IMG/VR virus record: IMGVR_UViG_3300035670_000085 | Span: 1-64,000 of that record | DNA from: a virus | DNA: 64,000 nt | Strand: one strand, 5' to 3' | Part shown: in pieces, positions 1 through 64,000 of the stretch | How positions within the stretch are numbered: position 1 is the first letter of the stretch | Layout: each line of letters begins with the position of its first letter | Translations under genes and position numbers: made by a program | The notes under the pieces: model-generated | Told to the model about the DNA's origin: nothing | What the model saw: the letters and a program-made list of their open reading frames with translations, nothing else | The model's database searches: none

Positions 1-345
1 TACAATATTTGATAATGCAATACACTGTTTGATAGATTGTTGTATTTTTGGTGAAAAATAATGTTCATAAGAGGGATTATCGTTAGGAATATTAAATAGA
101 TCATCATCATAGTCTGACCATATTTTTATACCATAACTTTTAATTTTTTCCATAGCTCTTACTATTTCTTCACTTTCCGGTCTTTCAAAAAAAACTATAT
201 CAGTATCTGAAAGTTTATCCCACTCAATTATTGTTTCAAATTCTGCTAAAATATTGTTATCTAGCTTATATAATTTTTTTATGGGCTGACTTCTATACCA
301 TGAAGAAGCTCCATGTGGAACAAAACTAAAAACTTTGATTTTCAT
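1..345 (-). CDS. Glycosyltransferase-like protein, 3' end outside window
   Basis: The first 115 codons of a gene that runs off the left edge; ATG is at 343-345 on the minus strand. The translation begins MKIKVFSFVPHGASSWYR and then has an acidic D-I-V-F-F-E-R-P segment and a W-S-D-Y-D-D-D segment. All three match in order the plus-strand gene at 20624-21610 (GACSYYR, VVFERP, WADIDDD), so the two are diverged paralogues. The pattern resembles GT-B-type glycosyltransferases found in large phages; the substrate (DNA base, host surface or virion) is unknown. It is the last visible gene of the leftward group starting near 3140. Confidence 0.6.
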   Translation of the reverse strand, partial: MKIKVFSFVPHGASSWYRSQPIKKLYKLDNNILAEFETIIEWDKLSDTDIVFFERPESEEIVRAMEKIKSYGIKIWSDYDDDLFNIPNDNPSYEHYFSPKIQQSIKQCIALSNIV

Positions 346-375
346 AATTATTTATACCATATTTCATTAAAATTT

Positions 376-2148
376 CTAATCATCAACATCTCTTTCTTTA
401 GAGTCATAAAAAAACTTTTCATATAATACATTAATTTCTGTATTCTTTAAAATCTTAAATGGTTTATTATAATAATAAATATCTATATTTTTAATATAAA
501 TATTATTAATATTATTATATTTAATACATTCTTTTAAACTATTAATTATATTTTCTATATTATGAATAATAGGTTTTCGATTACATGTCAATGTATCTTG
601 AATATATTTTTTATTAAATTCATTTTCATTATAAAACATATGAGATTTTATAATATATTGTTTACAACTATTAGGTATTCCTATAAAATTACTATGACTC
701 CATCCACGTTCATTTGGTTTAATTTGAACAAATAAATAATTTAATATTATTTTAACCATAACATTAATATTTATTCCAGAAATATTATAATGTTTACATA
801 ATGATTTTAACCATTTTTTTGAGAATTGACATCCATAAGTTAATTGTTCAAATTTATAATTCGTAATTGGAAATTGAGAATTTTTAATTCTCTGATATTT
901 ATCATTAGCAATTGCTAATCCTAGAATTTCTTTTAAAATAGTATCACTATATTTTATAACAATACTATATCTTTTTTCTTTAGTGTATGTTTTTTTAAAT
1001 ATTTCTTTTAAAGCTAAATTAATTCCTTTTATCTGTTTATTTAATTCTTTATTTTTTTCTAACTCTAAATGACAAATATTTGATGTAAAAATATCTTTAG
1101 CATATTTATAATTTTTTATTTTATTTTTATCATATTTTTTTATTAAATCACGAATCATAGGTAATAGGATTTTCTTTTTGAATCTCTGTTCACCTAAATC
1201 ATTTATATCTTTACTAGTTCCATCGTGAAACATCATAACTTTTTCATAAATTACATTCTCGTCTGTTTCCCCTCGTCTTATAAAATAGGATATTATTCTT
1301 AATTGATTTTCATTACGATTTCCACAACCATATCTATAACGTTCAAGATATTCTAAGTTTATTTTATTATTGTGTGATATTGTATTAGTATCTGGATAAT
1401 AACGTCCAGATACAAGCGATAATTTTTCATATATGCTATTTTCTTTTGGTATTATTTTTTCAGAAATACAATCTATTAGTTTATTTATAGAAAATAAATT
1501 TTTTGGTTTATAATTTTTAATATATTCTATTTGTTCTACGGGAGAGATGAAAGGAATAAATTCATTATTATCAAAATAACCAGTAATATATTCTGATGAA
1601 CCCGGAAATCTCATACATATGTTTGTAGTACCAATATCAATATGATTATTTTTACATATTTCTCGTAAAGTGTTTTTAATAAATAATAATTTTTCATCAT
1701 CATAATATTCATCTGTTGGAAAAATTACATGCAAATGATTATTTATTGGGTTTATTTCAAATAGCATCTCCTCTAGATTTAATTTTTGTTTAATATATCT
1801 CCAAATTGAAATAGAATCAGTATCATCATCTATATCTAAATATATAGATTTTGCTTTTGGGTATCTATTAATTGCATAAGTATGTAATTTTATAGATCTA
1901 TTTGGTTTTTCAATATATTTACGATATATATGTTCAAAAAGATTAAATTTTACATATTGTTTTTGATATGGTTGTAAAGTACACCAAGATAATTTTCCTT
2001 CACTGTCTATATATCTTGATGCTATTTTTTGATATATCTCTCTCATATCAAAACCACATAAGATTCCATAGTCATACAATTGCTGTATACTATAATCTTT
2101 TTTAGCATCATTAACAGATGAATATATTTTATTAACTAACATTTTCAA
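376..2148 (-). CDS. Putative AEP-type primase with PriCT-like region
   Basis: 590 aa. Around residues 100-110 is YLDIDDDTDS, a DxD-type acidic motif, and near residue 138 is NNHLHVIFP, the histidine strand expected in archaeo-eukaryotic primase or Rep-type folds. Residues about 270-315 read RYGCGNRNENQLRIISYF then RRGETDENVI, which resembles the PriCT domain (GNRN, then a short helical bundle) that follows such primases in plasmids and phages. A replicative primase would complement the DnaB-type helicase at 16868, but this gene is leftward and outside the rightward replication operon. The family call is by motif only; a replication initiator is the main alternative. It overlaps the upstream gene by 4 bases. 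Confidence 0.5.
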   Translation of the reverse strand: MKMLVNKIYSSVNDAKKDYSIQQLYDYGILCGFDMREIYQKIASRYIDSEGKLSWCTLQPYQKQYVKFNLFEHIYRKYIEKPNRSIKLHTYAINRYPKAKSIYLDIDDDTDSISIWRYIKQKLNLEEMLFEINPINNHLHVIFPTDEYYDDEKLLFIKNTLREICKNNHIDIGTTNICMRFPGSSEYITGYFDNNEFIPFISPVEQIEYIKNYKPKNLFSINKLIDCISEKIIPKENSIYEKLSLVSGRYYPDTNTISHNNKINLEYLERYRYGCGNRNENQLRIISYFIRRGETDENVIYEKVMMFHDGTSKDINDLGEQRFKKKILLPMIRDLIKKYDKNKIKNYKYAKDIFTSNICHLELEKNKELNKQIKGINLALKEIFKKTYTKEKRYSIVIKYSDTILKEILGLAIANDKYQRIKNSQFPITNYKFEQLTYGCQFSKKWLKSLCKHYNISGININVMVKIILNYLFVQIKPNERGWSHSNFIGIPNSCKQYIIKSHMFYNENEFNKKYIQDTLTCNRKPIIHNIENIINSLKECIKYNNINNIYIKNIDIYYYNKPFKILKNTEINVLYEKFFYDSKERDVDD

Positions 2149-2489
2149 ACAGTAATACTTGTTATCACTTTTTGTAATTCTGGTAAATGAAATTTTATCT
2201 GAAGAATGAAATTTAAAATAATTTCAGTATTTTTTTCATCGTCCGGAAAAGCAATAGGATCAAGAAATATAGTTTTTAATTCATTTATTTCCTCAGTAGT
2301 TAATTGTTTATTATCTTTTAGCATATCAACTATCCTTTTAGTTGATGGACAAATCATAATCATAGTAAGAAAAGTAGAAGCTCTGGCTGAAAGCTCATTA
2401 TTTTGTTCTTCGAGCATTTTGATATAATCATTTTTTCGAATATCAATAGTCATTTGAGTATGTTTATTTTTTTTCTTTTTACGTTTCAT
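2145..2489 (-). CDS. Hypothetical protein, basic N-terminus
   Basis: 114 aa, not recognised. It begins MKRKKKKNKHTQMT, a strongly basic stretch, followed by predicted helices with many Glu and Lys. ATG overlaps the primase-like gene downstream by 4 bases, so the two are probably translationally coupled. The first residues do not fit the MKRYK tag seen elsewhere in the window because no Tyr, Leu-Phe or Glu follows. Confidence 0.6.
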   Translation of the reverse strand: MKRKKKKNKHTQMTIDIRKNDYIKMLEEQNNELSARASTFLTMIMICPSTKRIVDMLKDNKQLTTEEINELKTIFLDPIAFPDDEKNTEIILNFILQIKFHLPELQKVITSITV

Positions 2490-2492
2490 TTT

Positions 2493-3140
2493 TTATCCTC
2501 TGTAAAATTTATTAAAATTCTCTTGCAATAGTTTACCTACTTTTTCATATGGTCTTGTATCCTTAATATAATTTTCAATATTATCATACCTAAGTAAATC
2601 CTCGTACTCTAAAAGATAAGCATGAAATTCATCTAAAGCCGAAGAGATAGTATAACCCTCTTCAATCATCCAGTCGTATAATGGTCTAACTGGGTAATCA
2701 TGTAATAGTAGAATTTTATATACATTATTGAAATATTCTTCATTAACATAATAAAGTGCATGTGCTAACTCATGTTTTAAAGTACTCTCACCAGAATTAT
2801 GCGTTGCTATTACATAATATTTCTCAGTAGAATTTGGCAAGGGTAATTGTTTTAATACTTTCTTTTCTTCTTTAGTTATATTTTTAAATTTATCATAAAA
2901 AAATGGTTTGAAAGCATAGTCTGGAATATTAAACCCATTCCAATCTGTGTAATATGACCACTGTCCATAAGTTTTAATATACCATTCTTTGTACTGATCT
3001 AGTGTAAAAATTTTACCTTGCCAAAAAGGAGATTCATAATACTCTTCAAATCGACAAAAAGTTTTAGCACATTCTTCTTGAGTATCAAAATTAAAATGAT
3101 AAACATTTTTAATAATTTCTGTAAATTTAAAGGTTTTCAT
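2493..3140 (-). CDS. Putative HExxH zinc metallopeptidase
   Basis: 215 aa. Residues about 120-130 read STLKHELAHALYYVNEEY, a HExxH zinc site in a helix. A later DEFHAYLLE segment could supply a third ligand (Glu or His), as in gluzincin-like folds. There is no signal peptide, so it is expected to act in the cytoplasm or be packaged. It is the first gene of the leftward group and is preceded by a late-promoter-like sequence at 3165-3180. It is one of six HExxH proteins in the window and is not obviously related to the others. The substrate is unknown. Confidence 0.55.
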   Translation of the reverse strand: MKTFKFTEIIKNVYHFNFDTQEECAKTFCRFEEYYESPFWQGKIFTLDQYKEWYIKTYGQWSYYTDWNGFNIPDYAFKPFFYDKFKNITKEEKKVLKQLPLPNSTEKYYVIATHNSGESTLKHELAHALYYVNEEYFNNVYKILLLHDYPVRPLYDWMIEEGYTISSALDEFHAYLLEYEDLLRYDNIENYIKDTRPYEKVGKLLQENFNKFYRG

Positions 3141-3164
3141 AAATTCCTTACTATATTATAATTA

Positions 3165-3180
3165 TACTTCTATTAGTATA
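3165..3180 (-). promoter_or_regulatory. Late-type promoter candidate (variant)
   Basis: On the minus strand this reads TACTAATAGAAGTATA, sharing TACTAATA with the recurrent late motif TACTAATAAATATA. It lies 25-40 bases before the start of the leftward HExxH gene. The second half diverges, so confidence is modest. Confidence 0.4.
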
Positions 3181-3390
3181 TAGAAAAAAATTGTACTAAT
3201 CAATATACCATCAATATATAGAATTTTTTTAAAAAATTTATAAAAAAATTAAAAAAAAAGTGTAAATTTTTGCTTAATTTTTTATATAATGATTGGTAAA
3301 GGCACAAAAAATTAAAAAATAAGTCTGTATAATTAGACAAAACTAACAATTTATTACGTGCCAAAATTAAAATTAAGAGGTATTTGTTTT

Positions 3391-4860
3391 ATGTCAAATG
3401 AACAAATGGATAGTTTTGATCCTTTTCAAATGGCGAAAGTTGAAAAGGAAGCAATGAGAGAAGCACGAGAAAATAAAAACAATTATGGGGGTAGAACTTA
3501 CGAAGAGTATGAATATCTAGGACTTAATCCAGATGAGAAGAAAGTATTTCGGATCGTTAGTAATCCTGTTAAATTGAATGGAGAATCATTAACTGAAAAA
3601 GATGCAAGATTGGTTATGACTTCACGTATTTTAACAGATGAAGGAAAGGGATTTTGTAACATTAACTGGCAATGGAAAATTAAAAATGGTAAATTTGTAG
3701 CAGATCCTGATTGGTTTTTGACTCGTGTTATGAATACTGTATTTGGTGGTACATGGCAACCACTTACAGAAAAAGATGTTGATGGAATTAAGATTGTTAA
3801 ATCAGCAGACGGAAAGATTTTTAACTCTCAATCAAAATTTAAATCTACGAATAAATTTGTAGTAAATAATCCGAATACACCATCGTATAAACGTCTTAAA
3901 AATAATAAAAGACCTAATGATACTTTTGCTGTTGATGTAATGCCATCACCACATGTTATGCTTCAAGTTATTGATAGACTTGATGATTGGTGTAAAGTAA
4001 ATAAAACTTATAAAATTCTTGCTACTAAAGCTAATGTTGTAGAATACCCAAATCCAGACGGAACAATTAAAAAAGTTGTTTATAAGGATACTGGAATTTC
4101 TTTTTCAATGTATGAGAAAATTCTTGACCACTTCTTGAATTTTAGAAAAGATTGGTATATTGATTGTGTTATTAAAAGGTATAAATCAACATCAGGTTGG
4201 ACATTTGAAATTCAAGATGCTCAAGATTTTAAAAAACTGTCTCCAGAAATTCAAAAAGTTATTTCTGAAGAACCTCTGACGGAAGAAGAAAAATCTTATA
4301 AATTTAATGATCTCTCTAAACTTGACCAAATTTCTACTTATAGTAAAATTAAAAAGAATCTTGAGAAATTGATTCGTCAAGTTGACATTGATTATAATAC
4401 TAACTTTCTTGCAGAATTAGAACAACTTTGTGAAGCGGAAAAAGCAAAGTTTAAAGAAATGTATGGAAATGAGAATGTTGATAATGAAGTTGAGTCAGAA
4501 GTAGAAATTGAAAAAGTTGAGGAAGTTAAACCAACTGTTACTGTAAAAGAAGAGGTAAAAGTTGAAGAAAAGATTGAAGTACCAGTAAGAACATCAAGAG
4601 AAGTTCAAGTGCCTGTAGAAACTAATTTGGAAGCAGAACTTATTAAATATTTTCCAAATTGGTCTAAACTTGATGAAACTGATGTGAAAGTTATGTTGAC
4701 GGATGTAGAAAAAATTGTTCCGGAAAAAGGAATTGTTTACAAATCAGGAGTTGTCACTATTCCTTGTGATAATAAAGATTGTGTATTTCCTGGAACAACA
4801 ATAAGAGCAGCTTTTCCAGATAAAGTCTATAACTGCCCGTCTTGTGGTAAGAAATTCTAA
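3391..4860 (+). CDS. Putative single-stranded DNA-binding protein with C-terminal zinc ribbon
   Basis: 489 aa from the ATG at 3391. An in-frame GTG lies at 3358, but AAGAGG ten bases before 3391 favours the later start. Residues about 60-330 form one alpha/beta region rich in Trp, Phe and Lys. A long Glu/Val/Lys linker follows (about 390-440), and the C-terminus has CDNKDC and CPSCGKKF, a four-Cys zinc ribbon. Size, acidic tail and position at the head of the replication operon fit a gp32-like protein, but a C-terminal ribbon is not typical of T4 gp32. The gene ends at a strong terminator, so it can be transcribed as a single, probably abundant message. Function is inferred mainly from context. 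Confidence 0.45.
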   Translation: MSNEQMDSFDPFQMAKVEKEAMREARENKNNYGGRTYEEYEYLGLNPDEKKVFRIVSNPVKLNGESLTEKDARLVMTSRILTDEGKGFCNINWQWKIKNGKFVADPDWFLTRVMNTVFGGTWQPLTEKDVDGIKIVKSADGKIFNSQSKFKSTNKFVVNNPNTPSYKRLKNNKRPNDTFAVDVMPSPHVMLQVIDRLDDWCKVNKTYKILATKANVVEYPNPDGTIKKVVYKDTGISFSMYEKILDHFLNFRKDWYIDCVIKRYKSTSGWTFEIQDAQDFKKLSPEIQKVISEEPLTEEEKSYKFNDLSKLDQISTYSKIKKNLEKLIRQVDIDYNTNFLAELEQLCEAEKAKFKEMYGNENVDNEVESEVEIEKVEEVKPTVTVKEEVKVEEKIEVPVRTSREVQVPVETNLEAELIKYFPNWSKLDETDVKVMLTDVEKIVPEKGIVYKSGVVTIPCDNKDCVFPGTTIRAAFPDKVYNCPSCGKKF

Positions 4861-4886
4861 ATAAATATTTTTATCTTTTCAAATTT

Positions 4887-4923
4887 GAGTATTACATATT
4901 TTTGTAATACTCATTTTTTTTTT
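4887..4923 (+). terminator. Rho-independent terminator
   Basis: A perfect 10-bp stem (GAGTATTACA with TGTAATACTC) around a 6-base loop is followed by A and ten T. It closes the candidate ssDNA-binding protein gene. Confidence 0.9.
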
Positions 4924-4959
4924 GTAAATTTTTATTAACTTTTTGATATATTATAAAAT

Positions 4960-5598
4960 ATGAAAACATTATTTGAATTTAAAAAAGATTGTAATAAAAA
5001 TATATGCAATCGACATACGTTTCAAAGTGATAATTGTAAAATGATAAAAAAACAAGAAAGATGTTATCAAATATGGAATAAAACTCAAAAAAAGAAATCA
5101 GATAAAATTCAAAAAGATGCTGAAAAACAATTTGAAAAAAAACAAGAAAAAATTAAAAAAGAAATTGATAATAAAAAAGAAAAATATCAAAAATTTCTTA
5201 ATGGTGAAATTGATTTAGAATTTGAAATTGATGATGCCTATGAAGATTTTAGAAAAAATGTATGGATAAGAGATTGTGGAATATTTGATGGAATTTCTAA
5301 AAAGAAAGATTGGAAAAAATATTGTAGAATTTGGAACATATTGACAGAGGAAGAAAAACAGTATTTTGATGAGCATTATAAAGAAACGGCTTGGTTAAAT
5401 GAAAATTTAGATGTATGTCATATAGAAGAGAGAAGTTCACATCCAGAACTAAAATATATTGTTGATAATGCCTGTATATGCGGAAGATTTTTTCATAGTC
5501 GTTTAGATCAATATATACATCCAGTTTATTTGAATCATATCACTAAAGAAGAAAGGAAGGAATGGTTTGAGATGGCAAAGAGAGGTAAGAGAGAATGA
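4960..5598 (+). CDS. HNH-type endonuclease, probably free-standing homing endonuclease
   Basis: 212 aa. The first half is a Lys/Glu coiled-coil-like segment (residues 45-85). The second half has LDVCHIEERSSHPELKY, VDNACICGRFFHSRLD and WIRDCGIFDG, consistent with an HNH ββα-metal core: H in CHIE, N in DNA, H in FFHSRLD, with paired Cys for a structural zinc. It lies between the terminator at 4887 and the RecA operon, a common place for a free-standing mobile nuclease in T4-like phages. It overlaps the next small gene by 4 bases. A phage-specific HNH nuclease without homing activity is the alternative. Confidence 0.6.
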   Translation: MKTLFEFKKDCNKNICNRHTFQSDNCKMIKKQERCYQIWNKTQKKKSDKIQKDAEKQFEKKQEKIKKEIDNKKEKYQKFLNGEIDLEFEIDDAYEDFRKNVWIRDCGIFDGISKKKDWKKYCRIWNILTEEEKQYFDEHYKETAWLNENLDVCHIEERSSHPELKYIVDNACICGRFFHSRLDQYIHPVYLNHITKEERKEWFEMAKRGKRE

Positions 5599-5783
5599 GT
5601 TTATATGGATATACAATAGATATTGTTGGATTGAAATGTTTTTTAATTATAATAAGTCCATTCATAACTGGAATAATTATTAGAATATTTATAAGTATTA
5701 TTAGAAAATTATTTCATTCTAATAAATCCAAAAAAATAATAATACTAAGTAATAAATTAGAAAAAGAAATTAAAAAGAGGTAA
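5595..5783 (+). CDS. Small single-pass membrane protein
   Basis: 62 aa. Residues about 13-37 are strongly hydrophobic (CFLIIISPFITGIIIRIFIS), followed by a basic cytoplasmic-type tail ending KLEKEIKKR. It starts in an ATGA overlap with the HNH gene. Not recognised. Confidence 0.55.
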   Translation: MSLYGYTIDIVGLKCFLIIISPFITGIIIRIFISIIRKLFHSNKSKKIIILSNKLEKEIKKR

Positions 5784-5795
5784 GAAATAATTTTA

Positions 5796-6725
5796 ATGAG
5801 ATATGATAATATAACAAAAGAGTTTTTACTTGATTGTTTTTTAAATAAAAAAAATATTCCAGAGATATCTAAAGAAACAAATATTTCCGAGCATAGTTTA
5901 CGATGTATTTGTGATAAATATAATATAAAAGATTTAATATACTATAAGTGTAAATATTGTAATACAGAATTTAATTTACAATTTAAAAAAATAAAAAATA
6001 AAAAAATTATTCATAATGTCTGTATTTCGTGTTCCAACAAATACAGAAAAACATGTAAGGATTTAAGTATAGATGAGCAAAATAAAATAAAAGAGAAAAG
6101 AAAAAAAACATATCAAATTAGATATGGTCTCAATGGTCGCCCACGTACTAAAAAGACTACAGAGAGGATTCGACAAACTAAGGAACGTAGATATGGCTCT
6201 CCAACATATAATAATATGGAAAAACAAAAACAAACTATGTTAATTAAATATGGAGTAGATCATTCTTCTAAATTAAATACAACATATAAAAGATATTCTA
6301 AAATTTCGCAAGAATTTTTTTGGGAAATTTATAATAATTTACCAAATGATTTAAAACAATATACATTTTTTGCTGAACTAAATAGAGAATTTTCTTGTTT
6401 TAATAAAGTTATGAATCAAAGATACGAATATGATTTTGTAATTACAAATATTAATTTTTGTATGGAGTTTCAAGGATGTTATTGGCATGCAAATCCTTTA
6501 ATTTTTGATATTAACGAGGAAGATATTATTCATAATAAAAAGGTAAAAGATATATGGCTTTATGATGAAATAAAAGAAGAATACATTAGAAATGAATATA
6601 GATATGACTTTATGGATGTTTGGGATTATGAATATTTAGAAAATAAACAGAAAACTATATCCGATGCTTTATATGCAATTTCTTGGAATTATAGAAAATA
6701 TATTTTAAAAACAATACATATTTAG
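5796..6725 (+). CDS. Vsr/EDxHD-like homing endonuclease
   Basis: 309 aa. The N-terminal 40 residues look like a helix-turn-helix. A zinc-finger pair follows (CKYCN near residue 50 and CISCSNKY near 80), then short repeats of the type ERRYGSPTYNN and IKYGVDHSSK that resemble modular DNA-binding repeats. Near residue 220 is a nuclease core with YDFVITNINF and CMEFQGCYWHANP, matching the (E)LNGxYWH strand of the minus-strand protein at 52805 and of I-Bth0305I-type nucleases. It directly precedes recA with no operon role of its own, as expected for a free-standing mobile gene. Confidence 0.65.
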   Translation: MRYDNITKEFLLDCFLNKKNIPEISKETNISEHSLRCICDKYNIKDLIYYKCKYCNTEFNLQFKKIKNKKIIHNVCISCSNKYRKTCKDLSIDEQNKIKEKRKKTYQIRYGLNGRPRTKKTTERIRQTKERRYGSPTYNNMEKQKQTMLIKYGVDHSSKLNTTYKRYSKISQEFFWEIYNNLPNDLKQYTFFAELNREFSCFNKVMNQRYEYDFVITNINFCMEFQGCYWHANPLIFDINEEDIIHNKKVKDIWLYDEIKEEYIRNEYRYDFMDVWDYEYLENKQKTISDALYAISWNYRKYILKTIHI

Positions 6726-6738
6726 GAGAGAATATTAT

Positions 6739-7848
6739 ATGTCAATAAAAAAAGTTAATATCGAACAATTAAGAAAACAAATGAATAAAAAATTTGGTGA
6801 TGAAAAAGTTCAATTGGGTAAAGAATTATCTAAAACAATACCAATTCATTGTAGTACTGGGAGTTATACTCTTGATTTAGTTCTTGGATGTAGAGGAATA
6901 CCTAAAGGACGTATATTAGGATTACAAGGCCCGGAAAGCGGTGGTAAAACATTAATGTCTTTAATTATGGCAGCAGAAATTCAAAAAAATGATGGTAATG
7001 TTGGTTTTATTGATGTTGAGGGTACTTATGTTCAAGGATGGGCAGAAAATTTTGGAGTTACAGAGGATAATCTTCTTTATATGAAACCGTCTTCCGGCGG
7101 TGAAGCTTTAGAAATGGTCGTTACTTTAGTTCAAAGCAATATTGATTTAATTATCGTTGATTCCGTCGCAGCACTTATTTCTGAAAGAGAAAAAGAAAAG
7201 GAGATTGGACAAGATTCTATGGCAGAACTTGCTAGATTAATGAGTACCGGATTGAAAAAAATTCAAAATGTTCTTCAAACTTCTACCTCTACAATTATTT
7301 TTATCTCACAGTTAAGAAATGCAGTAGGTTCCTACGGAAATCCTGAAAAAGCAACAGGAGGTAAAGCCCTTCAATATTATGCAAGTTTATTTCTTGATGT
7401 GCGTAAAAGAGAAGTTATAGGAGATAAAGAAAATCCAGAAGGATTTACTACAGCAATTAAGGCTGTAAAAAATAAGATAGGTCATCCGAATAGAAAGATT
7501 GAAATTGATTTATATATTGGACCTTCTCATTATGGGATTGATAAAGAGGCTGAAATTTTTAATGTTGCTTGTCAACTTGGAATTATTCAAAAACAATCAA
7601 AAGATAAAGAAACTGGAGAATATATACAGGACGAAAAAGGCTCATATTATTCTTATAAAAGCGAACGTTTTTATGGATTGCCAAAAATGATGAAGTATAT
7701 TGAATCTAATCCTTCCGAAATGGAGCTTATTAAAAAAGAAGTTGAGAGAATTATGGATGAGAAGTATAGACCAGCAGAAGGATCTTTTAATGCTAAAATA
7801 ATTAAATCTGAAGAAGGAGATGATTATGTCGAAGAAACAGAAGAATAA
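6739..7848 (+). CDS. RecA/UvsX-type strand-exchange recombinase
   Basis: 369 aa. Walker A is LQGPESGGKT near residue 63, followed by GNVGFIDVEGTY (the RecA catalytic Glu strand), Walker B LIIVDSVAALI near 136, and the L1/L2-like region with FISQLRNAVGSYG and TGGKALQYYAS. Order and spacing match bacterial RecA more closely than T4 UvsX, and the short acidic C-terminus ends EEGDDYVEETEE. It should form filaments on ssDNA and drive recombination-dependent replication with the gp46-like and SNF2-type proteins downstream. AGGAG precedes the ATG. The last 23 bases overlap the next gene. Confidence 0.9.
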   Translation: MSIKKVNIEQLRKQMNKKFGDEKVQLGKELSKTIPIHCSTGSYTLDLVLGCRGIPKGRILGLQGPESGGKTLMSLIMAAEIQKNDGNVGFIDVEGTYVQGWAENFGVTEDNLLYMKPSSGGEALEMVVTLVQSNIDLIIVDSVAALISEREKEKEIGQDSMAELARLMSTGLKKIQNVLQTSTSTIIFISQLRNAVGSYGNPEKATGGKALQYYASLFLDVRKREVIGDKENPEGFTTAIKAVKNKIGHPNRKIEIDLYIGPSHYGIDKEAEIFNVACQLGIIQKQSKDKETGEYIQDEKGSYYSYKSERFYGLPKMMKYIESNPSEMELIKKEVERIMDEKYRPAEGSFNAKIIKSEEGDDYVEETEE

Positions 7849-8047
7849 AGAAGAATTTTTTAATTTTGATTTAGCGAGTATTTTTTCAAAAGAACAAATT
7901 GATATATTGATCGAAATGGCAGAATTGAAAGGACAAACTATAGATGAATTTTGTAATAATATTTTGAAAAAATATATAGATAATAATAAAAAAATTGAAG
8001 TTGATATGAATAAAATGGGAAAATTTCATATTGGAAAAGAACAATGA
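7826..8047 (+). CDS. Small hypothetical protein in recA operon
   Basis: 73 aa from ATG 7826, chosen over ATG 7820 because AGGAG (7815-7819) is then 6 bases away. Mainly helical, with the segment IFSKEQIDILIEMAELKGQT that could be a small DNA-binding or dimerisation fold (ribbon-helix-helix-like spacing). It overlaps recA at its start and the nucleotidyltransferase at its end. Not recognised. Confidence 0.6.
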   Translation: MSKKQKNKEEFFNFDLASIFSKEQIDILIEMAELKGQTIDEFCNNILKKYIDNNKKIEVDMNKMGKFHIGKEQ

Positions 8048-8619
8048 AAAGATATCAGTCGCAGTTTATGGAATCTTATATCTCTGAATTATGGCAATCC
8101 TTAAAAAATATTGCCAATCTTTTAAAAGATCGTGATATTAATTTTACAATTATTGGAGGTGCTGCTAGAAATCAATACGGTGTTAAAAAAATTACAGAGG
8201 ATGTTGATATTCTTGTAGCAAAAAAAGATAAAGAAAAGATGTTGAAATTGCCCATAGGGTTTATTAAAGATCTTAGCAAAGGGAGAGGAAAAATTTTTTC
8301 TTTTCATAATCCAAAAACAAGAGTTGAAATAATCTATTCTGGAGAGATATCTGGGGATGGTATAAATGGAATAGCATACGAAAATCCAAAACTTATATCA
8401 AATGATATAAAAGGTATTCCTTTTCTCACTTTAGAAAAATTAATTGAATATAAATTGAGTTCTGGTATATATGGTAAAAGAATGAAAGATTTTGTAGATA
8501 TTATAGAATTAATTCAAATAAATAAACTTCCAGAAGATTATGCTAAAAATTTTCGTAAAGATTTATATATTAAATATAAAGAACTTTGGAAATCTTCTAA
8601 GGAAGAAAAAACTTTATGA
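8044..8619 (+). CDS. Nucleotidyltransferase-fold protein with capsid-tag-like N-terminus
   Basis: 191 aa. Residues 35-60 (TIIGGAARNQYGVKK then EDVDILV) are the GG...DxD core of the nucleotidyltransferase superfamily, close to the minimal or AbiEii-like type; FLTLEKLIEYKLSSG resembles the helix that follows in such proteins. Enzymes of this family transfer nucleotides to tRNA, protein or antibiotics; the target here is unknown. The N-terminus MKRYQSQFMES resembles the MKRYKSLFKE tag of the 39-51 kb cluster, with Glu also at position 10, but position 7 is Gln instead of Leu/Ile. It overlaps both neighbours by 4 bases inside the recombination operon. Confidence 0.65.
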   Translation: MKRYQSQFMESYISELWQSLKNIANLLKDRDINFTIIGGAARNQYGVKKITEDVDILVAKKDKEKMLKLPIGFIKDLSKGRGKIFSFHNPKTRVEIIYSGEISGDGINGIAYENPKLISNDIKGIPFLTLEKLIEYKLSSGIYGKRMKDFVDIIELIQINKLPEDYAKNFRKDLYIKYKELWKSSKEEKTL

Positions 8620-10541
8620 AAATTAATTATTTAAAAATACAAAATTTTAAAAATATCTCTGACATTGAAATAAATAATTTCAGAGATATAAATATTGTAA
8701 CTGGAAATAATGGAGAAGGAAAGAGTTCTACTCTACAAGCCATAATCTATCTCCTCACTGATTCTTTATCTGACAAAATTGAAGAATTTGTTAAGTGGGG
8801 AGAAGATTCTTTTTTATTACATACTTTATTTAATCATGCTGGACAAGAATATGATTATGAAATAATTGGAAGTAAAAAAGGAACAAAAAGAACTTTATAT
8901 GTGAATGGTAAAGATAATGTTTATTTGAATTCCGATGCTACTAAAAAATTAGCAGAAATTATAAATCCTTTACTCACTTTATACTCTGCTATTTCTGAAC
9001 AAAGAAATGTTGATAGACTTTTATTTGAAAAGCAAGCAGATCAATTAGAAAAGCTGAAAAAGTTATTTGGTATTGAAAAGCTTAAAGATATTGTTGAAGA
9101 TATAAAATCTGATATTAAATTAAATGATACAAAACTTATTGAGCTAGAAACAGAAGTTAAAGTATTAGAAAATAGAAAATATCATTTTATCGATGAACCG
9201 GATGAAAGTGAAATTGAAAAAATTAAACAGGATAATAAAAACTTAGTCCTACTCGAATTACCAGAGTACGATGATTCAAAATTATCTGAATTACAAAAAG
9301 AATGTAATGATTTAGAAAAAAAGGAAATTGTTTTAAGAAATTCTATAAAACAATATGAACAAAATTTTAATATTCTTGGAACTTTGGAAGCTAAAAAACT
9401 TATAAAAAATAAGGAAAATGAAAAACTTGTTATAAAAAGACTTCCTCGTGGAGAAGAAATAACAGAAGAATCTTTAAAGAAATTGCAAGACGATTTAAAT
9501 AGAATCAATGTTGACTTGTTGCAATACAATAAAAAATACTCATTGTGTCTGTCTGGTAAATGTCCAGAATGTGAACAAGAATATCATGCAGATATAACAC
9601 AAATAGAAAAAAATATTATTCAATTAAAGTCTGATAAGGCAGAAACTACTTTAGTATTAGAAGCGGAAACACAAAGAAGAAAAGAAATTGAACAGATAAA
9701 AAAAGATAATGAAAAAATTCAATTTCAAAAAAATCGAATAGAAAAAGAAATACAAGAAATTGATAAAGAAATAGAAAATATAAGCAAAACTATTGCTAAA
9801 CCAGAAGGAAATTGTAATGAATTAGATGAACAATTAATGAATATAAATATAGAAATTGAACATCAAAAAAGATTAAAAATAATTTATGATCAGACAATAA
9901 AAAGAAATGAAACAGCCCTCAAATTAAAACAAGAGAATGAAAATAAAATTTTAGTTATTCAAACTCAAATTGAATCTGCTAAAAAACAAAATGAACTGAT
10001 ACGTCAAGAGATGAATAGTGATAGAAGTAAAATTCAAAAATTACAAGAAAATGTTGATAATTTAAAACTTGAAAACCGCCAACTAGATTCTGTTAAAAAA
10101 ATTATTGATAAAGAATTTTCAGCATGGATTATTTCAAATGGAATTGATTTTATTAAATCTGAGATGAATAAATTTTTTACTAAGACTTATAACAAAGGAC
10201 TTATTGTTGATATTATTCAAGATAAAAAAGGCATTGAGTTTTTATATGGTGAAAATAAAGAATCATTGAGAACCATCAATATGGCTTCTGGATTTGAAAA
10301 AGCTATTCTTGCTATGAGTTTCAGATATGCTCTATGTGGAATGCAGAATCTTGGTATTATGATTCTTGATGAAATAGACTCTGATGCAAGTGATGAAAAT
10401 TCGATAAAGCTATTTAAAATGCTTTTAACAAATAAAGAAATTCAATTCTTTATAGTTACTCATAATTTACAAGCAGTTGATATTATGGAACAGGAATATA
10501 ATGCTAAAGTTTTTGAAATCAATAAAGGAGTGTTGAAATGA
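8616..10541 (+). CDS. SbcC/Rad50-like recombination ATPase (T4 gp46 type)
   Basis: 641 aa. The N-terminal ATPase half has IVTGNNGEGKSS (Walker A) near residue 30. Long coiled-coil arms flank a zinc hook at about residue 317 (SGKCPECEQEY). The C-terminal half has a signature-like MASGFEKAILAMSFR and Walker B GIMILDEIDSDAS. It should work with an Mre11/gp47 nuclease to resect DNA ends for recombination-dependent replication. No gp47-like gene is adjacent, unlike T4 where 47 and 46 are neighbours, so the partner is probably encoded outside this window. Overlaps both neighbours by 4 bases. Confidence 0.85.
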   Translation: MKINYLKIQNFKNISDIEINNFRDINIVTGNNGEGKSSTLQAIIYLLTDSLSDKIEEFVKWGEDSFLLHTLFNHAGQEYDYEIIGSKKGTKRTLYVNGKDNVYLNSDATKKLAEIINPLLTLYSAISEQRNVDRLLFEKQADQLEKLKKLFGIEKLKDIVEDIKSDIKLNDTKLIELETEVKVLENRKYHFIDEPDESEIEKIKQDNKNLVLLELPEYDDSKLSELQKECNDLEKKEIVLRNSIKQYEQNFNILGTLEAKKLIKNKENEKLVIKRLPRGEEITEESLKKLQDDLNRINVDLLQYNKKYSLCLSGKCPECEQEYHADITQIEKNIIQLKSDKAETTLVLEAETQRRKEIEQIKKDNEKIQFQKNRIEKEIQEIDKEIENISKTIAKPEGNCNELDEQLMNINIEIEHQKRLKIIYDQTIKRNETALKLKQENENKILVIQTQIESAKKQNELIRQEMNSDRSKIQKLQENVDNLKLENRQLDSVKKIIDKEFSAWIISNGIDFIKSEMNKFFTKTYNKGLIVDIIQDKKGIEFLYGENKESLRTINMASGFEKAILAMSFRYALCGMQNLGIMILDEIDSDASDENSIKLFKMLLTNKEIQFFIVTHNLQAVDIMEQEYNAKVFEINKGVLK

Positions 10542-10777
10542 GTATTGAAATCAATGATTTTGACCCGATACAAGAAAAACTTATTAGAAAAAGAGAACCA
10601 AAATTAAATAAATTATTAAACGATAAAAATATTTGTGCTATTGAAAAAGATATTTCTGGAAGATTTATTATTAAATATAATACCGGTCAGATATTTAAAT
10701 GTTCTGGTTCTTTACCTAATAGATGTATAAAAATGACATTTTGTAAAGAAATTATAAAAAAACGTAAATTATTTTAA
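10538..10777 (+). CDS. Small hypothetical protein
   Basis: 79 aa, basic at the C-terminus (KEIIKKRKLF), with the segment DISGRFIIKYNTGQIFKCSG suggesting a small beta-rich domain. It starts in a 4-base overlap with the gp46-like gene and is the last gene before a short AT-rich gap. Not recognised. Confidence 0.55.
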   Translation: MSIEINDFDPIQEKLIRKREPKLNKLLNDKNICAIEKDISGRFIIKYNTGQIFKCSGSLPNRCIKMTFCKEIIKKRKLF

Positions 10778-10823
10778 TTATTATTATATATTATAAATAT
10801 AAATACAACAGGAGATTTTAATT

Positions 10824-11945
10824 ATGCAATTTACGAAACAACAACTTTCTTTTCTAAAACTTTATTTGAATGTGTCTGATACAAAATCTTTTCTTGGTGA
10901 TAAAATAAATATTAAATGTATTAATGATAAGATTTATTTTTCTCTTTATGGAACTGATACTAAAGTCATTACTATGTTTGATAATGTAAATAAAGAAACT
11001 TTTGAAAATAGTTATTATGTATCGAAATTGGCAAATATCATCAATGCTTGTAAAGATAATGAGACTATAACTATTGAACAAGACTTGATTAAATTTGGAA
11101 AAAATGCAGAATATAAACTTGAATCAATAGAATGTAATATTGAAACGCCGCCAGATAAATACCTTGAAATTCTTAATAATGATTATGAAGCAAAATATAA
11201 TTTGACTGATATGAGTAGAATTTTTAAAAGTTTTATATCTAATACAAATGAAGATTATAAAATTATTTCATTACAAGATAATCATTTTGTAACATATAAT
11301 GATACTGTACTTGCAATATCAAAAACAAATAATGATATAAAAGAAACATTGTATTTCTCCCCGGTACTTCTAGCACTTGTAGACTATTTTACCAAAGAAG
11401 AAAAACTTAATTTTGATCAAAATTCATTTGAATTGAAAAAGTTGCAAGGTGGAGAATTTTATGGAGTTTCTTATGGTTCGATGAATATTTTTATTGAAAT
11501 TAAAAATTCAAAACTTCCATATGTATTCGATGAAGAAATTGTAACACGATATAACCATAAAACAAAAATAGCTATTAGAAATGAAGAATTTAAATCAGCA
11601 TTGAAGCGTATTGATTTTCTTACACGAGATAATATTGAAAATCGTGTTTATCTTGTTATAGATAAAAATACAGTAAAATTGGAATCAAGAGATTCTCAAA
11701 AAGGATATGAAATTGTTAATGCATATGTAGATAAAAAATTGATTGGTTTTACAACTATTCTTAATGCATCTTATTTGAATGCAATTGTTTCTTTTTTGAA
11801 AAATTTTAATGTGATAGACATTCATATTGAAAATTCAGAAGATCTTTCTGCAGTAAAAATTATTGGAAGAAAAGCAGATACTGATGAAGTAAGTGATTTT
11901 TATTTTGTTCATCAAGTATATGAAGATATTTCTTTTAAAGGATAA
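10824..11945 (+). CDS. DNA sliding clamp, bacterial beta (DnaN) type
   Basis: 373 aa, the usual length of the bacterial beta subunit and well above T4 gp45 (about 228 aa). Three similar segments can be traced; the third (about residues 250-365) has IAIRNEEFKSALKRIDFL, KLESRDSQKGYE and FTTILNASYLNAIVSFL, matching the order of beta-clamp domain 3. It should encircle DNA and tether the polymerase and, in T4-like phages, help late transcription. AGGAG precedes the ATG after an AT-rich gap with TATATTATAAATATA, a possible promoter. Identity is by size, domain pattern and context. Confidence 0.6.
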   Translation: MQFTKQQLSFLKLYLNVSDTKSFLGDKINIKCINDKIYFSLYGTDTKVITMFDNVNKETFENSYYVSKLANIINACKDNETITIEQDLIKFGKNAEYKLESIECNIETPPDKYLEILNNDYEAKYNLTDMSRIFKSFISNTNEDYKIISLQDNHFVTYNDTVLAISKTNNDIKETLYFSPVLLALVDYFTKEEKLNFDQNSFELKKLQGGEFYGVSYGSMNIFIEIKNSKLPYVFDEEIVTRYNHKTKIAIRNEEFKSALKRIDFLTRDNIENRVYLVIDKNTVKLESRDSQKGYEIVNAYVDKKLIGFTTILNASYLNAIVSFLKNFNVIDIHIENSEDLSAVKIIGRKADTDEVSDFYFVHQVYEDISFKG

Positions 11946-11951
11946 TATTAT

Positions 11952-12638
11952 ATGATTCAATTAAGACAACTTGAAGATAAATGTTTTATTCAGGAATTTG
12001 AATTAGAAAATAAATATTATCTTGAAACACTATTCAAGAAACTTAAAAATTTTCTAACTCATCTTCCTGTACCATATTCTATTGATTTTGATAAAGAAAA
12101 AAATATTTTTATTTTTAGAATTGGAGATAATAAAAAAGTTTTTGAAATAAATCAGAATATTTATTATACTGATTTTATTACCATGATAAAAAAATGGGTA
12201 ATTCAATTCTATCCACAATATTATATTGATGGTGAATATGGAATTATTTTGAAAATATTTTTTAAAACAAATGAATTTTTATTTTTCAATAACGGAACTA
12301 AAGAAATTCGATACGCAGGTAAAAGAAATTTTCTATTATCTTTATCGGACTTTCTTAAAAAAATAAGACATATTGAAGATAAGACAGAATTAAAAACTTT
12401 TATATTAGAAAACAGCACCTTAATTGAAACAATCGACTCTAAAACACAAGAGGTTTATATTGGATATGGTTGTCAAATGATGAAGAACTTTTTTATCATT
12501 AACTTTGAAGAATTAAAAAATTATCCTGTTAAAAAAATTGGTGAGGATTATAAGATTGGAAAATATAATATTCGTTTCTGTGATAAATTGTCTGAAATAG
12601 AATGTATAGAGTATTTTTTGAATAGAAAAAACAATTAA
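11952..12638 (+). CDS. Hypothetical protein between clamp and helicase
   Basis: 228 aa, not recognised. Rich in Phe, Ile, Tyr and Lys, with alternating hydrophobic strands; no signal peptide and no clear catalytic motif. It starts 6 bases after the clamp gene and ends 10 bases before the SNF2-type helicase, so it is co-expressed with replication genes and could be an accessory factor. Confidence 0.55.
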   Translation: MIQLRQLEDKCFIQEFELENKYYLETLFKKLKNFLTHLPVPYSIDFDKEKNIFIFRIGDNKKVFEINQNIYYTDFITMIKKWVIQFYPQYYIDGEYGIILKIFFKTNEFLFFNNGTKEIRYAGKRNFLLSLSDFLKKIRHIEDKTELKTFILENSTLIETIDSKTQEVYIGYGCQMMKNFFIINFEELKNYPVKKIGEDYKIGKYNIRFCDKLSEIECIEYFLNRKNN

Positions 12639-12648
12639 GGAGAACCTT

Positions 12649-14499
12649 GTGTTCTTTATAGATTATAATGACACAACAGAAAAATTTAATTTATTTTTTC
12701 AAGATATATCAAAAGAGAATTTTGAATACCATGTAAATTTGCTTAAATCTTGGTATATGAAGTGGAATATATCAGGCAAAGTTTGGGAATATGAACTAAC
12801 TGAAGCAGATGAATATCAAATATGGTTTAATAAATATAATATCGAAACTACTTATAGCCAAAAAGCAATAGATAAAGTTAATGAAATAAAACAATCTTAT
12901 CACCAGTCAGAATTAATTATAAATAGAAAGTTAAAATTAGATGAATCCATTTTAACTTCCTCAACAAATCTTTTCACTTTTCAAAAAGAAGACATTCAAT
13001 ATTGTTTATATAGAAATAGAGTGTGGAACTGTAATCCTCCTGGACTTGGAAAAAGTGGTGAAACAATTATTTATTTTTCTACACTATATAATCTAGGCGT
13101 AATTGATAAAATTTTAATTATACCTCCCCCCGGGTTATCTTATCAATGGAAATATGAGATATTAAAATTTGTGAATCTTTTTAAAGAAGATAATATTTGC
13201 ATTATAACTAATGAAAATAAATTTGATGTTTTTAAAAATAATTTTGATAAAAAAATTATGATCTTATCAAATCATATTCTCTCTGATGCTATCATTTATT
13301 ATAAAAAAGATAAAAGTAAATCGAGAAGTAAAAAATGGGTTCGTTGGAATAAGTTTGTTGATATAAAGGAAGATTGGAATGCAAAGAATTTATTTTTAGT
13401 AGCAGATGAGAGTCATGCCTTTAAAAAAACTCAGTCTATTAAAACAAAAGCATTGAAATCACACATCAATGCTTTCTCATATAGATGTTTTTGCACTGCA
13501 ACCCCATTTATAAATAAATTTGAAGATATTTATTCAAATGCAACTTTATTAGATAGAAGTAGTATTCCTATGTCTGAAAATGCTTTTCGTTTGTGGATAT
13601 CTGATGAAGTTATCATACAAAAAGATAAAAAAAATAAATATATTCCAATAGCCTATAATCCAACCAATGTAAAAATTCTTTTAGAGAATTTAAAAAATAC
13701 TTTTTTTCTTAAACGAAACAAAGAAGATATTTTTGAAATGAAAACAAAGTTATTTGCTGAACCAATTTATTTAAATATGACTCTCTTACAAAAAGAATTA
13801 TATTATGAAATTATTAAAGAAGAATTACAGAAACTTGAACAAGAATATGATAAAATAACGTGGAAACTTGTTCTCAATAAAGCACACATTTTATATTCTG
13901 TTATTGATTGCCCTGAAGTTTTAAAACAAAATACATACAATAATGAAAAAATAAATAAAATATTAAATGCATGGTCGAGAGAAAAAGATCCTAAATTACA
14001 AATGCTTGATTATAAAATAGAGGATTATATTGAAAATAATGATGAAAAAGTAATTATTTTTTGTCAGCATCCCTTTAATTTAGATTTATTTGCTGAAAGA
14101 TATAAAAAATATAATCCAATAGTTATACATGGTTCTACGGAAAAAGGGGATAGAGAGTTTTTACGTGAACAAAAAAGAATAAAATTCAATACAGATAAAG
14201 AATGTAAATTAGCACTATTAAGTTTTATGACATCAAGTGCTGGTGGTAATTGGAATGAACAATGCCACAGAATTATCTATTATTCTATTCATAATGATGC
14301 TACAAATGATGAACAAGGATTATACCGTACACATAGAATTAATAGCACTACTGATTCTTTTCTGGAAATTTTCACATACCCTGAAACAGTCGATAAGATA
14401 AGATATGAACGGTCAATGAATAGAATGGATTTGAATGATAAACTTGGAAAAGAAATATCAGATGAAGAATTGAAAAATTTATTAAGAGGAATAATATGA
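12649..14499 (+). CDS. SNF2/UvsW-like superfamily 2 helicase
   Basis: 616 aa, GTG start with AAGGAG upstream. Motif I is CNPPGLGKSGE (near 133), motif Ia LIIPPPGLSYQW, motif II VADESHAF (DESH box), motif III FCTATPF. The second RecA domain has KVIIFCQHPFN, IVIHGST, SSAGGNWNEQ and a final arginine-finger-like EQGLYRTHRI. This order matches SNF2-type DNA translocases. In T4-like phages UvsW-type enzymes remodel forks and recombination intermediates, which fits the neighbouring RecA and gp46-like genes. The usual DEAH is DESH here, as in many phage SNF2 proteins. Overlaps the next gene by 4 bases. Confidence 0.8.
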   Translation: MFFIDYNDTTEKFNLFFQDISKENFEYHVNLLKSWYMKWNISGKVWEYELTEADEYQIWFNKYNIETTYSQKAIDKVNEIKQSYHQSELIINRKLKLDESILTSSTNLFTFQKEDIQYCLYRNRVWNCNPPGLGKSGETIIYFSTLYNLGVIDKILIIPPPGLSYQWKYEILKFVNLFKEDNICIITNENKFDVFKNNFDKKIMILSNHILSDAIIYYKKDKSKSRSKKWVRWNKFVDIKEDWNAKNLFLVADESHAFKKTQSIKTKALKSHINAFSYRCFCTATPFINKFEDIYSNATLLDRSSIPMSENAFRLWISDEVIIQKDKKNKYIPIAYNPTNVKILLENLKNTFFLKRNKEDIFEMKTKLFAEPIYLNMTLLQKELYYEIIKEELQKLEQEYDKITWKLVLNKAHILYSVIDCPEVLKQNTYNNEKINKILNAWSREKDPKLQMLDYKIEDYIENNDEKVIIFCQHPFNLDLFAERYKKYNPIVIHGSTEKGDREFLREQKRIKFNTDKECKLALLSFMTSSAGGNWNEQCHRIIYYSIHNDATNDEQGLYRTHRINSTTDSFLEIFTYPETVDKIRYERSMNRMDLNDKLGKEISDEELKNLLRGII

Positions 14500-14717
14500 A
14501 CATTTTTAGCATACTTGGAATTATCAGTAGTTTATCTGGATATTATTTTGTAAATAACAAAAAAATAACTGGTTATTATATCTGGCAAATAGGAAATATA
14601 TTTTGGCTTATACATTATTATCGAACTAGAGATATAGCTTCAATAATAGTTTTTGTATGTTATGTATTGATTACTTTTCATGGTATTTGGAAATGGAAAA
14701 AGGATGGTCTGAAATGA
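14496..14717 (+). CDS. Small multi-pass membrane protein, PnuC/SWEET-like pattern
   Basis: 73 aa with about three hydrophobic segments (IFSILGIISSLSGYYFV, IGNIFWLIHYY, ASIIVFVCYVLITFH) and a W-Q-I-G-N-I-F-W motif resembling small PnuC or SemiSWEET-type transporters. A transport role is only suggested. It overlaps the helicase and the DHH phosphoesterase by 4 bases on each side. Confidence 0.5.
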   Translation: MNIFSILGIISSLSGYYFVNNKKITGYYIWQIGNIFWLIHYYRTRDIASIIVFVCYVLITFHGIWKWKKDGLK

Positions 14718-15691
14718 TTTTAGAAAATTTAAAAAACAAAAAAATTTGGATGGCTAGCCATAATGACCTCGATGGAATAATGAGTATTGTAGTTGGAAAA
14801 TATTATCTTGAATCACTGTGTAACTATTCTTATCAAGTGTTTTCTGATAAGGATTTTAATGATTTAGATTGGGAACCAATTGAAGAAGCAGATATAGTTA
14901 TTTTTACTGATTTAGCTCCAACAGAAGAACTATGTTTACGATTACAAGAATTAAAAAAAGAAGTTATGATATTTGACCATCATGCAACAAGTAATAAATA
15001 TTTACAAGACTTTAAAGGACAATATCATTTTGATTTGACGAGATGTGGAACTAAGATATTTTATGATTGTCTTTCAGAAGGATTAAGAAAAAATAGAGTA
15101 CTTGATAGAATGGTAGAATTGACAAATATATATGATTTGTGGCAAGATGAGTCGCTACTATGGCAGGAAGCTAAAGATTTTAGCACTTCTCTCTACGCAC
15201 ACATCGATTGGAAACGTGTACTATATAGCGCTTTTCCTCCGACTGAAACAGAAAAGCATGAAAAATTTATTGGTGTTTCCTTAACAAAAATAGATAAAGC
15301 AAAAGAATTTTTCTTTACTAATTTTGAACTTCAAAAAATTCAAGAGGCAAAAGAAAAAGAAAAAGTTCACTATGAAGAATGTAAACAGAAAATTCAATTC
15401 AGAACTGATGATCAAGGAAATACATATGCATTTATTTCTGCAAGTGCAAAAGTAAGTAATATAGCTAATCGTTTTCTTAAAGAATATAAAGATAAAATAG
15501 ATTATATAGTAGTTTGGAATACATTTGAAAAAAATAGTCGACATATAAGCATTCGTTCTAATAATGGATTCGATACAACTCAAATATCCGAGATTTGGGG
15601 CGGAGGTGGTCATAAAGCAGCATCTGCATTTAATTTTCAAAATGAAGACGAGTTTAATGATTTTTTGTTAGGAAAAATTCATTTGTTGTAA
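14714..15691 (+). CDS. DHH-family phosphoesterase (NrnA/RecJ type)
   Basis: 325 aa from ATG 14714, which forms an ATGA overlap with the preceding gene; an upstream in-frame ATG at 14657 lies inside that gene. N-terminal motifs are ASHNDLDG, IVIFTDLAP and MIFDHHATS (the DHH triad that binds two Mn ions). The C-terminal DHHA1 signature is WGGGGHKAASAF. The family hydrolyses short oligonucleotides, cyclic dinucleotides or ssDNA 5' ends; a nanoRNase or a signal-degrading role is possible. The operon position suggests nucleotide salvage or recombination. Confidence 0.8.
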   Translation: MILENLKNKKIWMASHNDLDGIMSIVVGKYYLESLCNYSYQVFSDKDFNDLDWEPIEEADIVIFTDLAPTEELCLRLQELKKEVMIFDHHATSNKYLQDFKGQYHFDLTRCGTKIFYDCLSEGLRKNRVLDRMVELTNIYDLWQDESLLWQEAKDFSTSLYAHIDWKRVLYSAFPPTETEKHEKFIGVSLTKIDKAKEFFFTNFELQKIQEAKEKEKVHYEECKQKIQFRTDDQGNTYAFISASAKVSNIANRFLKEYKDKIDYIVVWNTFEKNSRHISIRSNNGFDTTQISEIWGGGGHKAASAFNFQNEDEFNDFLLGKIHLL

Positions 15692-15733
15692 ATTATTTTC
15701 TTCTTTCCTATATATTATACATAGGAGCTTTTC

Positions 15734-16666
15734 ATGAAATATAAATATATACTTATTGATGCTACAAATTTGTTATGGCGTAGTTTATACTCGAACGTTA
15801 AAGAAATTCTTATAAATAAAGAAGTTATTTATACTGGTGGAATTGAGCAATTTATTAAACGACTCAATCAATTACTATTTGAATTTTCTTATACAGATTC
15901 TTCCATTACTTATCTTTTATTTGACAATCCTAAATCTGAATTAAATTTCAGGCAGATGATTGATGAAGAATATAAACACGCTCGTCTTGCTAAAAAACCA
16001 GAAAAACAAATTTATAATACAATGAATTTGTTAATGGAAATTCTCAAAAACTATTCAGATAATTTTCGTATTGCAAATATGGAAAAATTAGAAGCTGATG
16101 ATTTAACTAAACCCATCATCGAATCATTAACACTAGATGATTTTAATAAAGCTTTGGTTATATCAGCAGACATGGATTGGTCAAGAAACATTGATAAAAA
16201 CATTCATTGGTATAATTATGTAGATATTATTGATGAAATTAAATTCAAAGAACACTATGGATTTAGTCCTATAGGAAACAAAGTAAAAATGTATAAAGCT
16301 TTACATGGAGATACTTCAGATAGTATTCCAAATGCAGTACCATATTTGGATAAAAATATCATGCTTCATATTATAGAAAATTTTGATGATCCGACTATTT
16401 TGTTTAAAAATTTATGGAAACAAGAGTATTCTAAACACTGGAAAACAAAATTATTTGAAGCTGAAAGACAAATATTAACCAATTTTCAATTAGCTGATTT
16501 TGTTGACATTGAATGTAATATACAAGAGATTGTAAGGAAATGTACTAGGAATATTAAAGCCTTGAGGTTTTATTATAAGAATTTAAAAATTCCTTTTGAA
16601 AGCTTTATGGCAACAAAAGAAGAAACTAAAAAATCATTTTTAGGAATGAAAAAGGGGTACAGATAA
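15734..16666 (+). CDS. 5'-3' exonuclease / flap nuclease (T4 RNase H-like)
   Basis: 310 aa. PIN/FEN-type motifs are YILIDATNLLWR at the N-terminus (first Asp), EADDL near 122, ISADMDWSR near 140 and GDTSDSIPN near 195, the last preceding the helix-hairpin-helix region. Such enzymes remove RNA primers and flaps on the lagging strand. The gene has its own GGAG after a short AT-rich gap (TATATATTATACATAGGAG), so a separate promoter is possible. It ends in an overlap with the next small gene. Confidence 0.8.
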   Translation: MKYKYILIDATNLLWRSLYSNVKEILINKEVIYTGGIEQFIKRLNQLLFEFSYTDSSITYLLFDNPKSELNFRQMIDEEYKHARLAKKPEKQIYNTMNLLMEILKNYSDNFRIANMEKLEADDLTKPIIESLTLDDFNKALVISADMDWSRNIDKNIHWYNYVDIIDEIKFKEHYGFSPIGNKVKMYKALHGDTSDSIPNAVPYLDKNIMLHIIENFDDPTILFKNLWKQEYSKHWKTKLFEAERQILTNFQLADFVDIECNIQEIVRKCTRNIKALRFYYKNLKIPFESFMATKEETKKSFLGMKKGYR

Positions 16667-16875
16667 TGTTTAAAATTATTTTTTATGTTATTGCACGTAT
16701 TAAAATTGTGTACAGACATAGACATAAATATTTATGCCGTAAATGGAAACGATGTGTGGTTTTATCATGGAATCAAGAATACGTTTTATGTGATAATAAA
16801 AAATGTACATTAACTTCTTTCAATGGATTAACAAGAGCATATAAAAAAACTTTAGAGAAGGATACAAATGACTGA
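16666..16875 (+). CDS. Small basic hypothetical protein
   Basis: 69 aa, rich in Arg, Lys, His and Cys (RHRHKYLCRKWKR, LCDNKKC), possibly a small zinc or nucleic-acid binding protein. It starts on the last base of the flap nuclease stop and ends 8 bases inside the DnaB-type helicase. Not recognised. Confidence 0.5.
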   Translation: MFKIIFYVIARIKIVYRHRHKYLCRKWKRCVVLSWNQEYVLCDNKKCTLTSFNGLTRAYKKTLEKDTND

Positions 16876-18304
16876 GAATAAGCCATTACAAGTTAAAGAC
16901 CATTTTATAGAAAACTCTCAAAAGTTTATAGCATATCTGTGGAAAAAAGATGCTACCGATTGTGTTTTAATTAAACCAGAGTATATTCTTAATTCAAGAT
17001 TAAGAAAAATTTATATAGCTATTAGTAATCTTGCTGAACAAAATATTCCTATCGAAATAGATATTTTATTAGATGAGTGTAAACGAATTGATAGTACAAT
17101 TGAATATAAAGAATTAAAATTACTTTATGATTCTTTTGATGATTTTACAAATATTGATGTTGTTGTAAAAAGACTTCATCAAGATTATTTAAAACAGAAA
17201 AATTTAAAAACAATAACTGGAGACTTATTTGTAAATCTTGACTCTAATAGTGATCTTGATTTAAATAAAACAAAAAAATTATTAGATGATTTACAATTAA
17301 CAATACTTGAACTAGAAGGTAATGAAAATGATCTATTGTCTTTTGATAATATTTTTAATACATATAAACAAAAATTATTAGAGAGATGGGAAGGAAAAGA
17401 AAAACGTAGTATTGGTATTCCAGAATTGGATAAACATTTGACTTATGCAGGTGAACCGGGTTCTATGATGTCTATCGTTGCTCAATCTGGAGCTGGTAAA
17501 ACGACAGTATTATTAAATAGTCTTATTCATAATTTACATAGAAATATATGTTGTATTTATTTTTCTCTTGATATGGGAACAACACCAATTTGTGATAGAT
17601 ATATTTGTATTAAAGGTAAAATATCAAATAAAGAATTATTTTCAGAACACGTTACCAGAGAACAAAAAGGAAAAATATTACGATATGCAAATGAATATAC
17701 GGAACTTAAAAATTATATACATTATCCAGAAGATAAAAGCTTAACTCTCGATAAATTAGATACATTTTTATATAAAGCAAAGCAACGATTTAAACAATTA
17801 GGTGTATTACCAGAAGATGAATATATAGTAATTTATATAGATACATTAGATTTAGTAGATGATTTTGCAGGAATGGATCCAGATAAAATGGAAAAGTCTA
17901 TAAATAAATTACATTTTATATTACGTAAGCATAAAGTATTTGCACTAACTGCTCTTCAATTAGGAGAAAATAAACTTCGTGGTGCTACAATGACTCCAGA
18001 AAAAATAGATAATTTACATTTTTCAGTTGAGGATATATTTGGTTCCTCCGCATTTAAAAAAAGAAATAGAGCTGTTATTGTAGCTCAAAGAAATGTAGCC
18101 ATGAAAAAAGCTTTATTTCCTACACATGCAGATAGAGAAATGTGGGATTTAGAAGAAGATATAATGAAATTATCTATTGTAAAACAAAATGATGGTCCTT
18201 CTGGAGTAACAGTCAATTTTATATTTGATGCAGAAACATATAGAATTCGACCAAAAATGAAAGAAGAAGATTTTAATACTAATAATTATATTCAAGGAGA
18301 ATAA
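16868..18304 (+). CDS. Replicative DnaB-type helicase (T4 gp41 type)
   Basis: 478 aa. The N-terminal helical domain (about 1-150) is followed by a RecA-type ATPase with GEPGSMMSIVAQSGAGKTT (Walker A, near 205), CCIYFSLDMGT (H1a Glu replaced by Asp, as in gp41-like enzymes), Walker B VIYIDTLDLVD near 320, and a final AVIVAQRN and MKLSIVKQNDGPSG region. It should unwind DNA at the fork as a hexamer with a primase, perhaps the protein at 376. No loader was recognised in the window. Confidence 0.85.
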   Translation: MTENKPLQVKDHFIENSQKFIAYLWKKDATDCVLIKPEYILNSRLRKIYIAISNLAEQNIPIEIDILLDECKRIDSTIEYKELKLLYDSFDDFTNIDVVVKRLHQDYLKQKNLKTITGDLFVNLDSNSDLDLNKTKKLLDDLQLTILELEGNENDLLSFDNIFNTYKQKLLERWEGKEKRSIGIPELDKHLTYAGEPGSMMSIVAQSGAGKTTVLLNSLIHNLHRNICCIYFSLDMGTTPICDRYICIKGKISNKELFSEHVTREQKGKILRYANEYTELKNYIHYPEDKSLTLDKLDTFLYKAKQRFKQLGVLPEDEYIVIYIDTLDLVDDFAGMDPDKMEKSINKLHFILRKHKVFALTALQLGENKLRGATMTPEKIDNLHFSVEDIFGSSAFKKRNRAVIVAQRNVAMKKALFPTHADREMWDLEEDIMKLSIVKQNDGPSGVTVNFIFDAETYRIRPKMKEEDFNTNNYIQGE

Positions 18305-18306
18305 CT

Positions 18307-18486
18307 ATGTGGTTATCAATTAAGATTTTGTTTCGTTTAATTCAAGATGTTTATTATGATATTAAATTTGCATTGACTGATTTTTTTGGTCTTTGGTCTT
18401 GGGTATATGAAAGAGAAGAAAAGAAATATAAAAAATTAAAAGCATATTATAAAAAACATAATATTAATCCAGATAAAGATGATTAA
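18307..18486 (+). CDS. Small hypothetical protein, aromatic and basic
   Basis: 59 aa, beginning MWLSIKILFRLIQDVYYD and ending in a Lys-rich helix. It starts 2 bases after the helicase stop, inside the helicase's last ribosome-binding context (AAGGAGA). Amphipathic helices suggest peripheral membrane or protein binding. Not recognised. Confidence 0.5.
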   Translation: MWLSIKILFRLIQDVYYDIKFALTDFFGLWSWVYEREEKKYKKLKAYYKKHNINPDKDD

Positions 18487-18515
18487 TATTAAATATATTT
18501 AACGAGGACAATTTT

Positions 18516-18713
18516 ATGTTAGAGTTATTTGGCAATTCTATATTTTTTGTAATTAGCGTAATAGGAACTTTATTTCTACTGTCTTTAATTCTATGGTTAT
18601 TGCGAAAAATATTACATTGGATTGTAATACCTACTGGAATAGTTTTAGGAGGTTTATATTTACTTGCAGTATTAATAATTATACTAATAAGTAAATTTAA
18701 AATTTGGTTGTAG
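18516..18713 (+). CDS. Small two-pass membrane protein
   Basis: 65 aa with two hydrophobic helices (about 8-27 and 37-60) separated by LRKILHW. ACGAGG lies upstream. It is the last gene of the rightward replication group and directly precedes the secreted astacin. Small membrane proteins here could help lysis, but no holin family is recognisable. Confidence 0.55.
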   Translation: MLELFGNSIFFVISVIGTLFLLSLILWLLRKILHWIVIPTGIVLGGLYLLAVLIIILISKFKIWL

Positions 18714-18716
18714 ATT

Positions 18717-19379
18717 ATGAAAAGACATAGTATTTTTGTTATTGTTATATTATTTTTACTCAATTTTTATTTTAATTGCGGGGTAATAACTCATAAAGTA
18801 AAACCTTGGCCAGATGGAAAAATTCCATATACTTTTTCTAATAATTTTTCAATAGCTGATAGAATGTTTATAGAGAATTGTATGGATGCATGGGAAAGAG
18901 ATACAAATATTGATTTTTACTATTATTATGGAAGAGATGAAGATTTTTATGTTTTGAGAATATTAAGAGATGACGATAAAGAGGAACCTTCGAGCGCAGC
19001 AACTGTTGGTTATTGTTTTGAACCTATAATTATTTTTGGTGTTTTAGATAGAGCTGTTATTTTACATGAATTAGGACATGTTATTGGTTTATCTCATGAG
19101 CATCAGCGTCCGGATCGAGATAAATATATAAAAGTTTTATATAAAAATATAGATATTGATGTATATTTTTGTTTTAAAAAACGCTCAAAAGAAGAATTTT
19201 TATATGATTATACAAAATTTCCTTATGATTACAATTCTATAATGCATTATTATGAATACTCTTTTTCTAATAACAATAAAAAAGTTATAATCAGTCCTAT
19301 TCCAACCGGAAATACTACCATATCTAAAATAGATATATTAAAAGTTAATGAAATATATAAAAAACCTAAAAATAAATAA
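18717..19379 (+). CDS. Astacin-type zinc metalloprotease, probable lipoprotein
   Basis: 220 aa. Residues 1-20 are a signal peptide ending FYFNC, a relaxed lipobox. The mature part starts with PWPDGKIPYTF, typical of astacins. The zinc site is ILHELGHVIGLSHEHQRPD (HExxHxxGxxHExxR) and the Met-turn is YNSIMHYYE with the zinc-proximal Tyr. All catalytic residues are present, so it should be an active M12A endopeptidase anchored in the host envelope or released. It is homologous to the minus-strand gene at 22721. Possible roles are receptor processing, superinfection exclusion or lysis; none is shown by the sequence. Confidence 0.85.
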   Translation: MKRHSIFVIVILFLLNFYFNCGVITHKVKPWPDGKIPYTFSNNFSIADRMFIENCMDAWERDTNIDFYYYYGRDEDFYVLRILRDDDKEEPSSAATVGYCFEPIIIFGVLDRAVILHELGHVIGLSHEHQRPDRDKYIKVLYKNIDIDVYFCFKKRSKEEFLYDYTKFPYDYNSIMHYYEYSFSNNNKKVIISPIPTGNTTISKIDILKVNEIYKKPKNK

Positions 19380-19384
19380 AATTA

Positions 19385-19398
19385 TACTAATAAATATA
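19385..19398 (+). promoter_or_regulatory. Late-type promoter motif
   Basis: TACTAATAAATATA, an exact copy of the recurrent motif, 28 bases before the gene at 19427. It resembles the T4 late element TATAAATA and has no matching -35 box. Confidence 0.65.
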
Positions 19399-19426
19399 GT
19401 CTAAATAAAATAATAGGTGTTTCAAA

Positions 19427-19831
19427 ATGGATTTTCAAAAGCTTTCTAAAAAATATAATATCGGTATTGAAATTATAAAAAAAGAATTATTTCCTATAGC
19501 ACAAGAAGAAGCAGAGGCAATGGGTAAAGGAAATGATACTTCTTATATTTTTCAAATTTTAGAAGAGCTTTGTGAGGGATATCTTGTTGAAAATTCATAT
19601 GGGTCTAAATATAAAAGCCTATTTGATACAGAAAGTAGATATAAGCCAATCTTTGGTGACTCAATACAATATAAATCTGTTATGGATGATGGAGAATTAG
19701 AAGAAGAAATCGAAGGAGTTATGTCTACGGATGGTGTTCAATCTACTGATTTTGATACAAATATGTTGCCAGAATATCCGGTTGGAATGACGGTCGATCA
19801 GGTTAATAAGAAAAAGAAAGAATATAATTAA
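19427..19831 (+). CDS. Late protein with three tandem capsid-tag-like motifs
   Basis: 134 aa, function unknown. The N-terminal 55 residues are helical and acidic (FPIAQEEAEAMGKG). Around residues 59-92 come three successive segments, KYKSLFDTE, RYKPIFGD and QYKSVMDD, each matching the core R/K-Y-K-x-(L/I/V)-F/M of the N-terminal tag on the 39-51 kb proteins. The C-terminus is acidic then basic (VNKKKKEYN). It has its own late promoter and precedes Hsp20. It may mimic or be processed like the tagged proteins, or act in head assembly; this is inference. Confidence 0.65.
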   Translation: MDFQKLSKKYNIGIEIIKKELFPIAQEEAEAMGKGNDTSYIFQILEELCEGYLVENSYGSKYKSLFDTESRYKPIFGDSIQYKSVMDDGELEEEIEGVMSTDGVQSTDFDTNMLPEYPVGMTVDQVNKKKKEYN

Positions 19832-19853
19832 ATAAATACTATTAATTAAGCAA

Positions 19854-19874
19854 CTACACCCATTTATGGGGTAG
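19854..19874 (+). other. Leader hairpin upstream of Hsp20 gene
   Basis: CTACACCC and GGGGTAG pair (7 bp with one bulged A) around the loop ATTTAT, about 50 bases before the Hsp20 start. No T-run follows, so it is more likely an mRNA 5' stabilising structure than a terminator. An AT-rich AATTAAATAAATACT at about 19826-19840 could be a variant late promoter. Confidence 0.5.
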
Positions 19875-19921
19875 AATATAAAGTAAAAGTGTACTCTATA
19901 AAGAGGCACGAAAAGGTAAAT

Positions 19922-20497
19922 ATGTCAAAGTACAATGATTCTATGATCTCTCTTCTTGATGCTGTTGATAAGATATTTGATACAGCAGCCAATAGTGTGT
20001 CTTCAAACACTTATTATATTTCCACAGGTGAAATAGAAACAACACCAAATTCTATTACAACAACAGGAAATACTTTTACTGATACGTATTATTACCAAAA
20101 TCACTACTATCCATATTATTGGATTTGGCCATCAGTTCAAATAGATATTCCAAAAATTGATGTTCCGCATTATCCAGTAGCCAATGGTTTTATTAGAGAA
20201 GATGGAAGTATTTATTTTCGTTTTGCAGTTACTGGTTACGATAAATCAGAATTGTCAATTAAAGCAGAAGATAACACTCTTGTTATAGAAGGAAAACTGA
20301 AAGAAAAAGAAGATACTTCCAAATGGAAAGAATTGTTTCATAATTTGGCAATAAAAGATTTTATTTGGAAACGTAGAATTTCTAATAAGTATGATCTAGA
20401 AAAATTGGACGCAAAAGTTGAAAAAGGAATATTAGAAATTACAATTCCTTTGAAAGAAGCTTGCAAACCGATTAAAAAAGAGTTTGAAATAAAATAA
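19922..20497 (+). CDS. Small heat-shock protein (Hsp20 / alpha-crystallin)
   Basis: 191 aa from ATG 19922 (AAAGG upstream); an in-frame GTG at 19889 has no good ribosome site. Residues 1-95 are Ser/Thr/Tyr-rich and disordered-looking, including a Tyr/Pro patch. Residues about 100-190 are an alpha-crystallin domain: IYFRFAVTGYDKSELSIKAE, LVIEGKLKEKED and VEKGILEITIPL, ending with a K-x-F-E-I tail. T4-like phages of several lineages carry Hsp20 chaperones near structural genes, probably to help virion assembly. It ends at a terminator. Confidence 0.85.
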   Translation: MSKYNDSMISLLDAVDKIFDTAANSVSSNTYYISTGEIETTPNSITTTGNTFTDTYYYQNHYYPYYWIWPSVQIDIPKIDVPHYPVANGFIREDGSIYFRFAVTGYDKSELSIKAEDNTLVIEGKLKEKEDTSKWKELFHNLAIKDFIWKRRISNKYDLEKLDAKVEKGILEITIPLKEACKPIKKEFEIK

Positions 20498-20561
20498 TAT
20501 GTCCATCGATGTAATTTATAAAAAATTACATTTCTTATATAGCCAGTGCTTATAAGATTTT

Positions 20562-20592
20562 ATAGGGGGGGCTTGAACTCCCCTATTTTTTC
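20562..20592 (+). terminator. Rho-independent terminator after Hsp20
   Basis: A GC-rich stem (ATAGGGG with CCCCTAT, extended by a G-T pair) with a 7-base loop, followed by six T. It separates the Hsp20 unit from the glycosyltransferase-like gene. Confidence 0.8.
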
Positions 20593-20623
20593 TAAAAATT
20601 TTATATTTTGAGTAGATTTATAA

Positions 20624-21610
20624 ATGATAAAAATAAAAATATGTACTCAATATCCTAAAGGTGCGTGTTCCTATTATCGAACAATGGGAACCTTTAGTAA
20701 ATTATCAAAAATAAGTCAAGAACCAATACTTATAGAGCAACTATTAGATTTTGATTGGCATTCATTATCAGATGCAGACATTGTTGTTTTTGAAAGACCG
20801 ATAAATGAAAATTTTTTAAAAGCTATGGAGTTTACAAAAAATTTTGGAATAAAAGTTTGGGCAGATATAGATGATGATTTCTTTTCAGTTCCAAAATATA
20901 ATCCAGCTCATAAAGTTTTTAGTAAAAAAGAAACTACAGAACATATCGAAAAATGTTTGTCCTTAACAGATGTTTTAACCGTGACAACCCCAGCACTAAA
21001 AGAAAAATATAAAAAATTCTGCAATCGCATTGAAATTGTTGAAAATGCATTTAATGATTATAATTTTACTTTATTAGAACATCCATCTAAAAACAATATT
21101 ATAAATTGGAGAGGATCTAAAACACATAGAAATGATATTCTTTCTTGTTTAATTCCTATGATGAAAGTATCTGAAGAAAATAAAGAAACTCTTTTTCATT
21201 TTATTGGGAATGATTTGTGGTATATAGAAAATGCTATAAAAAATATAGGAAGATGTGAAGAAAAACTCACAGTTGAATATTTCAATTTTATTAAACAATT
21301 GAATCCCAAAATACAAATTTGTCCTTTAGAATTCAATGAGTTTAATATTTCTAAATCGAATATATCGTGGATTGAGGGTATTTATTCTGGTGCTGTTTGT
21401 GTTGGACCAGATATGCCAGAATGGAGACTACCGGGAATTGAAACGTATAAAACACCAGATGAGTTTTATGAAAAAGTAACAATGCTTCTCAATGATAACG
21501 AAAAAAGAATTAAAAATTTTTATGAATCTTTAAATTATATAAAAGAAAATTTACTATTGAGTATAGTTAATAAAAAGAGATTAGAAATAATTAATAGTTT
21601 ATGTAAGTAG
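20624..21610 (+). CDS. Glycosyltransferase-like protein (GT-B pattern)
   Basis: 328 aa. The N-terminal half has QYPKGACSYYRTMG, DADIVVFERP and KVWADIDDDFFSVP. The C-terminal half has NIINWRGSKTHRND, FHFIGNDLWY, SNISWIEGIYSGAVCVGPD and a terminal helix, the order expected of the acceptor and nucleotide-sugar domains of GT4-like enzymes (E-G-x-x-x-G-A near the sugar site). A diverged paralogue starts at 345 on the minus strand. Large T4-like phages use such enzymes on DNA or surface glycans. Its position among late genes favours a virion or envelope target, which is inference. Confidence 0.65.
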   Translation: MIKIKICTQYPKGACSYYRTMGTFSKLSKISQEPILIEQLLDFDWHSLSDADIVVFERPINENFLKAMEFTKNFGIKVWADIDDDFFSVPKYNPAHKVFSKKETTEHIEKCLSLTDVLTVTTPALKEKYKKFCNRIEIVENAFNDYNFTLLEHPSKNNIINWRGSKTHRNDILSCLIPMMKVSEENKETLFHFIGNDLWYIENAIKNIGRCEEKLTVEYFNFIKQLNPKIQICPLEFNEFNISKSNISWIEGIYSGAVCVGPDMPEWRLPGIETYKTPDEFYEKVTMLLNDNEKRIKNFYESLNYIKENLLLSIVNKKRLEIINSLCK

Positions 21611-21638
21611 ATCAAGTATCATTGGTATTGTAAGTAAG

Positions 21639-21672
21639 AAAAGCCGTAATTAAAAACTACGGCTTTTTGTTT
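21639..21672. terminator. Bidirectional terminator between convergent genes
   Basis: AAAAGCCGTA pairs with TACGGCTTTT around a 9-base loop; T-runs lie on the right and A-runs on the left. It separates the rightward glycosyltransferase-like gene from the leftward gene ending at 21697. Confidence 0.85.
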
Positions 21673-21696
21673 GTTTTTGTAAATAATGTTTAATTG

Positions 21697-21945
21697 TTAA
21701 TCTATTCCAATTATATTTCCATCAGAGTCTAAATGGAAAACATGAAATTCAATAACATATCCTCCAAAACTATTATTAACTCGATATTTATGCTGGACAT
21801 GGTACTGTCCTTTTGGTGTTGTGTCTTTAACTACTGGACCCCATGCAATAGACTGATAACTGTCATGATCCTTCAAATTATATTTTAAATATTGTTCTAC
21901 TTGTCTGACACTTCCATTTAAAGACAGAGTAATACTCATACACAT
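21697..21945 (-). CDS. Small hypothetical protein
   Basis: 82 aa, apparently beta-rich (YHVQHKYRVNNSFGGYVIEF), no signal peptide. AAGGAG precedes the ATG. Last gene of a leftward group of five that interrupts the rightward late genes. Not recognised. Confidence 0.6.
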   Translation of the reverse strand: MCMSITLSLNGSVRQVEQYLKYNLKDHDSYQSIAWGPVVKDTTPKGQYHVQHKYRVNNSFGGYVIEFHVFHLDSDGNIIGID

Positions 21946-21961
21946 TCTCCTTTTTTAAATT

Positions 21962-22387
21962 TTAAATTTCTTGAGCACGTTTATAAGCATGCTCCCAGTA
22001 TTTACTATTTTTATATATTTCATGAAAATGTTCATCCATCTCATTTTGTATTTTATATTGCAGTTCTTTTTCCCAAAAAGTCAAATCTGCTTGATGCCAG
22101 TAGCAAACTGAAACACTATCAAAATTTAACATTACATCAAGATCTTCAACTGGTGAAAAATAACAATAACCTTTTCCCTGATAAAATTTAAATCCATACT
22201 CTTTAGCCATTCGTTTAATGTCATGTATTGAATAATTTTTCATTTTTTTTTCTCGTTTTACTTTTAATTTATCCACACTTTCCCAATCTGGGTGCTTTTT
22301 TAAAAATTCTATGATTGCATCTTCTTTGGAAGTAGCAACTACCCGGTCGATAATTCCACTTGGATATTGCATAATTTTATAAATCAT
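21962..22387 (-). CDS. Hypothetical protein
   Basis: 141 aa. The N-terminal 40 residues resemble a small modular domain (ATSKEDAIIEFLKKHPDW). The rest is helical and Tyr/Trp-rich (YCYFSP, CYWHQADLTFWEKE, YWEHAYKRA). AGAGAATC precedes the ATG. Not recognised. Confidence 0.6.
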   Translation of the reverse strand: MIYKIMQYPSGIIDRVVATSKEDAIIEFLKKHPDWESVDKLKVKREKKMKNYSIHDIKRMAKEYGFKFYQGKGYCYFSPVEDLDVMLNFDSVSVCYWHQADLTFWEKELQYKIQNEMDEHFHEIYKNSKYWEHAYKRAQEI

Positions 22388-22404
22388 TTTGATTCTCTCT
22401 TTTT

Positions 22405-22623
22405 TTATATCTCTTTTTTATTATAAGCTATACCATTAGATCTTGAAGCAGAAGCAGAAATTAAACCTTTTGTCCCGCCTTGATGATTTACAACAACTCT
22501 TTCTCCATCTTTTTCTAAAATAGCATATTTATAAGTATTAGAGTTTATTCTGTTTTCCCCGTAGTTAATTAAAACCCATCCTTGATTTTTTAATTCTGCT
22601 ACTTTGTTATCTAATCTGCTCAT
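22405..22623 (-). CDS. Small hypothetical protein
   Basis: 72 aa with a Gly/Ser-rich C-terminal half (HQGGTKGLISASASRSNG). First gene of the three-gene leftward group, downstream of an AT-rich promoter candidate at 22655-22692 and a GGAG. Not recognised. Confidence 0.6.
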   Translation of the reverse strand: MSRLDNKVAELKNQGWVLINYGENRINSNTYKYAILEKDGERVVVNHQGGTKGLISASASRSNGIAYNKKEI

Positions 22624-22654
22624 TTTGTTTCTCCTTAGTCCTTAATCTCATCTT

Positions 22655-22692
22655 ACATTTATAATATACACATTACTTTTGGAAAAGTAAAA
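22655..22692 (-). promoter_or_regulatory. Early-type promoter candidate
   Basis: On the minus strand TTTACTTTTCC is followed about 17 bases later by TATATTATAAATG. It shares the TTTAC and TATATTATA elements with the candidates at 23545, 59071 and 61208. Confidence 0.45.
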
Positions 22693-22720
22693 TAATTTTT
22701 TAAAAAATTTTAATTTTTTT

Positions 22721-23335
22721 TCAATCTTCATATACATCAGCAGTATATATATCACGAACTTTTTTATAATCTTCTTGAGTAATTTCAAAATTCCAGATAG
22801 GAACAGGAGATTCAATAGTTTCTTCTCCATTTTTACTTGCAGCAAAACTTCCATAATGCATAATACTATTATAATCATAAGGATATTTAGTATAATCATA
22901 CGACCAATATTCTTTAGGAAAAATATCAAATTGATCTTTCCAACTAGATTTAATATTTTCATAATGAATAGTAATATAATTATCCCTATCTGGACGTTGA
23001 TGTTCATGAGGAAGTCCAATAGTATGACCAAGTTCATGTTGAACTATATATAAAATTATATTCGACAATTTAATATACGGGTATTCCATGAAACCTACAG
23101 TTGAACAATTTTCATTTGACCTTTGAATAATAACCACATTGACATTACATTCTGTTTTTATAAATTTAATATCTGTACTTTTTTCCCAACTTTCCATAGC
23201 ATATTCAATGATATATTGTTCAGAAGAAGTGAATGAACTACCATAACAATAAGGAATTTCTCCTGCAGGCCACACATCTATTTGTGGAGCACATTTAACA
23301 AAGATAAATAATAATAGAAACAAATATTTTTTCAT
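22721..23335 (-). CDS. Astacin-type zinc metalloprotease, probable lipoprotein
   Basis: 204 aa. Signal peptide of about 15 residues ending FVKC, a relaxed lipobox, then VWPAGEIPYCYG. The zinc site is VQHELGHTIGLPHEHQRPD and the Met-turn YNSIMHYGS. All expected M12A residues are present. It shares the architecture and many residues with the protein at 18717, although one is in a rightward and the other in a leftward unit. The upstream promoter is early-type while the 18717 copy is at the end of the replication operon, so the two could act at different stages. Confidence 0.85.
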   Translation of the reverse strand: MKKYLFLLLFIFVKCAPQIDVWPAGEIPYCYGSSFTSSEQYIIEYAMESWEKSTDIKFIKTECNVNVVIIQRSNENCSTVGFMEYPYIKLSNIILYIVQHELGHTIGLPHEHQRPDRDNYITIHYENIKSSWKDQFDIFPKEYWSYDYTKYPYDYNSIMHYGSFAASKNGEETIESPVPIWNFEITQEDYKKVRDIYTADVYED

Positions 23336-23529
23336 TAATAAATCTCCAATCTAATGTTATTAGTATTTGATGGAACAAAAAGGATAGCTTTACGAATAGA
23401 ACCATAAGAAATATATGACAAATCGGGAGTAAAAATTTGCTTATTTGGCATAACAATTCCTACAGATTCCTTATCTCTGATAGCATCAGTAATTTCAATA
23501 CCAGAATTATTGTGTTTATACAATCTCAT
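23335..23529 (-). CDS. Small hypothetical protein
   Basis: 64 aa from ATG 23529 (AAGGAG 10 bases upstream); an upstream in-frame ATG at 23568 falls within the promoter-like region. Begins MRLYKHNNSGIEITDA, beta-rich. It overlaps the astacin start by one base and so is coupled to it. Not recognised. Confidence 0.6.
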   Translation of the reverse strand: MRLYKHNNSGIEITDAIRDKESVGIVMPNKQIFTPDLSYISYGSIRKAILFVPSNTNNIRLEIY

Positions 23530-23544
23530 TTTGATTCTCCTTAT

Positions 23545-23583
23545 ATATACAATATAATATAATACCATGGAAAAGTAAACAAT
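23545..23583 (-). promoter_or_regulatory. Early-type promoter candidate
   Basis: Minus strand: TTGTTTAC, a 17-18 base spacer, then TATTATATTATATTG and GTATATATAAGG leading into the SD of the 23529 gene. The same TTGTTTAC with TATATTATATTGTATATA recurs at 61208. Confidence 0.55.
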
Positions 23584-23627
23584 TTTTTTTAAAAAAGTGA
23601 ATTTTTTTTTATTTTTTTATAAATTTA

Positions 23628-23641
23628 TACTAATAAATATG
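23628..23641 (+). promoter_or_regulatory. Late-type promoter motif
   Basis: TACTAATAAATATG, one base off the recurrent motif, about 110 bases before the gene at 23751, giving that transcript a long structured leader. Confidence 0.6.
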
Positions 23642-23696
23642 AAGATATACCGATTCTTTTTAATATCCGGGGGGTGTTTCGCCGCTCGTATATCTT
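23642..23696 (+). other. Structured 5' leader of late transcript
   Basis: AAGATATAC pairs with GTATATCTT across a 37-base interior containing a run of six G. It begins right after the promoter motif, so it would form at the very 5' end of the message. A stabilising or regulatory role is inferred. The remaining 54 bases to the gene show only an AT-rich stretch and GAGG. Confidence 0.5.
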
Positions 23697-23750
23697 TAAA
23701 TTTTAGGTTTAATCTTCATAAAATAATTAAAATTTTATGAGGTATTTCAA

Positions 23751-24023
23751 ATGGCTATAACAGCAACTCCTATTAAATCAGTTCCGGTTATGTACAAAGT
23801 TACTGTACCTTCTGGAACAACTGGTACAGAGGTCATCACAATAAAAAGCAGCCCACTTCCAACTTCTAATTTCTATTATACTTGTCAAGTAAAAGATTCT
23901 ACTGGTGCTGAAAAAGCATCTATTACTTCTGTATATGACAAAGCAACTGGAGAAATGACAGTAAGTTCTACATTAGCTTATCTTGATGTAGTAACTATTG
24001 CAGGGTCATGGACAACGAAATAA
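23751..24023 (+). CDS. Small beta-rich late protein, tandem paralogue 1
   Basis: 90 aa, beginning MAITATPIKSVPVMYKV. Thr, Val and Ser dominate, with alternating strands and a VVTIAGSW ending, as in small virion decoration or tail proteins. It shares start, PLPT, VYDKxTGxMT and VVTIxGxW with the next gene, so they are tandem duplicates. It has a late promoter and structured leader, which suggests high expression. Function not shown. Confidence 0.7.
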   Translation: MAITATPIKSVPVMYKVTVPSGTTGTEVITIKSSPLPTSNFYYTCQVKDSTGAEKASITSVYDKATGEMTVSSTLAYLDVVTIAGSWTTK

Positions 24024-24050
24024 TTAGAAAGTTAAAACGAGGAAAATAAA

Positions 24051-24317
24051 ATGGCTATAACAGCAACAGTTTTAAGAGGTTTTCCTGTAATGTATACCGG
24101 TACGGTGACGAGCATTACGGGAACAGAATTGGTGACTATAAAAAGTGCACCACTTCCAACGAATAGTTTCTATTTCATATATAAAGTAAAAACAGCAGCC
24201 GGAGCAAATAGAGCAGGTACATCTGCTGTATATGATAAAACAACTGGTGTGATGACTCTCACAGGCGTTACGGCAACGGATGTAGTAACTATAGAAGGTA
24301 TGTGGGTAACAGTTTAA
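24051..24317 (+). CDS. Small beta-rich late protein, tandem paralogue 2
   Basis: 88 aa, beginning MAITATVLRGFPVMYTG and ending VVTIEGMWVTV; clearly related to the preceding protein through its whole length (SAPLPTNSFYFIYKVK, VYDKTTGVMT). Separate ACGAGG ribosome site. Likely a virion component. A hairpin follows at 24331-24358. Confidence 0.7.
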   Translation: MAITATVLRGFPVMYTGTVTSITGTELVTIKSAPLPTNSFYFIYKVKTAAGANRAGTSAVYDKTTGVMTLTGVTATDVVTIEGMWVTV

Positions 24318-24330
24318 TTTTGTACTAATA

Positions 24331-24358
24331 TTTAGAGGAGTGAAACATCTCCTCTAAA
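24331..24358 (+). terminator. Intergenic hairpin, possible weak terminator or processing site
   Basis: TTTAGAGGAG pairs with CTCCTCTAAA (10 bp) around TGAAACAT. There is no clean T-run after it, so it may attenuate transcription or define an mRNA 3' end. TACTAATATTT just before it and TACTAATAATA at about 24367 resemble weak late promoters for the next gene. Confidence 0.5.
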
Positions 24359-24390
24359 ATTATTATTACTAATAATAAAAGGAAAATATT

Positions 24391-25419
24391 GTGAACCAAA
24401 CATACGGAAATCTATATTATCAAACTTTAACTGATTATCCTCCACAAGTTTTATCTATTCTGACAAGATTAAAATTATATCTTGCTGGAAAATTATTTTA
24501 TGAAAATACATTAGAGGATGCGCAAGCTAAATTTTTAGTTGGCGATATCATAAATGGTGCAAGCGACGCAGGAATTGATGCCGCGATACAATTTTTTCAA
24601 TTATCTAATGTTGTATTTCCGTTTGCAGTATACGGTTACGATATGACAGAACGATTAGATGAAAAAGTTACTCATTTGCAACGTTCAGGAAAATATTATG
24701 ATAGTACTTTAGGTAAATATGTTGATAGTAAACCTGTTAAAATGATTGTTCCTTATATTTTCTTTTTTAATAATCCAAAAGATTATTATAATGCTCAAAA
24801 AATAATCCATTCTTTTAGTGACAGTTTATCTAAATTAGACGTTCCAATTCTCATAGATGCAGTAACATATTCTTTTTCTATACAAGTTAAATTTACGATG
24901 GAAAGAGGAAGTTATAGTTCTGCTTTTCAAGAGCATTTACGAACAGGTGCAATTTTTGATATTGTTCTTAATGCTGAAGTTACTTATAATGATTTGACAA
25001 CTTCAAGTTTAAATATGTATCCAGTTGATGATATGATTTTATCATTATATAAAATGGACGAAGAAAATGATATTTATAATGTTTTAGAGGGACAAGTTAC
25101 TGCTCCAGACACACCAGCTTTAACAACAACTATTCCTGCTAATGGAGCAATAGGTGTAGCAAAAAATACTGACATTACAATAAATTTTACTGCCAGTATG
25201 GAACCATCGTCAGTAATTGATGCTCTTTCCCTAACACCTTATTTTTCTTATACTGCTGAATGGAATGATACCGGAACACAATTAATTATTACCCCAGTGA
25301 CAAATTTAGCAAGTCTTACTTTATACAATATAATAATTTTAAAAAGTTGTTTTGGTTTTTATAACAAAGAACACCCAGAAGAAGATTTAGTATTTACTTT
25401 TACAACAGGAAGTATTTAA
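24391..25419 (+). CDS. Tail or neck structural protein with C-terminal Ig-like (Big_5) domain
   Basis: 342 aa, GTG start with AGGAAAA upstream. Residues 1-225 have no motif I can name, but the segments VVFPFAVYGYDMTERLDE and FTMERGSYSSAFQEHLRTG look like a phage structural fold. Residues about 235-340 form an Ig-like domain of the Big_5 type: TIPANGAIGVAKNTDITINF, MEPSSVIDALSLTP and a final VFTFTTG. Such domains decorate virion surfaces and bind glycans or cell surfaces. It precedes a GIY-YIG homing gene. Confidence 0.6.
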   Translation: MNQTYGNLYYQTLTDYPPQVLSILTRLKLYLAGKLFYENTLEDAQAKFLVGDIINGASDAGIDAAIQFFQLSNVVFPFAVYGYDMTERLDEKVTHLQRSGKYYDSTLGKYVDSKPVKMIVPYIFFFNNPKDYYNAQKIIHSFSDSLSKLDVPILIDAVTYSFSIQVKFTMERGSYSSAFQEHLRTGAIFDIVLNAEVTYNDLTTSSLNMYPVDDMILSLYKMDEENDIYNVLEGQVTAPDTPALTTTIPANGAIGVAKNTDITINFTASMEPSSVIDALSLTPYFSYTAEWNDTGTQLIITPVTNLASLTLYNIIILKSCFGFYNKEHPEEDLVFTFTTGSI

Positions 25420-25421
25420 TA

Positions 25422-26255
25422 ATGTATGGTATTATATACAAAGCCACCAATAATAAAAATGGAAAAGTATATATTGGGCAAACTATCGATACACTAGTAA
25501 AAAGAAAAAACTCACATAAAAATCCAGATAAAAAAAGAAAAAAATCTTATTTTTATAATTCAATAAAAAAATATGGTTGGGAAAATTTTGAATGGGAAAT
25601 TTTAGAATATTGTGATTCAAAAGATGAATTAGACCAAACAGAAATTTTTTATATTTGGTTTTATTGTTCTTTAAATAAAAAATATGGGTATAATATAAGA
25701 GATGGTGGTGCTAGAGGAAAACAAGCAGAATCTTCAAAAAAGAAAAGTAGTAAAAGTCATAAGGGTTTACCAGTTTGGAACAAGGGTAAAAAATTAGAAA
25801 ATCATTGCTGGTGTAAAGGTAAAACAAAAGAAACTTGTGATATTTTATTTAAAGCAGGAATAAAAATATCTAAAATTAGAAAAGAAAAAAAATTAGGATG
25901 TGGGTCTAATAATGGAATGTATGGTAAACATCATACAAAAGAAACAAAATTAAAACTAAAAGAAAAAAAATTTAATAAATCTATAACAATTGAAAAAATT
26001 TTAGAATTACAACAACAAGGATTTACACAAATAGAAATAGCAATAGAATTATTTTGTAGTGAAAAAACAATTAGAAATCGATTAAAACAATATAAAAAAG
26101 AAGGGAATATAGAAAAAAATATTATTGATAATACTCAAATTTTAAAATTATTAGAAAGTGGATTAAATTATGCACAAATTGCAAAAGAACTTAGTTGTTC
26201 TCCTCCTACTATCAGAAATAGACTTAAAAAAATGAAAGAAAACGGTACAATATAA
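25422..26255 (+). CDS. GIY-YIG homing endonuclease
   Basis: 277 aa. The nuclease domain is at the N-terminus: MYGIIYKATNNKNGKVYIGQ, RKNSHK, WENFEWEILEY and a later Glu-containing IFYIWFY helix. The middle has NUMOD3-like DNA-binding repeats (HKGLPVWNKGKK, NNGMYGKHHTKETK). The C-terminus has two helix-turn-helix repeats (QQGFTQIEIAIELFCSEKTI and SGLNYAQIAKELSCSPPTI). It starts 2 bases after the tail gene and ends 2 bases before the ADP-ribosyltransferase-like gene, as expected of a free-standing element inserted between late genes. Confidence 0.85.
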   Translation: MYGIIYKATNNKNGKVYIGQTIDTLVKRKNSHKNPDKKRKKSYFYNSIKKYGWENFEWEILEYCDSKDELDQTEIFYIWFYCSLNKKYGYNIRDGGARGKQAESSKKKSSKSHKGLPVWNKGKKLENHCWCKGKTKETCDILFKAGIKISKIRKEKKLGCGSNNGMYGKHHTKETKLKLKEKKFNKSITIEKILELQQQGFTQIEIAIELFCSEKTIRNRLKQYKKEGNIEKNIIDNTQILKLLESGLNYAQIAKELSCSPPTIRNRLKKMKENGTI

Positions 26256-26257
26256 TT

Positions 26258-26848
26258 ATGAAAAGATATAAACCATTATTTGAAGCAGAAGATTATAGAG
26301 GGGATCACAGGGCTCCGGTCAAAGATGATGCACCTTTATATGATGTAACTTTAAATGGAATTTATCCAGAAGATATTTATTCTTCTCATGGTGTACAATA
26401 TTATGGAGACGGACAACCTTATGATAATCAAACTATGAATATCATTCATGCATATCATAATAAACCAAATGAAAAAATAAAAATTTATAGAGCTGTTCCA
26501 AAAGTTTTATTTTTATCAAATGAAGAACAAATTAAAGAATATGAAGCACAGAAAAAATATATATTGAAAACAGGTAAGATTCCAAGATCAGTTACTAATT
26601 GGAGTGATAAATCAGAATATTATGATTTTATAAGTGATGAGATAGATAGATTAAAAAAATTACCATCAAATCAAGAAGAAAAGATTAGAATTAATAGTGG
26701 TGATTGGGTAGCCATAACACCACAATATGCCAAAGAACATGGTAAACATTCACTAAATAATAAATTTAGAATTTTATCAAAAGTTGTATCTGATAAAGAT
26801 ATTTTTACTGATGGTAATTCCATACATGAGTGGGGATATGTAAAATGA
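26258..26848 (+). CDS. Putative packaged ADP-ribosyltransferase with capsid-targeting tag
   Basis: 196 aa. It begins MKRYKPLFEAED, the same tag as the 39-51 kb cluster. The body has KIKIYRAVPKV (candidate catalytic Arg), then GDWVAITPQYAKEHG and a final SIHEWGYVK, an R...S/T...E order resembling the ADP-ribosyltransferase fold found in phage head-associated toxins. T4 packages and injects the ADP-ribosyltransferase Alt, which has a cleaved N-terminal tag, so this protein is a plausible functional counterpart. Activity and substrate are not shown. ATGA overlap with the next gene. Confidence 0.55.
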   Translation: MKRYKPLFEAEDYRGDHRAPVKDDAPLYDVTLNGIYPEDIYSSHGVQYYGDGQPYDNQTMNIIHAYHNKPNEKIKIYRAVPKVLFLSNEEQIKEYEAQKKYILKTGKIPRSVTNWSDKSEYYDFISDEIDRLKKLPSNQEEKIRINSGDWVAITPQYAKEHGKHSLNNKFRILSKVVSDKDIFTDGNSIHEWGYVK

Positions 26849-27384
26849 CAAGTCCTAAAGATGAATTAGCTGCTGCTATTGCAGGACCACTACGAACACT
26901 TCAAGATGCTAAACTTGAATTATTAGGAACAAGTACACAATTACTTCGTATAAGTCGTGCTCCAGCAGACGATTTTGGTTTTAAAACTGCTTCTTACAGT
27001 TCACAAACCATTGATGATTGTATCATTCAATATCCAATGCAAAAAATTTGGTTAGCACAAAATAGAACTGGAACGGGAAATAGTACAGTAACAAACGTAA
27101 AAGCTATAAACTTATCTGAAATTTTACCAGTGACTCTTTATATAAAATTTAATGGTAATATTAATAATGCACCAGTAGCTTTAACAGAAGGGGATATTGT
27201 TGTTGATGTTATACGAGATGATAAATACAATAAGGTAGCAATACGAATGGAAGTTGAGAAAATTATGGGGAGCTTCTTCGGGAAACAATTTATTGGCCGT
27301 TACGCAGAACTTAGTCTTTCTAGAAAGGAATATTCGTCTACAATAGAAACACTTATTACTTCTTTTGTTAATTCTTTTCCATAA
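26845..27384 (+). CDS. Hypothetical late structural protein
   Basis: 179 aa from ATG 26845 in the ATGA overlap; an in-frame upstream start at 26830 lies inside the previous gene. It begins MTSPKDELAAAIAGPLRTLQ. The centre is Thr/Asn-rich and beta-like (LTEGDIVVDVIRDDKYN, VAIRMEVEKIMG). Position among tail genes suggests a neck or baseplate component; not recognised. Confidence 0.55.
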   Translation: MTSPKDELAAAIAGPLRTLQDAKLELLGTSTQLLRISRAPADDFGFKTASYSSQTIDDCIIQYPMQKIWLAQNRTGTGNSTVTNVKAINLSEILPVTLYIKFNGNINNAPVALTEGDIVVDVIRDDKYNKVAIRMEVEKIMGSFFGKQFIGRYAELSLSRKEYSSTIETLITSFVNSFP

Positions 27385-27413
27385 AAATAAAAATATATAA
27401 ATTTTTTACAAAA

Positions 27414-27439
27414 ATCCTATATATTATTATTAATAGGAT
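27414..27439 (+). promoter_or_regulatory. Hairpin sequestering the homing endonuclease ribosome site
   Basis: ATCCTAT pairs with ATAGGAT (7 bp, 12-base loop). The right arm holds AGGA, the only plausible SD for ATG 27448. T4 homing endonuclease genes such as I-TevI are known to be silenced by hairpins that hide the ribosome site; the same arrangement is inferred here. Confidence 0.5.
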
Positions 27440-27447
27440 AAAATCGC

Positions 27448-28425
27448 ATGTATGGATTAATTTATAAAGTAACAAATATTCAAAATAGAAAAGTTTACAT
27501 AGGACAAACTACTCGTTCTTTAGAAAAAAGAAAAAAAGAACATATTAAAGATGCAATAAACGAAAAATATGTAATACCTTTTCATAATGCTCTTAGAAAA
27601 TATGGTGCATATAATTTTAAATGGGAAATTCTTGGATATTGTAAAACAATAGAAGAATTAAATGATTCAGAAGAATCTTGTATTAATTTTTATCAAAGTG
27701 TAAATAAAATTTACGGATATAACGTGAAATTTGGTGGAAATAATTATACTTTATCTCAAGAAACAAAAGATAAAATAGGAAAAGCAAATAAAGGTAAATC
27801 AACGTGGACTAAAGGCCGAAAATTATCAGAAGAACATAGAAAAAATATTGGGTTAGGGAATTCAAATCCCACAGAAGAAACAAGACAAAAACACCGTAAT
27901 GCAAATTTAGGAAAACACCATCCCCAAAAAACTAAACAAAAACTTCGTGAAGCAAATTTAGGAAAAAAACAATCCGAAGAAACAATTAAAAAACGTAGTG
28001 AATCTTTAAAAAAACAAACTCCAGAAATGAAAGAAAAAAGAAGACGAAGCCTAACTGGAAAAAAACGTACTAATGAAGTTCGCCAAGCTATAAGTACCAG
28101 AATGAGGGGTGTAAAAAAATCTGAAGAACATAAACAACATATGAGAGAAGCAAATATCAAATATTTTATTAGTTCTGAAGATATGCAAAAAATATTAAAT
28201 AAAATTTTTATTGAAGGAATTACTATAAAAGATGTAGCAAAAGAATATAAAATTTCTTATAGCCCTTTGTATAAAAGGATTCAAGAGGTTATAAAAGATC
28301 AATCAGAAAAATATCCTTCTCTTAATAAAAAAACAGAAAAAACAAAAGAAAAAATAAGACAATCTGTTATTAATCACAATCAATTAAAAAAATTAAATCA
28401 AGCAATAATTGAATATATTTTTTAA
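27448..28425 (+). CDS. GIY-YIG homing endonuclease with NUMOD3 repeats
   Basis: 325 aa. N-terminal GIY-YIG domain: MYGLIYKVTNIQNRKVYIGQ, RKKEH, YNFKWEILGYC and SEESCINFY. Residues about 105-240 are a run of NUMOD3-type repeats (SEEHRKNIGLGNSN, QKHRNANLGKHHP, KLREANLGKKQSEET, KKSEEHKQHMREANI). The C-terminus has a helix-turn-helix (EGITIKDVAKEYKISYSPLY). Related to the element at 25422 but with a different DNA-binding part. Its stop overlaps the stop of the convergent gene. Confidence 0.88.
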   Translation: MYGLIYKVTNIQNRKVYIGQTTRSLEKRKKEHIKDAINEKYVIPFHNALRKYGAYNFKWEILGYCKTIEELNDSEESCINFYQSVNKIYGYNVKFGGNNYTLSQETKDKIGKANKGKSTWTKGRKLSEEHRKNIGLGNSNPTEETRQKHRNANLGKHHPQKTKQKLREANLGKKQSEETIKKRSESLKKQTPEMKEKRRRSLTGKKRTNEVRQAISTRMRGVKKSEEHKQHMREANIKYFISSEDMQKILNKIFIEGITIKDVAKEYKISYSPLYKRIQEVIKDQSEKYPSLNKKTEKTKEKIRQSVINHNQLKKLNQAIIEYIF

Positions 28426-29105
28426 ATTTCCATAGTTTCTGTATTTGCATCCTTTGAGATAAACTTATTTACCTTTTCATTTGTAAATAATCTTGGTAAT
28501 AAATATAATACACAATGTAGTGCGGTTTTATCGAAGTATAATAAAAATTTTGGATTTGTTTCTCGTGGTGGTTTATTAAGGCAAGTTAACGGACCAAATA
28601 ATGTTCCTTCTTTCTTACATACCCACATGAGATTGAACAGAAATTGAGCTTGAATTCCTCTTCTTATATTCATATTAGTTATTCGTAGATTTTCTTTTTT
28701 AATCCTCTCTTTTTCTTCAGGAGTTTTTCCTTCTGATATTTTCTTTTTGCTTTTAACCCATTTATAATTAGAACCGGTTCTCCATCTAAAAGGACTATCG
28801 AATCCTAATTCCCATTGATGGAATAAAAATGTCACTGGAAAATAATGGTTTTTTAATGTATCTGTTTTAACATATGAAGTTGGCGAAGATCTTACTTTAA
28901 AAACAATTTTCACATCTCTACCAGATTGTTCATAGGATTTAGTATTTGGATTCCATTTTAAATTTTTTTTTATTGTTATTCGACCACCAACCACATCTAT
29001 TTTTTCTCTTCGTGCTTTGTTATCAACTCTTGAACCATACAATTGATTTGATATATATAATACTTCTCTAATAGTCCAATCTTTATTTGTTAATCTATTG
29101 CCCAT
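28422..29105 (-). CDS. Hypothetical protein on its own late transcript
   Basis: 227 aa. Basic and aromatic; segments WTIREVLYISNQLYG, WELGFDSPFRWRTGSNYKW and a Lys/Glu linker. No signal peptide or recognisable motif. It is the only leftward gene in this stretch, with a late-type promoter on the minus strand (29122-29135) and GAGGTG before the ATG. That promoter choice implies expression with virion genes despite the opposite orientation. Confidence 0.6.
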   Translation of the reverse strand: MGNRLTNKDWTIREVLYISNQLYGSRVDNKARREKIDVVGGRITIKKNLKWNPNTKSYEQSGRDVKIVFKVRSSPTSYVKTDTLKNHYFPVTFLFHQWELGFDSPFRWRTGSNYKWVKSKKKISEGKTPEEKERIKKENLRITNMNIRRGIQAQFLFNLMWVCKKEGTLFGPLTCLNKPPRETNPKFLLYFDKTALHCVLYLLPRLFTNEKVNKFISKDANTETMEI

Positions 29106-29121
29106 TAAAATACACCTCTCA

Positions 29122-29135
29122 TATGTTTATTAGTA
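29122..29135 (-). promoter_or_regulatory. Late-type promoter motif (minus strand)
   Basis: Reads TACTAATAAACATA on the minus strand, one base off the recurrent motif, 17-30 bases before the leftward gene at 29105. It supports the motif being a real, orientation-specific promoter. Confidence 0.6.
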
Positions 29136-29241
29136 TGTTTATTTTTTTTGTATATTTTTGAAAAAAGTGTAAATTTTATATAAATCAATTATATATTCTC
29201 TAATAAGAAATATAAGATTTTTTGATGTAAAATAGTTTTTA

Positions 29242-29255
29242 TACTAATAAATATA
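29242..29255 (+). promoter_or_regulatory. Late-type promoter motif
   Basis: TACTAATAAATATA, exact copy, 22 bases before the GTG of the metallophosphoesterase gene. The 100 bases upstream are AT-rich with no gene. Confidence 0.65.
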
Positions 29256-29277
29256 AAGATTTAAATGAGGTACTTTT

Positions 29278-31755
29278 GTGGATATTACCAAAGAAGACTT
29301 GATTAAATTGTTACAAGAAGAACAGAAAAAATATGAAAAAGATAATCCAAATGAGATAATTACAAGAAATTTTTTTAGAAGAATTACAGATAATAAATAT
29401 GAAAATGAAATTGAATTATTATTTAGAACATTTTCAAATTATAAAAAAGAAGCAGGATTAAAAAAGAAAAAAAGTACAAAAGGATCAGATGTTCCTTTTA
29501 TTCAGAGAAATGAAGATAAAAATAGAAATAAAAGGTATTTTATATCAGCAATTATAGCTGGTGCAGATATAAATATTGATTTTTTAGAAAGTGTTGAATC
29601 TTATTGTAAAATAAATAATACCGAATTTTTGTTGATACCTATGAGAGGCGTTAAACGTAAAGATGAGTTTTCAACAGAAATATTAGATAAATATTCTAAA
29701 TATTTTGTAAGTGATATAAAATTTAATAATAATTTGAGAGCATTGGATTTTTGTTTAAGTCCGGAACAAGTATTACCTTTGACCGGATTATCTCGATTTG
29801 GTAAAAAAGAATCTTCTATTATTCTTGCCTCACCAAAACAGATGCTACTTTCAATACCAAAGAAAAAAGAATCTTTACCACATATTATATTAAGTACTGG
29901 AACTATTTGTGAACCAGAATATAATTATACAAAAATGGGTAGAATGGCATCACAAGATAATGTCGTTGGTGGATTGATTGTTGAAATTAGAAATAAAGAT
30001 ATCTTTCATATAAGACATATTAGATCGGATAAAGATGGTGGTTTTCAAGATTTAGATTGTTATTATAAAGGAAACACAATTAAAAAAATTCCAGCAGAAT
30101 GTATTTCTATTGAACCACATTATGGTGTTGAAGATGATACTGCTCTTCAATCTATTAAAGATCTTGTGAAATTAACACAATGTAAACGAGTTTTATTTCA
30201 TGACATTATGGATTGTAGAAGTGTTAATCCCCATGAGCAAAAAAGTACTTCAATGAAATATTATCGTCCAGAGAATCAGAGAACATTAGAAAATGAATTA
30301 AATCATTTAAAAAATAAATTGATTGAATGGAATACTGAATTTCCTAAACTTGAATTAAAAGTAGTAGCATCTAATCACGAACAATTTATAAGAAGATACC
30401 TAGAATCAGGTGATTTTATAACTGATACTCATAATGCCTATCTTGGATGTGAACTTTTGCAAGCTATATTAAGACGACAAAATCCAATTGAATATTATAT
30501 TCATTCAAGAAAAGATAAAAAAGTAAAAAATTTAACTTTCTTTAAAGAGGATGAAAGCTTCTCTATAAATGGTATTGAATTGAATACACACGGTCATTTT
30601 GGTTCGAATGGTTCCAGAGGAAGTAATATATCTCTAGAAACTATAAACGGAAAATCTACATCGGGCCATTGTTTTAGTGATGATACGGAAATCTTAACTA
30701 AACGTGGGTGGATTTTAGGTTTACAGTTAAAAGAAGACGATGAAGTTGCAACGATGAATAAACAAACTCAAGTAATGGAATGGAATAAAATAAATAAATA
30801 TTTTGAATATGAAAATTATAAGGAATTATATCATATTCAAAATAAACATTTTGATTTGCTTGTAACAGATGAACATGGTTTACTTTTTAAAGACCATTAT
30901 AATAATTTGAGAGAAACTTCAGCTAAAAAACTATTTGATACTTCAAAAAAGAGAGGAAAATTTATTATTGCTGTTGATAGAGTTGATGGTATAGAATATA
31001 ATGAAAAAGAATTACAAATGATTGTTCAAATAGTAACAGATGGCACTTTTGCCAAAAATTCAATTCGTTGGCATTTAAAAAAAGAAAGAAAAATTAATAG
31101 ACTATGTGAAATATTATCTGCCTTTAATTATGTATTTTCTGTAAAAAAATATTCAGATGGGACCACATGTATTAATCTTTCTGCAAAAGATTCTAAATAT
31201 TGGATAGAATTATTAAATAATAGAAAAGTTTTGCCCCAATGGATTAGAAAACTAAATAAAGAATGTGCAGAAATAGTATTTAAAGAATATGCAATTACCG
31301 ATGGCCATCAAGCCTCTCAAAATAGTATTCAGATTGCTTCCTCTAAAGAAGAAGAAATTGATATTCTACAAGAATTGGCGGTATTAAATGGATTTCGGTC
31401 ATCAAAAATATATAGAGAACGTAATAGATTATGTTTATCTGTTTCTACTTTTTCTACGTCTACGTTTTCTAAATCTCGAAGTCAAATTACAAAAGAAAAC
31501 TATAATGGTAAAGTTTGGTGTGTTAGTGTTGACAACGGAACAGTTATTGTACGTAGAAATGGAAAAACTTGTGTTACTTTAAATTCTCATACTCCCACTA
31601 TTTTTAGAGATGTATATGTATCTGGCTGTGCATGTAAACTGCAGCAAGATTATAATTCAAAATCAGCTTCTTCGTGGCTTCATGGAGCAGTTGTACAATA
31701 TCAAAATGGAAATAGACAACTAATAATTATTATTGATGGAAAATGGAAAATATGA
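29278..31755 (+). CDS. A1-like metallophosphoesterase interrupted by an intein
   Basis: 825 aa precursor, GTG start with GAGG upstream. The host protein has HIILSTGTICEPEY, RVLFHDIMDCRSVN, KVVASNHEQFIRRY (the GNH-type motif), LNTHGHFGSNGSRG and GH...SHTPTIFRD. This resembles the metallophosphoesterase of large phages that includes T5 protein A1. Residues 465-769 are an intein that splits the metal-binding GHSH motif between GH and SH. The spliced enzyme would be 520 aa. T5 A1 acts on host DNA and DNA transfer; the function in a T4-like phage with a late promoter is open. It overlaps the next gene by 4 bases. Confidence 0.75.
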   Translation: MDITKEDLIKLLQEEQKKYEKDNPNEIITRNFFRRITDNKYENEIELLFRTFSNYKKEAGLKKKKSTKGSDVPFIQRNEDKNRNKRYFISAIIAGADINIDFLESVESYCKINNTEFLLIPMRGVKRKDEFSTEILDKYSKYFVSDIKFNNNLRALDFCLSPEQVLPLTGLSRFGKKESSIILASPKQMLLSIPKKKESLPHIILSTGTICEPEYNYTKMGRMASQDNVVGGLIVEIRNKDIFHIRHIRSDKDGGFQDLDCYYKGNTIKKIPAECISIEPHYGVEDDTALQSIKDLVKLTQCKRVLFHDIMDCRSVNPHEQKSTSMKYYRPENQRTLENELNHLKNKLIEWNTEFPKLELKVVASNHEQFIRRYLESGDFITDTHNAYLGCELLQAILRRQNPIEYYIHSRKDKKVKNLTFFKEDESFSINGIELNTHGHFGSNGSRGSNISLETINGKSTSGHCFSDDTEILTKRGWILGLQLKEDDEVATMNKQTQVMEWNKINKYFEYENYKELYHIQNKHFDLLVTDEHGLLFKDHYNNLRETSAKKLFDTSKKRGKFIIAVDRVDGIEYNEKELQMIVQIVTDGTFAKNSIRWHLKKERKINRLCEILSAFNYVFSVKKYSDGTTCINLSAKDSKYWIELLNNRKVLPQWIRKLNKECAEIVFKEYAITDGHQASQNSIQIASSKEEEIDILQELAVLNGFRSSKIYRERNRLCLSVSTFSTSTFSKSRSQITKENYNGKVWCVSVDNGTVIVRRNGKTCVTLNSHTPTIFRDVYVSGCACKLQQDYNSKSASSWLHGAVVQYQNGNRQLIIIIDGKWKI
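30670..31584 (+). mobile_element. Intein with LAGLIDADG (DOD) homing endonuclease
   Basis: 305 aa, residues 465-769 of the precursor. Block A is CFSDDTEILTKRGW (Cys1); block B-like HFDLLVTDEHGLLF; the endonuclease has two DOD-type motifs, LQMIVQIVTDGTF and FKEYAITDGHQ. Blocks F/G read VWCVSVDNGTVIVRRNGK and end TLN before Ser+1. The penultimate residue is Leu instead of the usual His, as in some phage inteins. The insertion point is the catalytic GH/SH motif, the kind of invariant site inteins favour. Confidence 0.88.
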
Positions 31756-31994
31756 GTGAACAAATTAAATTAATACAAATTAAACCAGGTATTTACACTT
31801 CTTCTATTACGAGAGACAATTTAAGTTTTATTGAGCTTTCAGAAAAAATTGAAAATCCAATAAAAAATAAAAATAAAGAAGATTTTTCTAATATTAATAA
31901 ACTTACAAAAGAGGAAAGTGACAGACTTTTAGAAGAATGTTGGAATGAAACAGTTAAGAATTATGGTGATGTTTTAACTGCTTTATCAAAATAA
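31752..31994 (+). CDS. Small hypothetical late protein
   Basis: 80 aa from ATG 31752 in an ATGA overlap with the metallophosphoesterase stop; an in-frame ATG at 31743 is the alternative. Helical and charged, ending ETVKNYGDVLTALSK. Lies 10 bases before the hub-like gene. Not recognised. Confidence 0.55.
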   Translation: MSEQIKLIQIKPGIYTSSITRDNLSFIELSEKIENPIKNKNKEDFSNINKLTKEESDRLLEECWNETVKNYGDVLTALSK

Positions 31995-32004
31995 AAGGTA
32001 GGCA

Positions 32005-33243
32005 ATGAATGTTAATAGTCCTTATAAATATCTTTTAGTATCTGAAACAGGAGATTCTGGTAATCCCGCCTTAGATTTTACAAATCAAGCGTCAACTATC
32101 TGGAAAAAAGTTCTTGTTATGGATAGTATCTTTGAGTTCTATCCGTCTATAGAAATAATAATAGCAGATGATGTTGGTTTAATCTCTGATGTAATAACTA
32201 TGGTTGAGGGTATGAAATTCACTTCAAAATTAGGAGATCCTGATTTTGGATATGTTACACATGACTATGCAGCCACTAAAAATGAAATAATACATGCAAA
32301 AATAACTACACACTTGTCCAGTGATGTTTTATTAAATTTTACTTCTTATTATAATTTACTTGATATAAAAGATTCAATGGCATGGGATGATACAATATCT
32401 AATATAGTTAAAGATGTTTGTACTAAAAATTTAAAAATACCGAATGATAAATTATCTAATATTGAAACTACTGTTGGAAAAGATAAATGGTATCGAGTTA
32501 ATGAAACAGCTCAAACTTTTTTTAGAAAATTACTTAAACGATCTTATTCTCAAACATTTGAAAATAGTCCTTTTTTAACATTTATAAATAGTAATGGTGA
32601 ATTTTATTTTTCTTCTATCGAAAAATTATTTAAAAGTCAACAACCAATAAATACAACCCCTTATATTTTTTCAGGAGATGATAATCAATCTTATGATGCT
32701 TTTGCTATTAAAAATTTTTATACTATGCAAGGAGGTCTTGAAACAAATAAAGAAAATTATAATCCAAAATTCTTTTATCGAACAAAAACTGGTACAATAA
32801 ATACAGAAAGCGGTGAAGGAGAATTATCAAGAATAGATTCCCATATGATAAAGGGTGATGGAAAAGTTATGTTTCGTTCTGATTTAATAGATAGTAAAAT
32901 AGCTACGGATTTTCATGACTTTGGAATATATGAAGATGATAAAGATTTACAATTTTATAAAGGTTTTAAAAATTCTGTATTTATAGATTCCGCATTATAT
33001 TTTCGCATGGAAATCACTATAAATTTTAATTCATTGGCTGTTGCTGGAAAATTAATTAATTTGAAATTAGCAAGCCATATTAAAGAAAAAGCTGGATTTG
33101 CTAACGAATACAGTGGTAATTGGTTAATATTAACATCACGACATTTTTATGATGTTGATGCAACCCCTTTTACCAGACTAGTTATAGCAAAATCTCGTGT
33201 TGACGTTGGTAAAGATAATCCATTTGAAAAAAGATATTTATAA
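32005..33243 (+). CDS. Putative baseplate hub protein (gp27/gpD-like)
   Basis: 412 aa. The first half has SIEIIIADDVGLISDVITMVEG and ITTHLSSDVLLNFTSYYN. The middle has AQTFFRKLLKRSYSQTF and SPFLTFINSNGEFYF, typical of the loader segment of hub proteins. The C-terminus, FRMEITINFNSLAVAGKLIN then GNWLILTSRHFYD, matches the ending of gp27/gpD-type hubs, where the last domain binds the spike. It sits directly before the portal, with its own AAGGTAGG site. Confidence 0.55.
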   Translation: MNVNSPYKYLLVSETGDSGNPALDFTNQASTIWKKVLVMDSIFEFYPSIEIIIADDVGLISDVITMVEGMKFTSKLGDPDFGYVTHDYAATKNEIIHAKITTHLSSDVLLNFTSYYNLLDIKDSMAWDDTISNIVKDVCTKNLKIPNDKLSNIETTVGKDKWYRVNETAQTFFRKLLKRSYSQTFENSPFLTFINSNGEFYFSSIEKLFKSQQPINTTPYIFSGDDNQSYDAFAIKNFYTMQGGLETNKENYNPKFFYRTKTGTINTESGEGELSRIDSHMIKGDGKVMFRSDLIDSKIATDFHDFGIYEDDKDLQFYKGFKNSVFIDSALYFRMEITINFNSLAVAGKLINLKLASHIKEKAGFANEYSGNWLILTSRHFYDVDATPFTRLVIAKSRVDVGKDNPFEKRYL

Positions 33244-33250
33244 AATAAAA

Positions 33251-33268
33251 TACTAATAAATAAATATA
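33251..33268 (+). promoter_or_regulatory. Late-type promoter motif
   Basis: TACTAATAAATAAATATA, the recurrent motif with a 4-base insertion, 23 bases before the portal start; AAGAGG follows. Supports separate late expression of the portal. Confidence 0.6.
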
Positions 33269-33291
33269 GTTCGTATAAGAGGAATGAAGTT

Positions 33292-35211
33292 ATGGCAGAC
33301 AACAGTAAACCGCAAAAACCAGGTAGGTTTAATTTTTTTAAAAGATTTTTCAAGATTGCAATAAACCCCGATAAAACACAACCATCAGATCAAATATTTC
33401 CTATAAAACCAACATATGATGATAATGGTGATGTTAATTTTAATCCAGAGACATTTCCTCCTGAAGTACAAAGATTTTATAATTATTTCTTAACACAAAG
33501 GAATACTAGAGAAAAAATTAAAGATAGAGATAAATTATGGGAAGATTTGCAACTTCTATATTGGAACTGTCCTCTTATAAGCCGTGCAATGGATATTTGT
33601 GCTGCTGAAGTTATACAAGCCGACACTGCTATGATTCCTATTCAAGTTGAAGCCCCGGAAGATCAAAAAGATTTTATATTAGAATTTTATGATAAAATAT
33701 CTTTATATAAACAATTAACTCCAACTATAAAAGATATTGTTAAATATGGAAATGCTGTTTGGGTTCTTGGTATGGATGATAATGGAATAACTGAAATTAT
33801 TCCTACTGAAATTAGACAACTTCGAGATCGACTTGAATTTACTCCTTATATGGTTGAAGAAGAATTAAATAAAAATAAAATATATACTGATTATCTTTCT
33901 ATAGAAAGAGTTAAAAATCTTGTAGATCATATTTTAAATAATAGTGATGAAACTACAAAGATGTTTAAACGATATTTGATAGGGTTTCAACTTCATGATT
34001 ATATTCTTCCTCCTTGGAGAGTAATTCATTTTAGAAATGCAACTACAGAGAGTCCTTTTGATCCTTTTGGTGTTCCCTTTTATACACATGCACTTGCTCC
34101 ATATAAAATGTGGGATGCTGGACAAACATTTAAAACAATGGCAAGAGCATTAAATTTTCCTATTGAAAAGTGGACCATTAATCTTCCTAATGTTGTTGAT
34201 CCAGTAGAGAAATTTAATAGAGTTAGACAATTTATAAATAAACTTGATAATGTTGCTTTTAAATGGCAGAATAAAGAAGATCAAACAATGGGACAGAGAG
34301 TTTTTGCTATTAAAGATCTACTTGAATATGAAATGGTAAAACCGGATATAGATTTAAAAGATATGGAAGAAGATTCTTTGCGAGAAGAATTGGTTGTTGC
34401 AACTAGACTTCCTAGATTTATTATTGATCCAAGAGAGTCTGGATTTGGTGAGGGGGGTTCTACACTTGTAGAAAAATGGAAAGAATTTGCTAGATTTGTA
34501 TTTACTATACAATCTATTTTCCTTGAACAACTTTCACAACTTACTAAAATGCATATGATTCTTTCAGGAAAATTTCAAGAAGATGAAATTGATTTTATCT
34601 TATCCATGCCTTTTCCAGAAAGTAAAAATTCTGAACTTGTTGAATCACAAAATAGATTATTAGATTTTTCTAAGTCTTTAATGGACACAATAAGTGAAAA
34701 ACTTTTTAATGGACAGCCTATTCCTAAAGAAGTTGCTGTAAGTATATTGCATCAAATGAATATATTTGACCAGACTGTTATAGATGGTTGGATTGATATT
34801 CTTGATAAAAACAAACCAGAAACTCCTATAAATAATTCTGAGGATATGGGTTTAGGAGACAGTGATTCTTTTATGGGAGAAGCTTTACAACTCAAACATA
34901 AATTAAAAAAATTTATTGAACAATTTGATGATTCTAATATTAAAGAATGGAAAAAATTAGAAGAATCTACCGGCAAAAAGAAATTAAATGAACAAATAAC
35001 ATCTTTGATTTTTAAACAAAGACAAAAAACTTTTAAAGAAGGTGTTATGAAAAAAGGACATTTTTACTCAAGTACTAATAAAAGCACTGATTTTGATCCT
35101 TATCTATTAAGAAAATGGGATGTAGAAAGAGTTAAAAAACTTCAAGAAGTTGGTGAATTTGTAAAAGATGAGGAACCCCTTCAAGAATTATTTGAAACTA
35201 CTGAAGAATAG
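33292..35211 (+). CDS. Portal protein (T4 gp20-like)
   Basis: 639 aa. Portal features in order: a basic Phe-rich N-terminus (GRFNFFKRFFK), SRAMDICAAEVIQADTAMI, IVKYGNAVWVLGMDDNGI, LPPWRVIHFRNATTESPFDP, APYKMWDAGQTFKTMARAL, LEYEMVKPDIDLKDMEED and RLPRFIIDPRESGFGEGGST, then a helical crown. Forms the dodecameric vertex through which DNA is packaged and on which the prohead assembles. The terminase is not in this window. AGAGGAATGAAGTT precedes the ATG. Confidence 0.88.
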   Translation: MADNSKPQKPGRFNFFKRFFKIAINPDKTQPSDQIFPIKPTYDDNGDVNFNPETFPPEVQRFYNYFLTQRNTREKIKDRDKLWEDLQLLYWNCPLISRAMDICAAEVIQADTAMIPIQVEAPEDQKDFILEFYDKISLYKQLTPTIKDIVKYGNAVWVLGMDDNGITEIIPTEIRQLRDRLEFTPYMVEEELNKNKIYTDYLSIERVKNLVDHILNNSDETTKMFKRYLIGFQLHDYILPPWRVIHFRNATTESPFDPFGVPFYTHALAPYKMWDAGQTFKTMARALNFPIEKWTINLPNVVDPVEKFNRVRQFINKLDNVAFKWQNKEDQTMGQRVFAIKDLLEYEMVKPDIDLKDMEEDSLREELVVATRLPRFIIDPRESGFGEGGSTLVEKWKEFARFVFTIQSIFLEQLSQLTKMHMILSGKFQEDEIDFILSMPFPESKNSELVESQNRLLDFSKSLMDTISEKLFNGQPIPKEVAVSILHQMNIFDQTVIDGWIDILDKNKPETPINNSEDMGLGDSDSFMGEALQLKHKLKKFIEQFDDSNIKEWKKLEESTGKKKLNEQITSLIFKQRQKTFKEGVMKKGHFYSSTNKSTDFDPYLLRKWDVERVKKLQEVGEFVKDEEPLQELFETTEE

Positions 35212-35214
35212 AGT

Positions 35215-35700
35215 ATGAGAAAATTAAAAACAAAAAAAGAAATAGATTGTTATATAAAGACATTAGAACACAAAGAACAAGTTGCAGATATTATGGATGT
35301 ATTTGCACAAGTTATTCGAAAAAGAGGTTTAACTCACGATAATTCTAAATTAGAAGATCCAGAATTTGAAGGATTTGTAGAATATACTCCATTATTGGCA
35401 CAAACGACTTATGGTAGTGAAGAATATCAAAAATATTTAAATGATTTAAAACCGACATTAGATGCGCATTATTCCCGAAATCGCCACCACCCGGAATTTT
35501 ATGCTAATGGTGTTCGTGATATGTCCCTTGTTGATCTTCTTGAAATGTTTGCAGATTGGTATGCTTCTTGTAAAAGACAAAATGATGGTAATATACGATT
35601 GTCTATTGAAAAGAATCGTGAAAGATTTGGATATTCAAAAGATTTAGAACAAATATTTATTAACACTATAGAACTTATAGAAAATCTCAAAGAGGAATGA
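35215..35700 (+). CDS. DUF5662-family protein
   Basis: 161 aa. Motifs THDNSKLEDPEF, HYSRNRHHPEFY and MSLVDLLEMFADWYASCKR are those of DUF5662, common in large phages. The spaced His and Asp residues suggest an HD-like metal site, but no activity is established. It starts 3 bases after the portal gene. Confidence 0.75.
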   Translation: MRKLKTKKEIDCYIKTLEHKEQVADIMDVFAQVIRKRGLTHDNSKLEDPEFEGFVEYTPLLAQTTYGSEEYQKYLNDLKPTLDAHYSRNRHHPEFYANGVRDMSLVDLLEMFADWYASCKRQNDGNIRLSIEKNRERFGYSKDLEQIFINTIELIENLKEE

Positions 35701-35704
35701 TTTT

Positions 35705-35848
35705 ATGGAAACAAATGAAATGAAAGTTGTTGTTAATGGTAGAGAGATAACATTGCAAGAACTTGAAGAATTAAAAAACAATCCCCGTAAACGCTTGAAA
35801 AAATTGACAGAAAATACATATACAGTATTAGAAAAACTCGAAGGATAA
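35705..35848 (+). CDS. Small hypothetical protein
   Basis: 47 aa, METNEMKVVVNGREITLQEL at the N-terminus. It starts 4 bases after the DUF5662 gene with AGAGG upstream. Probably a small beta-alpha domain with a basic tail; not recognised. Confidence 0.55.
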   Translation: METNEMKVVVNGREITLQELEELKNNPRKRLKKLTENTYTVLEKLEG

Positions 35849-35919
35849 AAAAGTTATAAATTATTTCCGATTTGTTTATATATTATATTATATAAATAAT
35901 TTAAAGGAGTGTTTCAAAT

Positions 35920-36312
35920 ATGAAAATGTCCGATGCTTGTGAATTGGATTTTTTTGAACAAATTTGCACAGTATCTAAGAAAGATAAAGAAACTGTACGT
36001 GATATTTTAAGATCCATTTTAATGGTAACTACTGCTAATCTTTATTTTGATAAAACGGAAATTGTAATACCTTATTTGTGTAAATTAAATATTAAATATG
36101 AAGATGCAATTCGTATAAATAAAAAAACTTCAAAATGTTGGAGCACAACTGATATATCAATAACAGCAGAACCATTAACTGCACTAATAAAAGAAATTGT
36201 AGCCTTAAATGAAGGAGACGATCCAGAATCATTGCAACATCTTGATAATAGTATTGCTATGAAAATGTCTCAACTTTTGGAGGTTGTTGACGATGGGGAA
36301 GAAAAAAAATAA
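35920..36312 (+). CDS. Hypothetical protein, weak HU-like pattern
   Basis: 130 aa. VSKKDKETVRDILRSIL followed by KTEIVIPYLCKLNIKYED resembles the two helices and first strand of HU/IHF-like proteins, but the DNA-binding arm is not evident, so this is weak. AAGGAG is 10 bases upstream, after an AT-rich TATATATTATATTATATAAAT that could be a promoter. The last 20 bases overlap the next gene. Confidence 0.5.
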   Translation: MKMSDACELDFFEQICTVSKKDKETVRDILRSILMVTTANLYFDKTEIVIPYLCKLNIKYEDAIRINKKTSKCWSTTDISITAEPLTALIKEIVALNEGDDPESLQHLDNSIAMKMSQLLEVVDDGEEKK

Positions 36313-36505
36313 AGACTTAGTTCACAGAGTTGCTGTTTTAATATCAAAAAAATTAACTAAGGCAGATTGGATGGCTTCTTTCTGGGATGAAATAGATGAG
36401 ATAAAGGATAAAGATGTTATTACAGAACGTAAAAAATTATTACAACTTTCTGGGGAAATAATAAGATTGGTTAGACTAGAAATAGATAAAGAAAATGAGA
36501 AATAA
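36293..36505 (+). CDS. Small helical protein
   Basis: 70 aa from ATG 36293 (GGAGG upstream within the previous gene). Begins MGKKKNKDLVHRVAVLISKK; helical and charged throughout. Overlap with the preceding gene suggests coupling. Not recognised. Confidence 0.55.
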   Translation: MGKKKNKDLVHRVAVLISKKLTKADWMASFWDEIDEIKDKDVITERKKLLQLSGEIIRLVRLEIDKENEK

Positions 36506-36527
36506 ATTTTAATGGAGAAAATATAAT

Positions 36528-36725
36528 ATGAAAGATGGTTATAAACAACTTGAAGAATTTAAAGCAGGTAAAAGAAAATATTTAAAATATGCTTGGAGAG
36601 AAAAAGCTATTTCTTTTTCTTTTTTACCTAAATTTGCTCATGTTAGGGTTCAAAAAACAGAAAGTTATTCCCTTCAATTTTTAAAATGGAATTTTCGTTT
36701 AGTATATATGAAAAATGAGAAATAA
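36528..36725 (+). CDS. Small hypothetical protein
   Basis: 65 aa with Lys and Phe-rich segments (KAGKRKYLKYAWREKAISF). The C-terminal YSLQFLKWNFRLVYMKNEK loosely resembles the ending of the next protein (FSFHWGNIGYDIILWKNK), so they may be distant paralogues. ATGGAG upstream. Confidence 0.5.
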   Translation: MKDGYKQLEEFKAGKRKYLKYAWREKAISFSFLPKFAHVRVQKTESYSLQFLKWNFRLVYMKNEK

Positions 36726-36915
36726 AATATTCAATATGAGAAAGAAAAAGAAAAAGAAATTTAAAATTGACCATACTGTTTTTTATAGCTTTGGTTTCTA
36801 TCTATTTCCAACTATTATTGTAGAAAAAATATCTTGTATAGATGCAAATGGAATAGAATTTTCTTTTCATTGGGGTAATATTGGGTATGACATAATATTG
36901 TGGAAAAATAAATGA
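36715..36915 (+). CDS. Small hypothetical protein
   Basis: 66 aa, overlaps the previous gene by 11 bases. Basic N-terminus (MRKKKKKKFKID) then aromatic strands. A second ATG at 36736 near the Lys run is an alternative start. Not recognised. Confidence 0.45.
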   Translation: MRNKIFNMRKKKKKKFKIDHTVFYSFGFYLFPTIIVEKISCIDANGIEFSFHWGNIGYDIILWKNK

Positions 36916-37277
36916 AATATTTGATTTGTAAACAAGATGCATATGACACTATCAATTATATCACTGATGATATGTCTATGCCAGATGATATGGAATACAA
37001 AGATTTTTTAAACTATGTCCGACCTTATGTTATTGAAAATTGGGAACAATTTGTAAAAGAATTAAATTGTTTTAAAGTATTGCATATAGAATATCCAGAA
37101 GGAACATGGACGATAAAAGAAGATAAAAGAACATACACTGATTTTTCAAAAGAAGAATTATATAAATTAAATGATACTACTAATAAAAAAGAACCAACTA
37201 CATTCGAGAAGGTGAGAGATGAAAAAGTTCAGAAAGGAAAACAATTTTTACAACGATTTGGACGACATAAACGATGA
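36912..37277 (+). CDS. Hypothetical protein
   Basis: 121 aa. Acidic first half (DDMSMPDDMEYKDFLNYV), basic C-terminus (KGKQFLQRFGRHKR). Starts in a 4-base overlap and itself overlaps the next gene by 59 bases, an unusually long overlap here. Not recognised. Confidence 0.55.
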   Translation: MKYLICKQDAYDTINYITDDMSMPDDMEYKDFLNYVRPYVIENWEQFVKELNCFKVLHIEYPEGTWTIKEDKRTYTDFSKEELYKLNDTTNKKEPTTFEKVRDEKVQKGKQFLQRFGRHKR

Positions 37278-37548
37278 TAATTTTGATATCGTTTTATCAG
37301 ATTTTGAAGAAGAAGAATATGATTTAAGTGGTATTGGGCTTGAAGGATTCTTTTTATCTGTAGAACAGTATAATAATTATTTGTGGTCTGAAGATGGATT
37401 TTCTTTTAGTTTTGAAAATTATGAAGAATTAAAACGATATTTAAATGTAATCGATGATTGTTTTGTTATTTATGACGAAGATGATATGGAATGTAGAATG
37501 ACTGAAGATCAACTTGATAATATTAAACATATTTTAAAAGGAGAATAG
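37219..37548 (+). CDS. Acidic hypothetical protein
   Basis: 109 aa, very acidic (DDINDDNFDIV, DFEEEEYD, YDEDDMECRM). GGTGAGAG before the ATG is a good ribosome site inside the preceding gene. Acidity suggests a DNA mimic or protein-binding role, but nothing more can be shown. Confidence 0.6.
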   Translation: MKKFRKENNFYNDLDDINDDNFDIVLSDFEEEEYDLSGIGLEGFFLSVEQYNNYLWSEDGFSFSFENYEELKRYLNVIDDCFVIYDEDDMECRMTEDQLDNIKHILKGE

Positions 37549-37550
37549 AT

Positions 37551-37694
37551 ATGATAGTTTTTCTTATATTGCTTTTAATACTTCAAATATATTTAATTTA
37601 TGCTGGTATTAAAAATAAAGATTATATATTTATTCTTATAAATATGGCTTCTGCTATATATAATATATTTATAATGTATCAATATTTTTTGTAA
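37551..37694 (+). CDS. Small two-pass membrane protein
   Basis: 47 aa, MIVFLILLLILQIYLIYAG then FILINMASAIYNIFIMYQYF. AGGAGA precedes the ATG in the end of the acidic gene. Its size would fit a holin-like or envelope protein, but no family is recognisable. Confidence 0.55.
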   Translation: MIVFLILLLILQIYLIYAGIKNKDYIFILINMASAIYNIFIMYQYFL

Positions 37695-37703
37695 GTGGTT
37701 ACA

Positions 37704-37717
37704 TACTAATAAATAGA
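37704..37717 (+). promoter_or_regulatory. Late-type promoter motif upstream of structured RNA
   Basis: TACTAATAAATAGA, one or two bases off the recurrent motif. No gene follows for 230 bases; it faces the structured RNA ending at 37894. Confidence 0.55.
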
Positions 37718-37894
37718 AATGCCAAAAAACTTATGATTTAATAATTAATTCACAAGTAATCGCATTTCTAAATAGTATACCCTCTATGCCTCCGTTTAAA
37801 TTTGTTAAACATGCACAATTTAGGGGGTCTTTGGGATCTGGTAACAGGATGACCCGTGAAGCGTAAGACTGCGCAATCTTACGCTTCTTTTTTT
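37715..37894 (+). ncRNA. Candidate structured non-coding RNA
   Basis: About 180 bases with no supported reading frame, between a late promoter and a strong terminator. Pairings seen by eye: AGAAATGC (37715-37722) with GCATTTCT (37762-37769); GTTTAA (37794-37799) with TTAAAC (37805-37810); GGGTC (37825-37829) with GACCC (37851-37855), enclosing CTG-GTAA-CAG capped by a GNRA tetraloop; then the terminator stem. CCCT at 37780 can also pair with AGGG near 37822. GC content is higher than in the flanking genes. Function unknown; the exact 5' end is uncertain because the first stem touches the promoter. Confidence 0.55.
37858..37894 (+). terminator. Strong rho-independent terminator
   Basis: GAAGCGTAAGA pairs perfectly with TCTTACGCTTC (11 bp) around an 8-base loop, followed by seven T, A and more T. 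It ends the candidate RNA and insulates the next late promoter. Confidence 0.92.
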
Positions 37895-37902
37895 ATTTTT
37901 TA

Positions 37903-37916
37903 TACTAATAAATATA
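37903..37916 (+). promoter_or_regulatory. Late-type promoter motif
   Basis: TACTAATAAATATA, exact copy, 9 bases after the terminator and 29 bases before ATG 37946. Confidence 0.65.
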
Positions 37917-37945
37917 TAGAATAGTTTTATAATATGGTGGCAAAT

Positions 37946-39046
37946 ATGCCTATTACGAAAGATGATGTTCTCTCTCTCCTTCCAGATAAAAATGACTATC
38001 GTCCTGGTTTACAATTAAAAAAAGACTTAGGACTTGAATTATTTCAAAATGTTGTTATTCAAAAAGCTATAAATTTTCCTATACCATTATATGTTGTAAC
38101 TTATAATTCAAGATATCCAGAACGTGCTATTTTTTACAGTAAAGTAAAAGCTATAAAAACGTCTTTAATAACAAAATTAAAACAATATGGTGTCGCTAAT
38201 AAATTTAAAGAATTAAGATTAACCCCACCAATCGATTTAAATTATTTTAATAGTCGTTTAAGAACAAATTCAATGATTTTTTGTCGGGATATGTGCGGGG
38301 AACAATTCAGAGACGATAAGATGTTCCAACGAATAAATGAAAGTTTGATTGAAGTAAAAAAAGATACAAGAAATTATTGTATATTTACTGGAAAAATTTT
38401 AGAAGGTATTATTCGTCCAAATAAATATACAAACGAAATATCTGCAATAGTTAAAAGAAATTCAAATTTGTTATCACAGAATGATAATGAAAATAATATA
38501 ATTTTTTTATTGAATTCATTATTATATAATAAATATAAAATTCATTTTATATATGATGAGAATTCAAATAGAAATCTTCCTATATCAATCGCAGCATATA
38601 ATTATAAAAATAATGATATTGAAGTAGGAATAACTGACACTTTACTTAATAATACAAAAGATAACGGCATATTAAAACAATTATTTGAACAAATAGAATT
38701 GATTATTGGTCACGAAATAATCCACAGATTACAATTTGGTCAAAATAAAATTAAAAAACTTATGAACAAATACAATGTTGAAAATATTGATGATTTAAAT
38801 CAAGTTAGGAAGTACCTCTCCGATAAAGATGAAATAATGGCTTATGCTTGGCAGATAGTAGAATTTTTTAAAGTACATGATTATTCAAAAGAAAAAATAA
38901 AAACTCTATTGCAAAGTAACCATCTTGATAATGAAAAATATCAATACGAACCCTTATATTATTACCATAAAGTATTTACAATAAATGACACACCTTTGAA
39001 ACTATTGTATAAATATATGTACTCTTATTTAGATATAGAAGGTTGA
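37946..39046 (+). CDS. Putative HExxH metallopeptidase, late-expressed
   Basis: 366 aa from ATG 37946. An in-frame ATG at 37934 is possible, but GGTGG 5 bases before 37946 is a good ribosome site and the next gene uses the same arrangement. Near residue 265 is ELIIGHEIIHRLQFG (HExxH), and DEIMAYAWQIVEFF follows about 45 residues later with a possible third ligand Glu. N-terminal MPITKDDVLSLLPDK. No signal peptide. A virion-associated protease is possible. It heads the transcript that leads into the tagged cluster. Confidence 0.6.
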   Translation: MPITKDDVLSLLPDKNDYRPGLQLKKDLGLELFQNVVIQKAINFPIPLYVVTYNSRYPERAIFYSKVKAIKTSLITKLKQYGVANKFKELRLTPPIDLNYFNSRLRTNSMIFCRDMCGEQFRDDKMFQRINESLIEVKKDTRNYCIFTGKILEGIIRPNKYTNEISAIVKRNSNLLSQNDNENNIIFLLNSLLYNKYKIHFIYDENSNRNLPISIAAYNYKNNDIEVGITDTLLNNTKDNGILKQLFEQIELIIGHEIIHRLQFGQNKIKKLMNKYNVENIDDLNQVRKYLSDKDEIMAYAWQIVEFFKVHDYSKEKIKTLLQSNHLDNEKYQYEPLYYYHKVFTINDTPLKLLYKYMYSYLDIEG

Positions 39047-39096
39047 GGACGATTGCCTATTTTAGATAATTAGTTATATTACATATGGTGGTAGTT

Positions 39097-39561
39097 ATGC
39101 AGTTATTAATAGCATTCTTATTTAGGGCCGCTATTTACGTTTTATTCGGGTGGGGATTAGAGATATTAGCTACTTCTATAAGTAAAGTTTTTACTAAAGG
39201 ATGGAATGAAGATACAAAATTATTAAATGGCGATGTTAGTGTATGGATGGCTCCAGTATATGGAGTATTTATATTTTTTTGTTTTGAACCCTTACATAAT
39301 CTAATAAGTTTCTTACCAGTCTATATTCGTTTTGCTATTTGGGGATTTTGTTTCATGGGTGTTGAATTTATAACTGGTTTAGTTTATGATAAAGTCTTTG
39401 GTATTCGACCTTGGAATTATGATAATGATGATGGAAATATCTGTGGTTATACAAAATGGTCCCTTTTTAGTTACTGGGCGTGGGCAGCATTTTGGTTGGA
39501 GTCTTTAAGCATGATTTTAATATATGCAACTCCTACAATATGTAAATATTTTGGATATTAA
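39097..39561 (+). CDS. CmpB-like four-helix membrane protein (PF06541-type)
   Basis: 154 aa from ATG 39097 (GGTGG upstream); in-frame ATG 39085 is less likely. Hydrophobic helices with FRAAIYVLFGWGLEILATS, VSVWMAPVYGVFIFF, FMGVEFITGLVYDKVFGIR and WNYDND...ICGYTKWSLFSYWAW follow the pattern of the bacterial PF06541 family (GW-x-E, P-x-YG, EF-x-TG, WDY). Host-derived membrane genes are unusual in a late phage operon. Function is unknown; envelope modification or lysis timing are guesses. Confidence 0.6.
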   Translation: MQLLIAFLFRAAIYVLFGWGLEILATSISKVFTKGWNEDTKLLNGDVSVWMAPVYGVFIFFCFEPLHNLISFLPVYIRFAIWGFCFMGVEFITGLVYDKVFGIRPWNYDNDDGNICGYTKWSLFSYWAWAAFWLESLSMILIYATPTICKYFGY

Positions 39562-39564
39562 AAA

Positions 39565-39849
39565 ATGAAACGTTATAAATCATTATTAGAAGATGATAAA
39601 AATAAACGATTTGCTTTACTTCTTTCTGATATGAAACATAGTCGTGGTTCATTTAAATATTTTGATACTGAAAAAGAAGCAGTTGATTTTGTTAAGAAAC
39701 TACACAGCCAAAATAAACTTATGAGATATGTAGAAATAGAATTGCTTGATAGAAGTATTAAAGATTATCAAAGTCCTAAATATAGTAGAGTATTGTGGGA
39801 TGGATTACATAATGAATTATATGTTAGAGGATATTTGGAGAGAATATAA
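39565..39849 (+). CDS. Tagged protein 1 of the capsid-targeting cluster
   Basis: 94 aa, starts MKRYKSLLEDD, with Glu at position 9. The remainder (FALLLSDMKHSRGSFKYFD, then EKEAVDFVKKLHSQNK) is a small alpha/beta domain, not recognised. First member of the run of tagged genes and directly follows the membrane gene. Confidence 0.7.
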   Translation: MKRYKSLLEDDKNKRFALLLSDMKHSRGSFKYFDTEKEAVDFVKKLHSQNKLMRYVEIELLDRSIKDYQSPKYSRVLWDGLHNELYVRGYLERI

Positions 39850-39868
39850 TAAATAAGAGGTTATCGTC

Positions 39869-40009
39869 ATGGGTAAAAATCCTTCAGAAGCAAATAAAAA
39901 AGAAACTCCTAAATGGAAAACAACTATAGTTATTTCTCATTATATAAAACCTAATGGGGCATGGGGAAAAAGAACTACAGAAATACGTGAAGAGGTTATT
40001 AAAAAATGA
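39869..40009 (+). CDS. Small untagged protein within the tagged cluster
   Basis: 46 aa, MGKNPSEANKKETPKWKTTI at the N-terminus, ending REEVIKK. AAGAGG before the ATG; ATGA overlap with the next tagged gene. Basic. Not recognised. Confidence 0.55.
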   Translation: MGKNPSEANKKETPKWKTTIVISHYIKPNGAWGKRTTEIREEVIKK

Positions 40010-40509
40010 GACGATATAAACCGCTGTTTGAAAAAGTTGATTTAGAAAAAAAAGATTATCATGTTAGAGAATGGGATGAAGATTCTCGTGATACATGGGA
40101 ATATCTTCTTTCTAAATATGAAAACTGGGATCAAGCTAATAAAGATGGTATGGGAAGTCTTTATAATACTTTAGAAAAAAGTTTTATAAGTAATGGTGAT
40201 GTTGCAAAGGAATTACTAAAATCTAATAGACAAAATAAAAATTATTTAAATGTTGGTGATGTTCTTTATTTTAAATATATAAACGCTTCAATAATGGGAA
40301 GAAATCCTTTGGATAATAAAGGTATAAAAGAGTTTAAAAAAAATGCATATGTAATTGTGACAGAAGTGAATTTAGAATCTAAAGTTTATGGGTTTAATAA
40401 AAGCAATAAAAACAAAACAATATTAGGAAATACTTTTTATTATAAAATAAGCGATATAAATGAGTTATTAGAAAAACGAGAAGGAAAATCAATAGAAGTA
40501 ATTTATTAA
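40006..40509 (+). CDS. Tagged protein 2
   Basis: 167 aa, starts MRRYKPLFEKVD. After the tag comes a charged helical segment, then a beta-rich part (LNVGDVLYFKYINASIMG, KNAYVIVTEVNLESKVYGF). No family recognised. Both flanks are within 4 bases of neighbours. Confidence 0.7.
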   Translation: MRRYKPLFEKVDLEKKDYHVREWDEDSRDTWEYLLSKYENWDQANKDGMGSLYNTLEKSFISNGDVAKELLKSNRQNKNYLNVGDVLYFKYINASIMGRNPLDNKGIKEFKKNAYVIVTEVNLESKVYGFNKSNKNKTILGNTFYYKISDINELLEKREGKSIEVIY

Positions 40510-40511
40510 TT

Positions 40512-40811
40512 ATGAAACGTTATAAAAAATTATTTGAATCACAAACTTATCATTCAATAGCTTACAGAGATATTGAAAATACAAGATATAAATCTATAAA
40601 ACCATATAGAGAATATCTTATTATTACTTCTGAAAGTAAAATAGAAAAAGATGGAAATATGATTTGTTATGATAACATTAAATTATATACTAAAGAAAAT
40701 TATGCATCTAAAAAAATATCTAACAAAATGATTTTAGTTGATGTAAAAAATATGTGCATTGATATTAAAAGAGACCATTGGATATTTAAAAATGAGGATA
40801 TAAATATATGA
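40512..40811 (+). CDS. Tagged protein 3
   Basis: 99 aa, starts MKRYKKLFESQTYHS. The body is a small beta-rich domain (YREYLIITSESKIEKDGNMI). Ends in a 4-base overlap. Not recognised. Confidence 0.7.
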   Translation: MKRYKKLFESQTYHSIAYRDIENTRYKSIKPYREYLIITSESKIEKDGNMICYDNIKLYTKENYASKKISNKMILVDVKNMCIDIKRDHWIFKNEDINI

Positions 40812-41239
40812 AACGGTATAAACCCTTACTTAGAGAGGAAAATTCACTATCGCAATTAGATAAACCAGAATTAGTAGATAAATTATTTCAATATTTTAAA
40901 GAGAATCCGTATCCACTTGACCACGAAGGATTCCATAAATTTGCTGAATCTCTTGGTATGGAAGCAGATGATTTAGAAATCTATGGTTGGGCAATTATTA
41001 GCTGTTTTGTTACTGGTGGAAATTTTAATAAGTCTGGTAAGAAAGAAGAAGATTTTGATTCTAAAGAAATTGAGATTGGAATTGATATTGAAAAAGAGCA
41101 TACCGACTATACTAATGAAAATCCTGTTGTAAAACGTATTGCAAATTTTATGCAAAAAAGAATTGCAAAAGATCATCTTTCAGAATTTTCAAATTATTAT
41201 ACTTTGTTAAAAGAAATGGAAAAAAATGCAAAAAAATAA
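40808..41239 (+). CDS. Tagged protein 4, DUF5661 family
   Basis: 143 aa, starts MKRYKPLLREEN. From residue 30 it follows the DUF5661 pattern: PYPLDHEGFHKFAESLGM, IGIDIEKEHTDYT and KDHLSEFSNYYTLLKEME. The E-H-T and D-H-L motifs suggest a helical metal-binding or DNA-binding fold; the function of the family is unknown. This shows the tag is fused to recognisable, separate protein families. Confidence 0.75.
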   Translation: MKRYKPLLREENSLSQLDKPELVDKLFQYFKENPYPLDHEGFHKFAESLGMEADDLEIYGWAIISCFVTGGNFNKSGKKEEDFDSKEIEIGIDIEKEHTDYTNENPVVKRIANFMQKRIAKDHLSEFSNYYTLLKEMEKNAKK

Positions 41240-41246
41240 TAATATA

Positions 41247-41260
41247 TACTAATAAATATA
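41247..41260 (+). promoter_or_regulatory. Late-type promoter motif inside the tagged cluster
   Basis: TACTAATAAATATA, exact copy, 26 bases before ATG 41287; AAAGAGG lies between. Confidence 0.65.
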
Positions 41261-41286
41261 TAACAATAAAAAAGAGGTAATTGATC

Positions 41287-41604
41287 ATGTATAGAAGTGT
41301 ATTTGAAGAAAGCAATGGTAAAAGAAAAATGAATGAAGCTGTAGTATTTTCTATTAGCACAATAGACGATGCTTTTGAAGCTATTCAAAAATGTGTTGCA
41401 TTGATAATTGAAAAGAAAAAATCCAGCATGGCTATGATGCTTCCTAGAATAGCTGAAGCAGTAATGAACGGAATTAAAGATGCACTTGGAAATATCTATA
41501 GTGATCCTAACAAAATTGAATCTGTTAAAAAACAAATAGTAGCTAAATTTATTCGTTTCTTTAAACAAGATGCAGTTAGTGCTCCAGAAGAACCAATGAT
41601 GTAG
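41287..41604 (+). CDS. Tagged protein 5 (shortened tag)
   Basis: 105 aa from ATG 41287 (GAGG upstream; the in-frame TTG at 41281 is not needed). It starts MYRSVFEESNGK, the tag lacking the leading KR. The rest is helical (VFSISTIDDAFEAIQKCVAL, MAMMLPRIAEAVMNGIKDAL) with an acidic-proline tail. Preceded by a late promoter. Not recognised. Confidence 0.65.
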   Translation: MYRSVFEESNGKRKMNEAVVFSISTIDDAFEAIQKCVALIIEKKKSSMAMMLPRIAEAVMNGIKDALGNIYSDPNKIESVKKQIVAKFIRFFKQDAVSAPEEPMM

Positions 41605-41612
41605 TATTAAGT

Positions 41613-41882
41613 ATGAAACGATACATTAGTATTTTTAAAGAATCTGGAACTGGTAATTACGCACCAAGTAGCATTCTTTTTAAAACAGATGAAGAGTTTA
41701 ATAGGGCAGTGGAATTGTTAAGTTCTCTTAATTTTCAATTTAAACCAGATTTCTATATAAGAAAAAATGGTAATATTTCTGGGTATAGTAAAAATTATTT
41801 AAGTTTTACATACTCTAAAGATTGGACTAAACTTGTTAAACTTCTTCAAAAAAATAATGTAGATTTCAAACAAATAAAATGA
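41613..41882 (+). CDS. Tagged protein 6
   Basis: 89 aa, starts MKRYISIFKESGTG. A small alpha/beta domain follows (EEFNRAVELLSSLNFQF, KDWTKLVKLLQKNNVDFK). ATGA overlap with the 33-aa gene. Not recognised. Confidence 0.7.
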   Translation: MKRYISIFKESGTGNYAPSSILFKTDEEFNRAVELLSSLNFQFKPDFYIRKNGNISGYSKNYLSFTYSKDWTKLVKLLQKNNVDFKQIK

Positions 41883-41980
41883 GGCGATACAAACCATTAT
41901 TTGAATATATGACTCCTTCCGAAAGGAAAGGAGCTTTTCTACATGGTCAAACTAATTTAGGAAAGATGGTAATGAAATGA
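41879..41980 (+). CDS. Tagged micropeptide, 33 aa
   Basis: Starts MRRYKPLFEYMTPSERKG and ends GKMVMK. ATGA overlaps with both neighbours (41879-41882 and 41977-41980) show it is a real translated link. After removal of the tag only about 24 residues remain, so it may be a decayed member or a packaged peptide. Confidence 0.6.
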   Translation: MRRYKPLFEYMTPSERKGAFLHGQTNLGKMVMK

Positions 41981-42216
41981 AAAGATACAAAAGTATATTT
42001 AAAGAATCAAAAGAAGATGTTATAAAACGAGCATTAAATTTTGCAGATTCTGGCTCATTTCCTGTTAATAGAAAAGTATTTCGTTTTATGATGTATTTAA
42101 ATGATGAACAATTTGATATTGAAGAAATTAAGCAATTAGCATGTGAATTCTATAAAATACATAGAAGTAAAGTAGAAGGAATATTTAAAGAAGTTGAAAG
42201 ATTAGAAAAAATATGA
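41977..42216 (+). CDS. Tagged protein 7
   Basis: 79 aa, starts MKRYKSIFKESKED. All-helical remainder (VIKRALNFADSGSF, EEIKQLACEFYKIHRSKVEG). ATGA overlaps on both sides. Not recognised. Confidence 0.7.
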   Translation: MKRYKSIFKESKEDVIKRALNFADSGSFPVNRKVFRFMMYLNDEQFDIEEIKQLACEFYKIHRSKVEGIFKEVERLEKI

Positions 42217-42884
42217 AAAGATACAAACAACTTTTTAAAGAAGATCATGAACATTGGATAGATATAAAATTTTCTGATATAGAAAAGTTGGAAGAAGAAC
42301 TTCATCTTGCAGATTTTAAAAAACATGCTGGTGCTTCTGATTTTACAAAAGATTGGATAGAAATAAGACGTAAGATAAAAGGACCAGGAAACAAATCAGC
42401 TAAATTACATTCACTAAAGGTAAATCGTAAGGACGATTACGTTATTTTTGTATTTAAATCATCACCAACATATTCCGGATTAGAAAAATCAGTCAATGTT
42501 AAATCTATGACATGGAATGGAAAAGTTAAAGCTTATACCGAAATGATAAAAATAAATGACTTCTTCAAATTGGCAGAAACTAAACCAGGATATGTTGAAA
42601 AAGAAATGACTTGGAAAGAAATAAAAGAAATTCTTTCTGTTGCGCCGATTTCGGTCTCCTGCAATTGCGGAAGTTTCACCTATCAAGGATTGTCTTATTA
42701 TTTGACACAATTAGAGGGAACAATTTTTCCAAATAATATAGAACCGAAGCGATGGAATAAATACCATGATAAAGGAAATGATATAGGATTGCTTTGTAAA
42801 CATTTATCAATGATTTTTAATAGCATAGATTTCTTTTTATCTAACTTTACAAGTATGATAAATAAATATATTCAGGGTAAATAA
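42213..42884 (+). CDS. Tagged protein 8 with SWIM-like zinc motif
   Basis: 223 aa, starts MKRYKQLFKEDHEH. The C-terminal half has SVSCNCGSFTYQGLSYYLT and GLLCKHLSMIFNSIDFF: C-x-C followed by C-x-H, the SWIM-type zinc ligand set, which in other proteins binds DNA or protein. The N-terminal half contains a strand-rich ELADFKKHAGASDFTKDWI region. Function unknown; packaging with DNA would suit a nucleic-acid binding role. Confidence 0.7.
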   Translation: MKRYKQLFKEDHEHWIDIKFSDIEKLEEELHLADFKKHAGASDFTKDWIEIRRKIKGPGNKSAKLHSLKVNRKDDYVIFVFKSSPTYSGLEKSVNVKSMTWNGKVKAYTEMIKINDFFKLAETKPGYVEKEMTWKEIKEILSVAPISVSCNCGSFTYQGLSYYLTQLEGTIFPNNIEPKRWNKYHDKGNDIGLLCKHLSMIFNSIDFFLSNFTSMINKYIQGK

Positions 42885-42885
42885 C

Positions 42886-43386
42886 ATGCCTTCACGGTCA
42901 GAGAGACAAAGAAATTTCATCTTTGCTAAACGCGGAGAATACAAAACCAAATCAGATACTCCAGAAGATTGGAAATGGGTGTGGAATGATGAATGGGAAA
43001 AAATAGAGGAGAGGTTTCCAATAAAACGATATAAACCATTGTTTGAATCAAATAAAATTATCTATTTTATCCGTGCAACAGATAAACAAGAAGTACAAAG
43101 TAAACATTATGGAGATTACTGGAGATTCTTCAAGTCCTTAAAAGATTTATCTAATTTAATAAAATCAAATCAATTATATGTTGCTCAAAAAGATAAAAAT
43201 GATCAATATATGATAATAGGACAAGGAAATATAGACGAACTTGAATTAAATTATTCTGAATTAAACGATGACTTTGATTCAAAAGAGATGCATTTTAAAT
43301 TCAAAGACTTATTCGATAAAAATTATACACCTTCCTCTAAAGTTCTTTATGCTGGAAAAATTGATTACGATTTAAAATTAAAATAA
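42886..43386 (+). CDS. Protein with internal capsid tag after an N-terminal extension
   Basis: 166 aa. Residues 1-44 are MPSRSERQRNFIFAKRG-type, a short basic motif seen in other phage proteins, followed by EDWKWVWNDEWEKIEE. Residues 46-55 are IKRYKPLFES, the tag without Met. DNA just before it reads AGAGGAGAGG (43005-43014), a strong ribosome site 6 bases before ATA at 43021. The C-terminal part (YFIRATDKQEVQSKHYGDYW) is a separate domain. It looks like a fusion of two genes, or a start codon changed from ATG to ATA. Confidence 0.65.
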   Translation: MPSRSERQRNFIFAKRGEYKTKSDTPEDWKWVWNDEWEKIEERFPIKRYKPLFESNKIIYFIRATDKQEVQSKHYGDYWRFFKSLKDLSNLIKSNQLYVAQKDKNDQYMIIGQGNIDELELNYSELNDDFDSKEMHFKFKDLFDKNYTPSSKVLYAGKIDYDLKLK

Positions 43387-43387
43387 T

Positions 43388-44536
43388 ATGAAAAGATATA
43401 AACCATTATTTAAAGAATCTATTCAATCAGAAAAAGCTATAGCAGAATTAGTTGATTTCGTTATAGATAAATTATCTAATAATATGATGAAAAAAATAAA
43501 TAATGGTGATTTTATTCCAGAAAAAAGATTTAATTTAAGAATGAGTTTTGATGAAAATAAATATTCAAATCCACCAGAAATATTAAAAGAATTTGTTAAT
43601 TTATTTTTATATGAATTTGATGTTATATTATCAAGTGATAAAGATAAAGCAAATGGTGTATATCAAAGTAAAAAAAATAGAATAGTATTATGGAATGTAT
43701 TATTTCCAAATACATGGACTAAAGATAATCCTCATTTTGAAGGAAAAAAAGAAATTAAAGATTATTTCAGAAGATATTCTAGAGGTACTCTAATTCATGA
43801 GTTTGCCCATGCTTATGACGATTTTATAAGTCGTGGAAAATATTTACCTAAAAAATATAAAGATGCCCCAGAAAGTCATGAAGACGAGAAGGGATGGAAA
43901 GATTACGCAAAACAAAATTTAGAAGTCAATGCAAGATATACTGATTGGATAAATGAACATCAAAAAGAAAGAATTACTTACACTTGGCCAGAATATGTAA
44001 AAGAATTTAAACAAGAATGGGGGATTAAATACTTAAATCCGGAACAATATCGAAGACTTATAAATAGACTATTTGCTCAATATAATGAACCACTACCAGA
44101 AGATTTTAAACTAGAAGTTTTAAATAGTTTATCCTTTAAATTATTTCATAAAGGATTTGAGAATAAGTTAAATGTTAATGATTTTATTCCAGAAGATAAA
44201 AGATGGAAAGATCAACTGACCAAAAAAGATATTTTTAATTATATGAAAAAATCTATACAGAATATTTTAACTGGAAAAGTTAAAGAATCTGAGATAAAAA
44301 ATCCAGCAATAATTGATAATAGATATGCTGGTTTAAAATCTATAAAATATAGTTTTGAATTGATTGATTCTATGGAAGAAAATCTTAAAAAACATGCAGA
44401 CAATCCAGATATTGTTAAAACAATTCAAAAACAAATTGATAAAGAATTAGCATATTATGAAGGATTTAAAAGAATATTTAAATTATCTGATGAAGATTTA
44501 AAACAGATTAATGATGTTATGATAAAATATTCATAA
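43388..44536 (+). CDS. Tagged HExxH zinc metalloprotease
   Basis: 382 aa, starts MKRYKPLFKESIQS. Around residue 135 is GTLIHEFAHAYDDFISRG (HExxH in a helix) and about 30 residues later NLEVNARYTDWI, a possible Glu ligand. The C-terminal 200 residues are mostly helical. It is the largest tagged protein. If the tag directs it into the head, it would be carried in the virion and could act at the start of infection or in head maturation; no substrate is evident. Starts 1 base after the previous stop. Confidence 0.7.
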   Translation: MKRYKPLFKESIQSEKAIAELVDFVIDKLSNNMMKKINNGDFIPEKRFNLRMSFDENKYSNPPEILKEFVNLFLYEFDVILSSDKDKANGVYQSKKNRIVLWNVLFPNTWTKDNPHFEGKKEIKDYFRRYSRGTLIHEFAHAYDDFISRGKYLPKKYKDAPESHEDEKGWKDYAKQNLEVNARYTDWINEHQKERITYTWPEYVKEFKQEWGIKYLNPEQYRRLINRLFAQYNEPLPEDFKLEVLNSLSFKLFHKGFENKLNVNDFIPEDKRWKDQLTKKDIFNYMKKSIQNILTGKVKESEIKNPAIIDNRYAGLKSIKYSFELIDSMEENLKKHADNPDIVKTIQKQIDKELAYYEGFKRIFKLSDEDLKQINDVMIKYS

Positions 44537-44559
44537 TTTCTATTATATTGAAGAAATTA

Positions 44560-44573
44560 TACTAATAAATATA
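44560..44573 (+). promoter_or_regulatory. Late-type promoter motif inside the tagged cluster
   Basis: TACTAATAAATATA, exact copy, only 12 bases before ATG 44586, so a transcript from it would have a very short leader, or the motif mainly serves the genes beyond. Confidence 0.6.
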
Positions 44574-44585
44574 AAGGTAATAAAT

Positions 44586-44837
44586 ATGAAAAGGTATAAG
44601 CCATTATTCGAATCCTCTCAAAGATTTTGTGCAATATATAAAGCACAAAATAATAAATGGTACCTAGCTCTTGCTGACGAAGAATACGGTACATCAGAAG
44701 ATGCCACTACTTACGGACCTTTTTCTAGTAAAGAGCAAGCTCATAGGTATTTGTTGAGAAATTTTTCAAATCCTGGTGGAATAATTGAGGATGGTTCTGG
44801 AGAACATTCAGTACCTCCCAGTGTTGTTAAGCCTTAG
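44586..44837 (+). CDS. Tagged protein 9
   Basis: 83 aa, starts MKRYKPLFESSQRF. The body has KWYLALADEEYGTSEDATTY, GPFSSKEQAHRYLLRNFSN and a Gly/Pro-rich tail, the look of a small conserved phage domain with a tail exposed to solvent. Family not named. AAGG upstream. Confidence 0.7.
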   Translation: MKRYKPLFESSQRFCAIYKAQNNKWYLALADEEYGTSEDATTYGPFSSKEQAHRYLLRNFSNPGGIIEDGSGEHSVPPSVVKP

Positions 44838-44877
44838 ATCTACATAGACAATTCAAAAATAGAATAGGTATGTAATT

Positions 44878-45231
44878 ATGATATGTGAACTAATTTCTTT
44901 CAGTGCAGCAGAACTCAATACAGGAATAGATGTTATAAAAGATATAGAATTTATTTCTATAGTTAAAAATGATGCAGAAGCGCTTCCAAAAGTATATAGA
45001 CCAATTGAGATACGCTTTTCAAATGTAAGCGGTATTGCAGCAAATATTGATATTTTTTCTGATATCGAACATGCTGCTTATCTAACAACTCCAACTTTAT
45101 CTGATAAAATAACTATAGCTAATGGCGGTACATTGACATTAACCCCAACTAAAGATGCTATTACTAAAATAGTTGCTAAAGGTACAGCAGGACATTCTGG
45201 AAATTTAAATATTACAATAATAAAAGAGTAG
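44878..45231 (+). CDS. Untagged beta-rich protein, paralogue of 46906
   Basis: 117 aa, beginning MICELISFSAAELNTG. Beta-rich with repeated strands (PIEIRFSNVSGIAANI, ITKIVAKGTAGHSG). Shares start context, FSDxE, TPTxxD and the final (I/E)I-K-E with the gene at 46906. No tag. A virion surface or decoration role is possible but not shown. Confidence 0.6.
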   Translation: MICELISFSAAELNTGIDVIKDIEFISIVKNDAEALPKVYRPIEIRFSNVSGIAANIDIFSDIEHAAYLTTPTLSDKITIANGGTLTLTPTKDAITKIVAKGTAGHSGNLNITIIKE

Positions 45232-45240
45232 GTGTAAAAA

Positions 45241-45537
45241 ATGAAAAGGTACAAAAGCTTATTTAAAGAAGATTCTACAGAATTTAATAATGATGATTTT
45301 GTTTATCAAGAATTAAAATTTAAAAAACAATTATCAAAAGAATTGAAATTACCTTATACTGGAAAATGGGCAAATCAAAATAAAGAACTTCCAATTTATT
45401 TTGATGATGCAGATATGGTGTCAATGTTAGATGATAAAACTATTTTTAAAAATGCTATAAATGGTAAGCATACATATGGAGAATTAAAAACATTTGTTAT
45501 AAACTTTATGAAAAAAAACACTCCTAATCTTATTTAA
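45241..45537 (+). CDS. Tagged protein 10
   Basis: 98 aa, starts MKRYKSLFKEDSTE. Charged helical domain (YQELKFKKQLSKELKLPYTG) with an acidic middle (YFDDADMVSMLDDK). AGGTG upstream. Not recognised. Confidence 0.7.
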   Translation: MKRYKSLFKEDSTEFNNDDFVYQELKFKKQLSKELKLPYTGKWANQNKELPIYFDDADMVSMLDDKTIFKNAINGKHTYGELKTFVINFMKKNTPNLI

Positions 45538-45552
45538 TAGAGGTAAAAAAAA

Positions 45553-45834
45553 ATGAAAAGATATAAAAGTGTTATTAGTAAAAATGAAATAAAATTAAAT
45601 GAATCTAAGTGGAGTGATGCTAATCTAAGCAGGTTCTTTTTTAGTGGTGAATATGATAATTATCAGCATGGGAATCCAAAGAAAGCAGCGCAGCAAATTT
45701 ATGATCTCACTGTTAATTATTTAGATAATATTGAAAAGAATCTAGAATTGGCAGGTTCATTTTTAGCACCAGCCATAAAAGATGAACTTGAAAAAATGTT
45801 AAAAAAGAATTTTAGTAGAATAAAAATAAAATGA
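45553..45834 (+). CDS. Tagged protein 11 (diverged tag)
   Basis: 93 aa, starts MKRYKSVISKNEIKLNES. The usual LFKE is replaced by VISKNE, and a second site IKLNE follows, so cleavage may be shifted. The rest is helical (NPKKAAQQIYDLTVNYLDNI). AGAGG upstream; 4-base overlap with the next gene. Confidence 0.65.
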   Translation: MKRYKSVISKNEIKLNESKWSDANLSRFFFSGEYDNYQHGNPKKAAQQIYDLTVNYLDNIEKNLELAGSFLAPAIKDELEKMLKKNFSRIKIK

Positions 45835-46139
45835 AAAAATATAAATCATTATTTAAAGAATCTGAACAAAAAGCTAGTTACGATTTGGTAGCAAATCTTT
45901 ATAAAAAGGGTTCAAAATGGAGAACTATAGAGTGGGCAAATAATAATGATAAAGCAATAATATCTAATCTATCTCCAACTCTTTTAAAAAAAGGAGAGAA
46001 TTGTAATATTGAGATGATGAAAGGTTCTTCTCAATTTAATCTCATAATTTCATGGAAAAACTCTAGCAATGTCATATTAGGATGCTCACTTTCTTTTGAT
46101 AATGAAAAAGAAGCACAGAAAGAAGGGTGGAGTATATGA
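45831..46139 (+). CDS. Tagged protein 12
   Basis: 102 aa, starts MKKYKSLFKESEQK. Body: ASYDLVANLYKKGSKWRTIE then a beta-rich C-terminal half (SQFNLIISWKNSSNVILGCS). ATGA overlaps on both sides. Not recognised. Confidence 0.7.
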   Translation: MKKYKSLFKESEQKASYDLVANLYKKGSKWRTIEWANNNDKAIISNLSPTLLKKGENCNIEMMKGSSQFNLIISWKNSSNVILGCSLSFDNEKEAQKEGWSI

Positions 46140-46363
46140 AGCGTTATACACCAATAAAACTACAAGAACAAGATGAAGAAGAATTACATCCACGAGTTCT
46201 TGAAATACTCGATTGTTTCAAAAACGAAGATTTTAATAATTTTTCAAAACGTCTTGATTTTGCATCAAAGCTACTTGAAATTATAGTATTATCAAAGGAT
46301 GTTCGTATAAGAAGACTCATAAAGAAAATCTGTCAGGCAATAAAAGAAATAGAGGAGGAATAA
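46136..46363 (+). CDS. Tagged protein 13 (variant tag)
   Basis: 75 aa from ATG 46136 in the ATGA overlap; the in-frame ATG at 46127 lies within the previous gene. Starts MKRYTPIKLQEQDEEE; LQE is an L-x-E cleavage-type site one residue later than usual. Helical remainder (RVLEILDCFKNEDFNNFSKR). Confidence 0.65.
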   Translation: MKRYTPIKLQEQDEEELHPRVLEILDCFKNEDFNNFSKRLDFASKLLEIIVLSKDVRIRRLIKKICQAIKEIEEE

Positions 46364-46365
46364 AA

Positions 46366-46608
46366 ATGAAAAGATATAAGAGTATTTTAAAAGAAGCACA
46401 ACCAATTCATATCGGAAAAGTTACTGTTTTTGTTCATTTGAAAATCAAAGAAGAAGAAGTAAGTAAGATTATAGATCTATTTGATAATATAGATAGCGAT
46501 CAAAAAATTCAAAATTTTCAATATTTAGCTGGAAATATGAAACTTAAAAATTTAGCAAAATTTATTGATAATAAAAATATTTATCTTTTAAGAATTTCAG
46601 AGGAATAA
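46366..46608 (+). CDS. Tagged protein 14
   Basis: 80 aa, starts MKRYKSILKEAQPI. Small alpha/beta domain (GKVTVFVHLKIKEEEVSKII). Adjacent to and similar in size and start to the next gene. Not recognised. Confidence 0.7.
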   Translation: MKRYKSILKEAQPIHIGKVTVFVHLKIKEEEVSKIIDLFDNIDSDQKIQNFQYLAGNMKLKNLAKFIDNKNIYLLRISEE

Positions 46609-46610
46609 AA

Positions 46611-46859
46611 ATGAAAAGATATAAAAGCATTATTAAAGAAGCTGAATTTTCAAAAGGAAACATCCAGGCAATAATTGCCGCATTTAAAGAATGTGGATTT
46701 AAAGTTGAAGGGAAAGAAGGCGAACAGAAAGAAGGAATTTTTTATGCTTCTTTTGAGAAAGGAAAAGAAATTCTCTCTATAGAGGATGCTATAGAAAACT
46801 TACAAGCATTAAAAAAAAACGATAGAAAAAACACAGGATATAGATTTGAAATAGTATAG
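46611..46859 (+). CDS. Tagged protein 15
   Basis: 82 aa, starts MKRYKSIIKEAEFS. Body: GNIQAIIAAFKECGFKVEGK then DAIENLQALKKNDRK, an alpha/beta fold reminiscent of small DNA-binding or regulatory domains. Not recognised. Confidence 0.7.
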   Translation: MKRYKSIIKEAEFSKGNIQAIIAAFKECGFKVEGKEGEQKEGIFYASFEKGKEILSIEDAIENLQALKKNDRKNTGYRFEIV

Positions 46860-46905
46860 CACGACAATCCAATCAGATTTGATATATCCGACTGAGAGAG
46901 TAATT

Positions 46906-47253
46906 ATGATAACTGAAAAAATTGCAATAGTTAACGCAGACCTCGTAGCGGGAAAAGCGGTTAAAACAATAGAAGATATATCTTTAACTAGATTAGATGC
47001 ACAAGCTTCATCGAAACAATATATTCCTATCAAAATAAAATGTACTAATAACACTAATGTTTCTGGCAATTTTATTGCATTTTCTGATATGGAATATATA
47101 CAATATATAGCAACACCAACAATTACTGATTTAGTTCCTTTAGCAATCGGTGAATCGTTTGAATATATTCCAACAAATCAAAAAATGACAACTATTGTGG
47201 TCGAGTCTGCTGTTTTTACTGGAACCTATGATATAGAAATTTGGAAAGAATAA
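46906..47253 (+). CDS. Untagged beta-rich protein, paralogue of 44878
   Basis: 115 aa from ATG 46906 (GAGAGAG upstream); the in-frame ATG at 46879 has a worse site. Begins MITEKIAIVNADLVAG. Beta-rich with YIPIKIKCTNNTNVSG and FSDMEYIQYIATPTITD, aligned throughout with the protein at 44878. Its first 27 bases are nearly repeated at 47506. Confidence 0.6.
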   Translation: MITEKIAIVNADLVAGKAVKTIEDISLTRLDAQASSKQYIPIKIKCTNNTNVSGNFIAFSDMEYIQYIATPTITDLVPLAIGESFEYIPTNQKMTTIVVESAVFTGTYDIEIWKE

Positions 47254-47272
47254 ATTTTGAAGTTTAAATAAA

Positions 47273-47503
47273 ATGAAAAGGTACAAGAGTGTTATTAAGG
47301 AATCTGGGGATAATTATGAGAATTTTGGCATCTCCTTATCAAAAATGTATAGTAAATCGACAAATATGACGCAATTAGCCAATATGATTTCAAATAGTAT
47401 TGGAGAAGAGATCGGAGATAGCGAGGATTTAATAAAGGTATCTAAAACTCTTATTGGTAATTTACAAGACCTTATAAATGATGCAAAATCTTCAAGAGAA
47501 TAA
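47273..47503 (+). CDS. Tagged protein 16
   Basis: 76 aa, starts MKRYKSVIKESGDN. Helical remainder (SKMYSKSTNMTQLANMISNS, DLIKVSKTLIGNLQDLIND). Not recognised. Confidence 0.7.
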   Translation: MKRYKSVIKESGDNYENFGISLSKMYSKSTNMTQLANMISNSIGEEIGDSEDLIKVSKTLIGNLQDLINDAKSSRE

Positions 47504-47505
47504 AT

Positions 47506-47667
47506 ATGATAATTGAAAAAATTGCAATAGTTAGCTTTGAGAGCGACCCAAAAACGTATAGTGAAATGCGTAAGCTTGTGGACGAACATTTCTCCGAAAA
47601 GGGTGGAGGTTGGTCTAGCGGTTTTAGGAATTTTATAAAATACGTAAGGGGAGAGGAAGTATATTAA
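47506..47667 (+). CDS. Small gene with copied start region, possible partial duplication
   Basis: 53 aa. The first 30 bases differ from those of the 46906 gene at only a few positions (MIIEKIAIVS against MITEKIAIVN), then the sequences are unrelated: FESDPKTYSEMRKLVDEHFS, GGGWSSGFRNFIKYVRG. Codons such as CTT, GTG, GGT and AGG give it a visibly higher GC content than its neighbours. It may be a recombinant chimera carrying foreign sequence. The 79 bases after it hold no supported gene. Confidence 0.5.
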   Translation: MIIEKIAIVSFESDPKTYSEMRKLVDEHFSEKGGGWSSGFRNFIKYVRGEEVY

Positions 47668-47746
47668 AAAAAGCGGAAACGACAACTATGAAAAATAGGA
47701 AAGAGTGCGTATAAAAAAATTTTAAACAACGAGGAAGGGAAATAAG

Positions 47747-48112
47747 ATGAAAAGATACAAATCAATTTTAAACGAAGAATCACAATTTTCTAAAAATTTA
47801 CATAAGTATTTAAGACATTATGATAATCTTGAAACTTATAGCGAGTTAATTAAATTAATAAAAACTATAAATTATAATAAAAAAATAGAAACAGATGAAG
47901 CAAAACAAAATGTTTATAAAGCTGTAATTTTATTGCTTCTTGGATATACTGGTTCAGAAGTGAGTAATAAACGTGATTATCTTTCTAAAGAATGGGAGAA
48001 AGAGGAAGAAAGTAAGAACGAAACTCCAGATGAATTTATGAAAAGAATGAAAATGGTGCCTTATAAAGAAAATTTGTCATGCAATAAAAGAAATGGAGGA
48101 GGAATAAAATGA
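47747..48112 (+). CDS. Tagged protein 17
   Basis: 121 aa, starts MKRYKSILNEESQF. Helical (KYLRHYDNLETYSELIKLIK) with a charged C-terminal segment (WEKEEESKNETPDEFMKRMK). ACGAGGAAGGG upstream; 4-base overlap with the next gene. Not recognised. Confidence 0.7.
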   Translation: MKRYKSILNEESQFSKNLHKYLRHYDNLETYSELIKLIKTINYNKKIETDEAKQNVYKAVILLLLGYTGSEVSNKRDYLSKEWEKEEESKNETPDEFMKRMKMVPYKENLSCNKRNGGGIK

Positions 48113-48420
48113 AACGATATAGAAGTATTTTTAAAGAAGAAAAAAATTTACCTAATATGGATATTGATTCTTTTGTTAAAGAATTAATGAAAAATAGAAA
48201 TTTAAAAGATACTTTTAAATCGTATACTATTGATGAATCTTATGAAAATCCAGATGGAGATTTTAATTCTGTTATTTATTTAGAAGATTTTATAACTGAA
48301 AGACCAAGTTATGATTTTGTGAATCATTTACGCAGGATTGTTAATAAAAATGAAGATATTATTGATAGTAATATTGGTCGGGACAAATATAGAGTTGTTT
48401 TAAATATAACCCATAAATAA
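48109..48420 (+). CDS. Tagged protein 18
   Basis: 103 aa, starts MKRYRSIFKEEKNL. The body (DIDSFVKELMKNRNLKDTF, then ITERPSYDFVNHLRRIVNKN) is an alpha/beta domain of unknown type. The preceding GGAGG lies in the previous gene. Confidence 0.7.
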   Translation: MKRYRSIFKEEKNLPNMDIDSFVKELMKNRNLKDTFKSYTIDESYENPDGDFNSVIYLEDFITERPSYDFVNHLRRIVNKNEDIIDSNIGRDKYRVVLNITHK

Positions 48421-48435
48421 AAAGGTGGAAATAAA

Positions 48436-48639
48436 ATGAAACGATACAAATCGATACTTAAAGAAGGAATGAGATACAATACTAGCTATTTTGAAGCAGG
48501 AAAAGATTTAAGATCAGCAAAAAAAATAGATACTGTAATTGGTGTTTTAGAAGAAATGATTATGGAATTAAAAGCTTGGAAAAAAGAAGGAGCTAAAGAA
48601 GTTCAAGGAAATAAAAATGAATTTATTCCATTATGGTAA
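48436..48639 (+). CDS. Tagged protein 19
   Basis: 67 aa, starts MKRYKSILKEGMRY. Helical (GKDLRSAKKIDTVIGVLEEM). Last tagged gene before the prohead protease-scaffold gene, 18 bases upstream of it. AGGTGG precedes the ATG. Confidence 0.7.
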   Translation: MKRYKSILKEGMRYNTSYFEAGKDLRSAKKIDTVIGVLEEMIMELKAWKKEGAKEVQGNKNEFIPLW

Positions 48640-48657
48640 TAGTGTAGGTAAAAGAAA

Positions 48658-50724
48658 ATGGCTAAAATAAAATTAGTTGAAAAGATAGGAATTAATGTTC
48701 CTATTGAAAATATAAAAGTTTTTGATAAAGTAAAGATAGTAGAAGCTGCCGGAAAGAATTACGAGGCTATAGCAGTAATTGAGAAAGTACCTTTTACTAG
48801 ATTTGGCAGTGTTAATGATAACAATAGATATTATCCACGTAAACTTTGGGAAAAAGTTATAAAAGAAGGAGTATGTGAAGGAAGCTCTCTTTATACAAAC
48901 CATGCAGAAAATGAAACAGATGTATCTAAAAAAGCAGGTATCTGGCATAATGCATTTATTGACGATAAGAATAAAGTATGCAGAGCAGATCTTTATCTTA
49001 TAGGACCAAACGGACAACTCTTTCTCGATGCTTTAAAAGCTGGTTCAAAAGGGGAGGGTATCAGTTCAGTTGGCTACGGTGAGTTTGAAGATAGATACGA
49101 AGAATTAAAAGAATTTGGTAATATAGGACATGATGTAAAAGTAGTACGATGGGACACGTATGATGGAGAGTCTTATGGCGACTGGGTACATCAGCCGTCT
49201 CAAAACGTATTTGCAACATTAGAAAATATTAAAGAAAATAATGAAAACTCTTCTAATTTAAATGAAAGTTATACTAATAATAGTAAAGCTACTAATGATA
49301 AATTAGATGAAAATATAAAATTACAAGAGAATAAAAAAGAGGTTTATATGGATAAGTCGATATTGAAGAATATGGTATTGAATGAAATAAAACGTTCAAA
49401 AAATAATCCTAATCTTCTTGAAGCAATTCAAGGATTGAAAGAGATTGACACTGCTGGTGATTCTGAACTTAATAATAGAGTAAATGATGCAATTGAAACT
49501 CTCACAACTAAACTTGAAGAAAGTAAAAGTAATGCAGAAAAACAGCTCAATGAAAGCACAACTAAATTGAATGAAATGACTGCTAAATATAATAAACTTG
49601 TTGAGAATTATAAAAAAGCTACTTCTAAAGTTGTAGAATTGACAGAATCAACAAAACTTATGGAATCCGATATTAAATGCTTGGTAGAAGATTCTAATCT
49701 CCGTGATAATGATATTAAATGTCTTACAGAAGACCGTAAAGTTATGATATCCGATCTTAAAAAAATGATTGAAGATCGTAAAGCAATGAGAAAAGATATT
49801 AATGTTCTTACTACTAAATTGAAAGAAGCTGAAGAAGTTATTGGTCAACAAGAAGATGAACTTGAAAAACGTGGATTTGAATTTGAAGAAGATGATGAAG
49901 AAGTAGAATTTGATGCGGAAGGAAATCCTATAGTAAAAGAGCCTGTAACAGAAGAAGAAATGCCTGCACCTGAAGTGCTTCCAGAAACCCCGGCAGAAAT
50001 AAAAGAAGAAGGTGACGAACAAGAACTTCCTATGCAAATCGATCCTCTTCCAACTGAACCTGCAATGGTTGAAGAAGAAGATGAAATGATGAATCTTGAT
50101 TTTGAAGATGAAGAAGAAGTTGAAGAACTTGAAGAAGAAGATGCTTTTGATGCATTTGCTCCTGCAGGTGAAGAAATGGATGAGCCTATGGTAGAAGAAG
50201 ATGAGATGGAAATGCCTGTTGAGGAAATGCCAGTTGAAGAAGCTCCGGCAGAAGAAGTGAAAGAAGAAGAAATGCCTGCACCTGAAACTCTTGACACTCC
50301 TCCTGCACCGGCTCCTGCTCCTATAGCCATAGAAGAACCTAAACCAGAAGAAACTAAAATGGTTGAGGAAGACGAAGAAGAAAAAGAAGATGAAGAAGAA
50401 GTTGAAGAACCAGAAGAAGAAAAAGAAGAAATGAAAGAATCTGTAATTAAGTTTTCATGGGAACCAAAAAAAGAAGTTAAAAAAGCTCCTGTAAAAACTA
50501 AAATCGTAGAAAATAATATTAAGGCTGATCTTAAAAAATTCTATGAAAGTCAGATTGCAAAGAATCCTTCTGTAAAAGCTATTGAAAAACAAATCATGTC
50601 TGCTAAATCTTTGTTAGAGGCCTTTGATATGGTTGATGTATTCAAGAGCAGAAAGTCAGATAAACTTGTGAAAGTTACTGAAAGTAAAAAATCTGATGGT
50701 AATGTGATAAAATTTAAATTCTAA
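48658..50724 (+). CDS. Prohead protease (gp21-like) fused to acidic scaffold
   Basis: 688 aa. Residues about 1-200 follow the T4 gp21-type serine protease: AIAVIEKVPFTRFGSVNDNN, RYYPRKLW, LYTNHAENETDVSKKAG (His), VCRADLYLIGPNGQ, GEGISSVGYGEF (nucleophile Ser region). From residue 231 it is a coiled coil, then a long Glu/Pro-rich low-complexity region (about 410-600) and a basic tail, as expected of a core scaffold. In T4, protease (21) and scaffold (22) are separate genes. An internal in-frame start at 49348 would give the scaffold alone. The protease is the expected processor of the tagged proteins upstream. Confidence 0.8.
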   Translation: MAKIKLVEKIGINVPIENIKVFDKVKIVEAAGKNYEAIAVIEKVPFTRFGSVNDNNRYYPRKLWEKVIKEGVCEGSSLYTNHAENETDVSKKAGIWHNAFIDDKNKVCRADLYLIGPNGQLFLDALKAGSKGEGISSVGYGEFEDRYEELKEFGNIGHDVKVVRWDTYDGESYGDWVHQPSQNVFATLENIKENNENSSNLNESYTNNSKATNDKLDENIKLQENKKEVYMDKSILKNMVLNEIKRSKNNPNLLEAIQGLKEIDTAGDSELNNRVNDAIETLTTKLEESKSNAEKQLNESTTKLNEMTAKYNKLVENYKKATSKVVELTESTKLMESDIKCLVEDSNLRDNDIKCLTEDRKVMISDLKKMIEDRKAMRKDINVLTTKLKEAEEVIGQQEDELEKRGFEFEEDDEEVEFDAEGNPIVKEPVTEEEMPAPEVLPETPAEIKEEGDEQELPMQIDPLPTEPAMVEEEDEMMNLDFEDEEEVEELEEEDAFDAFAPAGEEMDEPMVEEDEMEMPVEEMPVEEAPAEEVKEEEMPAPETLDTPPAPAPAPIAIEEPKPEETKMVEEDEEEKEDEEEVEEPEEEKEEMKESVIKFSWEPKKEVKKAPVKTKIVENNIKADLKKFYESQIAKNPSVKAIEKQIMSAKSLLEAFDMVDVFKSRKSDKLVKVTESKKSDGNVIKFKF
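49337..49350 (+). promoter_or_regulatory. Internal ribosome site and ATG for nested scaffold protein
   Basis: AAGAGG, 5 bases, then ATG at 49348, in frame within the protease-scaffold gene (codon 231). It is as good as the SD sites of separate genes here. The nested product would be 458 aa and begin MDKSILKNMVLNEIKRS, right at the start of the coiled-coil region, as in phage lambda C/Nu3. Confidence 0.65.
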
Positions 50725-50735
50725 TAAAAAATAAA

Positions 50736-50764
50736 CTCAAAGGAGGAATTCAAACTCCTTTGAG
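50736..50764 (+). terminator. Hairpin after the protease-scaffold gene
   Basis: CTCAAAGGAG pairs with CTCCTTTGAG (10 bp) around a 9-base loop. Only ATTTCTTT follows, so termination may be partial, letting some transcripts continue into the next tagged gene. Confidence 0.55.
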
Positions 50765-50785
50765 ATTTCTTTAAAGATAATAAAA

Positions 50786-51001
50786 ATGAAACGATATAAA
50801 TCATTATTCAAAGAAGAATTTCCTCTTAATTACAAACAAGGAATGTTTCTTAAAAACATTATAGAGGAATATCTTATAGATATTGGAAAAGAAGAAAAAA
50901 GAAAAGAAGCGTTTACTATAATTTTACATGCAATATCTAACCATAAACTTGATTTTGATAAAGATAAAATTTTATTGTTTTTACAGAAAAAATATAATTA
51001 A
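50786..51001 (+). CDS. Tagged protein 20
   Basis: 71 aa, starts MKRYKSLFKEEFPL. Helical, basic C-terminus (KDKILLFLQKKYN). It lies between the protease-scaffold and major capsid genes, the position of further head genes in T4-like phages. Not recognised. Confidence 0.7.
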   Translation: MKRYKSLFKEEFPLNYKQGMFLKNIIEEYLIDIGKEEKRKEAFTIILHAISNHKLDFDKDKILLFLQKKYN

Positions 51002-51024
51002 AAAATTCATTTTTAAATAATTTA

Positions 51025-51038
51025 TACTAATAAATATA
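51025..51038 (+). promoter_or_regulatory. Late-type promoter motif of the major capsid gene
   Basis: TACTAATAAATATA, exact copy, 168 bases before the capsid start, giving the capsid message a long leader. Confidence 0.7.
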
Positions 51039-51051
51039 AGTTGAAGATATT

Positions 51052-51149
51052 CTATCAAAAGATAGTTTGTATAAAAAAGACGATTCAAAAGAATCAAATG
51101 CAATAGTAGTTCTCAAAAGAGATCATTAATAGTGCCTTTCAGAAGAAAG
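51052..51149 (+). repeat. Array of similar small hairpins in the capsid mRNA leader
   Basis: Four short inverted repeats share the loop-closing pattern C-(A/G)AA-G: CTATC-AAAA-GATAG (51052-51065), GATTC-AAAA-GAATC (51082-51095), TCTC-AAAA-GAGA (51111-51122) and CTTTC-AGAA-GAAAG (51136-51149). A fifth half-copy, TTTCAAAAGAGG (51191-51202), overlaps the ribosome site. Spacing is about 25-30 bases. The 205-base region has no gene. A protein-binding or stabilising role is inferred. Confidence 0.6.
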
Positions 51150-51206
51150 ATGTTTCGATGTTCAATTAAAATTTAAAATTAAGAAAATAATTTCAAAAGA
51201 GGAAAT

Positions 51207-52715
51207 ATGAGTAATCAAATGAAACTCCAAGAGGAGTTAAAAGAGCGTAACGAACGCTTGAATAAAATAACTGAAAACTGGATGAGGACTGAATTTACAA
51301 AAGGCGATGTAATTCCTAAAACTGGAAAAACTTATCGTTCCATGCTTCAAGAAGTTGCAGCAAGGAATCCTCATCATGCAAGATGTATCGCTGCTGCAGC
51401 TCAGCAAGAATACAACCACATGAAAAAAAGTAAAATGAATGAAACTACGATTTCTACTGCTCTTCAAACGCACCCGGAAAACGTAATAAAAGTAATCATG
51501 CTTGGTATGGCTAATTCAATTCGTCCTATGGCATTCGTAGAATGGCCAATGACAACTATTGATGATGCTATGTATTGGGTAGATCGTACATATGAACAAT
51601 CAATTCGTGGCGCAACTGCTAACGATCTGATTTATTACAGCTTGAATGGAAGGTATGCTGGGGAATCTAAAGAAGAAACAGATGCAACTGTAACTTCATG
51701 TCTCCCGAACGTACCGAATAGCGCAACTCAAAACTTTACGTTGACCCTTACTCTCAATCCTATTATCATGAAAAAAACGTATATTACGTTGAATGATACT
51801 CTGATTGGTTATGACAGTCTTGGAACTGGTGTTATTACCCGTCCAGGGAATTCAACTGTATTGACAACCAATACAACTAATAATAATATCGATTATACGA
51901 ATGGTATTGTAAAACTTGGTTTTACTTCTGCTCCCGCAACTGGTGCTGTTATAAAAATAGCATATGAGTGGGATTCTGAAAATACAACTCTGTTTGCTGC
52001 AAATCAAGGAACAGTAAGTGTTAATCTTCGGAAAGATCGTTTTAATGCTCGTCCAATGCCGTTAGGATACAAATTCACGGATATGGCTGGCCTTACTCTT
52101 ATGTCAACTGGTCTTGGTGACATTCATGAAATGCTTATTTCTGCAGTAGCAGATGAGCATGCAAAAGCTCGGGATGCTCGTGCAATTCAGCTCGCATACC
52201 AACTCGCAAAAGTTAATGGTACTTATACATTTGATTGCGATTTCCGTGTAGCTGGTGAAGTTCAAGCGAAATCACACGTCCAGAAAGTTGTAGCAAAAAT
52301 AGATTCTATCGGTGGTTTGATTCAGGACGATATTAAAAAAGGTCAGATCAACGTAGCTATCGCTGGTTCACAAGCACTTTCTATTCTCCGGATGCATGAC
52401 AACTGGAAAGATGATAATTCAATGCCTCGTCAAGGATGCTATAAAGCAGGTTCTGTAAACGGTATTGATGTATTCTATGCACCTGCAACTACCGGAATTA
52501 TTGGAACAGAAGACATTATTCTTTCCTATAAAAACCCGCAAGAAAATGCAGACGTTGCTCTTGCTTTCGGTAACTTTACTGAAATCAGTGCAGAATTACG
52601 TTATCCAAATTTTACAACTGAAGGATCGTTGGCAACTGTTGAAGACGTGAAAATAATTGAGCCTAAGTTTCTCCGTCATCTTCAGCTTTCAAATACTTCG
52701 GCTGTTCTTTCCTAG
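51207..52715 (+). CDS. Major capsid protein (T4 gp23-like)
   Basis: 502 aa, AAGAGG before the ATG. The N-terminal 70-90 residues are charged and helical (MKLQEELKERNERLNKI), like the prohead-stage peptide that gp21 removes from gp23. Then NVIKVIMLGMANSIRPMAFV, TTIDDAMYWVDRTYEQS, GKYRxRF-type region replaced by YKFTDMAGLTLMSTGLGDIH, and KKGQINVAIAGSQALSILRM follow the gp23 HK97-like fold order. Codon use is richer in GC than its neighbours, as expected for the most expressed gene. It has its own late promoter and terminator. Confidence 0.85.
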   Translation: MSNQMKLQEELKERNERLNKITENWMRTEFTKGDVIPKTGKTYRSMLQEVAARNPHHARCIAAAAQQEYNHMKKSKMNETTISTALQTHPENVIKVIMLGMANSIRPMAFVEWPMTTIDDAMYWVDRTYEQSIRGATANDLIYYSLNGRYAGESKEETDATVTSCLPNVPNSATQNFTLTLTLNPIIMKKTYITLNDTLIGYDSLGTGVITRPGNSTVLTTNTTNNNIDYTNGIVKLGFTSAPATGAVIKIAYEWDSENTTLFAANQGTVSVNLRKDRFNARPMPLGYKFTDMAGLTLMSTGLGDIHEMLISAVADEHAKARDARAIQLAYQLAKVNGTYTFDCDFRVAGEVQAKSHVQKVVAKIDSIGGLIQDDIKKGQINVAIAGSQALSILRMHDNWKDDNSMPRQGCYKAGSVNGIDVFYAPATTGIIGTEDIILSYKNPQENADVALAFGNFTEISAELRYPNFTTEGSLATVEDVKIIEPKFLRHLQLSNTSAVLS

Positions 52716-52746
52716 TAACAAATAGAACTTACAGATATAAAAATTG

Positions 52747-52776
52747 AGACCGGTAGAAATGCCGGTCTCTTTTTGT
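52747..52776 (+). terminator. Rho-independent terminator after the capsid gene
   Basis: GAGACCGG pairs with CCGGTCTC around an 8-base loop, followed by five T. It ends the rightward late region just before the convergent homing endonuclease. Confidence 0.9.
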
Positions 52777-52804
52777 CTTTATCAAATTGTTATTTATTAT
52801 TTAG

Positions 52805-54610
52805 TTATGGTTTGTATTCAAAAACATAATTACCACAATCCCAAATTCTATCCCAACCATTTTGTTGCATATTTTCCCACTCTGTTAACTCTTGATTATA
52901 AAATTCTAGTAGATTTTTGAGTTTATGTTTTTGAAATTTAATACGAGAATATAAATTTATATAATCTTGCGTATAGAAATAATTAGGAGAGGATTCATTT
53001 ATAAGAATGAAATTATTTTTAAGATATACGTTTCCAATACTAAATCGTTTATCTGCATATGATATAAGTGATGTAGAATAGTTTTGAGTAAAATATTTTA
53101 AGCATTTAGAAAATCCACCAATAACAGATATATTTAATTGAGAAGAAAATCGAATTAATTCATATTTATGTTTTTGTTTCTTATCAAATCTTGGTTTAGA
53201 AAATGAACAAACTTGAACTAGTTCATTATTAAAAAATAATCCAATATTTATACTTGCAATAATTCCTCCTTGTATGTGAGTTCTATTTAAAAATTCAATT
53301 GTAGTTGCATTATCTATTTCTTTTATAATACATTTCCTTGCATATATTTTGTTTTCAGATATTCCTATTTTAGTAAGGATTATCGATTTTACAATATCTT
53401 TTTTTTCTATCCATTCTTTATCCCATATATGAATAACTTGAATATTTTTTTCTTTAAAGAAATTAGTTTTAATTAAGTGATAATTTTGTCTTTTATTGCC
53501 CGCAATTTCACTATGATAATATATGCCATTTAATTCAATACCAATATTTTTTTCTGGTATATAAATATCAAGTTCATGATGATGCTTTCCTTTATAATAA
53601 AATCTTTTATTTGGTACTATAGAAATATTTAATTGTTTTAACCAATCTTTAATTTCATTTTCGATTTTAGAGGTATGATATTTAGGAGAAAAGCAATGCG
53701 TACAGCGTGGAATTTTTCCATCTCTTAATACAAAAGAAAATTCTTGATTACAAGTAAGACATAAAAATTTATAAGATTTTAAATTACCTTTATATTCTTC
53801 AATAGTAAAAAGAGGTTTAACATGTGTAAGATTTAAAATTACTCTTTGATAATATTTAGTATAATGTGTATGTTTACTTTTTTCAATAACTTCTGGATTT
53901 TGAGAAGGAAAATCAACTCCACGTTTTAATTGATTTGTTTCTTTCATTTTAGTTTCATTATATGCATTAACAGAACCATGAAGTTTCATATTAGTATCTT
54001 GTCTTTTTCTAATAATTTCTTTCCATTCATCTTCTGATTTATTTAATAATCCTTCACTTATTGCCTTACCATTACTCCCCATTCCATATTTGTCATTACA
54101 TGTTTCAATTCTTTTCTCAGAATTGTTATAATTTTCATCCCCATATCGTTCTTTTTTTATTTCCTTGTTCTTTATAGTAGCCCTCTCGTAAGCATTCAAT
54201 CCATTTTCATCAACAGAATTTATTTTATTATTGTGTTTCTTTTGAGAAATTTCTAAAAGCTCCGATTCATTTTTTGATTTCCAAGTTTCTGCTGCTTTAT
54301 CATATCCTGGATTTCCTCTGTCTTTTCGGGTTGCATGACTTTTTTTATTACGAGCTTTAATCATAGTATCATAATCTGAATCATAATTTTCTCGTTTTCT
54401 TTTTTCTTTACATTTACCATTTTTACAATAATGATTTTTTAGAAAACAACTCACAGATTTTATGATAAGAGTATTACACGGCGTGTGGATATATTCTATT
54501 TGTTTTGTGTTTAAATGGATAAGTTTATATTCATCAGTCAGTTCTAATTTTTCAATTAAAATTAAAGCTTTTTCAATTTTAAATGCAGTATGTTTTGCTA
54601 ATTCTTTCAT
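52805..54610 (-). CDS. Large homing endonuclease, Vsr/EDxHD type with Hef-like C-terminus
   Basis: 601 aa from ATG 54610; an in-frame ATG at 54625 also exists and neither has a clear SD. The N-terminal half has many short modular repeats (KKRYGDENYNN-like, NDKYGMGSNG, MKLHGSVNAYN). A zinc-finger pair (CLTCNQEF, CTHCFSPK) follows. The nuclease core is ENEIKDWLKQL...HELDIYIPEKNIGIELNG, IYYHSEIAG and IQVIHIWDKEW. The C-terminus has ARKCIIKEI and EFLNRTHIQGG, as in I-Bth0305I-type proteins. It lies next to the capsid gene, a frequent target neighbourhood. Confidence 0.8.
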   Translation of the reverse strand: MKELAKHTAFKIEKALILIEKLELTDEYKLIHLNTKQIEYIHTPCNTLIIKSVSCFLKNHYCKNGKCKEKRKRENYDSDYDTMIKARNKKSHATRKDRGNPGYDKAAETWKSKNESELLEISQKKHNNKINSVDENGLNAYERATIKNKEIKKERYGDENYNNSEKRIETCNDKYGMGSNGKAISEGLLNKSEDEWKEIIRKRQDTNMKLHGSVNAYNETKMKETNQLKRGVDFPSQNPEVIEKSKHTHYTKYYQRVILNLTHVKPLFTIEEYKGNLKSYKFLCLTCNQEFSFVLRDGKIPRCTHCFSPKYHTSKIENEIKDWLKQLNISIVPNKRFYYKGKHHHELDIYIPEKNIGIELNGIYYHSEIAGNKRQNYHLIKTNFFKEKNIQVIHIWDKEWIEKKDIVKSIILTKIGISENKIYARKCIIKEIDNATTIEFLNRTHIQGGIIASINIGLFFNNELVQVCSFSKPRFDKKQKHKYELIRFSSQLNISVIGGFSKCLKYFTQNYSTSLISYADKRFSIGNVYLKNNFILINESSPNYFYTQDYINLYSRIKFQKHKLKNLLEFYNQELTEWENMQQNGWDRIWDCGNYVFEYKP

Positions 54611-54649
54611 ATATATAATATACAAAATATCTAGAAAAAATTAACAACT
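54609..54649 (-). promoter_or_regulatory. Early-type promoter candidate
   Basis: Minus strand: GTTGTTAA, spacer, then TATTTTGTATATTATATATATG. The -10-like TATATTATA almost touches the ATG, so the transcript could be leaderless or start further up. Confidence 0.4.
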
Positions 54650-54673
54650 TTTTTCAGAAATTTATAAAAAATA

Positions 54674-54952
54674 TCAAAGAGTTACTAAATTGCTTTTTTG
54701 CTGCATTTGCATTCTTCTAGCATCTTCTATATACAGTCTATAATCATCAGCTTCCCACATTACATACACTCTAACCTGTCCATCCTCTTTTGTTAATACA
54801 TTTTGAACAGTTTGGATATTATATTCTTTTTCTCCTACTTGAACATATTCTCCTATATGTGCTATAAGACTTTGAATAACTATTGTTTCTTTTACTTCTG
54901 GGTATTGTCCATCACGTTTGTATGGACTCATTAAATGACACACTGCTTTCAT
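54674..54952 (-). CDS. Hypothetical protein
   Basis: 92 aa, beta-rich (IGEYVQVGEKEYNIQTVQNV, VRVYVMWEADDYRLYI). GGAGGAG before the ATG. Last small gene before the homing endonuclease. It resembles small phage regulatory proteins but no family can be named. Confidence 0.6.
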   Translation of the reverse strand: MKAVCHLMSPYKRDGQYPEVKETIVIQSLIAHIGEYVQVGEKEYNIQTVQNVLTKEDGQVRVYVMWEADDYRLYIEDARRMQMQQKSNLVTL

Positions 54953-55114
54953 TTTGTCTCCTCCTCAGATATACATTCAATTACACCATATTCTGAACAT
55001 CGACACTTTTTCCATATACCAGAACGATTTAAAATTGATTCAAGAATTTTATCCTCTTCTAAAGTTTTTAGATTCTTCTAATTTTTTGTAATATTCTTTT
55101 TTTGCTTTATCCAT
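54949..55114 (-). pseudogene. Small gene with an apparent single-base frameshift
   Basis: From ATG 55114 the frame gives MDKAKKEYYKKLEESKNF and stops after 21 codons. A +1 shift at the AAC-TTT junction instead continues LEEDKILESILNRSGIWKKC, then CSEYGVIEC, and stops in an ATGA overlap with the next gene at 54952, as expected of an intact gene. So this is a recent pseudogene, a sequence error, or a frameshifted gene. Confidence 0.5.
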
Positions 55115-55155
55115 TCTATTTCTCTTTTTCAATTTTTTATTTCTTTTTTAATACT

Positions 55156-55458
55156 TTATCTGGCTATAATATTTGCTATTATGGACACAATAAATCCTAT
55201 TAGTACGATACAAAATATGTATATTATAATCGATATATAATATTCATAATCATAAGAGCGAACATCTTTAGCATAATCGAAGCAATTATTATATTTATTT
55301 TTAATAAGCGGATCGTTATATGTCTTTTTTTCTTCAAAATGCTCCTTTTGTAGTGGAGACTCTTCAATATAATTTCCACGTACCCAAATACAGCAATCAG
55401 GGTTGCCGTCAAGATTACGAAAATAATGTTTGCATTCCTTACAATATACTTTTTTCAT
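55156..55458 (-). CDS. Cys-rich protein with C-terminal membrane helix
   Basis: 100 aa. The N-terminus MKKVYCKECKHYFRNLDG plus CC and NNCFDYAKD matches a small zinc-binding family also seen at 57124 (VYCKDCIHYRYQ, NNCGLYSSK). Residues about 74-97 are a membrane helix. AAAT and a short spacer separate it from the next gene. Function unknown. Confidence 0.65.
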   Translation of the reverse strand: MKKVYCKECKHYFRNLDGNPDCCIWVRGNYIEESPLQKEHFEEKKTYNDPLIKNKYNNCFDYAKDVRSYDYEYYISIIIYIFCIVLIGFIVSIIANIIAR

Positions 55459-55461
55459 ATT

Positions 55462-55749
55462 TTATTCCCCTTTTTTTGTATACTTTGTTTCTGATGGAAT
55501 TTCTTTAACTTCTATTTCTAAATACTTTTCAAGCAATTCAATTTTTTTGTTTAATTTTTTAACAATAGTTTCTAAATTTCCATTTTTTGTTTCTAAGCAA
55601 AAACAAGTATCTAATAAAAAATCTATAATATTAGATTTACTGTAAGTACTTTGAAAAGTACCTATGTATTCTCCACCTCCACGCATATAATTCTGTTCTT
55701 CTATTCTGAGAATTCCTTCAATAGCTTTAATCTTTTCTTTTACGTTCAT
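55462..55749 (-). CDS. Hypothetical protein, coiled-coil C-terminus
   Basis: 95 aa from ATG 55749 (AAAGGTAA upstream); an earlier in-frame ATG at 55845 overlaps the previous gene. Begins MNVKEKIKAIEGILRIEEQN; the C-terminal half is a Lys/Glu helix. Not recognised. Confidence 0.6.
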   Translation of the reverse strand: MNVKEKIKAIEGILRIEEQNYMRGGGEYIGTFQSTYSKSNIIDFLLDTCFCLETKNGNLETIVKKLNKKIELLEKYLEIEVKEIPSETKYTKKGE

Positions 55750-55774
55750 TTTGTTACCTTTCTTGTTAATTTTT

Positions 55775-56020
55775 TTACTTAACCCATGAAATTCTTGTAA
55801 GCTTGCTATCCGATCCATTAAACCAATACTCAATCCTAAACCCATTTGACTCTAGCGTAAGTTCAATTGCATGATCAACAAGATAGTCAAGCTTAACAAA
55901 AAACTCTCCAGCATTAACCGCATCTGATATTTTAATCATTATAGCTTGGTACTCCTCAGATTCTTCAACAGAAGTAAGAGTTCTACACCTACATACACTA
56001 GCTGATAATTTTATTGTCAT
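55775..56020 (-). CDS. Hypothetical protein
   Basis: 81 aa, MTIKLSASVCRCRTLTSVEE. The start MTI-x-x-S with early Cys resembles the zinc-ribbon protein at 56238 (MTIQSSECKHKF), but the Cys pattern is incomplete. GAGGTAG precedes the ATG. It overlaps the next upstream gene by 4 bases. Confidence 0.6.
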   Translation of the reverse strand: MTIKLSASVCRCRTLTSVEESEEYQAIMIKISDAVNAGEFFVKLDYLVDHAIELTLESNGFRIEYWFNGSDSKLTRISWVK

Positions 56021-56241
56021 TTTACTACCTCATTTATAAAATACTTGCTCAATGCTCTTATTATAGCATTTTCTAACTCCTCTTCATGTAGTTCAAAATA
56101 AAAATTATCTTCAGACCATGCCTCTTTTTTTATTTCAATAATTATGTCATTTAATAAAGATTGTGCATCTGGACCAACAAAAATGTTTGATCTCTTATCA
56201 AAACTATTCTCTTTCTGATCGAAGTACTCTTCTTTATTCAT
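56017..56241 (-). CDS. Small acidic protein
   Basis: 74 aa, helical and acidic (LHEEELENAIIRALSKYF). GGAGGTAA before the ATG. 4-base overlaps on both sides make a translational chain 56432-55775. Not recognised. Confidence 0.6.
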   Translation of the reverse strand: MNKEEYFDQKENSFDKRSNIFVGPDAQSLLNDIIIEIKKEAWSEDNFYFELHEEELENAIIRALSKYFINEVVK

Positions 56242-56432
56242 CTTATTACCTCCTCTTGTTTACTTATTTTTCCGCATTTTTCGCAAAATATTACAACTGT
56301 TCTAATTGTATCTTTAACTGTCCTTGTATTACCAGAATGATGAGCTAATGGTTCCCTTATGCTTTTATAAATTTCAGACTCTGTTACTACTGAAATAAAC
56401 TTATGTTTACACTCTGATGATTGTATTGTCAT
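56238..56432 (-). CDS. Small zinc-ribbon protein
   Basis: 64 aa with ECKHKF near the start and FCEKCGKISK near the end, four possible zinc ligands. GAGGCAATAAA precedes the ATG. Probably a nucleic-acid or protein-binding ribbon; not further recognised. Confidence 0.6.
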   Translation of the reverse strand: MTIQSSECKHKFISVVTESEIYKSIREPLAHHSGNTRTVKDTIRTVVIFCEKCGKISKQEEVIR

Positions 56433-56489
56433 TTTATTGCCTCACTTTTATTTAAAAAAATCTTTATTGAAAATAATACAGGTAGCCAC

Positions 56490-56810
56490 TTATTTAGAAA
56501 CTATGTTTTTTAATCTTTTAACCTCCTCTTCAAGCTCTTCTATTATATAATCTTTTGATTTAGTTCTGTAGGGAAAGCATCTCATATCAGGCTTTAATGT
56601 TTTCCCTGCTGTATTACCTTTAATAATATCTCCTATCTTTAATTCATTTGGGCCACCATGTAAAAAAGGTTCGGCTATAGCACCAATAACTGCTCCTATA
56701 ATAAGGCTTTGAATACTAAATCCAGACATTAAAAGGCCCGCTATACCAAAAACAAAAGCCCCAGCCAAAGAACCCTCTTTTGTGTAACCCTGACATTTTT
56801 CTTTACTCAT
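56490..56810 (-). CDS. Small membrane protein with glycine-rich helices
   Basis: 106 aa. Residues about 12-48 are a Gly/Ala-rich hydrophobic pair (LAGAFVFGIAGLLMSGF, LIIGAVIGAIAEPFLHGG), resembling glycine-zipper membrane proteins. The C-terminus is a charged coiled coil. GAGGCAATAAA upstream. Could affect the host envelope; not recognised. Confidence 0.6.
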   Translation of the reverse strand: MSKEKCQGYTKEGSLAGAFVFGIAGLLMSGFSIQSLIIGAVIGAIAEPFLHGGPNELKIGDIIKGNTAGKTLKPDMRCFPYRTKSKDYIIEELEEEVKRLKNIVSK

Positions 56811-56889
56811 TTTATTGCCTCACTTTTTTAATGATTTTCTGTTTTTAAAAGTTCAGTATCATTTTATTGTCCTTCTTTGTTGTATACTT

Positions 56890-57081
56890 CTAATTATCAA
56901 TTATAAGAAAATGTGATATATCTTTAGAATCAAAATAAGGTATAACCGGAGTAGATCCTTTGAATTTTGCTACTATTTTAGGATCACAATTGACTCCATT
57001 TTCACCCATAATAAATATTTCTGTATCCATTACTTCATCTGGTAAATTATTAATAGCTAATTTAAAATCATATAGTTTCAT
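56890..57081 (-). CDS. Small hypothetical protein
   Basis: 63 aa, MKLYDFKLAINNLPDEVMDT at the N-terminus, beta-rich C-terminus (TPVIPYFDSKDISHFLIID). AGGAGGAAT upstream. The pattern resembles small conserved phage proteins but no family can be named. Confidence 0.6.
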   Translation of the reverse strand: MKLYDFKLAINNLPDEVMDTEIFIMGENGVNCDPKIVAKFKGSTPVIPYFDSKDISHFLIIDN

Positions 57082-57123
57082 TTTATTCCTCCTTTAATCT
57101 CTTTTTAAGTCGTCTATTTCAAA

Positions 57124-57348
57124 TCAATCTAGACACTGGCCGACGTTGTATTTTGAAGAATACAACCCACAATTATTAAGTGCGTTTATCTTATAAGGAT
57201 CTCCATATTTTGCTATTGCTCTTTCTATAGGGGTGTCATGCATTTCAACTACATTAGGATGCTTGCAACGATGTTCACATGGCGTTGAATTAAGTGATTG
57301 ATACCGATAGTGTATACAATCTTTACAGTAAACTTTTTTAGTACTCAT
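57124..57348 (-). CDS. Small Cys-rich zinc-binding protein
   Basis: 74 aa. KKVYCKDCIHYRYQSL, CEHRCKHPNVV and NNCGLYSSK give five or six Cys and His ligands. Homologous in its ends to the protein at 55156 but without the membrane helix. AGGAGAAAT upstream. Confidence 0.65.
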   Translation of the reverse strand: MSTKKVYCKDCIHYRYQSLNSTPCEHRCKHPNVVEMHDTPIERAIAKYGDPYKINALNNCGLYSSKYNVGQCLD

Positions 57349-57407
57349 TTTATTTCTCCTAAATTTTTCTATTTGTTTTTCATCTATATTATTACTTTAT
57401 TTTTTAT

Positions 57408-57611
57408 TCATTGTTTTTCTCTAATTTCTATCGAAAATTCGGGTACACAATACATACTTAAAACCCCTCCATGAGAATTCAGGCGGTATTTAACCACATA
57501 ACCTTTTGCTTCACATTTTTGTGAATAATCCAAAACATATTCTGGCGTATAACCACAAGAACAGAATAATAAACTAAAACTAATTAAAATGACAATAATT
57601 ACTTTTTTCAT
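57408..57611 (-). CDS. Small lipoprotein
   Basis: 67 aa. Signal peptide MKKVIIVILISFSLLFCSCG with lipobox-type LFCSC; the mature part is about 48 residues with Cys pairs. AGAGGTAAAAT precedes the ATG. Phage-encoded lipoproteins often block superinfection, which is only a possibility here. Confidence 0.65.
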   Translation of the reverse strand: MKKVIIVILISFSLLFCSCGYTPEYVLDYSQKCEAKGYVVKYRLNSHGGVLSMYCVPEFSIEIREKQ

Positions 57612-57622
57612 ATTTTACCTCT

Positions 57623-57718
57623 TTATTTTTTAAACTTAATTAGTGCTTCTTTAGACACGATCATTTCTAATGGGACATATTTTGATAACGCTTCATATAT
57701 TTTATACCTTTCATGCAT
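57623..57718 (-). CDS. Very small ORF, weak support
   Basis: 31 aa, MHERYKIYEALSKYVPLEMI at the start, ending just before the SD of the lipoprotein gene. No convincing ribosome site. The 118-base gap it fills holds nothing else I can support. Confidence 0.35.
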   Translation of the reverse strand: MHERYKIYEALSKYVPLEMIVSKEALIKFKK

Positions 57719-57729
57719 ACATCTTTAAT

Positions 57730-58152
57730 TTAATTATTGGCATTTTTATTTTCCTCTTCAATCTGTTTTAAAATTTGTCTATATTGTTCATCAGTTAAAT
57801 CATTTTTATTTGAATATTCTTTAGCGTGTTTCGTTAGCCATTCTGGCCCTCCGGCAACACAAGGATATTTTACATTACAATATTTACAATCAAGCCCTTT
57901 CGTTGGATCTTTACCCTCTTTCAAACAGGCTTTCACATATAAACAAGTTTTAAAATGTTTACATTCTTTAATGTTATTGCCTTCTTTAATATAATATAAT
58001 ATCTTTAGCTTAATACAATTACACTCATTGTCGTGTACATCCTCTTTTACTTTATTAAGATCTTCTTGTATGATATAATCAACTCCAGTAGCTTGTTTAA
58101 TCATATCATTTTTAAGTTGTAAAAACCTAATAAGCCATTGTTTTGATGTCAT
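57730..58152 (-). CDS. Cys-rich hypothetical protein
   Basis: 140 aa. The centre has CNCIKLK, ECKHFKTCLYVKACL and DCKYCNVKYPCVAGGPEW, about nine Cys, suggesting two zinc sites. Flanking helices are charged. GAAGGTATAAAATG supplies the start. Not recognised. Confidence 0.6.
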   Translation of the reverse strand: MTSKQWLIRFLQLKNDMIKQATGVDYIIQEDLNKVKEDVHDNECNCIKLKILYYIKEGNNIKECKHFKTCLYVKACLKEGKDPTKGLDCKYCNVKYPCVAGGPEWLTKHAKEYSNKNDLTDEQYRQILKQIEEENKNANN

Positions 58153-58168
58153 TTTATACCTTCTATTA

Positions 58169-58324
58169 TTATTCTCTTAAGGTTACATAAGTTGCCACAA
58201 AAAAAGCAATGAAAAATAAAACTAAAAATGGTATTGGTCCTGCAACATGAACAAAATACGTTGAAACAATTGCTACAACAGATACTGTAAGTAAAAGCGC
58301 TATGATTTTTAAAATAGTTTTCAT
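58169..58324 (-). CDS. Small two-pass membrane protein
   Basis: 51 aa with two hydrophobic stretches (ILKIIALLLTVSVVAIVST and PFLVLFFIAFFVATYVTL). GGCAGGGACAAA precedes the ATG. Could be a small holin-like or envelope protein, but nothing specific is visible. Confidence 0.55.
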   Translation of the reverse strand: MKTILKIIALLLTVSVVAIVSTYFVHVAGPIPFLVLFFIAFFVATYVTLRE

Positions 58325-58370
58325 TTTGTCCCTGCCTTAAATTAACTATTATAATACTTCCCTAAAAAAG

Positions 58371-58880
58371 TCAAGCACTTTTTTCATCATTTTTAAAAAT
58401 AAACCATTTAGGAACTGGCCTTTTTGTCCATTTTGCTATATGTTGCTTCTCGCCGATGTAATAGTTTCTATATGCTTGTACAGGATCATTACATCTATAC
58501 TGATCTGGCATACACTGGACAAAAGGGGTACGTTCAAGTTGATCAAAAGTATACATAGTTGTTGTAGTGCTTACACTATTTAGAAACTCTGTAATTTTTA
58601 TAAAAGATAGATGACTTGTACACTTATTATAACGAAATTCATATTCAGCATTTAAAGAGTATAGCAGATCTACTAAATATTCAAAATTACCAAAAGATTT
58701 ACCTGCCCACTTAACGCATGGATGATTTTTATGTGTTGATTTATATGGTGCATTAAAACCCTTCTCGTTAAGCACGGTACACAAAATTTGTGATGTTTCT
58801 AGTATCATTTTTATACAGTGTCTATTATTGTAATATGACACGCTTTTTTCAATGTTGTTGTCTAGTATAAATATGTTCAT
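58371..58880 (-). CDS. Conserved phage protein, possible DNA glycosylase-type fold
   Basis: 169 aa. NIFILDNNIEKSVSYYNNRH, CIKMILETSQILC, THKNHPCVKWAG and LNAEYEFRYNK form a pattern common to a family of phage proteins sometimes linked with pyrimidine-dimer glycosylases (Pyr_excise-like). His and Glu residues in the first 30 positions could be functional, but the catalytic assignment is not certain. Overlaps the upstream gene by 4 bases. Confidence 0.5.
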   Translation of the reverse strand: MNIFILDNNIEKSVSYYNNRHCIKMILETSQILCTVLNEKGFNAPYKSTHKNHPCVKWAGKSFGNFEYLVDLLYSLNAEYEFRYNKCTSHLSFIKITEFLNSVSTTTTMYTFDQLERTPFVQCMPDQYRCNDPVQAYRNYYIGEKQHIAKWTKRPVPKWFIFKNDEKSA

Positions 58881-59059
58881 ACGTTTTTTTCCTTATATTT
58901 TACTTGAACATAATAAAAATCCAGTGTCTCAGAAATACAATTCAATTTTGAGTTATATTTTTCTTCTTCACATTTTGCCCCTTTATCAAAAAAGTAGCAT
59001 TTCAAACATGGTGCGCCATCAGTTGGATCAGCAAGTTTCTTTTTAAGATAAATTTTCAT
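58877..59059 (-). CDS. Small Cys-rich protein
   Basis: 60 aa. PTDGAPCLKCYFFDKGAKCE and LNCISETLDFYYVQ give four Cys in the order of the small CK-x-C family at 55156 and 57124, so it may be a diverged member. First gene after the promoter candidate at 59071. Confidence 0.6.
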   Translation of the reverse strand: MKIYLKKKLADPTDGAPCLKCYFFDKGAKCEEEKYNSKLNCISETLDFYYVQVKYKEKNV

Positions 59060-59070
59060 ATCACTATTCC

Positions 59071-59110
59071 TATATATACAATATAATATATTTACCCAAA
59101 AAATACAATA
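59071..59110 (-). promoter_or_regulatory. Early-type promoter candidate
   Basis: Minus strand: ATTGTATTTT, then GGGTAAATATATTATATTG and TATATATAGG, matching the TATATTATATTGTATATA element at 23545 and 61208. Confidence 0.5.
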
Positions 59111-59188
59111 CTTTTTTTTTAAATTATGAAAAAAAGTTAAATTTTTTATTGTACTTATAATTACAAATTACTATTAAAATTTATATAC

Positions 59189-59872
59189 TCATTTTATATT
59201 ATAAATTTTTTGTGCAATTTTCCTTTTTAATCCAGTAACATATGCTTGAGATTTTTTCATCTCTTTAGCTATATCTTTTTGAACCCATCCATCAAGAAGT
59301 TTTTCTACAAGAAACATTTCTGCTTCGTTGAGAGTTTTTAATTTAGAGTTAAAATCTATTTCATCACATAGCTTTTGAGTGAAATCTTCTTTGGTGGCTC
59401 TAGTAATTCTTTCCACTGTTTTTTGAAAGATATTATTAACACGAGAACTTGTAGCATCTCCCATCACATCATCAAAGTAACATTCACTCACTCCGTACTT
59501 ATAAATTCTATTCCTATTTCCAACATAATCAATTCTAAGTGACATATATGTTTGATAGAACATTTTATTTGTTTTATAACTATGATCTATTCTATTAATA
59601 TCAATTTTAGTATTCATATTTTCAAGCATTCTATATTGTAACTCTTCTTTATAATCTTCAACATCTCTACTTCCATCATATGTGTGAAATTCTTTCCATA
59701 ATTTAAATGCATATACATCAATAACATCTTTATGTCGATTATTTAATTCTACTATAGCTTTTTGACACATACCACAACTTTTATTAATATTATTTCCGGG
59801 ACATTTTTGGCAACGATACATTTTTATCAATTCTTTGTCTGGCATTGTTGTCAAATCAGTATAATAATTCAT
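59189..59872 (-). CDS. Putative RNA polymerase sigma factor
   Basis: 227 aa, AAGGAG before the ATG. Residues about 28-45 contain CQKCPGNN and CGMCQKAIVELNNRH, two Cys pairs. Residues about 45-90 (VIDVYAFKLWKEFHTYDG, VEDYKEELQYRMLENM) resemble sigma region 2. The C-terminus (LNEAEMFLVEKLLDGWVQKD, MKKSQAYVTGLKRKIAQK) is a region-4-type helix-turn-helix. T4 gp55 is the late sigma factor, and the window has a T4-late-like motif, so this is a candidate reader. The zinc-like N-terminal insert is unusual. Confidence 0.65.
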   Translation of the reverse strand: MNYYTDLTTMPDKELIKMYRCQKCPGNNINKSCGMCQKAIVELNNRHKDVIDVYAFKLWKEFHTYDGSRDVEDYKEELQYRMLENMNTKIDINRIDHSYKTNKMFYQTYMSLRIDYVGNRNRIYKYGVSECYFDDVMGDATSSRVNNIFQKTVERITRATKEDFTQKLCDEIDFNSKLKTLNEAEMFLVEKLLDGWVQKDIAKEMKKSQAYVTGLKRKIAQKIYNIK

Positions 59873-59881
59873 ATGATCTCC

Positions 59882-60418
59882 TTATAGTGTTATTAGTTCA
59901 AAAGTTCTATAAATATTTGAATTCTTTCCATCAATAAACATATCATAATTAATCAAATCCATCTCTTCTTTCAATTGCTCATCAAACTCATAACGAGCAT
60001 AACCATTATTAAATATCCATTCACATATTTTTTCATCAGATTCAAATTTCTTTAAATTTTCTAAAAAAATTTTCTTATCTTTTTGAGTTAATATTTTCAT
60101 TTCATTATCAGATAAAGTTGTTGCTGTATATCCTCCATATTTTTTTGTATTTCTGTCTGGTCTCCAATGCACTTGAATTCCAAAACTTTTTTCTTTAGAA
60201 TACCACAAATATCTATCTTCGATATTTGTTTTTTTATTGTCAATAAGCCAATCTATTCCTTTTTTAAGTAAATTTTCATATACTGTAATATCCTCTCCAA
60301 CTCTTTCATGATACCTGACAACAGAATGTTCTGTATCATAAATAAAATATCCTTTATATGTCAAGACTTTTTTAAAATATTCTTTTATAGGAAATAATGG
60401 TTCATATCGAGTTACCAT
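59882..60418 (-). CDS. Hypothetical protein with weak tag-like N-terminus
   Basis: 178 aa. It begins MVTRYEPLFPIKEY, reminiscent of RYKPLF but without Glu at position 9-10. The centre, DTEHSVVRYHERVG then GIQVHWRPDRNTK, resembles the H...R..eR pattern of DUF4258/RelE-like toxin folds, with low certainty. Starts 7 bases into the previous gene's end. Not otherwise recognised. Confidence 0.45.
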   Translation of the reverse strand: MVTRYEPLFPIKEYFKKVLTYKGYFIYDTEHSVVRYHERVGEDITVYENLLKKGIDWLIDNKKTNIEDRYLWYSKEKSFGIQVHWRPDRNTKKYGGYTATTLSDNEMKILTQKDKKIFLENLKKFESDEKICEWIFNNGYARYEFDEQLKEEMDLINYDMFIDGKNSNIYRTFELITL

Positions 60419-60615
60419 ATTTCCTCCGCTACAATCTCATCACGACATGTTAGATATCGACCAGTAATATAAAAATCTGACCTATTATAATTTGTTTTCC
60501 AGACTTCATTACAATCGATAATACCAGTAATAATATTTTCAGCAGTATCGATCCATTTAGTAGAACTGAATTTTGAATTACAAACCTCAAAAGTATGTGT
60601 CATTTTACTACTCAT
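60412..60615 (-). CDS. Small hypothetical protein
   Basis: 67 aa, MSSKMTHTFEVCNSKFSSTK at the N-terminus; beta-rich. GGAGAGTAACA precedes the ATG; an in-frame ATG four codons later is an alternative. Overlaps the next gene by 7 bases. Not recognised. Confidence 0.55.
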   Translation of the reverse strand: MSSKMTHTFEVCNSKFSSTKWIDTAENIITGIIDCNEVWKTNYNRSDFYITGRYLTCRDEIVAEEIW

Positions 60616-60617
60616 TG

Positions 60618-60974
60618 TTACTCTCCTTTTTCTTCTTTATTATTACATTCCTCTTCTTCATTATCATAATCATCTTCTTCCCAATAAATCTCATCCCCTT
60701 TAGTAAAAATCATTTCATATATTTCTTCTTCCATAATATCTAGCAAATCTTCTGGAACTTCCATAAAAAATACTTGATTTTTCATAAAATAAAAATGAAC
60801 TATGTATTCATCAAATTCAGGATCATCTCCACAATCTGAAAATAACGGACTGTCCGGATTATTACATGGTGGAGCCGGTCTTGTTGGAGTAAATCCTTTA
60901 ACTTGAATAAGTACATCAAAATTTCCATTATCTAATTTCAAAGAGGAAATAAAATCAAAATCTAATTTTTTCAT
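60618..60974 (-). CDS. Acidic hypothetical protein
   Basis: 118 aa, strongly acidic at the C-terminus (IYWEEDDYDNEEEECNNKEE), with a central FTPTRPAPPCNNPDS loop. One-base overlap with the upstream gene. Possibly a DNA mimic; not recognised. Confidence 0.6.
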   Translation of the reverse strand: MKKLDFDFISSLKLDNGNFDVLIQVKGFTPTRPAPPCNNPDSPLFSDCGDDPEFDEYIVHFYFMKNQVFFMEVPEDLLDIMEEEIYEMIFTKGDEIYWEEDDYDNEEEECNNKEEKGE

Positions 60975-61186
60975 TATTTTACCCTTATTATTTTATTTTC
61001 GATATTAGCTATTTGACTTTTAATAGCTATGAGATTCTTTTTTAAGGATGGCAAAATACTCCCATAATATTCTTGCATATAAGGAGAAGTAGCATAGGCT
61101 TTTTCTCCTCTTGCATATTCTCTTGCATCATTATAAATAGCAGTATGTTTATCAAGCATTTTGTATAATTTGATTAAATCAGTCAT
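60974..61186 (-). CDS. Small helical protein
   Basis: 70 aa, MTDLIKLYKMLDKHTAIYND; two or three helices. First gene after the promoter at 61208, AAGGAG upstream. Not recognised. Confidence 0.6.
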   Translation of the reverse strand: MTDLIKLYKMLDKHTAIYNDAREYARGEKAYATSPYMQEYYGSILPSLKKNLIAIKSQIANIENKIIRVK

Positions 61187-61207
61187 ATTAATTCTCCTTA
61201 ATCTAAT

Positions 61208-61251
61208 CTAATATATACAATATAATATAATATATAAAAAATGTAAACAAC
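61208..61251 (-). promoter_or_regulatory. Early-type promoter candidate
   Basis: Minus strand: GTTGTTTACATTTTTTATA then TATTATATTATATTG and TATATATTAG. Its TTGTTTAC and TATATTATATTGTATATA blocks are also at 23545. Confidence 0.6.
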
Positions 61252-61260
61252 TTTTTTATA

Positions 61261-61301
61261 AAAATAAAAAAAAGTTCAATTTTTTAGTGTAAATTGAACT
61301 T
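61261..61301 (-). terminator. Rho-independent terminator for the leftward gene at 61340
   Basis: AAGTTCAATTT and AAATTGAACTT pair perfectly (11 bp, 8-base loop). On the minus strand the hairpin is followed by a run of eight T, A and more T. It sits directly upstream of the promoter candidate at 61208 and separates two leftward units. Confidence 0.85.
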
Positions 61302-61339
61302 AAAGATTGATATAAAAATTTTTATATATTAAATAAAAA

Positions 61340-61678
61340 TTATTCAATTCCGCATTGAATAGGTCTTCCATATTCATCGAGTTTATACATAACATTTAGA
61401 ATCATTTGTTTTTCTGTTTGAGTATGCTTTTTACCATTTTTTATTATTGTAGACGTAACAACATACATAACTTGATTATTTTGACATACTTCAATCATTG
61501 ATACATTTGATTCTAGAATAGCACTAACATCTTGATACATTAGATCTGGATAATTTTTTTCCTCCACAGTATTATTAGTCACATTAGTTATTTTTTTATT
61601 TCCTGTATCATCATCACAGGAGAAATACAAAAAAGATAAACACACTACAATAAAACATAGAAAAATTTGTTTAATCAT
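61340..61678 (-). CDS. Small lipoprotein
   Basis: 112 aa. Signal peptide of about 19 residues ending LYFSC followed by DDDTGN, a good lipoprotein signature. The mature part has NVTNNTVEEKNYPDLMYQD and a beta-rich C-terminus. 4-base overlap with the metallohydrolase upstream and a terminator downstream. A surface-exclusion role is possible. Confidence 0.7.
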   Translation of the reverse strand: MIKQIFLCFIVVCLSFLYFSCDDDTGNKKITNVTNNTVEEKNYPDLMYQDVSAILESNVSMIEVCQNNQVMYVVTSTIIKNGKKHTQTEKQMILNVMYKLDEYGRPIQCGIE

Positions 61679-62124
61679 TCGACCTCCTTAATATATTTAA
61701 CTTTATTTTTAATAAAAATTTCAATAGCAGTTTGATAAGTATTTTCTCCCAAAATATGAAAAATTAAATTAAGATACATATCAGCATATTCTATACCATG
61801 GGGAGCAATATCTCTATCAAAATAAATTCTATCACAAATTCCATGTGCTATTTCATGTAAAATTGTTGCTTGATTTTTAGACCATTTAGGAAGTTTCATA
61901 GCTATTGTATAATTATCTTCCAACCACCCATATGCTACATTTCCTTTACTGCAATAAACATGAATGTGTTTTATATTGAATTTTTTAAACCATTTATTAG
62001 CAAGAATTTCATTAAGAAAAATTTGTATTTCCGATAAATTTTTATAAAATTTCAATTCAGATTTATATTTCCGTCTGAATTGCCTATCAGAGTCATATAT
62101 TTTTTGTCTTTGAAAGTCTCTCAT
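61675..62124 (-). CDS. Putative HExxH metallohydrolase (TIGR04338-like)
   Basis: 149 aa. NQATILHEIAHGICDRIYFD then APHGIEYADMYLNLIFHIL: HExxH plus a downstream H-G-x-x-(Y/F) segment, as in TIGR04338-type metallohydrolases. Basic N-terminus (MRDFQRQKIYDSDRQFRRK). No signal peptide. 4-base overlaps with both neighbours. Substrate unknown. Confidence 0.65.
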   Translation of the reverse strand: MRDFQRQKIYDSDRQFRRKYKSELKFYKNLSEIQIFLNEILANKWFKKFNIKHIHVYCSKGNVAYGWLEDNYTIAMKLPKWSKNQATILHEIAHGICDRIYFDRDIAPHGIEYADMYLNLIFHILGENTYQTAIEIFIKNKVKYIKEVE

Positions 62125-62423
62125 ATTTTATATAATTCATTTAATCTTTTTAAATATGAAGTTGCTCCTGTATCTCCACTTGTATACCATTCTAATTCTT
62201 TAGCTCTAATAGCTAATTGTCTCAAATCAACAATAAATCTCTTCACTTCATCAAGAATAATTTCTCGTTCCTCATCTGTAGCATCTGATAACAAATCATA
62301 TTTATGATCTGTATCATTCCCATACTTTTCACATATTACTCCATCATTAATAAAATCTCTTTCAATTTCATCTGCAAGATATTCTAAATATCTATATTGA
62401 TATTGATAGTGTCCACCACTCAT
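62121..62423 (-). CDS. Conserved-looking hypothetical protein
   Basis: 100 aa, MSGGHYQYQYRYLEYLADEI at the N-terminus, helical and acidic (DATDEEREIILDEVKRFIVD). GGAAATATAACA precedes the ATG. Similar short proteins occur in other phages, but no function is known to me. Confidence 0.6.
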   Translation of the reverse strand: MSGGHYQYQYRYLEYLADEIERDFINDGVICEKYGNDTDHKYDLLSDATDEEREIILDEVKRFIVDLRQLAIRAKELEWYTSGDTGATSYLKRLNELYKI

Positions 62424-62425
62424 TG

Positions 62426-63094
62426 TTATATTTCCTCCAATATTACATCCCTCAATTTTAGTTGATTCTTTATTTGAACCATAAAAAATATACCCGGATC
62501 TTTCTTAATAGTTCGCATATCACTTTTTTCTTTCCATAAATCAGTTTTTTCGAACTTTCTATACTCATAATGTCCAATAACATATTTAATAGTCGGATAT
62601 TTTGAAATTAAGTATTCACATAGTTGTACATTTGCAATCATTTGTTCTTGTGTCAAATCATTATATCCAATATTCTCTATTCCAATAGAGCACCAATCTA
62701 GTCCTATACAATGTCTTCCAATTAACAAATCTGGCATAAGTCTATAAACAGTTCCATCTCGATCAATAATAAATTGAGTACCAACATTTAATCTTCCATA
62801 TCTTCGTATATAATTCCAAGATTTATAGTAACGACCTCTTAAAGAATCATCAAAAAAATATTCACGTATATTATCAACAGAATTACTATGATAACGAGAT
62901 TCTGTACTGTGAATAACAATAATTTTAGGATCTATTTGAACTTGTGCTTTTCCATATCTAATTCTTGTGTATTCTTTGATGTTTTTAATACGTTGTTCTG
63001 TTACTGGAATAGATTTATCCTCAATAATCAAAGTATCATTTGTTATTGAAGATAAAAATAAGATAGAACTTAAAATAATTAAATACGGTTTCAT
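62426..63094 (-). CDS. N-acetylmuramoyl-L-alanine amidase endolysin with signal peptide
   Basis: 222 aa. Residues 1-18 are a signal peptide or signal anchor (YLIILSSILFLSS). The Amidase_2 fold has KIIVIHSTESRYHS (first zinc His), GTQFIIDRDGTVYRL, GRHCIGLDWCSIGIENIG, and KYVIGHYEYRKFE with KKDPGIFF (second and third ligands). It should cut the amide bond of peptidoglycan. The Sec-type leader suggests export without a classic holin, perhaps controlled by a pinholin or the small membrane proteins nearby. 4-base overlap with the upstream gene. Confidence 0.85.
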   Translation of the reverse strand: MKPYLIILSSILFLSSITNDTLIIEDKSIPVTEQRIKNIKEYTRIRYGKAQVQIDPKIIVIHSTESRYHSNSVDNIREYFFDDSLRGRYYKSWNYIRRYGRLNVGTQFIIDRDGTVYRLMPDLLIGRHCIGLDWCSIGIENIGYNDLTQEQMIANVQLCEYLISKYPTIKYVIGHYEYRKFEKTDLWKEKSDMRTIKKDPGIFFMVQIKNQLKLRDVILEEI

Positions 63095-63345
63095 TTCTGT
63101 TCTTTACCACGCTTAACTGATTTATTTATACAGTCAGAACAATATAATTCTGGTCCACAATAATCATCATCTAGAGTATATCCAATTATGTTTTTACAAC
63201 CTGTGCCTTGACACTCTAATAGGTGTACTACATTTGGGTTTTCACAATCACATTCAGCTCCCCACAATTTAGAAGGGTATTGTTTTCCACAATTCAGACA
63301 AAGATCTTTGTTTGCGATTTGCTGAAGAGTCTCTTGTTTTGTCAT
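63091..63345 (-). CDS. Small Cys-rich zinc protein
   Basis: 84 aa with DLCLNCGKQYP, GAECDCENPNVVHLLECQGT and LYCSDCINK; at least eight Cys, so two zinc sites. 4-base overlaps on both sides. NPNVVHLLE is also similar to HPNVVEMHD in the 57124 protein. Function unknown. Confidence 0.65.
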   Translation of the reverse strand: MTKQETLQQIANKDLCLNCGKQYPSKLWGAECDCENPNVVHLLECQGTGCKNIIGYTLDDDYCGPELYCSDCINKSVKRGKEQK

Positions 63346-63485
63346 ATATCCTCCCTAAGTATTGTTTTGAATAAATAAAGTTCCTGTACATGTTTAGGAA
63401 GTTGTTCCCAATAATCTCTTACATCTAAACTATTTTTGGTTTCCTCACAATATAATTCCCATGCTAATTCTTCTCGTTTTGTCAT
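63342..63485 (-). CDS. Small hypothetical protein
   Basis: 47 aa, MTKREELAWELYCEETKNSL; helical, acidic. ATGA overlap at its end (63342-63345) and 4-base overlap at its start. GGGAGAAAA precedes the ATG. Not recognised. Confidence 0.6.
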   Translation of the reverse strand: MTKREELAWELYCEETKNSLDVRDYWEQLPKHVQELYLFKTILREDI

Positions 63486-63688
63486 ATTATTTTTCTCCCC
63501 TCAAAATAATGTTTTCTACATACTGGACATTGAATATCAATATTGTTATCTAAATCTTCATTGGTGATGAAAACCAACTCATCCTCATAAAGACAATGTA
63601 ATATTTTTCCCTGTGCTATTAACTCATCATGTGTGTATAATTGATAGGTATCACGAATAGAGCATGTTTGTAATTTAAGTTTTTCCAT
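63482..63688 (-). CDS. Small Cys-containing protein
   Basis: 68 aa. LHCLYEDELVF near the middle and CPVCRKHYFEGR at the end form a possible zinc knuckle. GGAGAAGAATA precedes the ATG. Not recognised. Confidence 0.6.
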   Translation of the reverse strand: MEKLKLQTCSIRDTYQLYTHDELIAQGKILHCLYEDELVFITNEDLDNNIDIQCPVCRKHYFEGRKII

Positions 63689-63703
63689 TATTCTTCTCCA
63701 ATA

Positions 63704-63946
63704 TTATAAATTATTTATTATTTTATACAAGTCTTGTTCAAGTTCAGAATTTTCTATACCAGTATGTTGTTCGGCTACATATTTAAAAGCTTCACATAAT
63801 CTCTCATGTATAACACTTTTTAATTTTATCATTAAATCAACACAGGTATCTGCTTGAATATAACTATTTTTTTGAATATTTTCTATAGTTATTTTTTCAG
63901 CATATTCTTCTGCAATTGAAACAAAATCCTGTGTGTAAATTTCCAT
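63704..63946 (-). CDS. Small helical protein
   Basis: 80 aa, helical throughout (FVSIAEEYAEKITIENIQKN, GIENSELEQDLYKIINNL). GGAGAAAAATA precedes the ATG. Not recognised. Confidence 0.55.
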   Translation of the reverse strand: MEIYTQDFVSIAEEYAEKITIENIQKNSYIQADTCVDLMIKLKSVIHERLCEAFKYVAEQHTGIENSELEQDLYKIINNL

Positions 63947-64000
63947 TATTTTTCTCCAATAAGTATTTCTAAACAGTGTGTTCCAACATCAATGAAAATA
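63946..64000 (-). CDS. 3' end of a gene that starts outside the window
   Basis: Minus-strand frame reading FIDVGTHCLEILIGEK then TAA, running in from the right edge and overlapping the next gene by one base. The tight overlap matches the gene chain downstream, but only about 17 codons are visible. Confidence 0.4.
   Translation of the reverse strand, partial: IFIDVGTHCLEILIGEK

Follow-up and report, generated by a model that had tools for sequence, protein, structure and literature searches.

Three tandem internal copies of a putative capsid targeting tag in a predicted late gene product of an uncultivated T4-like phage

Introduction

The closest described system to the one examined here is the capsid targeting sequence (CTS) of phage T4. 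According to the available text of PMC9026906, residues 4 and 7 of the T4 CTS are responsible for targeting and residues 8 and 10 for processing. The same text reports that processing is inhibited when residue 10 is Asp, but that targeting is kept. T4 IPIII, for example, starts with MKTYQEFIAEA (NC_000866).

Here, we analyze a gene from an uncultivated, T4-like phage that is represented by a record of 99,896 bases. The window, which is the whole stretch of DNA that was analyzed, consists of the first 64,000 bases of this record and has ~26% G+C. The gene begins at position 19427, and its product carries three consecutive copies of a tag core that is found at the N-termini of other proteins of the same phage.

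Results

A family of tagged proteins in a phage with T4-type head genes

Twenty-four ORFs of the record begin with, or near, the pattern MKRYK[SP][LI]FKE, and the tag reads MKRYKSLFKE-S. This set omits the tags at 41281 (TTG start) and 47273, which were dropped by an overlap filter; both fit the cleavable rule by eye. The tagged ORFs and the head genes are arranged as follows.

Positions 39565-51001, plus strand: cluster of ORFs with N-terminal MKRYK[SP][LI]FKE, lying directly before and around the protease gene and before the capsid gene.
Positions 8044 and 26258, and record positions 77371, 98614 and 99018 beyond the window: further tagged ORFs.
Positions 48658-50724, plus strand: T4 gp21-type (Peptidase_S77) prohead protease whose C-terminal part is long and acidic.
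Positions 51207-52715, plus strand: major capsid protein, Pfam Gp23 (E 1.3e-5, above the gathering cut-off).
Positions 51327-51353, plus strand: tag-like site in the capsid protein, residues 41-49, KTYRSMLQE, with a cleavable LxE.

A profile built from the proteases of three relatives matched T4 gp21 (hhalign probability 90, E 1.5e-6) and the solved T4 protease structure, PDB 5jbl (E 1.9e-5), and the 48658-50724 protein itself gave a sub-threshold match to Pfam S77 (E 0.025). The sequence profile was used in place of an AlphaFold model made from three sequences, which was poor (pLDDT 44) and was set aside. The protease is 688 aa long, compared with 212 for T4 gp21, and its C-terminal part is coiled-coil-like, an arrangement that also occurs in relatives G001 and G006; it is possibly a protease-scaffold fusion. 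ORF 33292-35211 matched T4 gp20 in a six-sequence set (phmmer E 3.8e-5) and is a probable portal protein. Thus, the phage has both a gp21-type protease and a gp23-type capsid protein. The tag also has M1, K2, Y4 and E10 in common with IPIII, and this likeness, together with the two head genes, suggests that the tag is most plausibly a CTS.

ORF 42886-43386 carries its tag core internally, at about residue 48 and behind a 46-residue N-terminal segment, and we take this position to result either from a fusion or from a start lying further upstream. Other tagged proteins include an SprT-like metalloprotease (record 98614, L003:18115-18522) and, at window positions 26258 and 40808, a protein that matches the phage ParB C-terminal domain and a DUF5661 protein. 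These three kinds of protein are candidate packaged effectors.

The 19427 gene and its neighborhood

The open reading frame named in the preliminary description proved to be real, with correct coordinates and frame. The gene and its nearest features are listed below.

Positions 19427-19831, plus strand: the 19427 gene, with an ATG start and a confirmed frame; 134 aa, 15.4 kDa, pI 4.4.
Positions 19415-19419, plus strand: Shine-Dalgarno-like AGGTG, read directly from the sequence.
Positions 19427-19597, plus strand: predicted three-helix domain, codons 1-57, with helices at 3-10, 14-31 and 38-57 (AlphaFold2, single sequence).
Positions 19922-20497, plus strand: Hsp20-like gene, next downstream (phrog_432, E 8.2e-9).
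Positions 20562-20586, plus strand: terminator-like hairpin with a T run, 3' of the Hsp20-like gene.

In the single-sequence AlphaFold2 model, the mean pLDDT of ten-residue blocks was 84-92 within residues 1-50 and 57 for residues 51-60, and pLDDT was mostly below or near 50 over residues 56-109; a short helix was predicted at residues 123-132. The low-confidence acidic tail, which holds all three motif copies, is probably disordered. Foldseek returned no match to the model at E <= 0.001 in BFVD or the PDB, and the best Z score in a VIA fold comparison was 4.1, which is uninformative for a three-helix domain.

The Hsp20-like ORF runs from GTG 19889, with ATG 19922 as the preferred start. Homologues were present in 3 of 16 relatives, and the one in G011 (34% identity) is located among the tagged genes of that relative. 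Four terminator-like hairpins were found, compared with 0.8 +/- 1.2 in shuffled sequence. Because one of them lies 3' of the Hsp20-like gene, this gene and the 19427 gene probably form one transcription unit. On the other side, ORF 18717-19379 encodes an astacin-family protease (Pfam E 6.5e-34), which is unusual for a phage, and ORF 22721-23335 looks by eye like its paralogue.

The 19427 protein contains three tandem tag cores

As the preliminary description had reported, the 19427 protein carries three tag-core units in a row. They make up residues 61-90 and have an exact ten-residue period.

Positions 19607-19636, plus strand: copy 1, residues 61-70, KYKSLFDTES.
Positions 19637-19666, plus strand: copy 2, residues 71-80, RYKPIFGDSI, with Asp at CTS position 10.
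Positions 19667-19696, plus strand: copy 3, residues 81-90, QYKSVMDDGE, with Asp at CTS positions 9 and 10.

The units start at residues 61, 71 and 81, away from the N-terminal position of a CTS. The pattern YK[SP][LIV][FLIMV] matches the protein at residues 62, 72 and 82. When the protein was shuffled 20,000 times, one match arose in 133 shuffles and two or more in none. Shuffling of the whole record (172 ORFs, 200 times) gave a mean of 0.785 proteins with at least one match and 0.01 with at least two. Among the 172 ORFs (31,744 residues), the only other matches away from start tags were in 42886 (residue 49) and 96312 (residue 186).

We also derived a scoring matrix from the 24 N-terminal tags, applied it to the copies and compared them with 28,681 internal windows elsewhere. 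Copy 1 was equaled or beaten by two of these windows and copy 2 by one, and 57 windows equaled or beat copy 3. Copies 1 and 2 are therefore strong on their own, whereas copy 3 by itself is weak, and its main support is the exact spacing. The units are pairwise identical at 15 of 30 DNA bases, and thus recent DNA duplication does not explain the array. The accompanying statement that no other protein in the window repeats the motif was nearly right, the exception being 40512, which has an N-terminal tag and, in addition, part of another (RYKSIK, residue 25).

The copies retain targeting positions but lack the processing residue

The T4 targeting positions are kept throughout the array, with Tyr at position 4 and Leu, Ile or Val at position 7 in all three copies. 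By contrast, a hydrophobic-x-Glu at positions 9-11 is found in none of the three copies, compared with 23 of the 24 N-terminal tags (Glu at 9, 10 or 11). The earlier proposal that the protein is cleaved at each copy was thus not supported. Together, these residues suggest that the copies are competent for targeting but dead for processing. Only 13 of the 24 N-terminal tags fit the strict Leu/Ile rule, however, and 10 have Phe where T4 requires Leu or Ile, so that applying the T4 processing rule to this phage is an extrapolation. The missing Glu is also expected of unselected sequence. Internal tags elsewhere keep the Glu, as seen in 42886, in G017 (residue 179) and in the two tandem tags of G011.

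Outside the copies, the 19427 protein has L/I-x-E sites at residues 46, 47, 50, 55, 93 and 116. Shuffled versions have 2.27 such sites on average, and six were reached in 64 of 5,000 shuffles; four of the six fall within helix 3 of the model. Through the sites at 55, 93 and 116, the protease could still cut on either side of the array or excise it whole. According to a further suggestion of the preliminary description, the array may sit in the tag's usual receptor. This is plausible by analogy, because the copies retain the T4 targeting positions without those for processing.

A late-promoter-like motif precedes the gene

One further feature lies immediately upstream of the gene.

Positions 19383-19398, plus strand: perfect copy of the late-promoter-like motif TATACTAATAAATATA, 44 nt upstream of 19427.

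The 99.9 kb record contains this 16-base motif in perfect form 12 times, before the capsid and sheath genes, tagged genes and others of the structural region. The ORFs that follow the copies are 19427, 29278, 37934, 41281, 44586, 51207 (capsid, 184 nt), 72113, 73397, 77371, 90101, 93457 (sheath-like) and 98614, where the target was taken as the next ORF, or as the next tagged start where the overlap filter or an upstream start had hidden one. The other perfect copies in the window are at 29240, 37901, 41245, 44558 and 51023, with more in L002/L003. A version of the motif with one additional leading base, searched with a tolerance of three mismatches, gave 20 matches in the window, compared with 5.85 +/- 2.46 in shuffles, none of which (0/100) reached 20.

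Of the 80 plus-strand genes in the structural half, 12 have the core TAATAAATA upstream, compared with 1 of 55 minus-strand genes and none of the 17 plus-strand genes left of 18.7 kb; this count leaves out the plus-strand genes at 18.7-23.7 kb, the 19427 gene among them. Near-copies of TATACTAATAAATATA with one or two mismatches also occur between genes in relatives G001, G002 and G009, and none at one or two mismatches was found in G011, G017, G007 or G010. A scan for sigma-70 promoters gave no excess (20 compared with 21.9). Given the perfect upstream copy of a motif common to capsid, sheath and tagged genes, the 19427 gene is very probably late, in agreement with its initial designation as a late gene.

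Tags occur in relatives, and the 19427 protein has no detected homologue

We compared the phage with 16 viral loci related through terminase. Tags of the same kind occur in relatives G001, G002 and G017, and a variant form occurs in G011. The exact pattern MKRYK[SP]xFKE gave no stretches in viral_contigs; a looser pattern gave 16, and L008 and L010 each have several tagged N-termini.

No homologue of the 19427 protein was found in phages by tblastn (the sole record, at E 0.5, was judged to be chance), and residues 1-57 used alone as a tblastn query against phages gave no match. Searches at E up to 10 in three records and in the 16 relatives returned none, nor was any found among 994 ORFs of the retrieved loci; most of the relatives' records are fragments. 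No Pfam, PHROG or NCBIfam family was assigned, and at E up to 10 the PHROGs gave a single weak match, of unknown function (E 0.24).

Protein patterns likewise revealed no homologue in viral_contigs. The two-unit pattern hit 29 stretches, and none of their translations resembled a relative; the three-unit pattern hit five, all of low complexity or in broken frames. In G001, L022:6053-6781 contains YKSLF twice, and its second copy lies, by eye, within a repeated domain, so this ORF was not taken as evidence. A different arrangement is present in G011, where a single ORF, L048:15487-16257, has a tandem pair of cleavable tags (KYKPLFKEAYKMKLQRYVSVFKED) separating two domains, as if two tagged cargo proteins had been fused into a self-releasing polyprotein.

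Discussion

The motif array and its statistics, the gp23- and gp21-type head genes and the late-promoter-like motif were observed directly. From these elements we infer, with about even confidence, that the 19427 protein is a small late protein of the head core (inner head) whose multivalent, non-cleavable targeting array makes it a retained ligand. The protein would consist of a folded, N-terminal helical domain joined to a disordered acidic tail that bears three CTS motifs ten residues apart. These motifs would keep the residues at positions 4 and 7 that allow entry into the prohead core, without the Glu needed by the prohead protease. The tail could then make up to three contacts with the tag receptor of the core and bring the helical domain along. 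Because cuts inside the motifs would not free the tail, the N-terminal domain would stay anchored in the core while ordinary tagged cargo is released. If the copies resist the cleavage that ordinary tags undergo, then the protein would remain bound or be packaged intact. In this account, the identity of the tag as a CTS, binding to the receptor, presence in the head, escape from cleavage and any organizing role are all deduced from sequence.

A stronger version of this reading is that the protein is a dedicated, cleavage-proof adaptor, in which three Glu-less CTS modules, two of them of the Asp type, hold or organize the core receptor, or hold the protease, while singly tagged cargo is freed. 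Such an adaptor would amount to a naturally occurring, arrayed equivalent of the T4 Asp10 mutant, and we propose it only tentatively. The same substrate-like motifs, with Asp replacing Glu, could instead act as a pseudo-substrate or decoy that holds the gp21-type protease, or competes with cargo for the receptor, and thereby times or limits maturation. The combination of a helical domain with a motif array has the build of an adaptor and would suit this reading, but binding to the protease is putative and our literature search returned no precedent for a prohead protease with a pseudosubstrate. The decoy is the least probable of the readings considered.

The L/I-x-E sites raise a different possibility, namely that the protein is a processed core protein like the T4 scaffold components gp22, gp67 and gp68. 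Cuts after residues 55 and 93, on either side of the array, would yield the N-terminal domain and a three-motif peptide of ~38 residues. Six such sites are more than shuffling usually produces, and T4 core proteins are cleaved to several fragments, as stated in the available portions of PMC9026906 and PMC9958956. However, most of the sites are inside the predicted third helix, the copies themselves carry no cleavage residue, the gene does not lie between the portal and protease genes, and phmmer showed no similarity of the protein to gp22, gp67 or gp68. We regard processing of this kind as unlikely. Somewhat more doubtful is that the YK[SP][LIV] repeats bind something else, such as the Hsp20-like chaperone or a host protein, and that their likeness to the tag is convergent. 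The internal position of the copies and the poor score of copy 3 would fit such an array, as would the lack of any detected homologue and the chance occurrence of two-unit tandem matches in unrelated viral frames (the 29 stretches). Against convergence, few internal sites in the record match the tag as well as copies 1 and 2 do, and the gene is very probably a late one in a phage that carries the tag on about 25 proteins.

If the retained-ligand reading is true, then the three processing-dead copies would provide a ready-made, multivalent bait with which to identify the tag receptor, and the 19427 protein would offer a means of separating targeting from cleavage within one chain. Confirmation would mean that the phage uses its targeting code internally and in arrayed form, beyond the removable N-terminal tag.

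Comparison with the head-core proteins of T4 shows both possible likenesses and differences. Like gp22, gp67 and gp68, which are small or acidic late head-core proteins, the 19427 protein is small and acidic, and it may also resemble them in its several L/I-x-E sites. These T4 proteins are not made of CTS repeats, and the best phmmer match between them and the 19427 protein, in a set of six T4 proteins, was to gp22 at E 0.28. The gene position also differs, since 19427 lies at 19.4 kb, outside the portal-protease-scaffold-capsid cluster, with the protease and capsid genes at 48.7-52.7 kb. The T4 gp23 propeptide combines a tag-like NKWKPLLEGE near the N-terminus with the cleavage site FGSFLTE in one chain (NC_000866; the likeness was judged by eye and is unscored), but it is part of the shell protein and is cut off.

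The nearest parallel is the CTS of IPI, IPII and IPIII, which shares with the phage's system Tyr 4, a hydrophobic residue at 7, a ten-residue unit and the pairing of a gp23-type capsid with a gp21-type protease. As proposed for the array, the T4 CTS with Asp at position 10 still directs targeting but escapes processing, according to the available text of PMC9026906. Our literature search returned no match for a capsid targeting sequence combined with tandem copies. Internal tag cores like those of the array are also present in G011 L048:15487-16257, G017 L045:7001-7780 and window ORF 42886, but these keep the hydrophobic-x-Glu and may therefore mark points at which fused cargoes are separated by processing. 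The known CTSs occur once per protein, at the N-terminus, whereas the 19427 protein has three internal copies, none of which carries the processing Glu.

Follow-up and report, generated by a model that had tools for sequence, protein, structure and literature searches.

Few phage genes have a known function, and the proteins that enter the cell together with the DNA are known for very few phages. A 64,000-nucleotide stretch of a viral genome (the window; positions 1 to 64,000 of the 99,896-bp record IMGVR_UViG_3300035670_000085) raises the question of why more than twenty proteins with unrelated bodies begin with the same ten residues. The original prediction was that the decapeptide targets proteins to the capsid for injection.

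A common N-terminus on unrelated proteins

M(K/R)(K/R)Y followed by the remainder of the tag forms the start of 21 open reading frames (ORFs) between 39565 and 51001, including a 33-residue ORF at 41879 and the variant MKRYTPIKLQE at 46136. Another ORF has the variant start MYRSVFEE (41287), and in yet another the tag is internal but in frame (43024, FPIKRYKPLFES). The expected number of about 22 genes was thus borne out, but the interval was drawn too narrowly, as at least seven tagged genes lie elsewhere. Tag starts occur in the record at 8044, 26258, 77383, 92089, 98671, 99018 and 99500, the last in a gene truncated by the contig end. The ORF starting at 60418 on the minus strand is likely a divergent case (59882–60418, MVTRYEPLFPIKE↓Y, with ↓ marking the predicted cut here and below), and its orthologue in the uncultured phage G004 has MKRYEPHKFEE. 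This brings the tagged genes outside the cluster to seven or eight.

All cluster genes lie on the plus strand. The first are 39565–39849 (MKRYKSLLE↓D, 94 aa), 40006–40509 (MRRYKPLFE↓K, 167 aa), 40512–40811 (MKRYKKLFE↓S, 99 aa) and 40808–41239 (MKRYKPLLRE↓E), the last probably a DUF5661 member with tagged orthologues in the related phages G006, G010 and G011. The variant MYRSVFEE↓S belongs to 41287–41604 (longest ORF from 41281), which has a remote G011 relative starting MKKYK. There follow 41613–41882 (MKRYISIFKE↓S, 89 aa), the short ORF 41879–41980 (MRRYKPLFE↓Y, 33 aa), 41977–42216 (MKRYKSIFKE↓S, 79 aa) and 42213–42884 (MKRYKQLFKE↓D), the last from a cargo family whose relatives occur in every one of the six phages compared, with a structure predicted at low confidence (pLDDT 35). 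In 42886–43386 a module of about 45 aa precedes the internal tag FPIKRYKPLFE↓SN and the body. By eye, 43388–44536 (MKRYKPLFKE↓S, 382 aa) contains an HExxH motif. Smaller products are encoded by 44586–44837 (MKRYKPLFE↓S, 83 aa), 45241–45537 (MKRYKSLFKE↓D, 98 aa), 45553–45834 (MKRYKSVISKNEIKLNE↓S, with the site shifted to residue 17), 45831–46139 (MKKYKSLFKE↓S, 102 aa), 46136–46363 (MKRYTPIKLQE↓Q, 75 aa), 46366–46608 (MKRYKSILKE↓A, 80 aa), 46611–46859 (MKRYKSIIKE↓A, 82 aa), 47273–47503 (MKRYKSVIKE↓S, 76 aa), 47747–48112 (MKRYKSILNE↓E, 121 aa), 48109–48420 (MKRYRSIFKE↓E, 103 aa) and 48436–48639 (MKRYKSILKE↓G, 67 aa, with a tagged orthologue in the relative G001).

MKRY was the most frequent N-terminal triple: 21 of the 160 genes of the record have it, whereas 40 column shuffles never gave more than 8. 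No excess over shuffled columns emerged when this test was run on 66 kb of T4, on 49 kb of Pelagibacter phage HTVC008M or on phage phiXF1. For position statistics we used the 27 tagged genes of at least 60 aa in the record, picked by M[KR][KR]Y alone and leaving out a signal-peptide-like ORF at 23335. Tyr4, part of the selection rule, is present in 27/27; residues 7 and 8 are each hydrophobic in 26/27, and Glu occupies position 9 or 10 in 25/27. In the two remaining genes the site lies further on (LNE↓S or LQE↓Q). Evidence for the Glu comes from this independent selection only, because Glu was part of the selection rule for the relatives' tag lists.

The tagged genes are mostly small, clustered and co-oriented, an arrangement that would also suit a common N-terminus left behind by a recent gene duplication or a mobile DNA cassette, with no role in packaging. 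We regard such a relic as highly improbable. Synonymous codons in the tag vary to the extent expected from codon usage, with codon identity at or below expectation at most tag positions (Arg3, 0.30 observed versus 0.46 expected; Tyr4, 0.55 versus 0.80); Leu7 is the exception (0.66 versus 0.31). Among the cluster proteins of the record, BLAST detected no bodies related to one another. We therefore conclude that the tag is kept as protein, and on both counts the original prediction stood. In addition, the tag is still present in relatives at only ~40% capsid-protein identity, a distance over which a neutral relic would have been lost.

A search of related phage genomes, as originally proposed, yielded five uncultured-phage relatives (G001, G004, G006, G010 and G011), all of which have the same fused protease–capsid block and many tagged genes. 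The tag dialect differs per phage (for example, MKRYNPxK(Y/F)MKE in G010), and most cargo families are lineage-specific, differing between relatives in all-against-all BLAST. In-frame fusions retain the tag at the junction, as at 43024 in the window, at 42073 in G004 and in the tandem tags of G010. Apart from single chance matches, which made up most of the hits, a scan with the tag pattern gave one true relative and a few T4-like contigs of marine origin.

The protease–scaffold and capsid genes

The cluster had been described as lying directly before separate protease, scaffold and capsid genes. It does adjoin a gp21-family prohead protease (48658–50724, plus strand, 688 aa), but one tagged gene (50786–51001, plus strand, MKRYKSLFKE↓E, 71 aa) lies between the protease–scaffold and capsid genes, and protease and scaffold are not two genes: the N-terminal protease part and an acidic scaffold-like region form a single ORF. 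A profile of the protease matched T4 gp21 (5jbl; E=1.2e-8), His82 and Ser136 are invariant in the protease alignment, and the phiXF1 homologue matched Pfam S77 (1.4e-14).

The major capsid protein (51207–52715, plus strand) has a predicted cleavage site at Glu79 (KMNE↓TTIS). A predicted [LIM]-x-E site precedes the capsid fold in 7/7 clade members aligned; the sites, just ahead of the conserved fold, read KMNE↓T, RLPE↓A, IMKE↓N, IIKE↓N, IMRE↓N and QMSE↓T, with RRLE↓A at the matching place in the phiXF1 capsid protein. A scan with the window sequence alone detected no relatives of the capsid protein; these were found once a profile of three sequences was used. The protein matched phrog_1014 (unknown) and, weakly, phrog_138, and was not recognisable as gp23 in the searches run. 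The capsid profile revealed no prophage or host link in bacterial genomes.

Two T4 internal proteins, read directly, begin MKTYQEFIAEA, in agreement with the original prediction for the first ten residues. Our tag agrees with this capsid-targeting sequence (CTS), MKTYQEFIAE, at Tyr4, hydrophobic 7, hydrophobic 8 and Glu10. Amber-suppressor work on the T4 IPIII tag assigned targeting to residues 4 and 7 and processing to residues 8 and 10 (PMC9026906). The likeness extends to IPI, IPII, IPIII and Alt of the Straboviridae as a group, which share a short N-terminal propeptide with Tyr or Phe at 4, hydrophobic residues at 7 and 8 and Glu at about 10. Propeptides of the T4 type have about 10–19 residues with an aromatic residue 4 and Glu before the cut, a pattern that the tags here follow in sequence. 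As in T4, a gp21-family protease is encoded in the genome and the bodies are unrelated, in keeping with the published view that related phages have different CTS cargoes. The decapeptide very probably serves as a capsid-targeting propeptide of the T4 internal-protein type, in a divergent clade where the system has grown considerably.

Tag exchange and the nature of the cargo

The gene at 26258–26848 (plus strand, MKRYKPLFE↓AEDYRG) has a body that is a widespread phage domain. In Vibrio phage VH7D (Schizotequatrovirus; AGB07088.1, annotated only as a hypothetical protein), a homologous body starts at the predicted cut and is preceded by the T4-type tag MKTYTEFLSE instead of MKRYKPLFE. It follows MKSFKTYLQE in L085 and MNFKQWMEN in L079, and in all three the body begins at the tag boundary. 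An AlphaFold model of the 26258 product has disordered residues 1–13 and then a confident body. This swap of a T4-type and an MKRYK tag on one body is the best evidence for the predicted capsid targeting; as the two tags exchange on the same body, it also suggests that phage lineages can swap their delivery signals. A YRAVP/Glu pattern had led us to suspect an ADP-ribosyltransferase; we dropped this claim because the confident model had no PDB match.

The swap also bears on whether the tag might send proteins elsewhere, to a host factor, a membrane or a phage nucleus-like compartment. A short sequence of basic and amphipathic character, such as this tag, could suit such a role; even so, its resemblance to the capsid-protein protease site and to the T4 targeting residues, and the T4-type tag on the same cargo in another phage, make another destination very unlikely. 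Independent comparative evidence, including the per-phage dialects and the tags retained at fusion junctions, strongly supports the targeting and the cleavage after Glu that had been predicted, while injection is a weaker deduction, drawn by analogy with T4 and from the occurrence of one cargo in polyvalent-type proteins.

Packaged and cleaved proteins could instead be prohead core or internal structural parts, like T4 gp67 and gp68, and never be ejected as effectors. With a net charge of −65 the 77383 product is extremely acidic, and it resembles a core component more than an effector; T4 IPIII influences head assembly (PMC9026906); and the G011 and G006 proteases themselves begin with tag-like sequences. 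Set against this, most cargo families differ between relatives in a way that structural parts do not, the 26258 body is found elsewhere as one module in large proteins of the polyvalent type, for which injection has been predicted (PMC5512222), and some bodies are enzyme-like. We therefore judge a purely structural role unlikely. The clearest functions among MKRYK-tagged proteins are SprT-like and nucleotidyltransferase-like, the latter at 8044–8619 (plus strand, MKRYQSQFME↓S, DUF2204, 191 aa, 62% identity to its G011 orthologue). Such bodies are not established injected effectors, which counts against the effector reading. PADLOC and NCBIfam searches of the cargo returned weak matches only. 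The 99018 product may be ART-like, on a weak BLAST match to a polyvalent-type protein (E=0.002, single comparison); it had no phage matches.

A proposed delivery system and its known counterparts

On the T4-like propeptide reading, the first half of the tag (Tyr4, hydrophobic 7) would bring the protein into the prohead scaffold core, presumably by binding the scaffold, and the second half (hydrophobic, any residue, Glu) would be cut by the gp21-like, scaffold-fused protease during head maturation. Sequence comparison makes packaging and cleavage a strong inference. The freed bodies would remain in the head among the DNA, would most probably exit with it at infection, and may then act early, against host defences or in takeover of host processes. 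Any gene acquiring the prefix would become cargo, which would explain some 30 unrelated tagged proteins in one genome.

The principle is most likely of a known kind, T4-type internal-protein packaging, and what is new is its several-fold expansion in an uncultured group: T4 has three internal proteins and Alt, compared with about 30 tagged genes here. The phage further differs from T4 in its MKRYK-type tag, its fused protease and scaffold and its uncultured clade. Straboviridae have a capsid protein of the gp23 type and encode gp21 and gp22 separately, features not found here. Phage phiXF1 of Xanthomonas has a homologous fused protease–scaffold and a capsid protein with 24% identity, but we found no common N-terminal tag in its genes. 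In phage P1, an N-terminal signal of DarB is enough to carry a reporter into the capsid, although the Dar N-termini have no common consensus (PMC9024508). SPN3US likewise packages many proteins, some with N-terminal propeptides cut by a gp21-related protease, but 42 of its head proteins are uncleaved, and the part of that report drawn on here describes no short common tag (PMC10052503). Phage polyvalent proteins are also predicted to be injected early (PMC5512222), and large multidomain proteins of this kind contain the 26258 domain; their domains are joined in one chain, whereas the tagged proteins here are encoded one by one.

We lean towards a broader view, in which delivery in this uncultured contractile-tailed clade works as an open platform. 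Any protein would become virion cargo on receiving a ten-residue prefix in the dialect of its phage, with some 20–30 or more different packaged proteins per phage. Cargoes would pass from one lineage to another and take on the tag of the recipient, and their domains would also serve as polyvalent modules in other phages. A tag that can be read from sequence would provide a likely virion cargo list for uncultured phages. In this genome it singles out about 30 proteins as candidates for anti-defence or takeover roles, and it would give the start of each mature protein.

Whereas the internal proteins of T4 have been called basic, some of the tagged proteins are acidic: the median pI is 8.0, with values below 7 in 13/28. 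The T4 late-promoter motif TATAAATA occurs 38 times in the window against 26 by chance, with no clear tie to the tag cluster. One point that counts against the T4-type reading is the residue behind the Glu, commonly D, E or K here, where T4 usually has a small one.

One tag on many unrelated proteins

Between 39565 and 51001, 21 ORFs start with M(K/R)(K/R)Y and the remainder of an amino-terminal decapeptide of the MKRYK(S/P) type (the tag); one more carries the variant MYRSVFEE and another holds the tag internally. Outside this cluster we found seven further tagged genes, starting at 8044, 26258, 77383, 92089, 98671, 99018 and 99500, and a likely eighth on the minus strand at 60418. The 99,896-bp viral record (GC content of 27% in the window, bases 1–64000) is probably a fragment, since the tagged gene at 99500 overruns its end, and the true total of tagged genes probably exceeds the present count. 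MKRY was the commonest amino-terminal residue triple in the record, starting 21 of 160 genes against no more than 8 in any of 40 shuffles; applied to T4 (66 kb), Pelagibacter phage HTVC008M (49 kb) and Xanthomonas phage phiXF1, this test gave no excess over shuffles. Synonymous codons at most tag positions varied between genes as much as codon usage predicts or more, the clear exception being Leu7 (mostly TTA), and BLAST detected no mutual similarity among the cluster bodies (tagged proteins minus the tag). We conclude that the shared tag is neither chance nor copied DNA; codon variation thus upholds the original prediction on the latter point, and the BLAST result bears out its claim that the bodies are unrelated.

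Correspondence with the T4 targeting sequence and head genes

In the ten-residue capsid-targeting sequence (CTS) of T4 IPIII, residues 4 and 7 serve capsid targeting and residues 8 and 10 processing (PMC9026906); two T4 internal proteins start MKTYQEFIAEA, as read off the genome. Among 27 tagged genes, picked by M[KR][KR]Y alone, residue 7 was hydrophobic in 26, residue 8 in 26, and Glu stood at position 9 or 10 in 25. The other two have a site further on, at residue 17 in 45553 (LNE↓S; ↓, predicted cut) and residue 11 in 46136 (LQE↓Q), resembling T4 propeptides, which span 10–19 residues (PMC9026906). At the level of sequence, the tag agrees with the T4 CTS at each of these functional positions.

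A fused prohead protease–scaffold gene and the major capsid gene occupy 48658–52715; the record also contains a terminase gene and a contractile tail sheath gene (93457–95631). A protease-domain profile from three phages matched the T4 prohead protease gp21 (5jbl, E = 1.2e-8); the phiXF1 homologue belongs clearly to Pfam S77, and the window protease by itself falls under the Pfam cut-off. Shortly before its conserved fold, each of the clade's capsid proteins carries an [LIM]-x-E site, with predicted cuts at KMNE↓TTIS in the window and RLPE↓AVIS, IMKE↓NLYS, IIKE↓NVYS, IIKE↓NLYS, IMRE↓NLYS and QMSE↓TTVA in relatives. The protease pro-region possibly holds further sites of this type (KIVE↓A in the window, LLIE↓S in relatives); in two relatives the protease itself has a tag-like start (MNKYKTLQE, MSRYRYLED). 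Homing-endonuclease-like genes are dispersed among the head and tail genes (window 25422–26255 and 52805–54625; 11323–12399 on phage contig L003).

Dialects, junctions and exchange of the tag

Relatives were found in IMG/VR using the tag pattern and a capsid profile, and five, from uncultured phages, were read piecewise. In all five, a fused protease–scaffold gene precedes the capsid gene and many genes are tagged, each phage having its own dialect: MKRYKS(L/V/I)(Y/I)KE in G001, MKRYKPFKFSE and MKRYKRFEE in G004, MKRYKRYFE and MERYKPFFE in G006, MKRYNPxK(Y/F)(M/I)KE in G010, and MERYKSFFRE and MNRYKPFFE in G011. Orthologous bodies retain the tag in different letters, as in the 92089 family (SIFQE↓AEEDK, PVYKIKE↓DAEEDK, TSIFAE↓ADEEA). 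Tags also lie at fusion junctions. A single G004 ORF reads tag–cargo–tag–cargo, the second tag being MKRYEPKFKVKE; G010 has a tandem pair of tags, TKYKPLFKEAYKMKLQRYVSVFKE, and another cargo behind an internal EYERLYES; and in window ORF 42886, KRYKPLFE separates two modules. Judged from these sequences, junction tags behave as expected of a processing site.

The 26258 body is a widespread phage domain found behind other tags. Vibrio phage VH7D, a member of the Straboviridae, has it behind MKTYTEFLSE, nearly the T4 CTS, and on two further contigs it follows MKSFKTYLQE (L085) and MNFKQWMEN (L079), where adjacent genes begin similarly. Elsewhere it is a module within proteins reaching a thousand residues or more. 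AlphaFold predicted the body of the 26258 product confidently and residues 1–13 as disordered; this structure had no match in the PDB, and its structural matches include a protein named for a large-polyvalent-protein-associated domain. For polyvalent proteins, injection along with the DNA has been predicted (PMC5512222). Contig L076 encodes a polyvalent-type protein of 1192 aa (1327–4902) in which an ART-like segment (GYDGVIL) is joined to the 26258 domain.

On three marine phage contigs akin to T4-like pelagiphages and methylophages (L005, L009, L034), several adjacent proteins begin MRSFKELIE, MKRFKTLLSE, MPSFKDLLE or MKRYKDLFE, probably another CTS-like cargo set. AAA-ATPase-like proteins of relatives also have tag-like starts (L039 8904–10391, L066 5467–6885; NTYLSIFKE, ALYESVFIQE) and are possibly a large packaged enzyme.

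Proposed packaging route and cargo

The sequence logic is what we observe; from it we infer a route in which the tag would bind the scaffold core, the capsid would assemble, the protease would cleave after Glu and the scaffold would be broken down, leaving the bodies with the DNA, to exit together with it. CTS-tagged internal proteins are already known, and a review points out that T4-like phages may package various proteins through the CTS (PMC9026906). Novel features are the number of cargoes (about 30 tagged genes in a single genome that is not complete), their occurrence in a divergent clade, the fusion of protease and scaffold, the dialects, the tags at junctions and the exchange of tags on one and the same body. 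A literature search, with subscription journals mostly outside its coverage, returned no paper on such an expanded tagged-cargo system.

Pfam matches among the cargo comprise a SprT-like protein, DUF5661 and, under the curated cut-off, the nucleotidyltransferase-like DUF2204. The 42213 family has relatives in all six phages, mostly tagged or with the tag at a junction, and the acidic 77383 product, with a net charge of −65, may belong to the prohead core. Many cargoes lack relatives in the other five phages; such lineage restriction would be expected of fast-changing counter-defence proteins. Among the T4 internal proteins, IPI inhibits a restriction enzyme, and IPIII aids in overcoming an unidentified defence (PMC3012670, PMC9391042).

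Immediately before the cluster, 37934–39046 encodes an untagged HExxH protein. It may be, on sequence grounds, a cargo whose tag was lost or moved, because parts of it have homologues among tagged or short-start proteins of G004 and G011 (MIRYKSYFEE, MERYKRKYDE, MKYRLIEVE). Untagged look-alike proteins of about 115–124 aa, possibly head decoration proteins, are encoded within the cluster, one of them also in G001 (window 44878–45231 and 46879–47253; L039 8325–8669).
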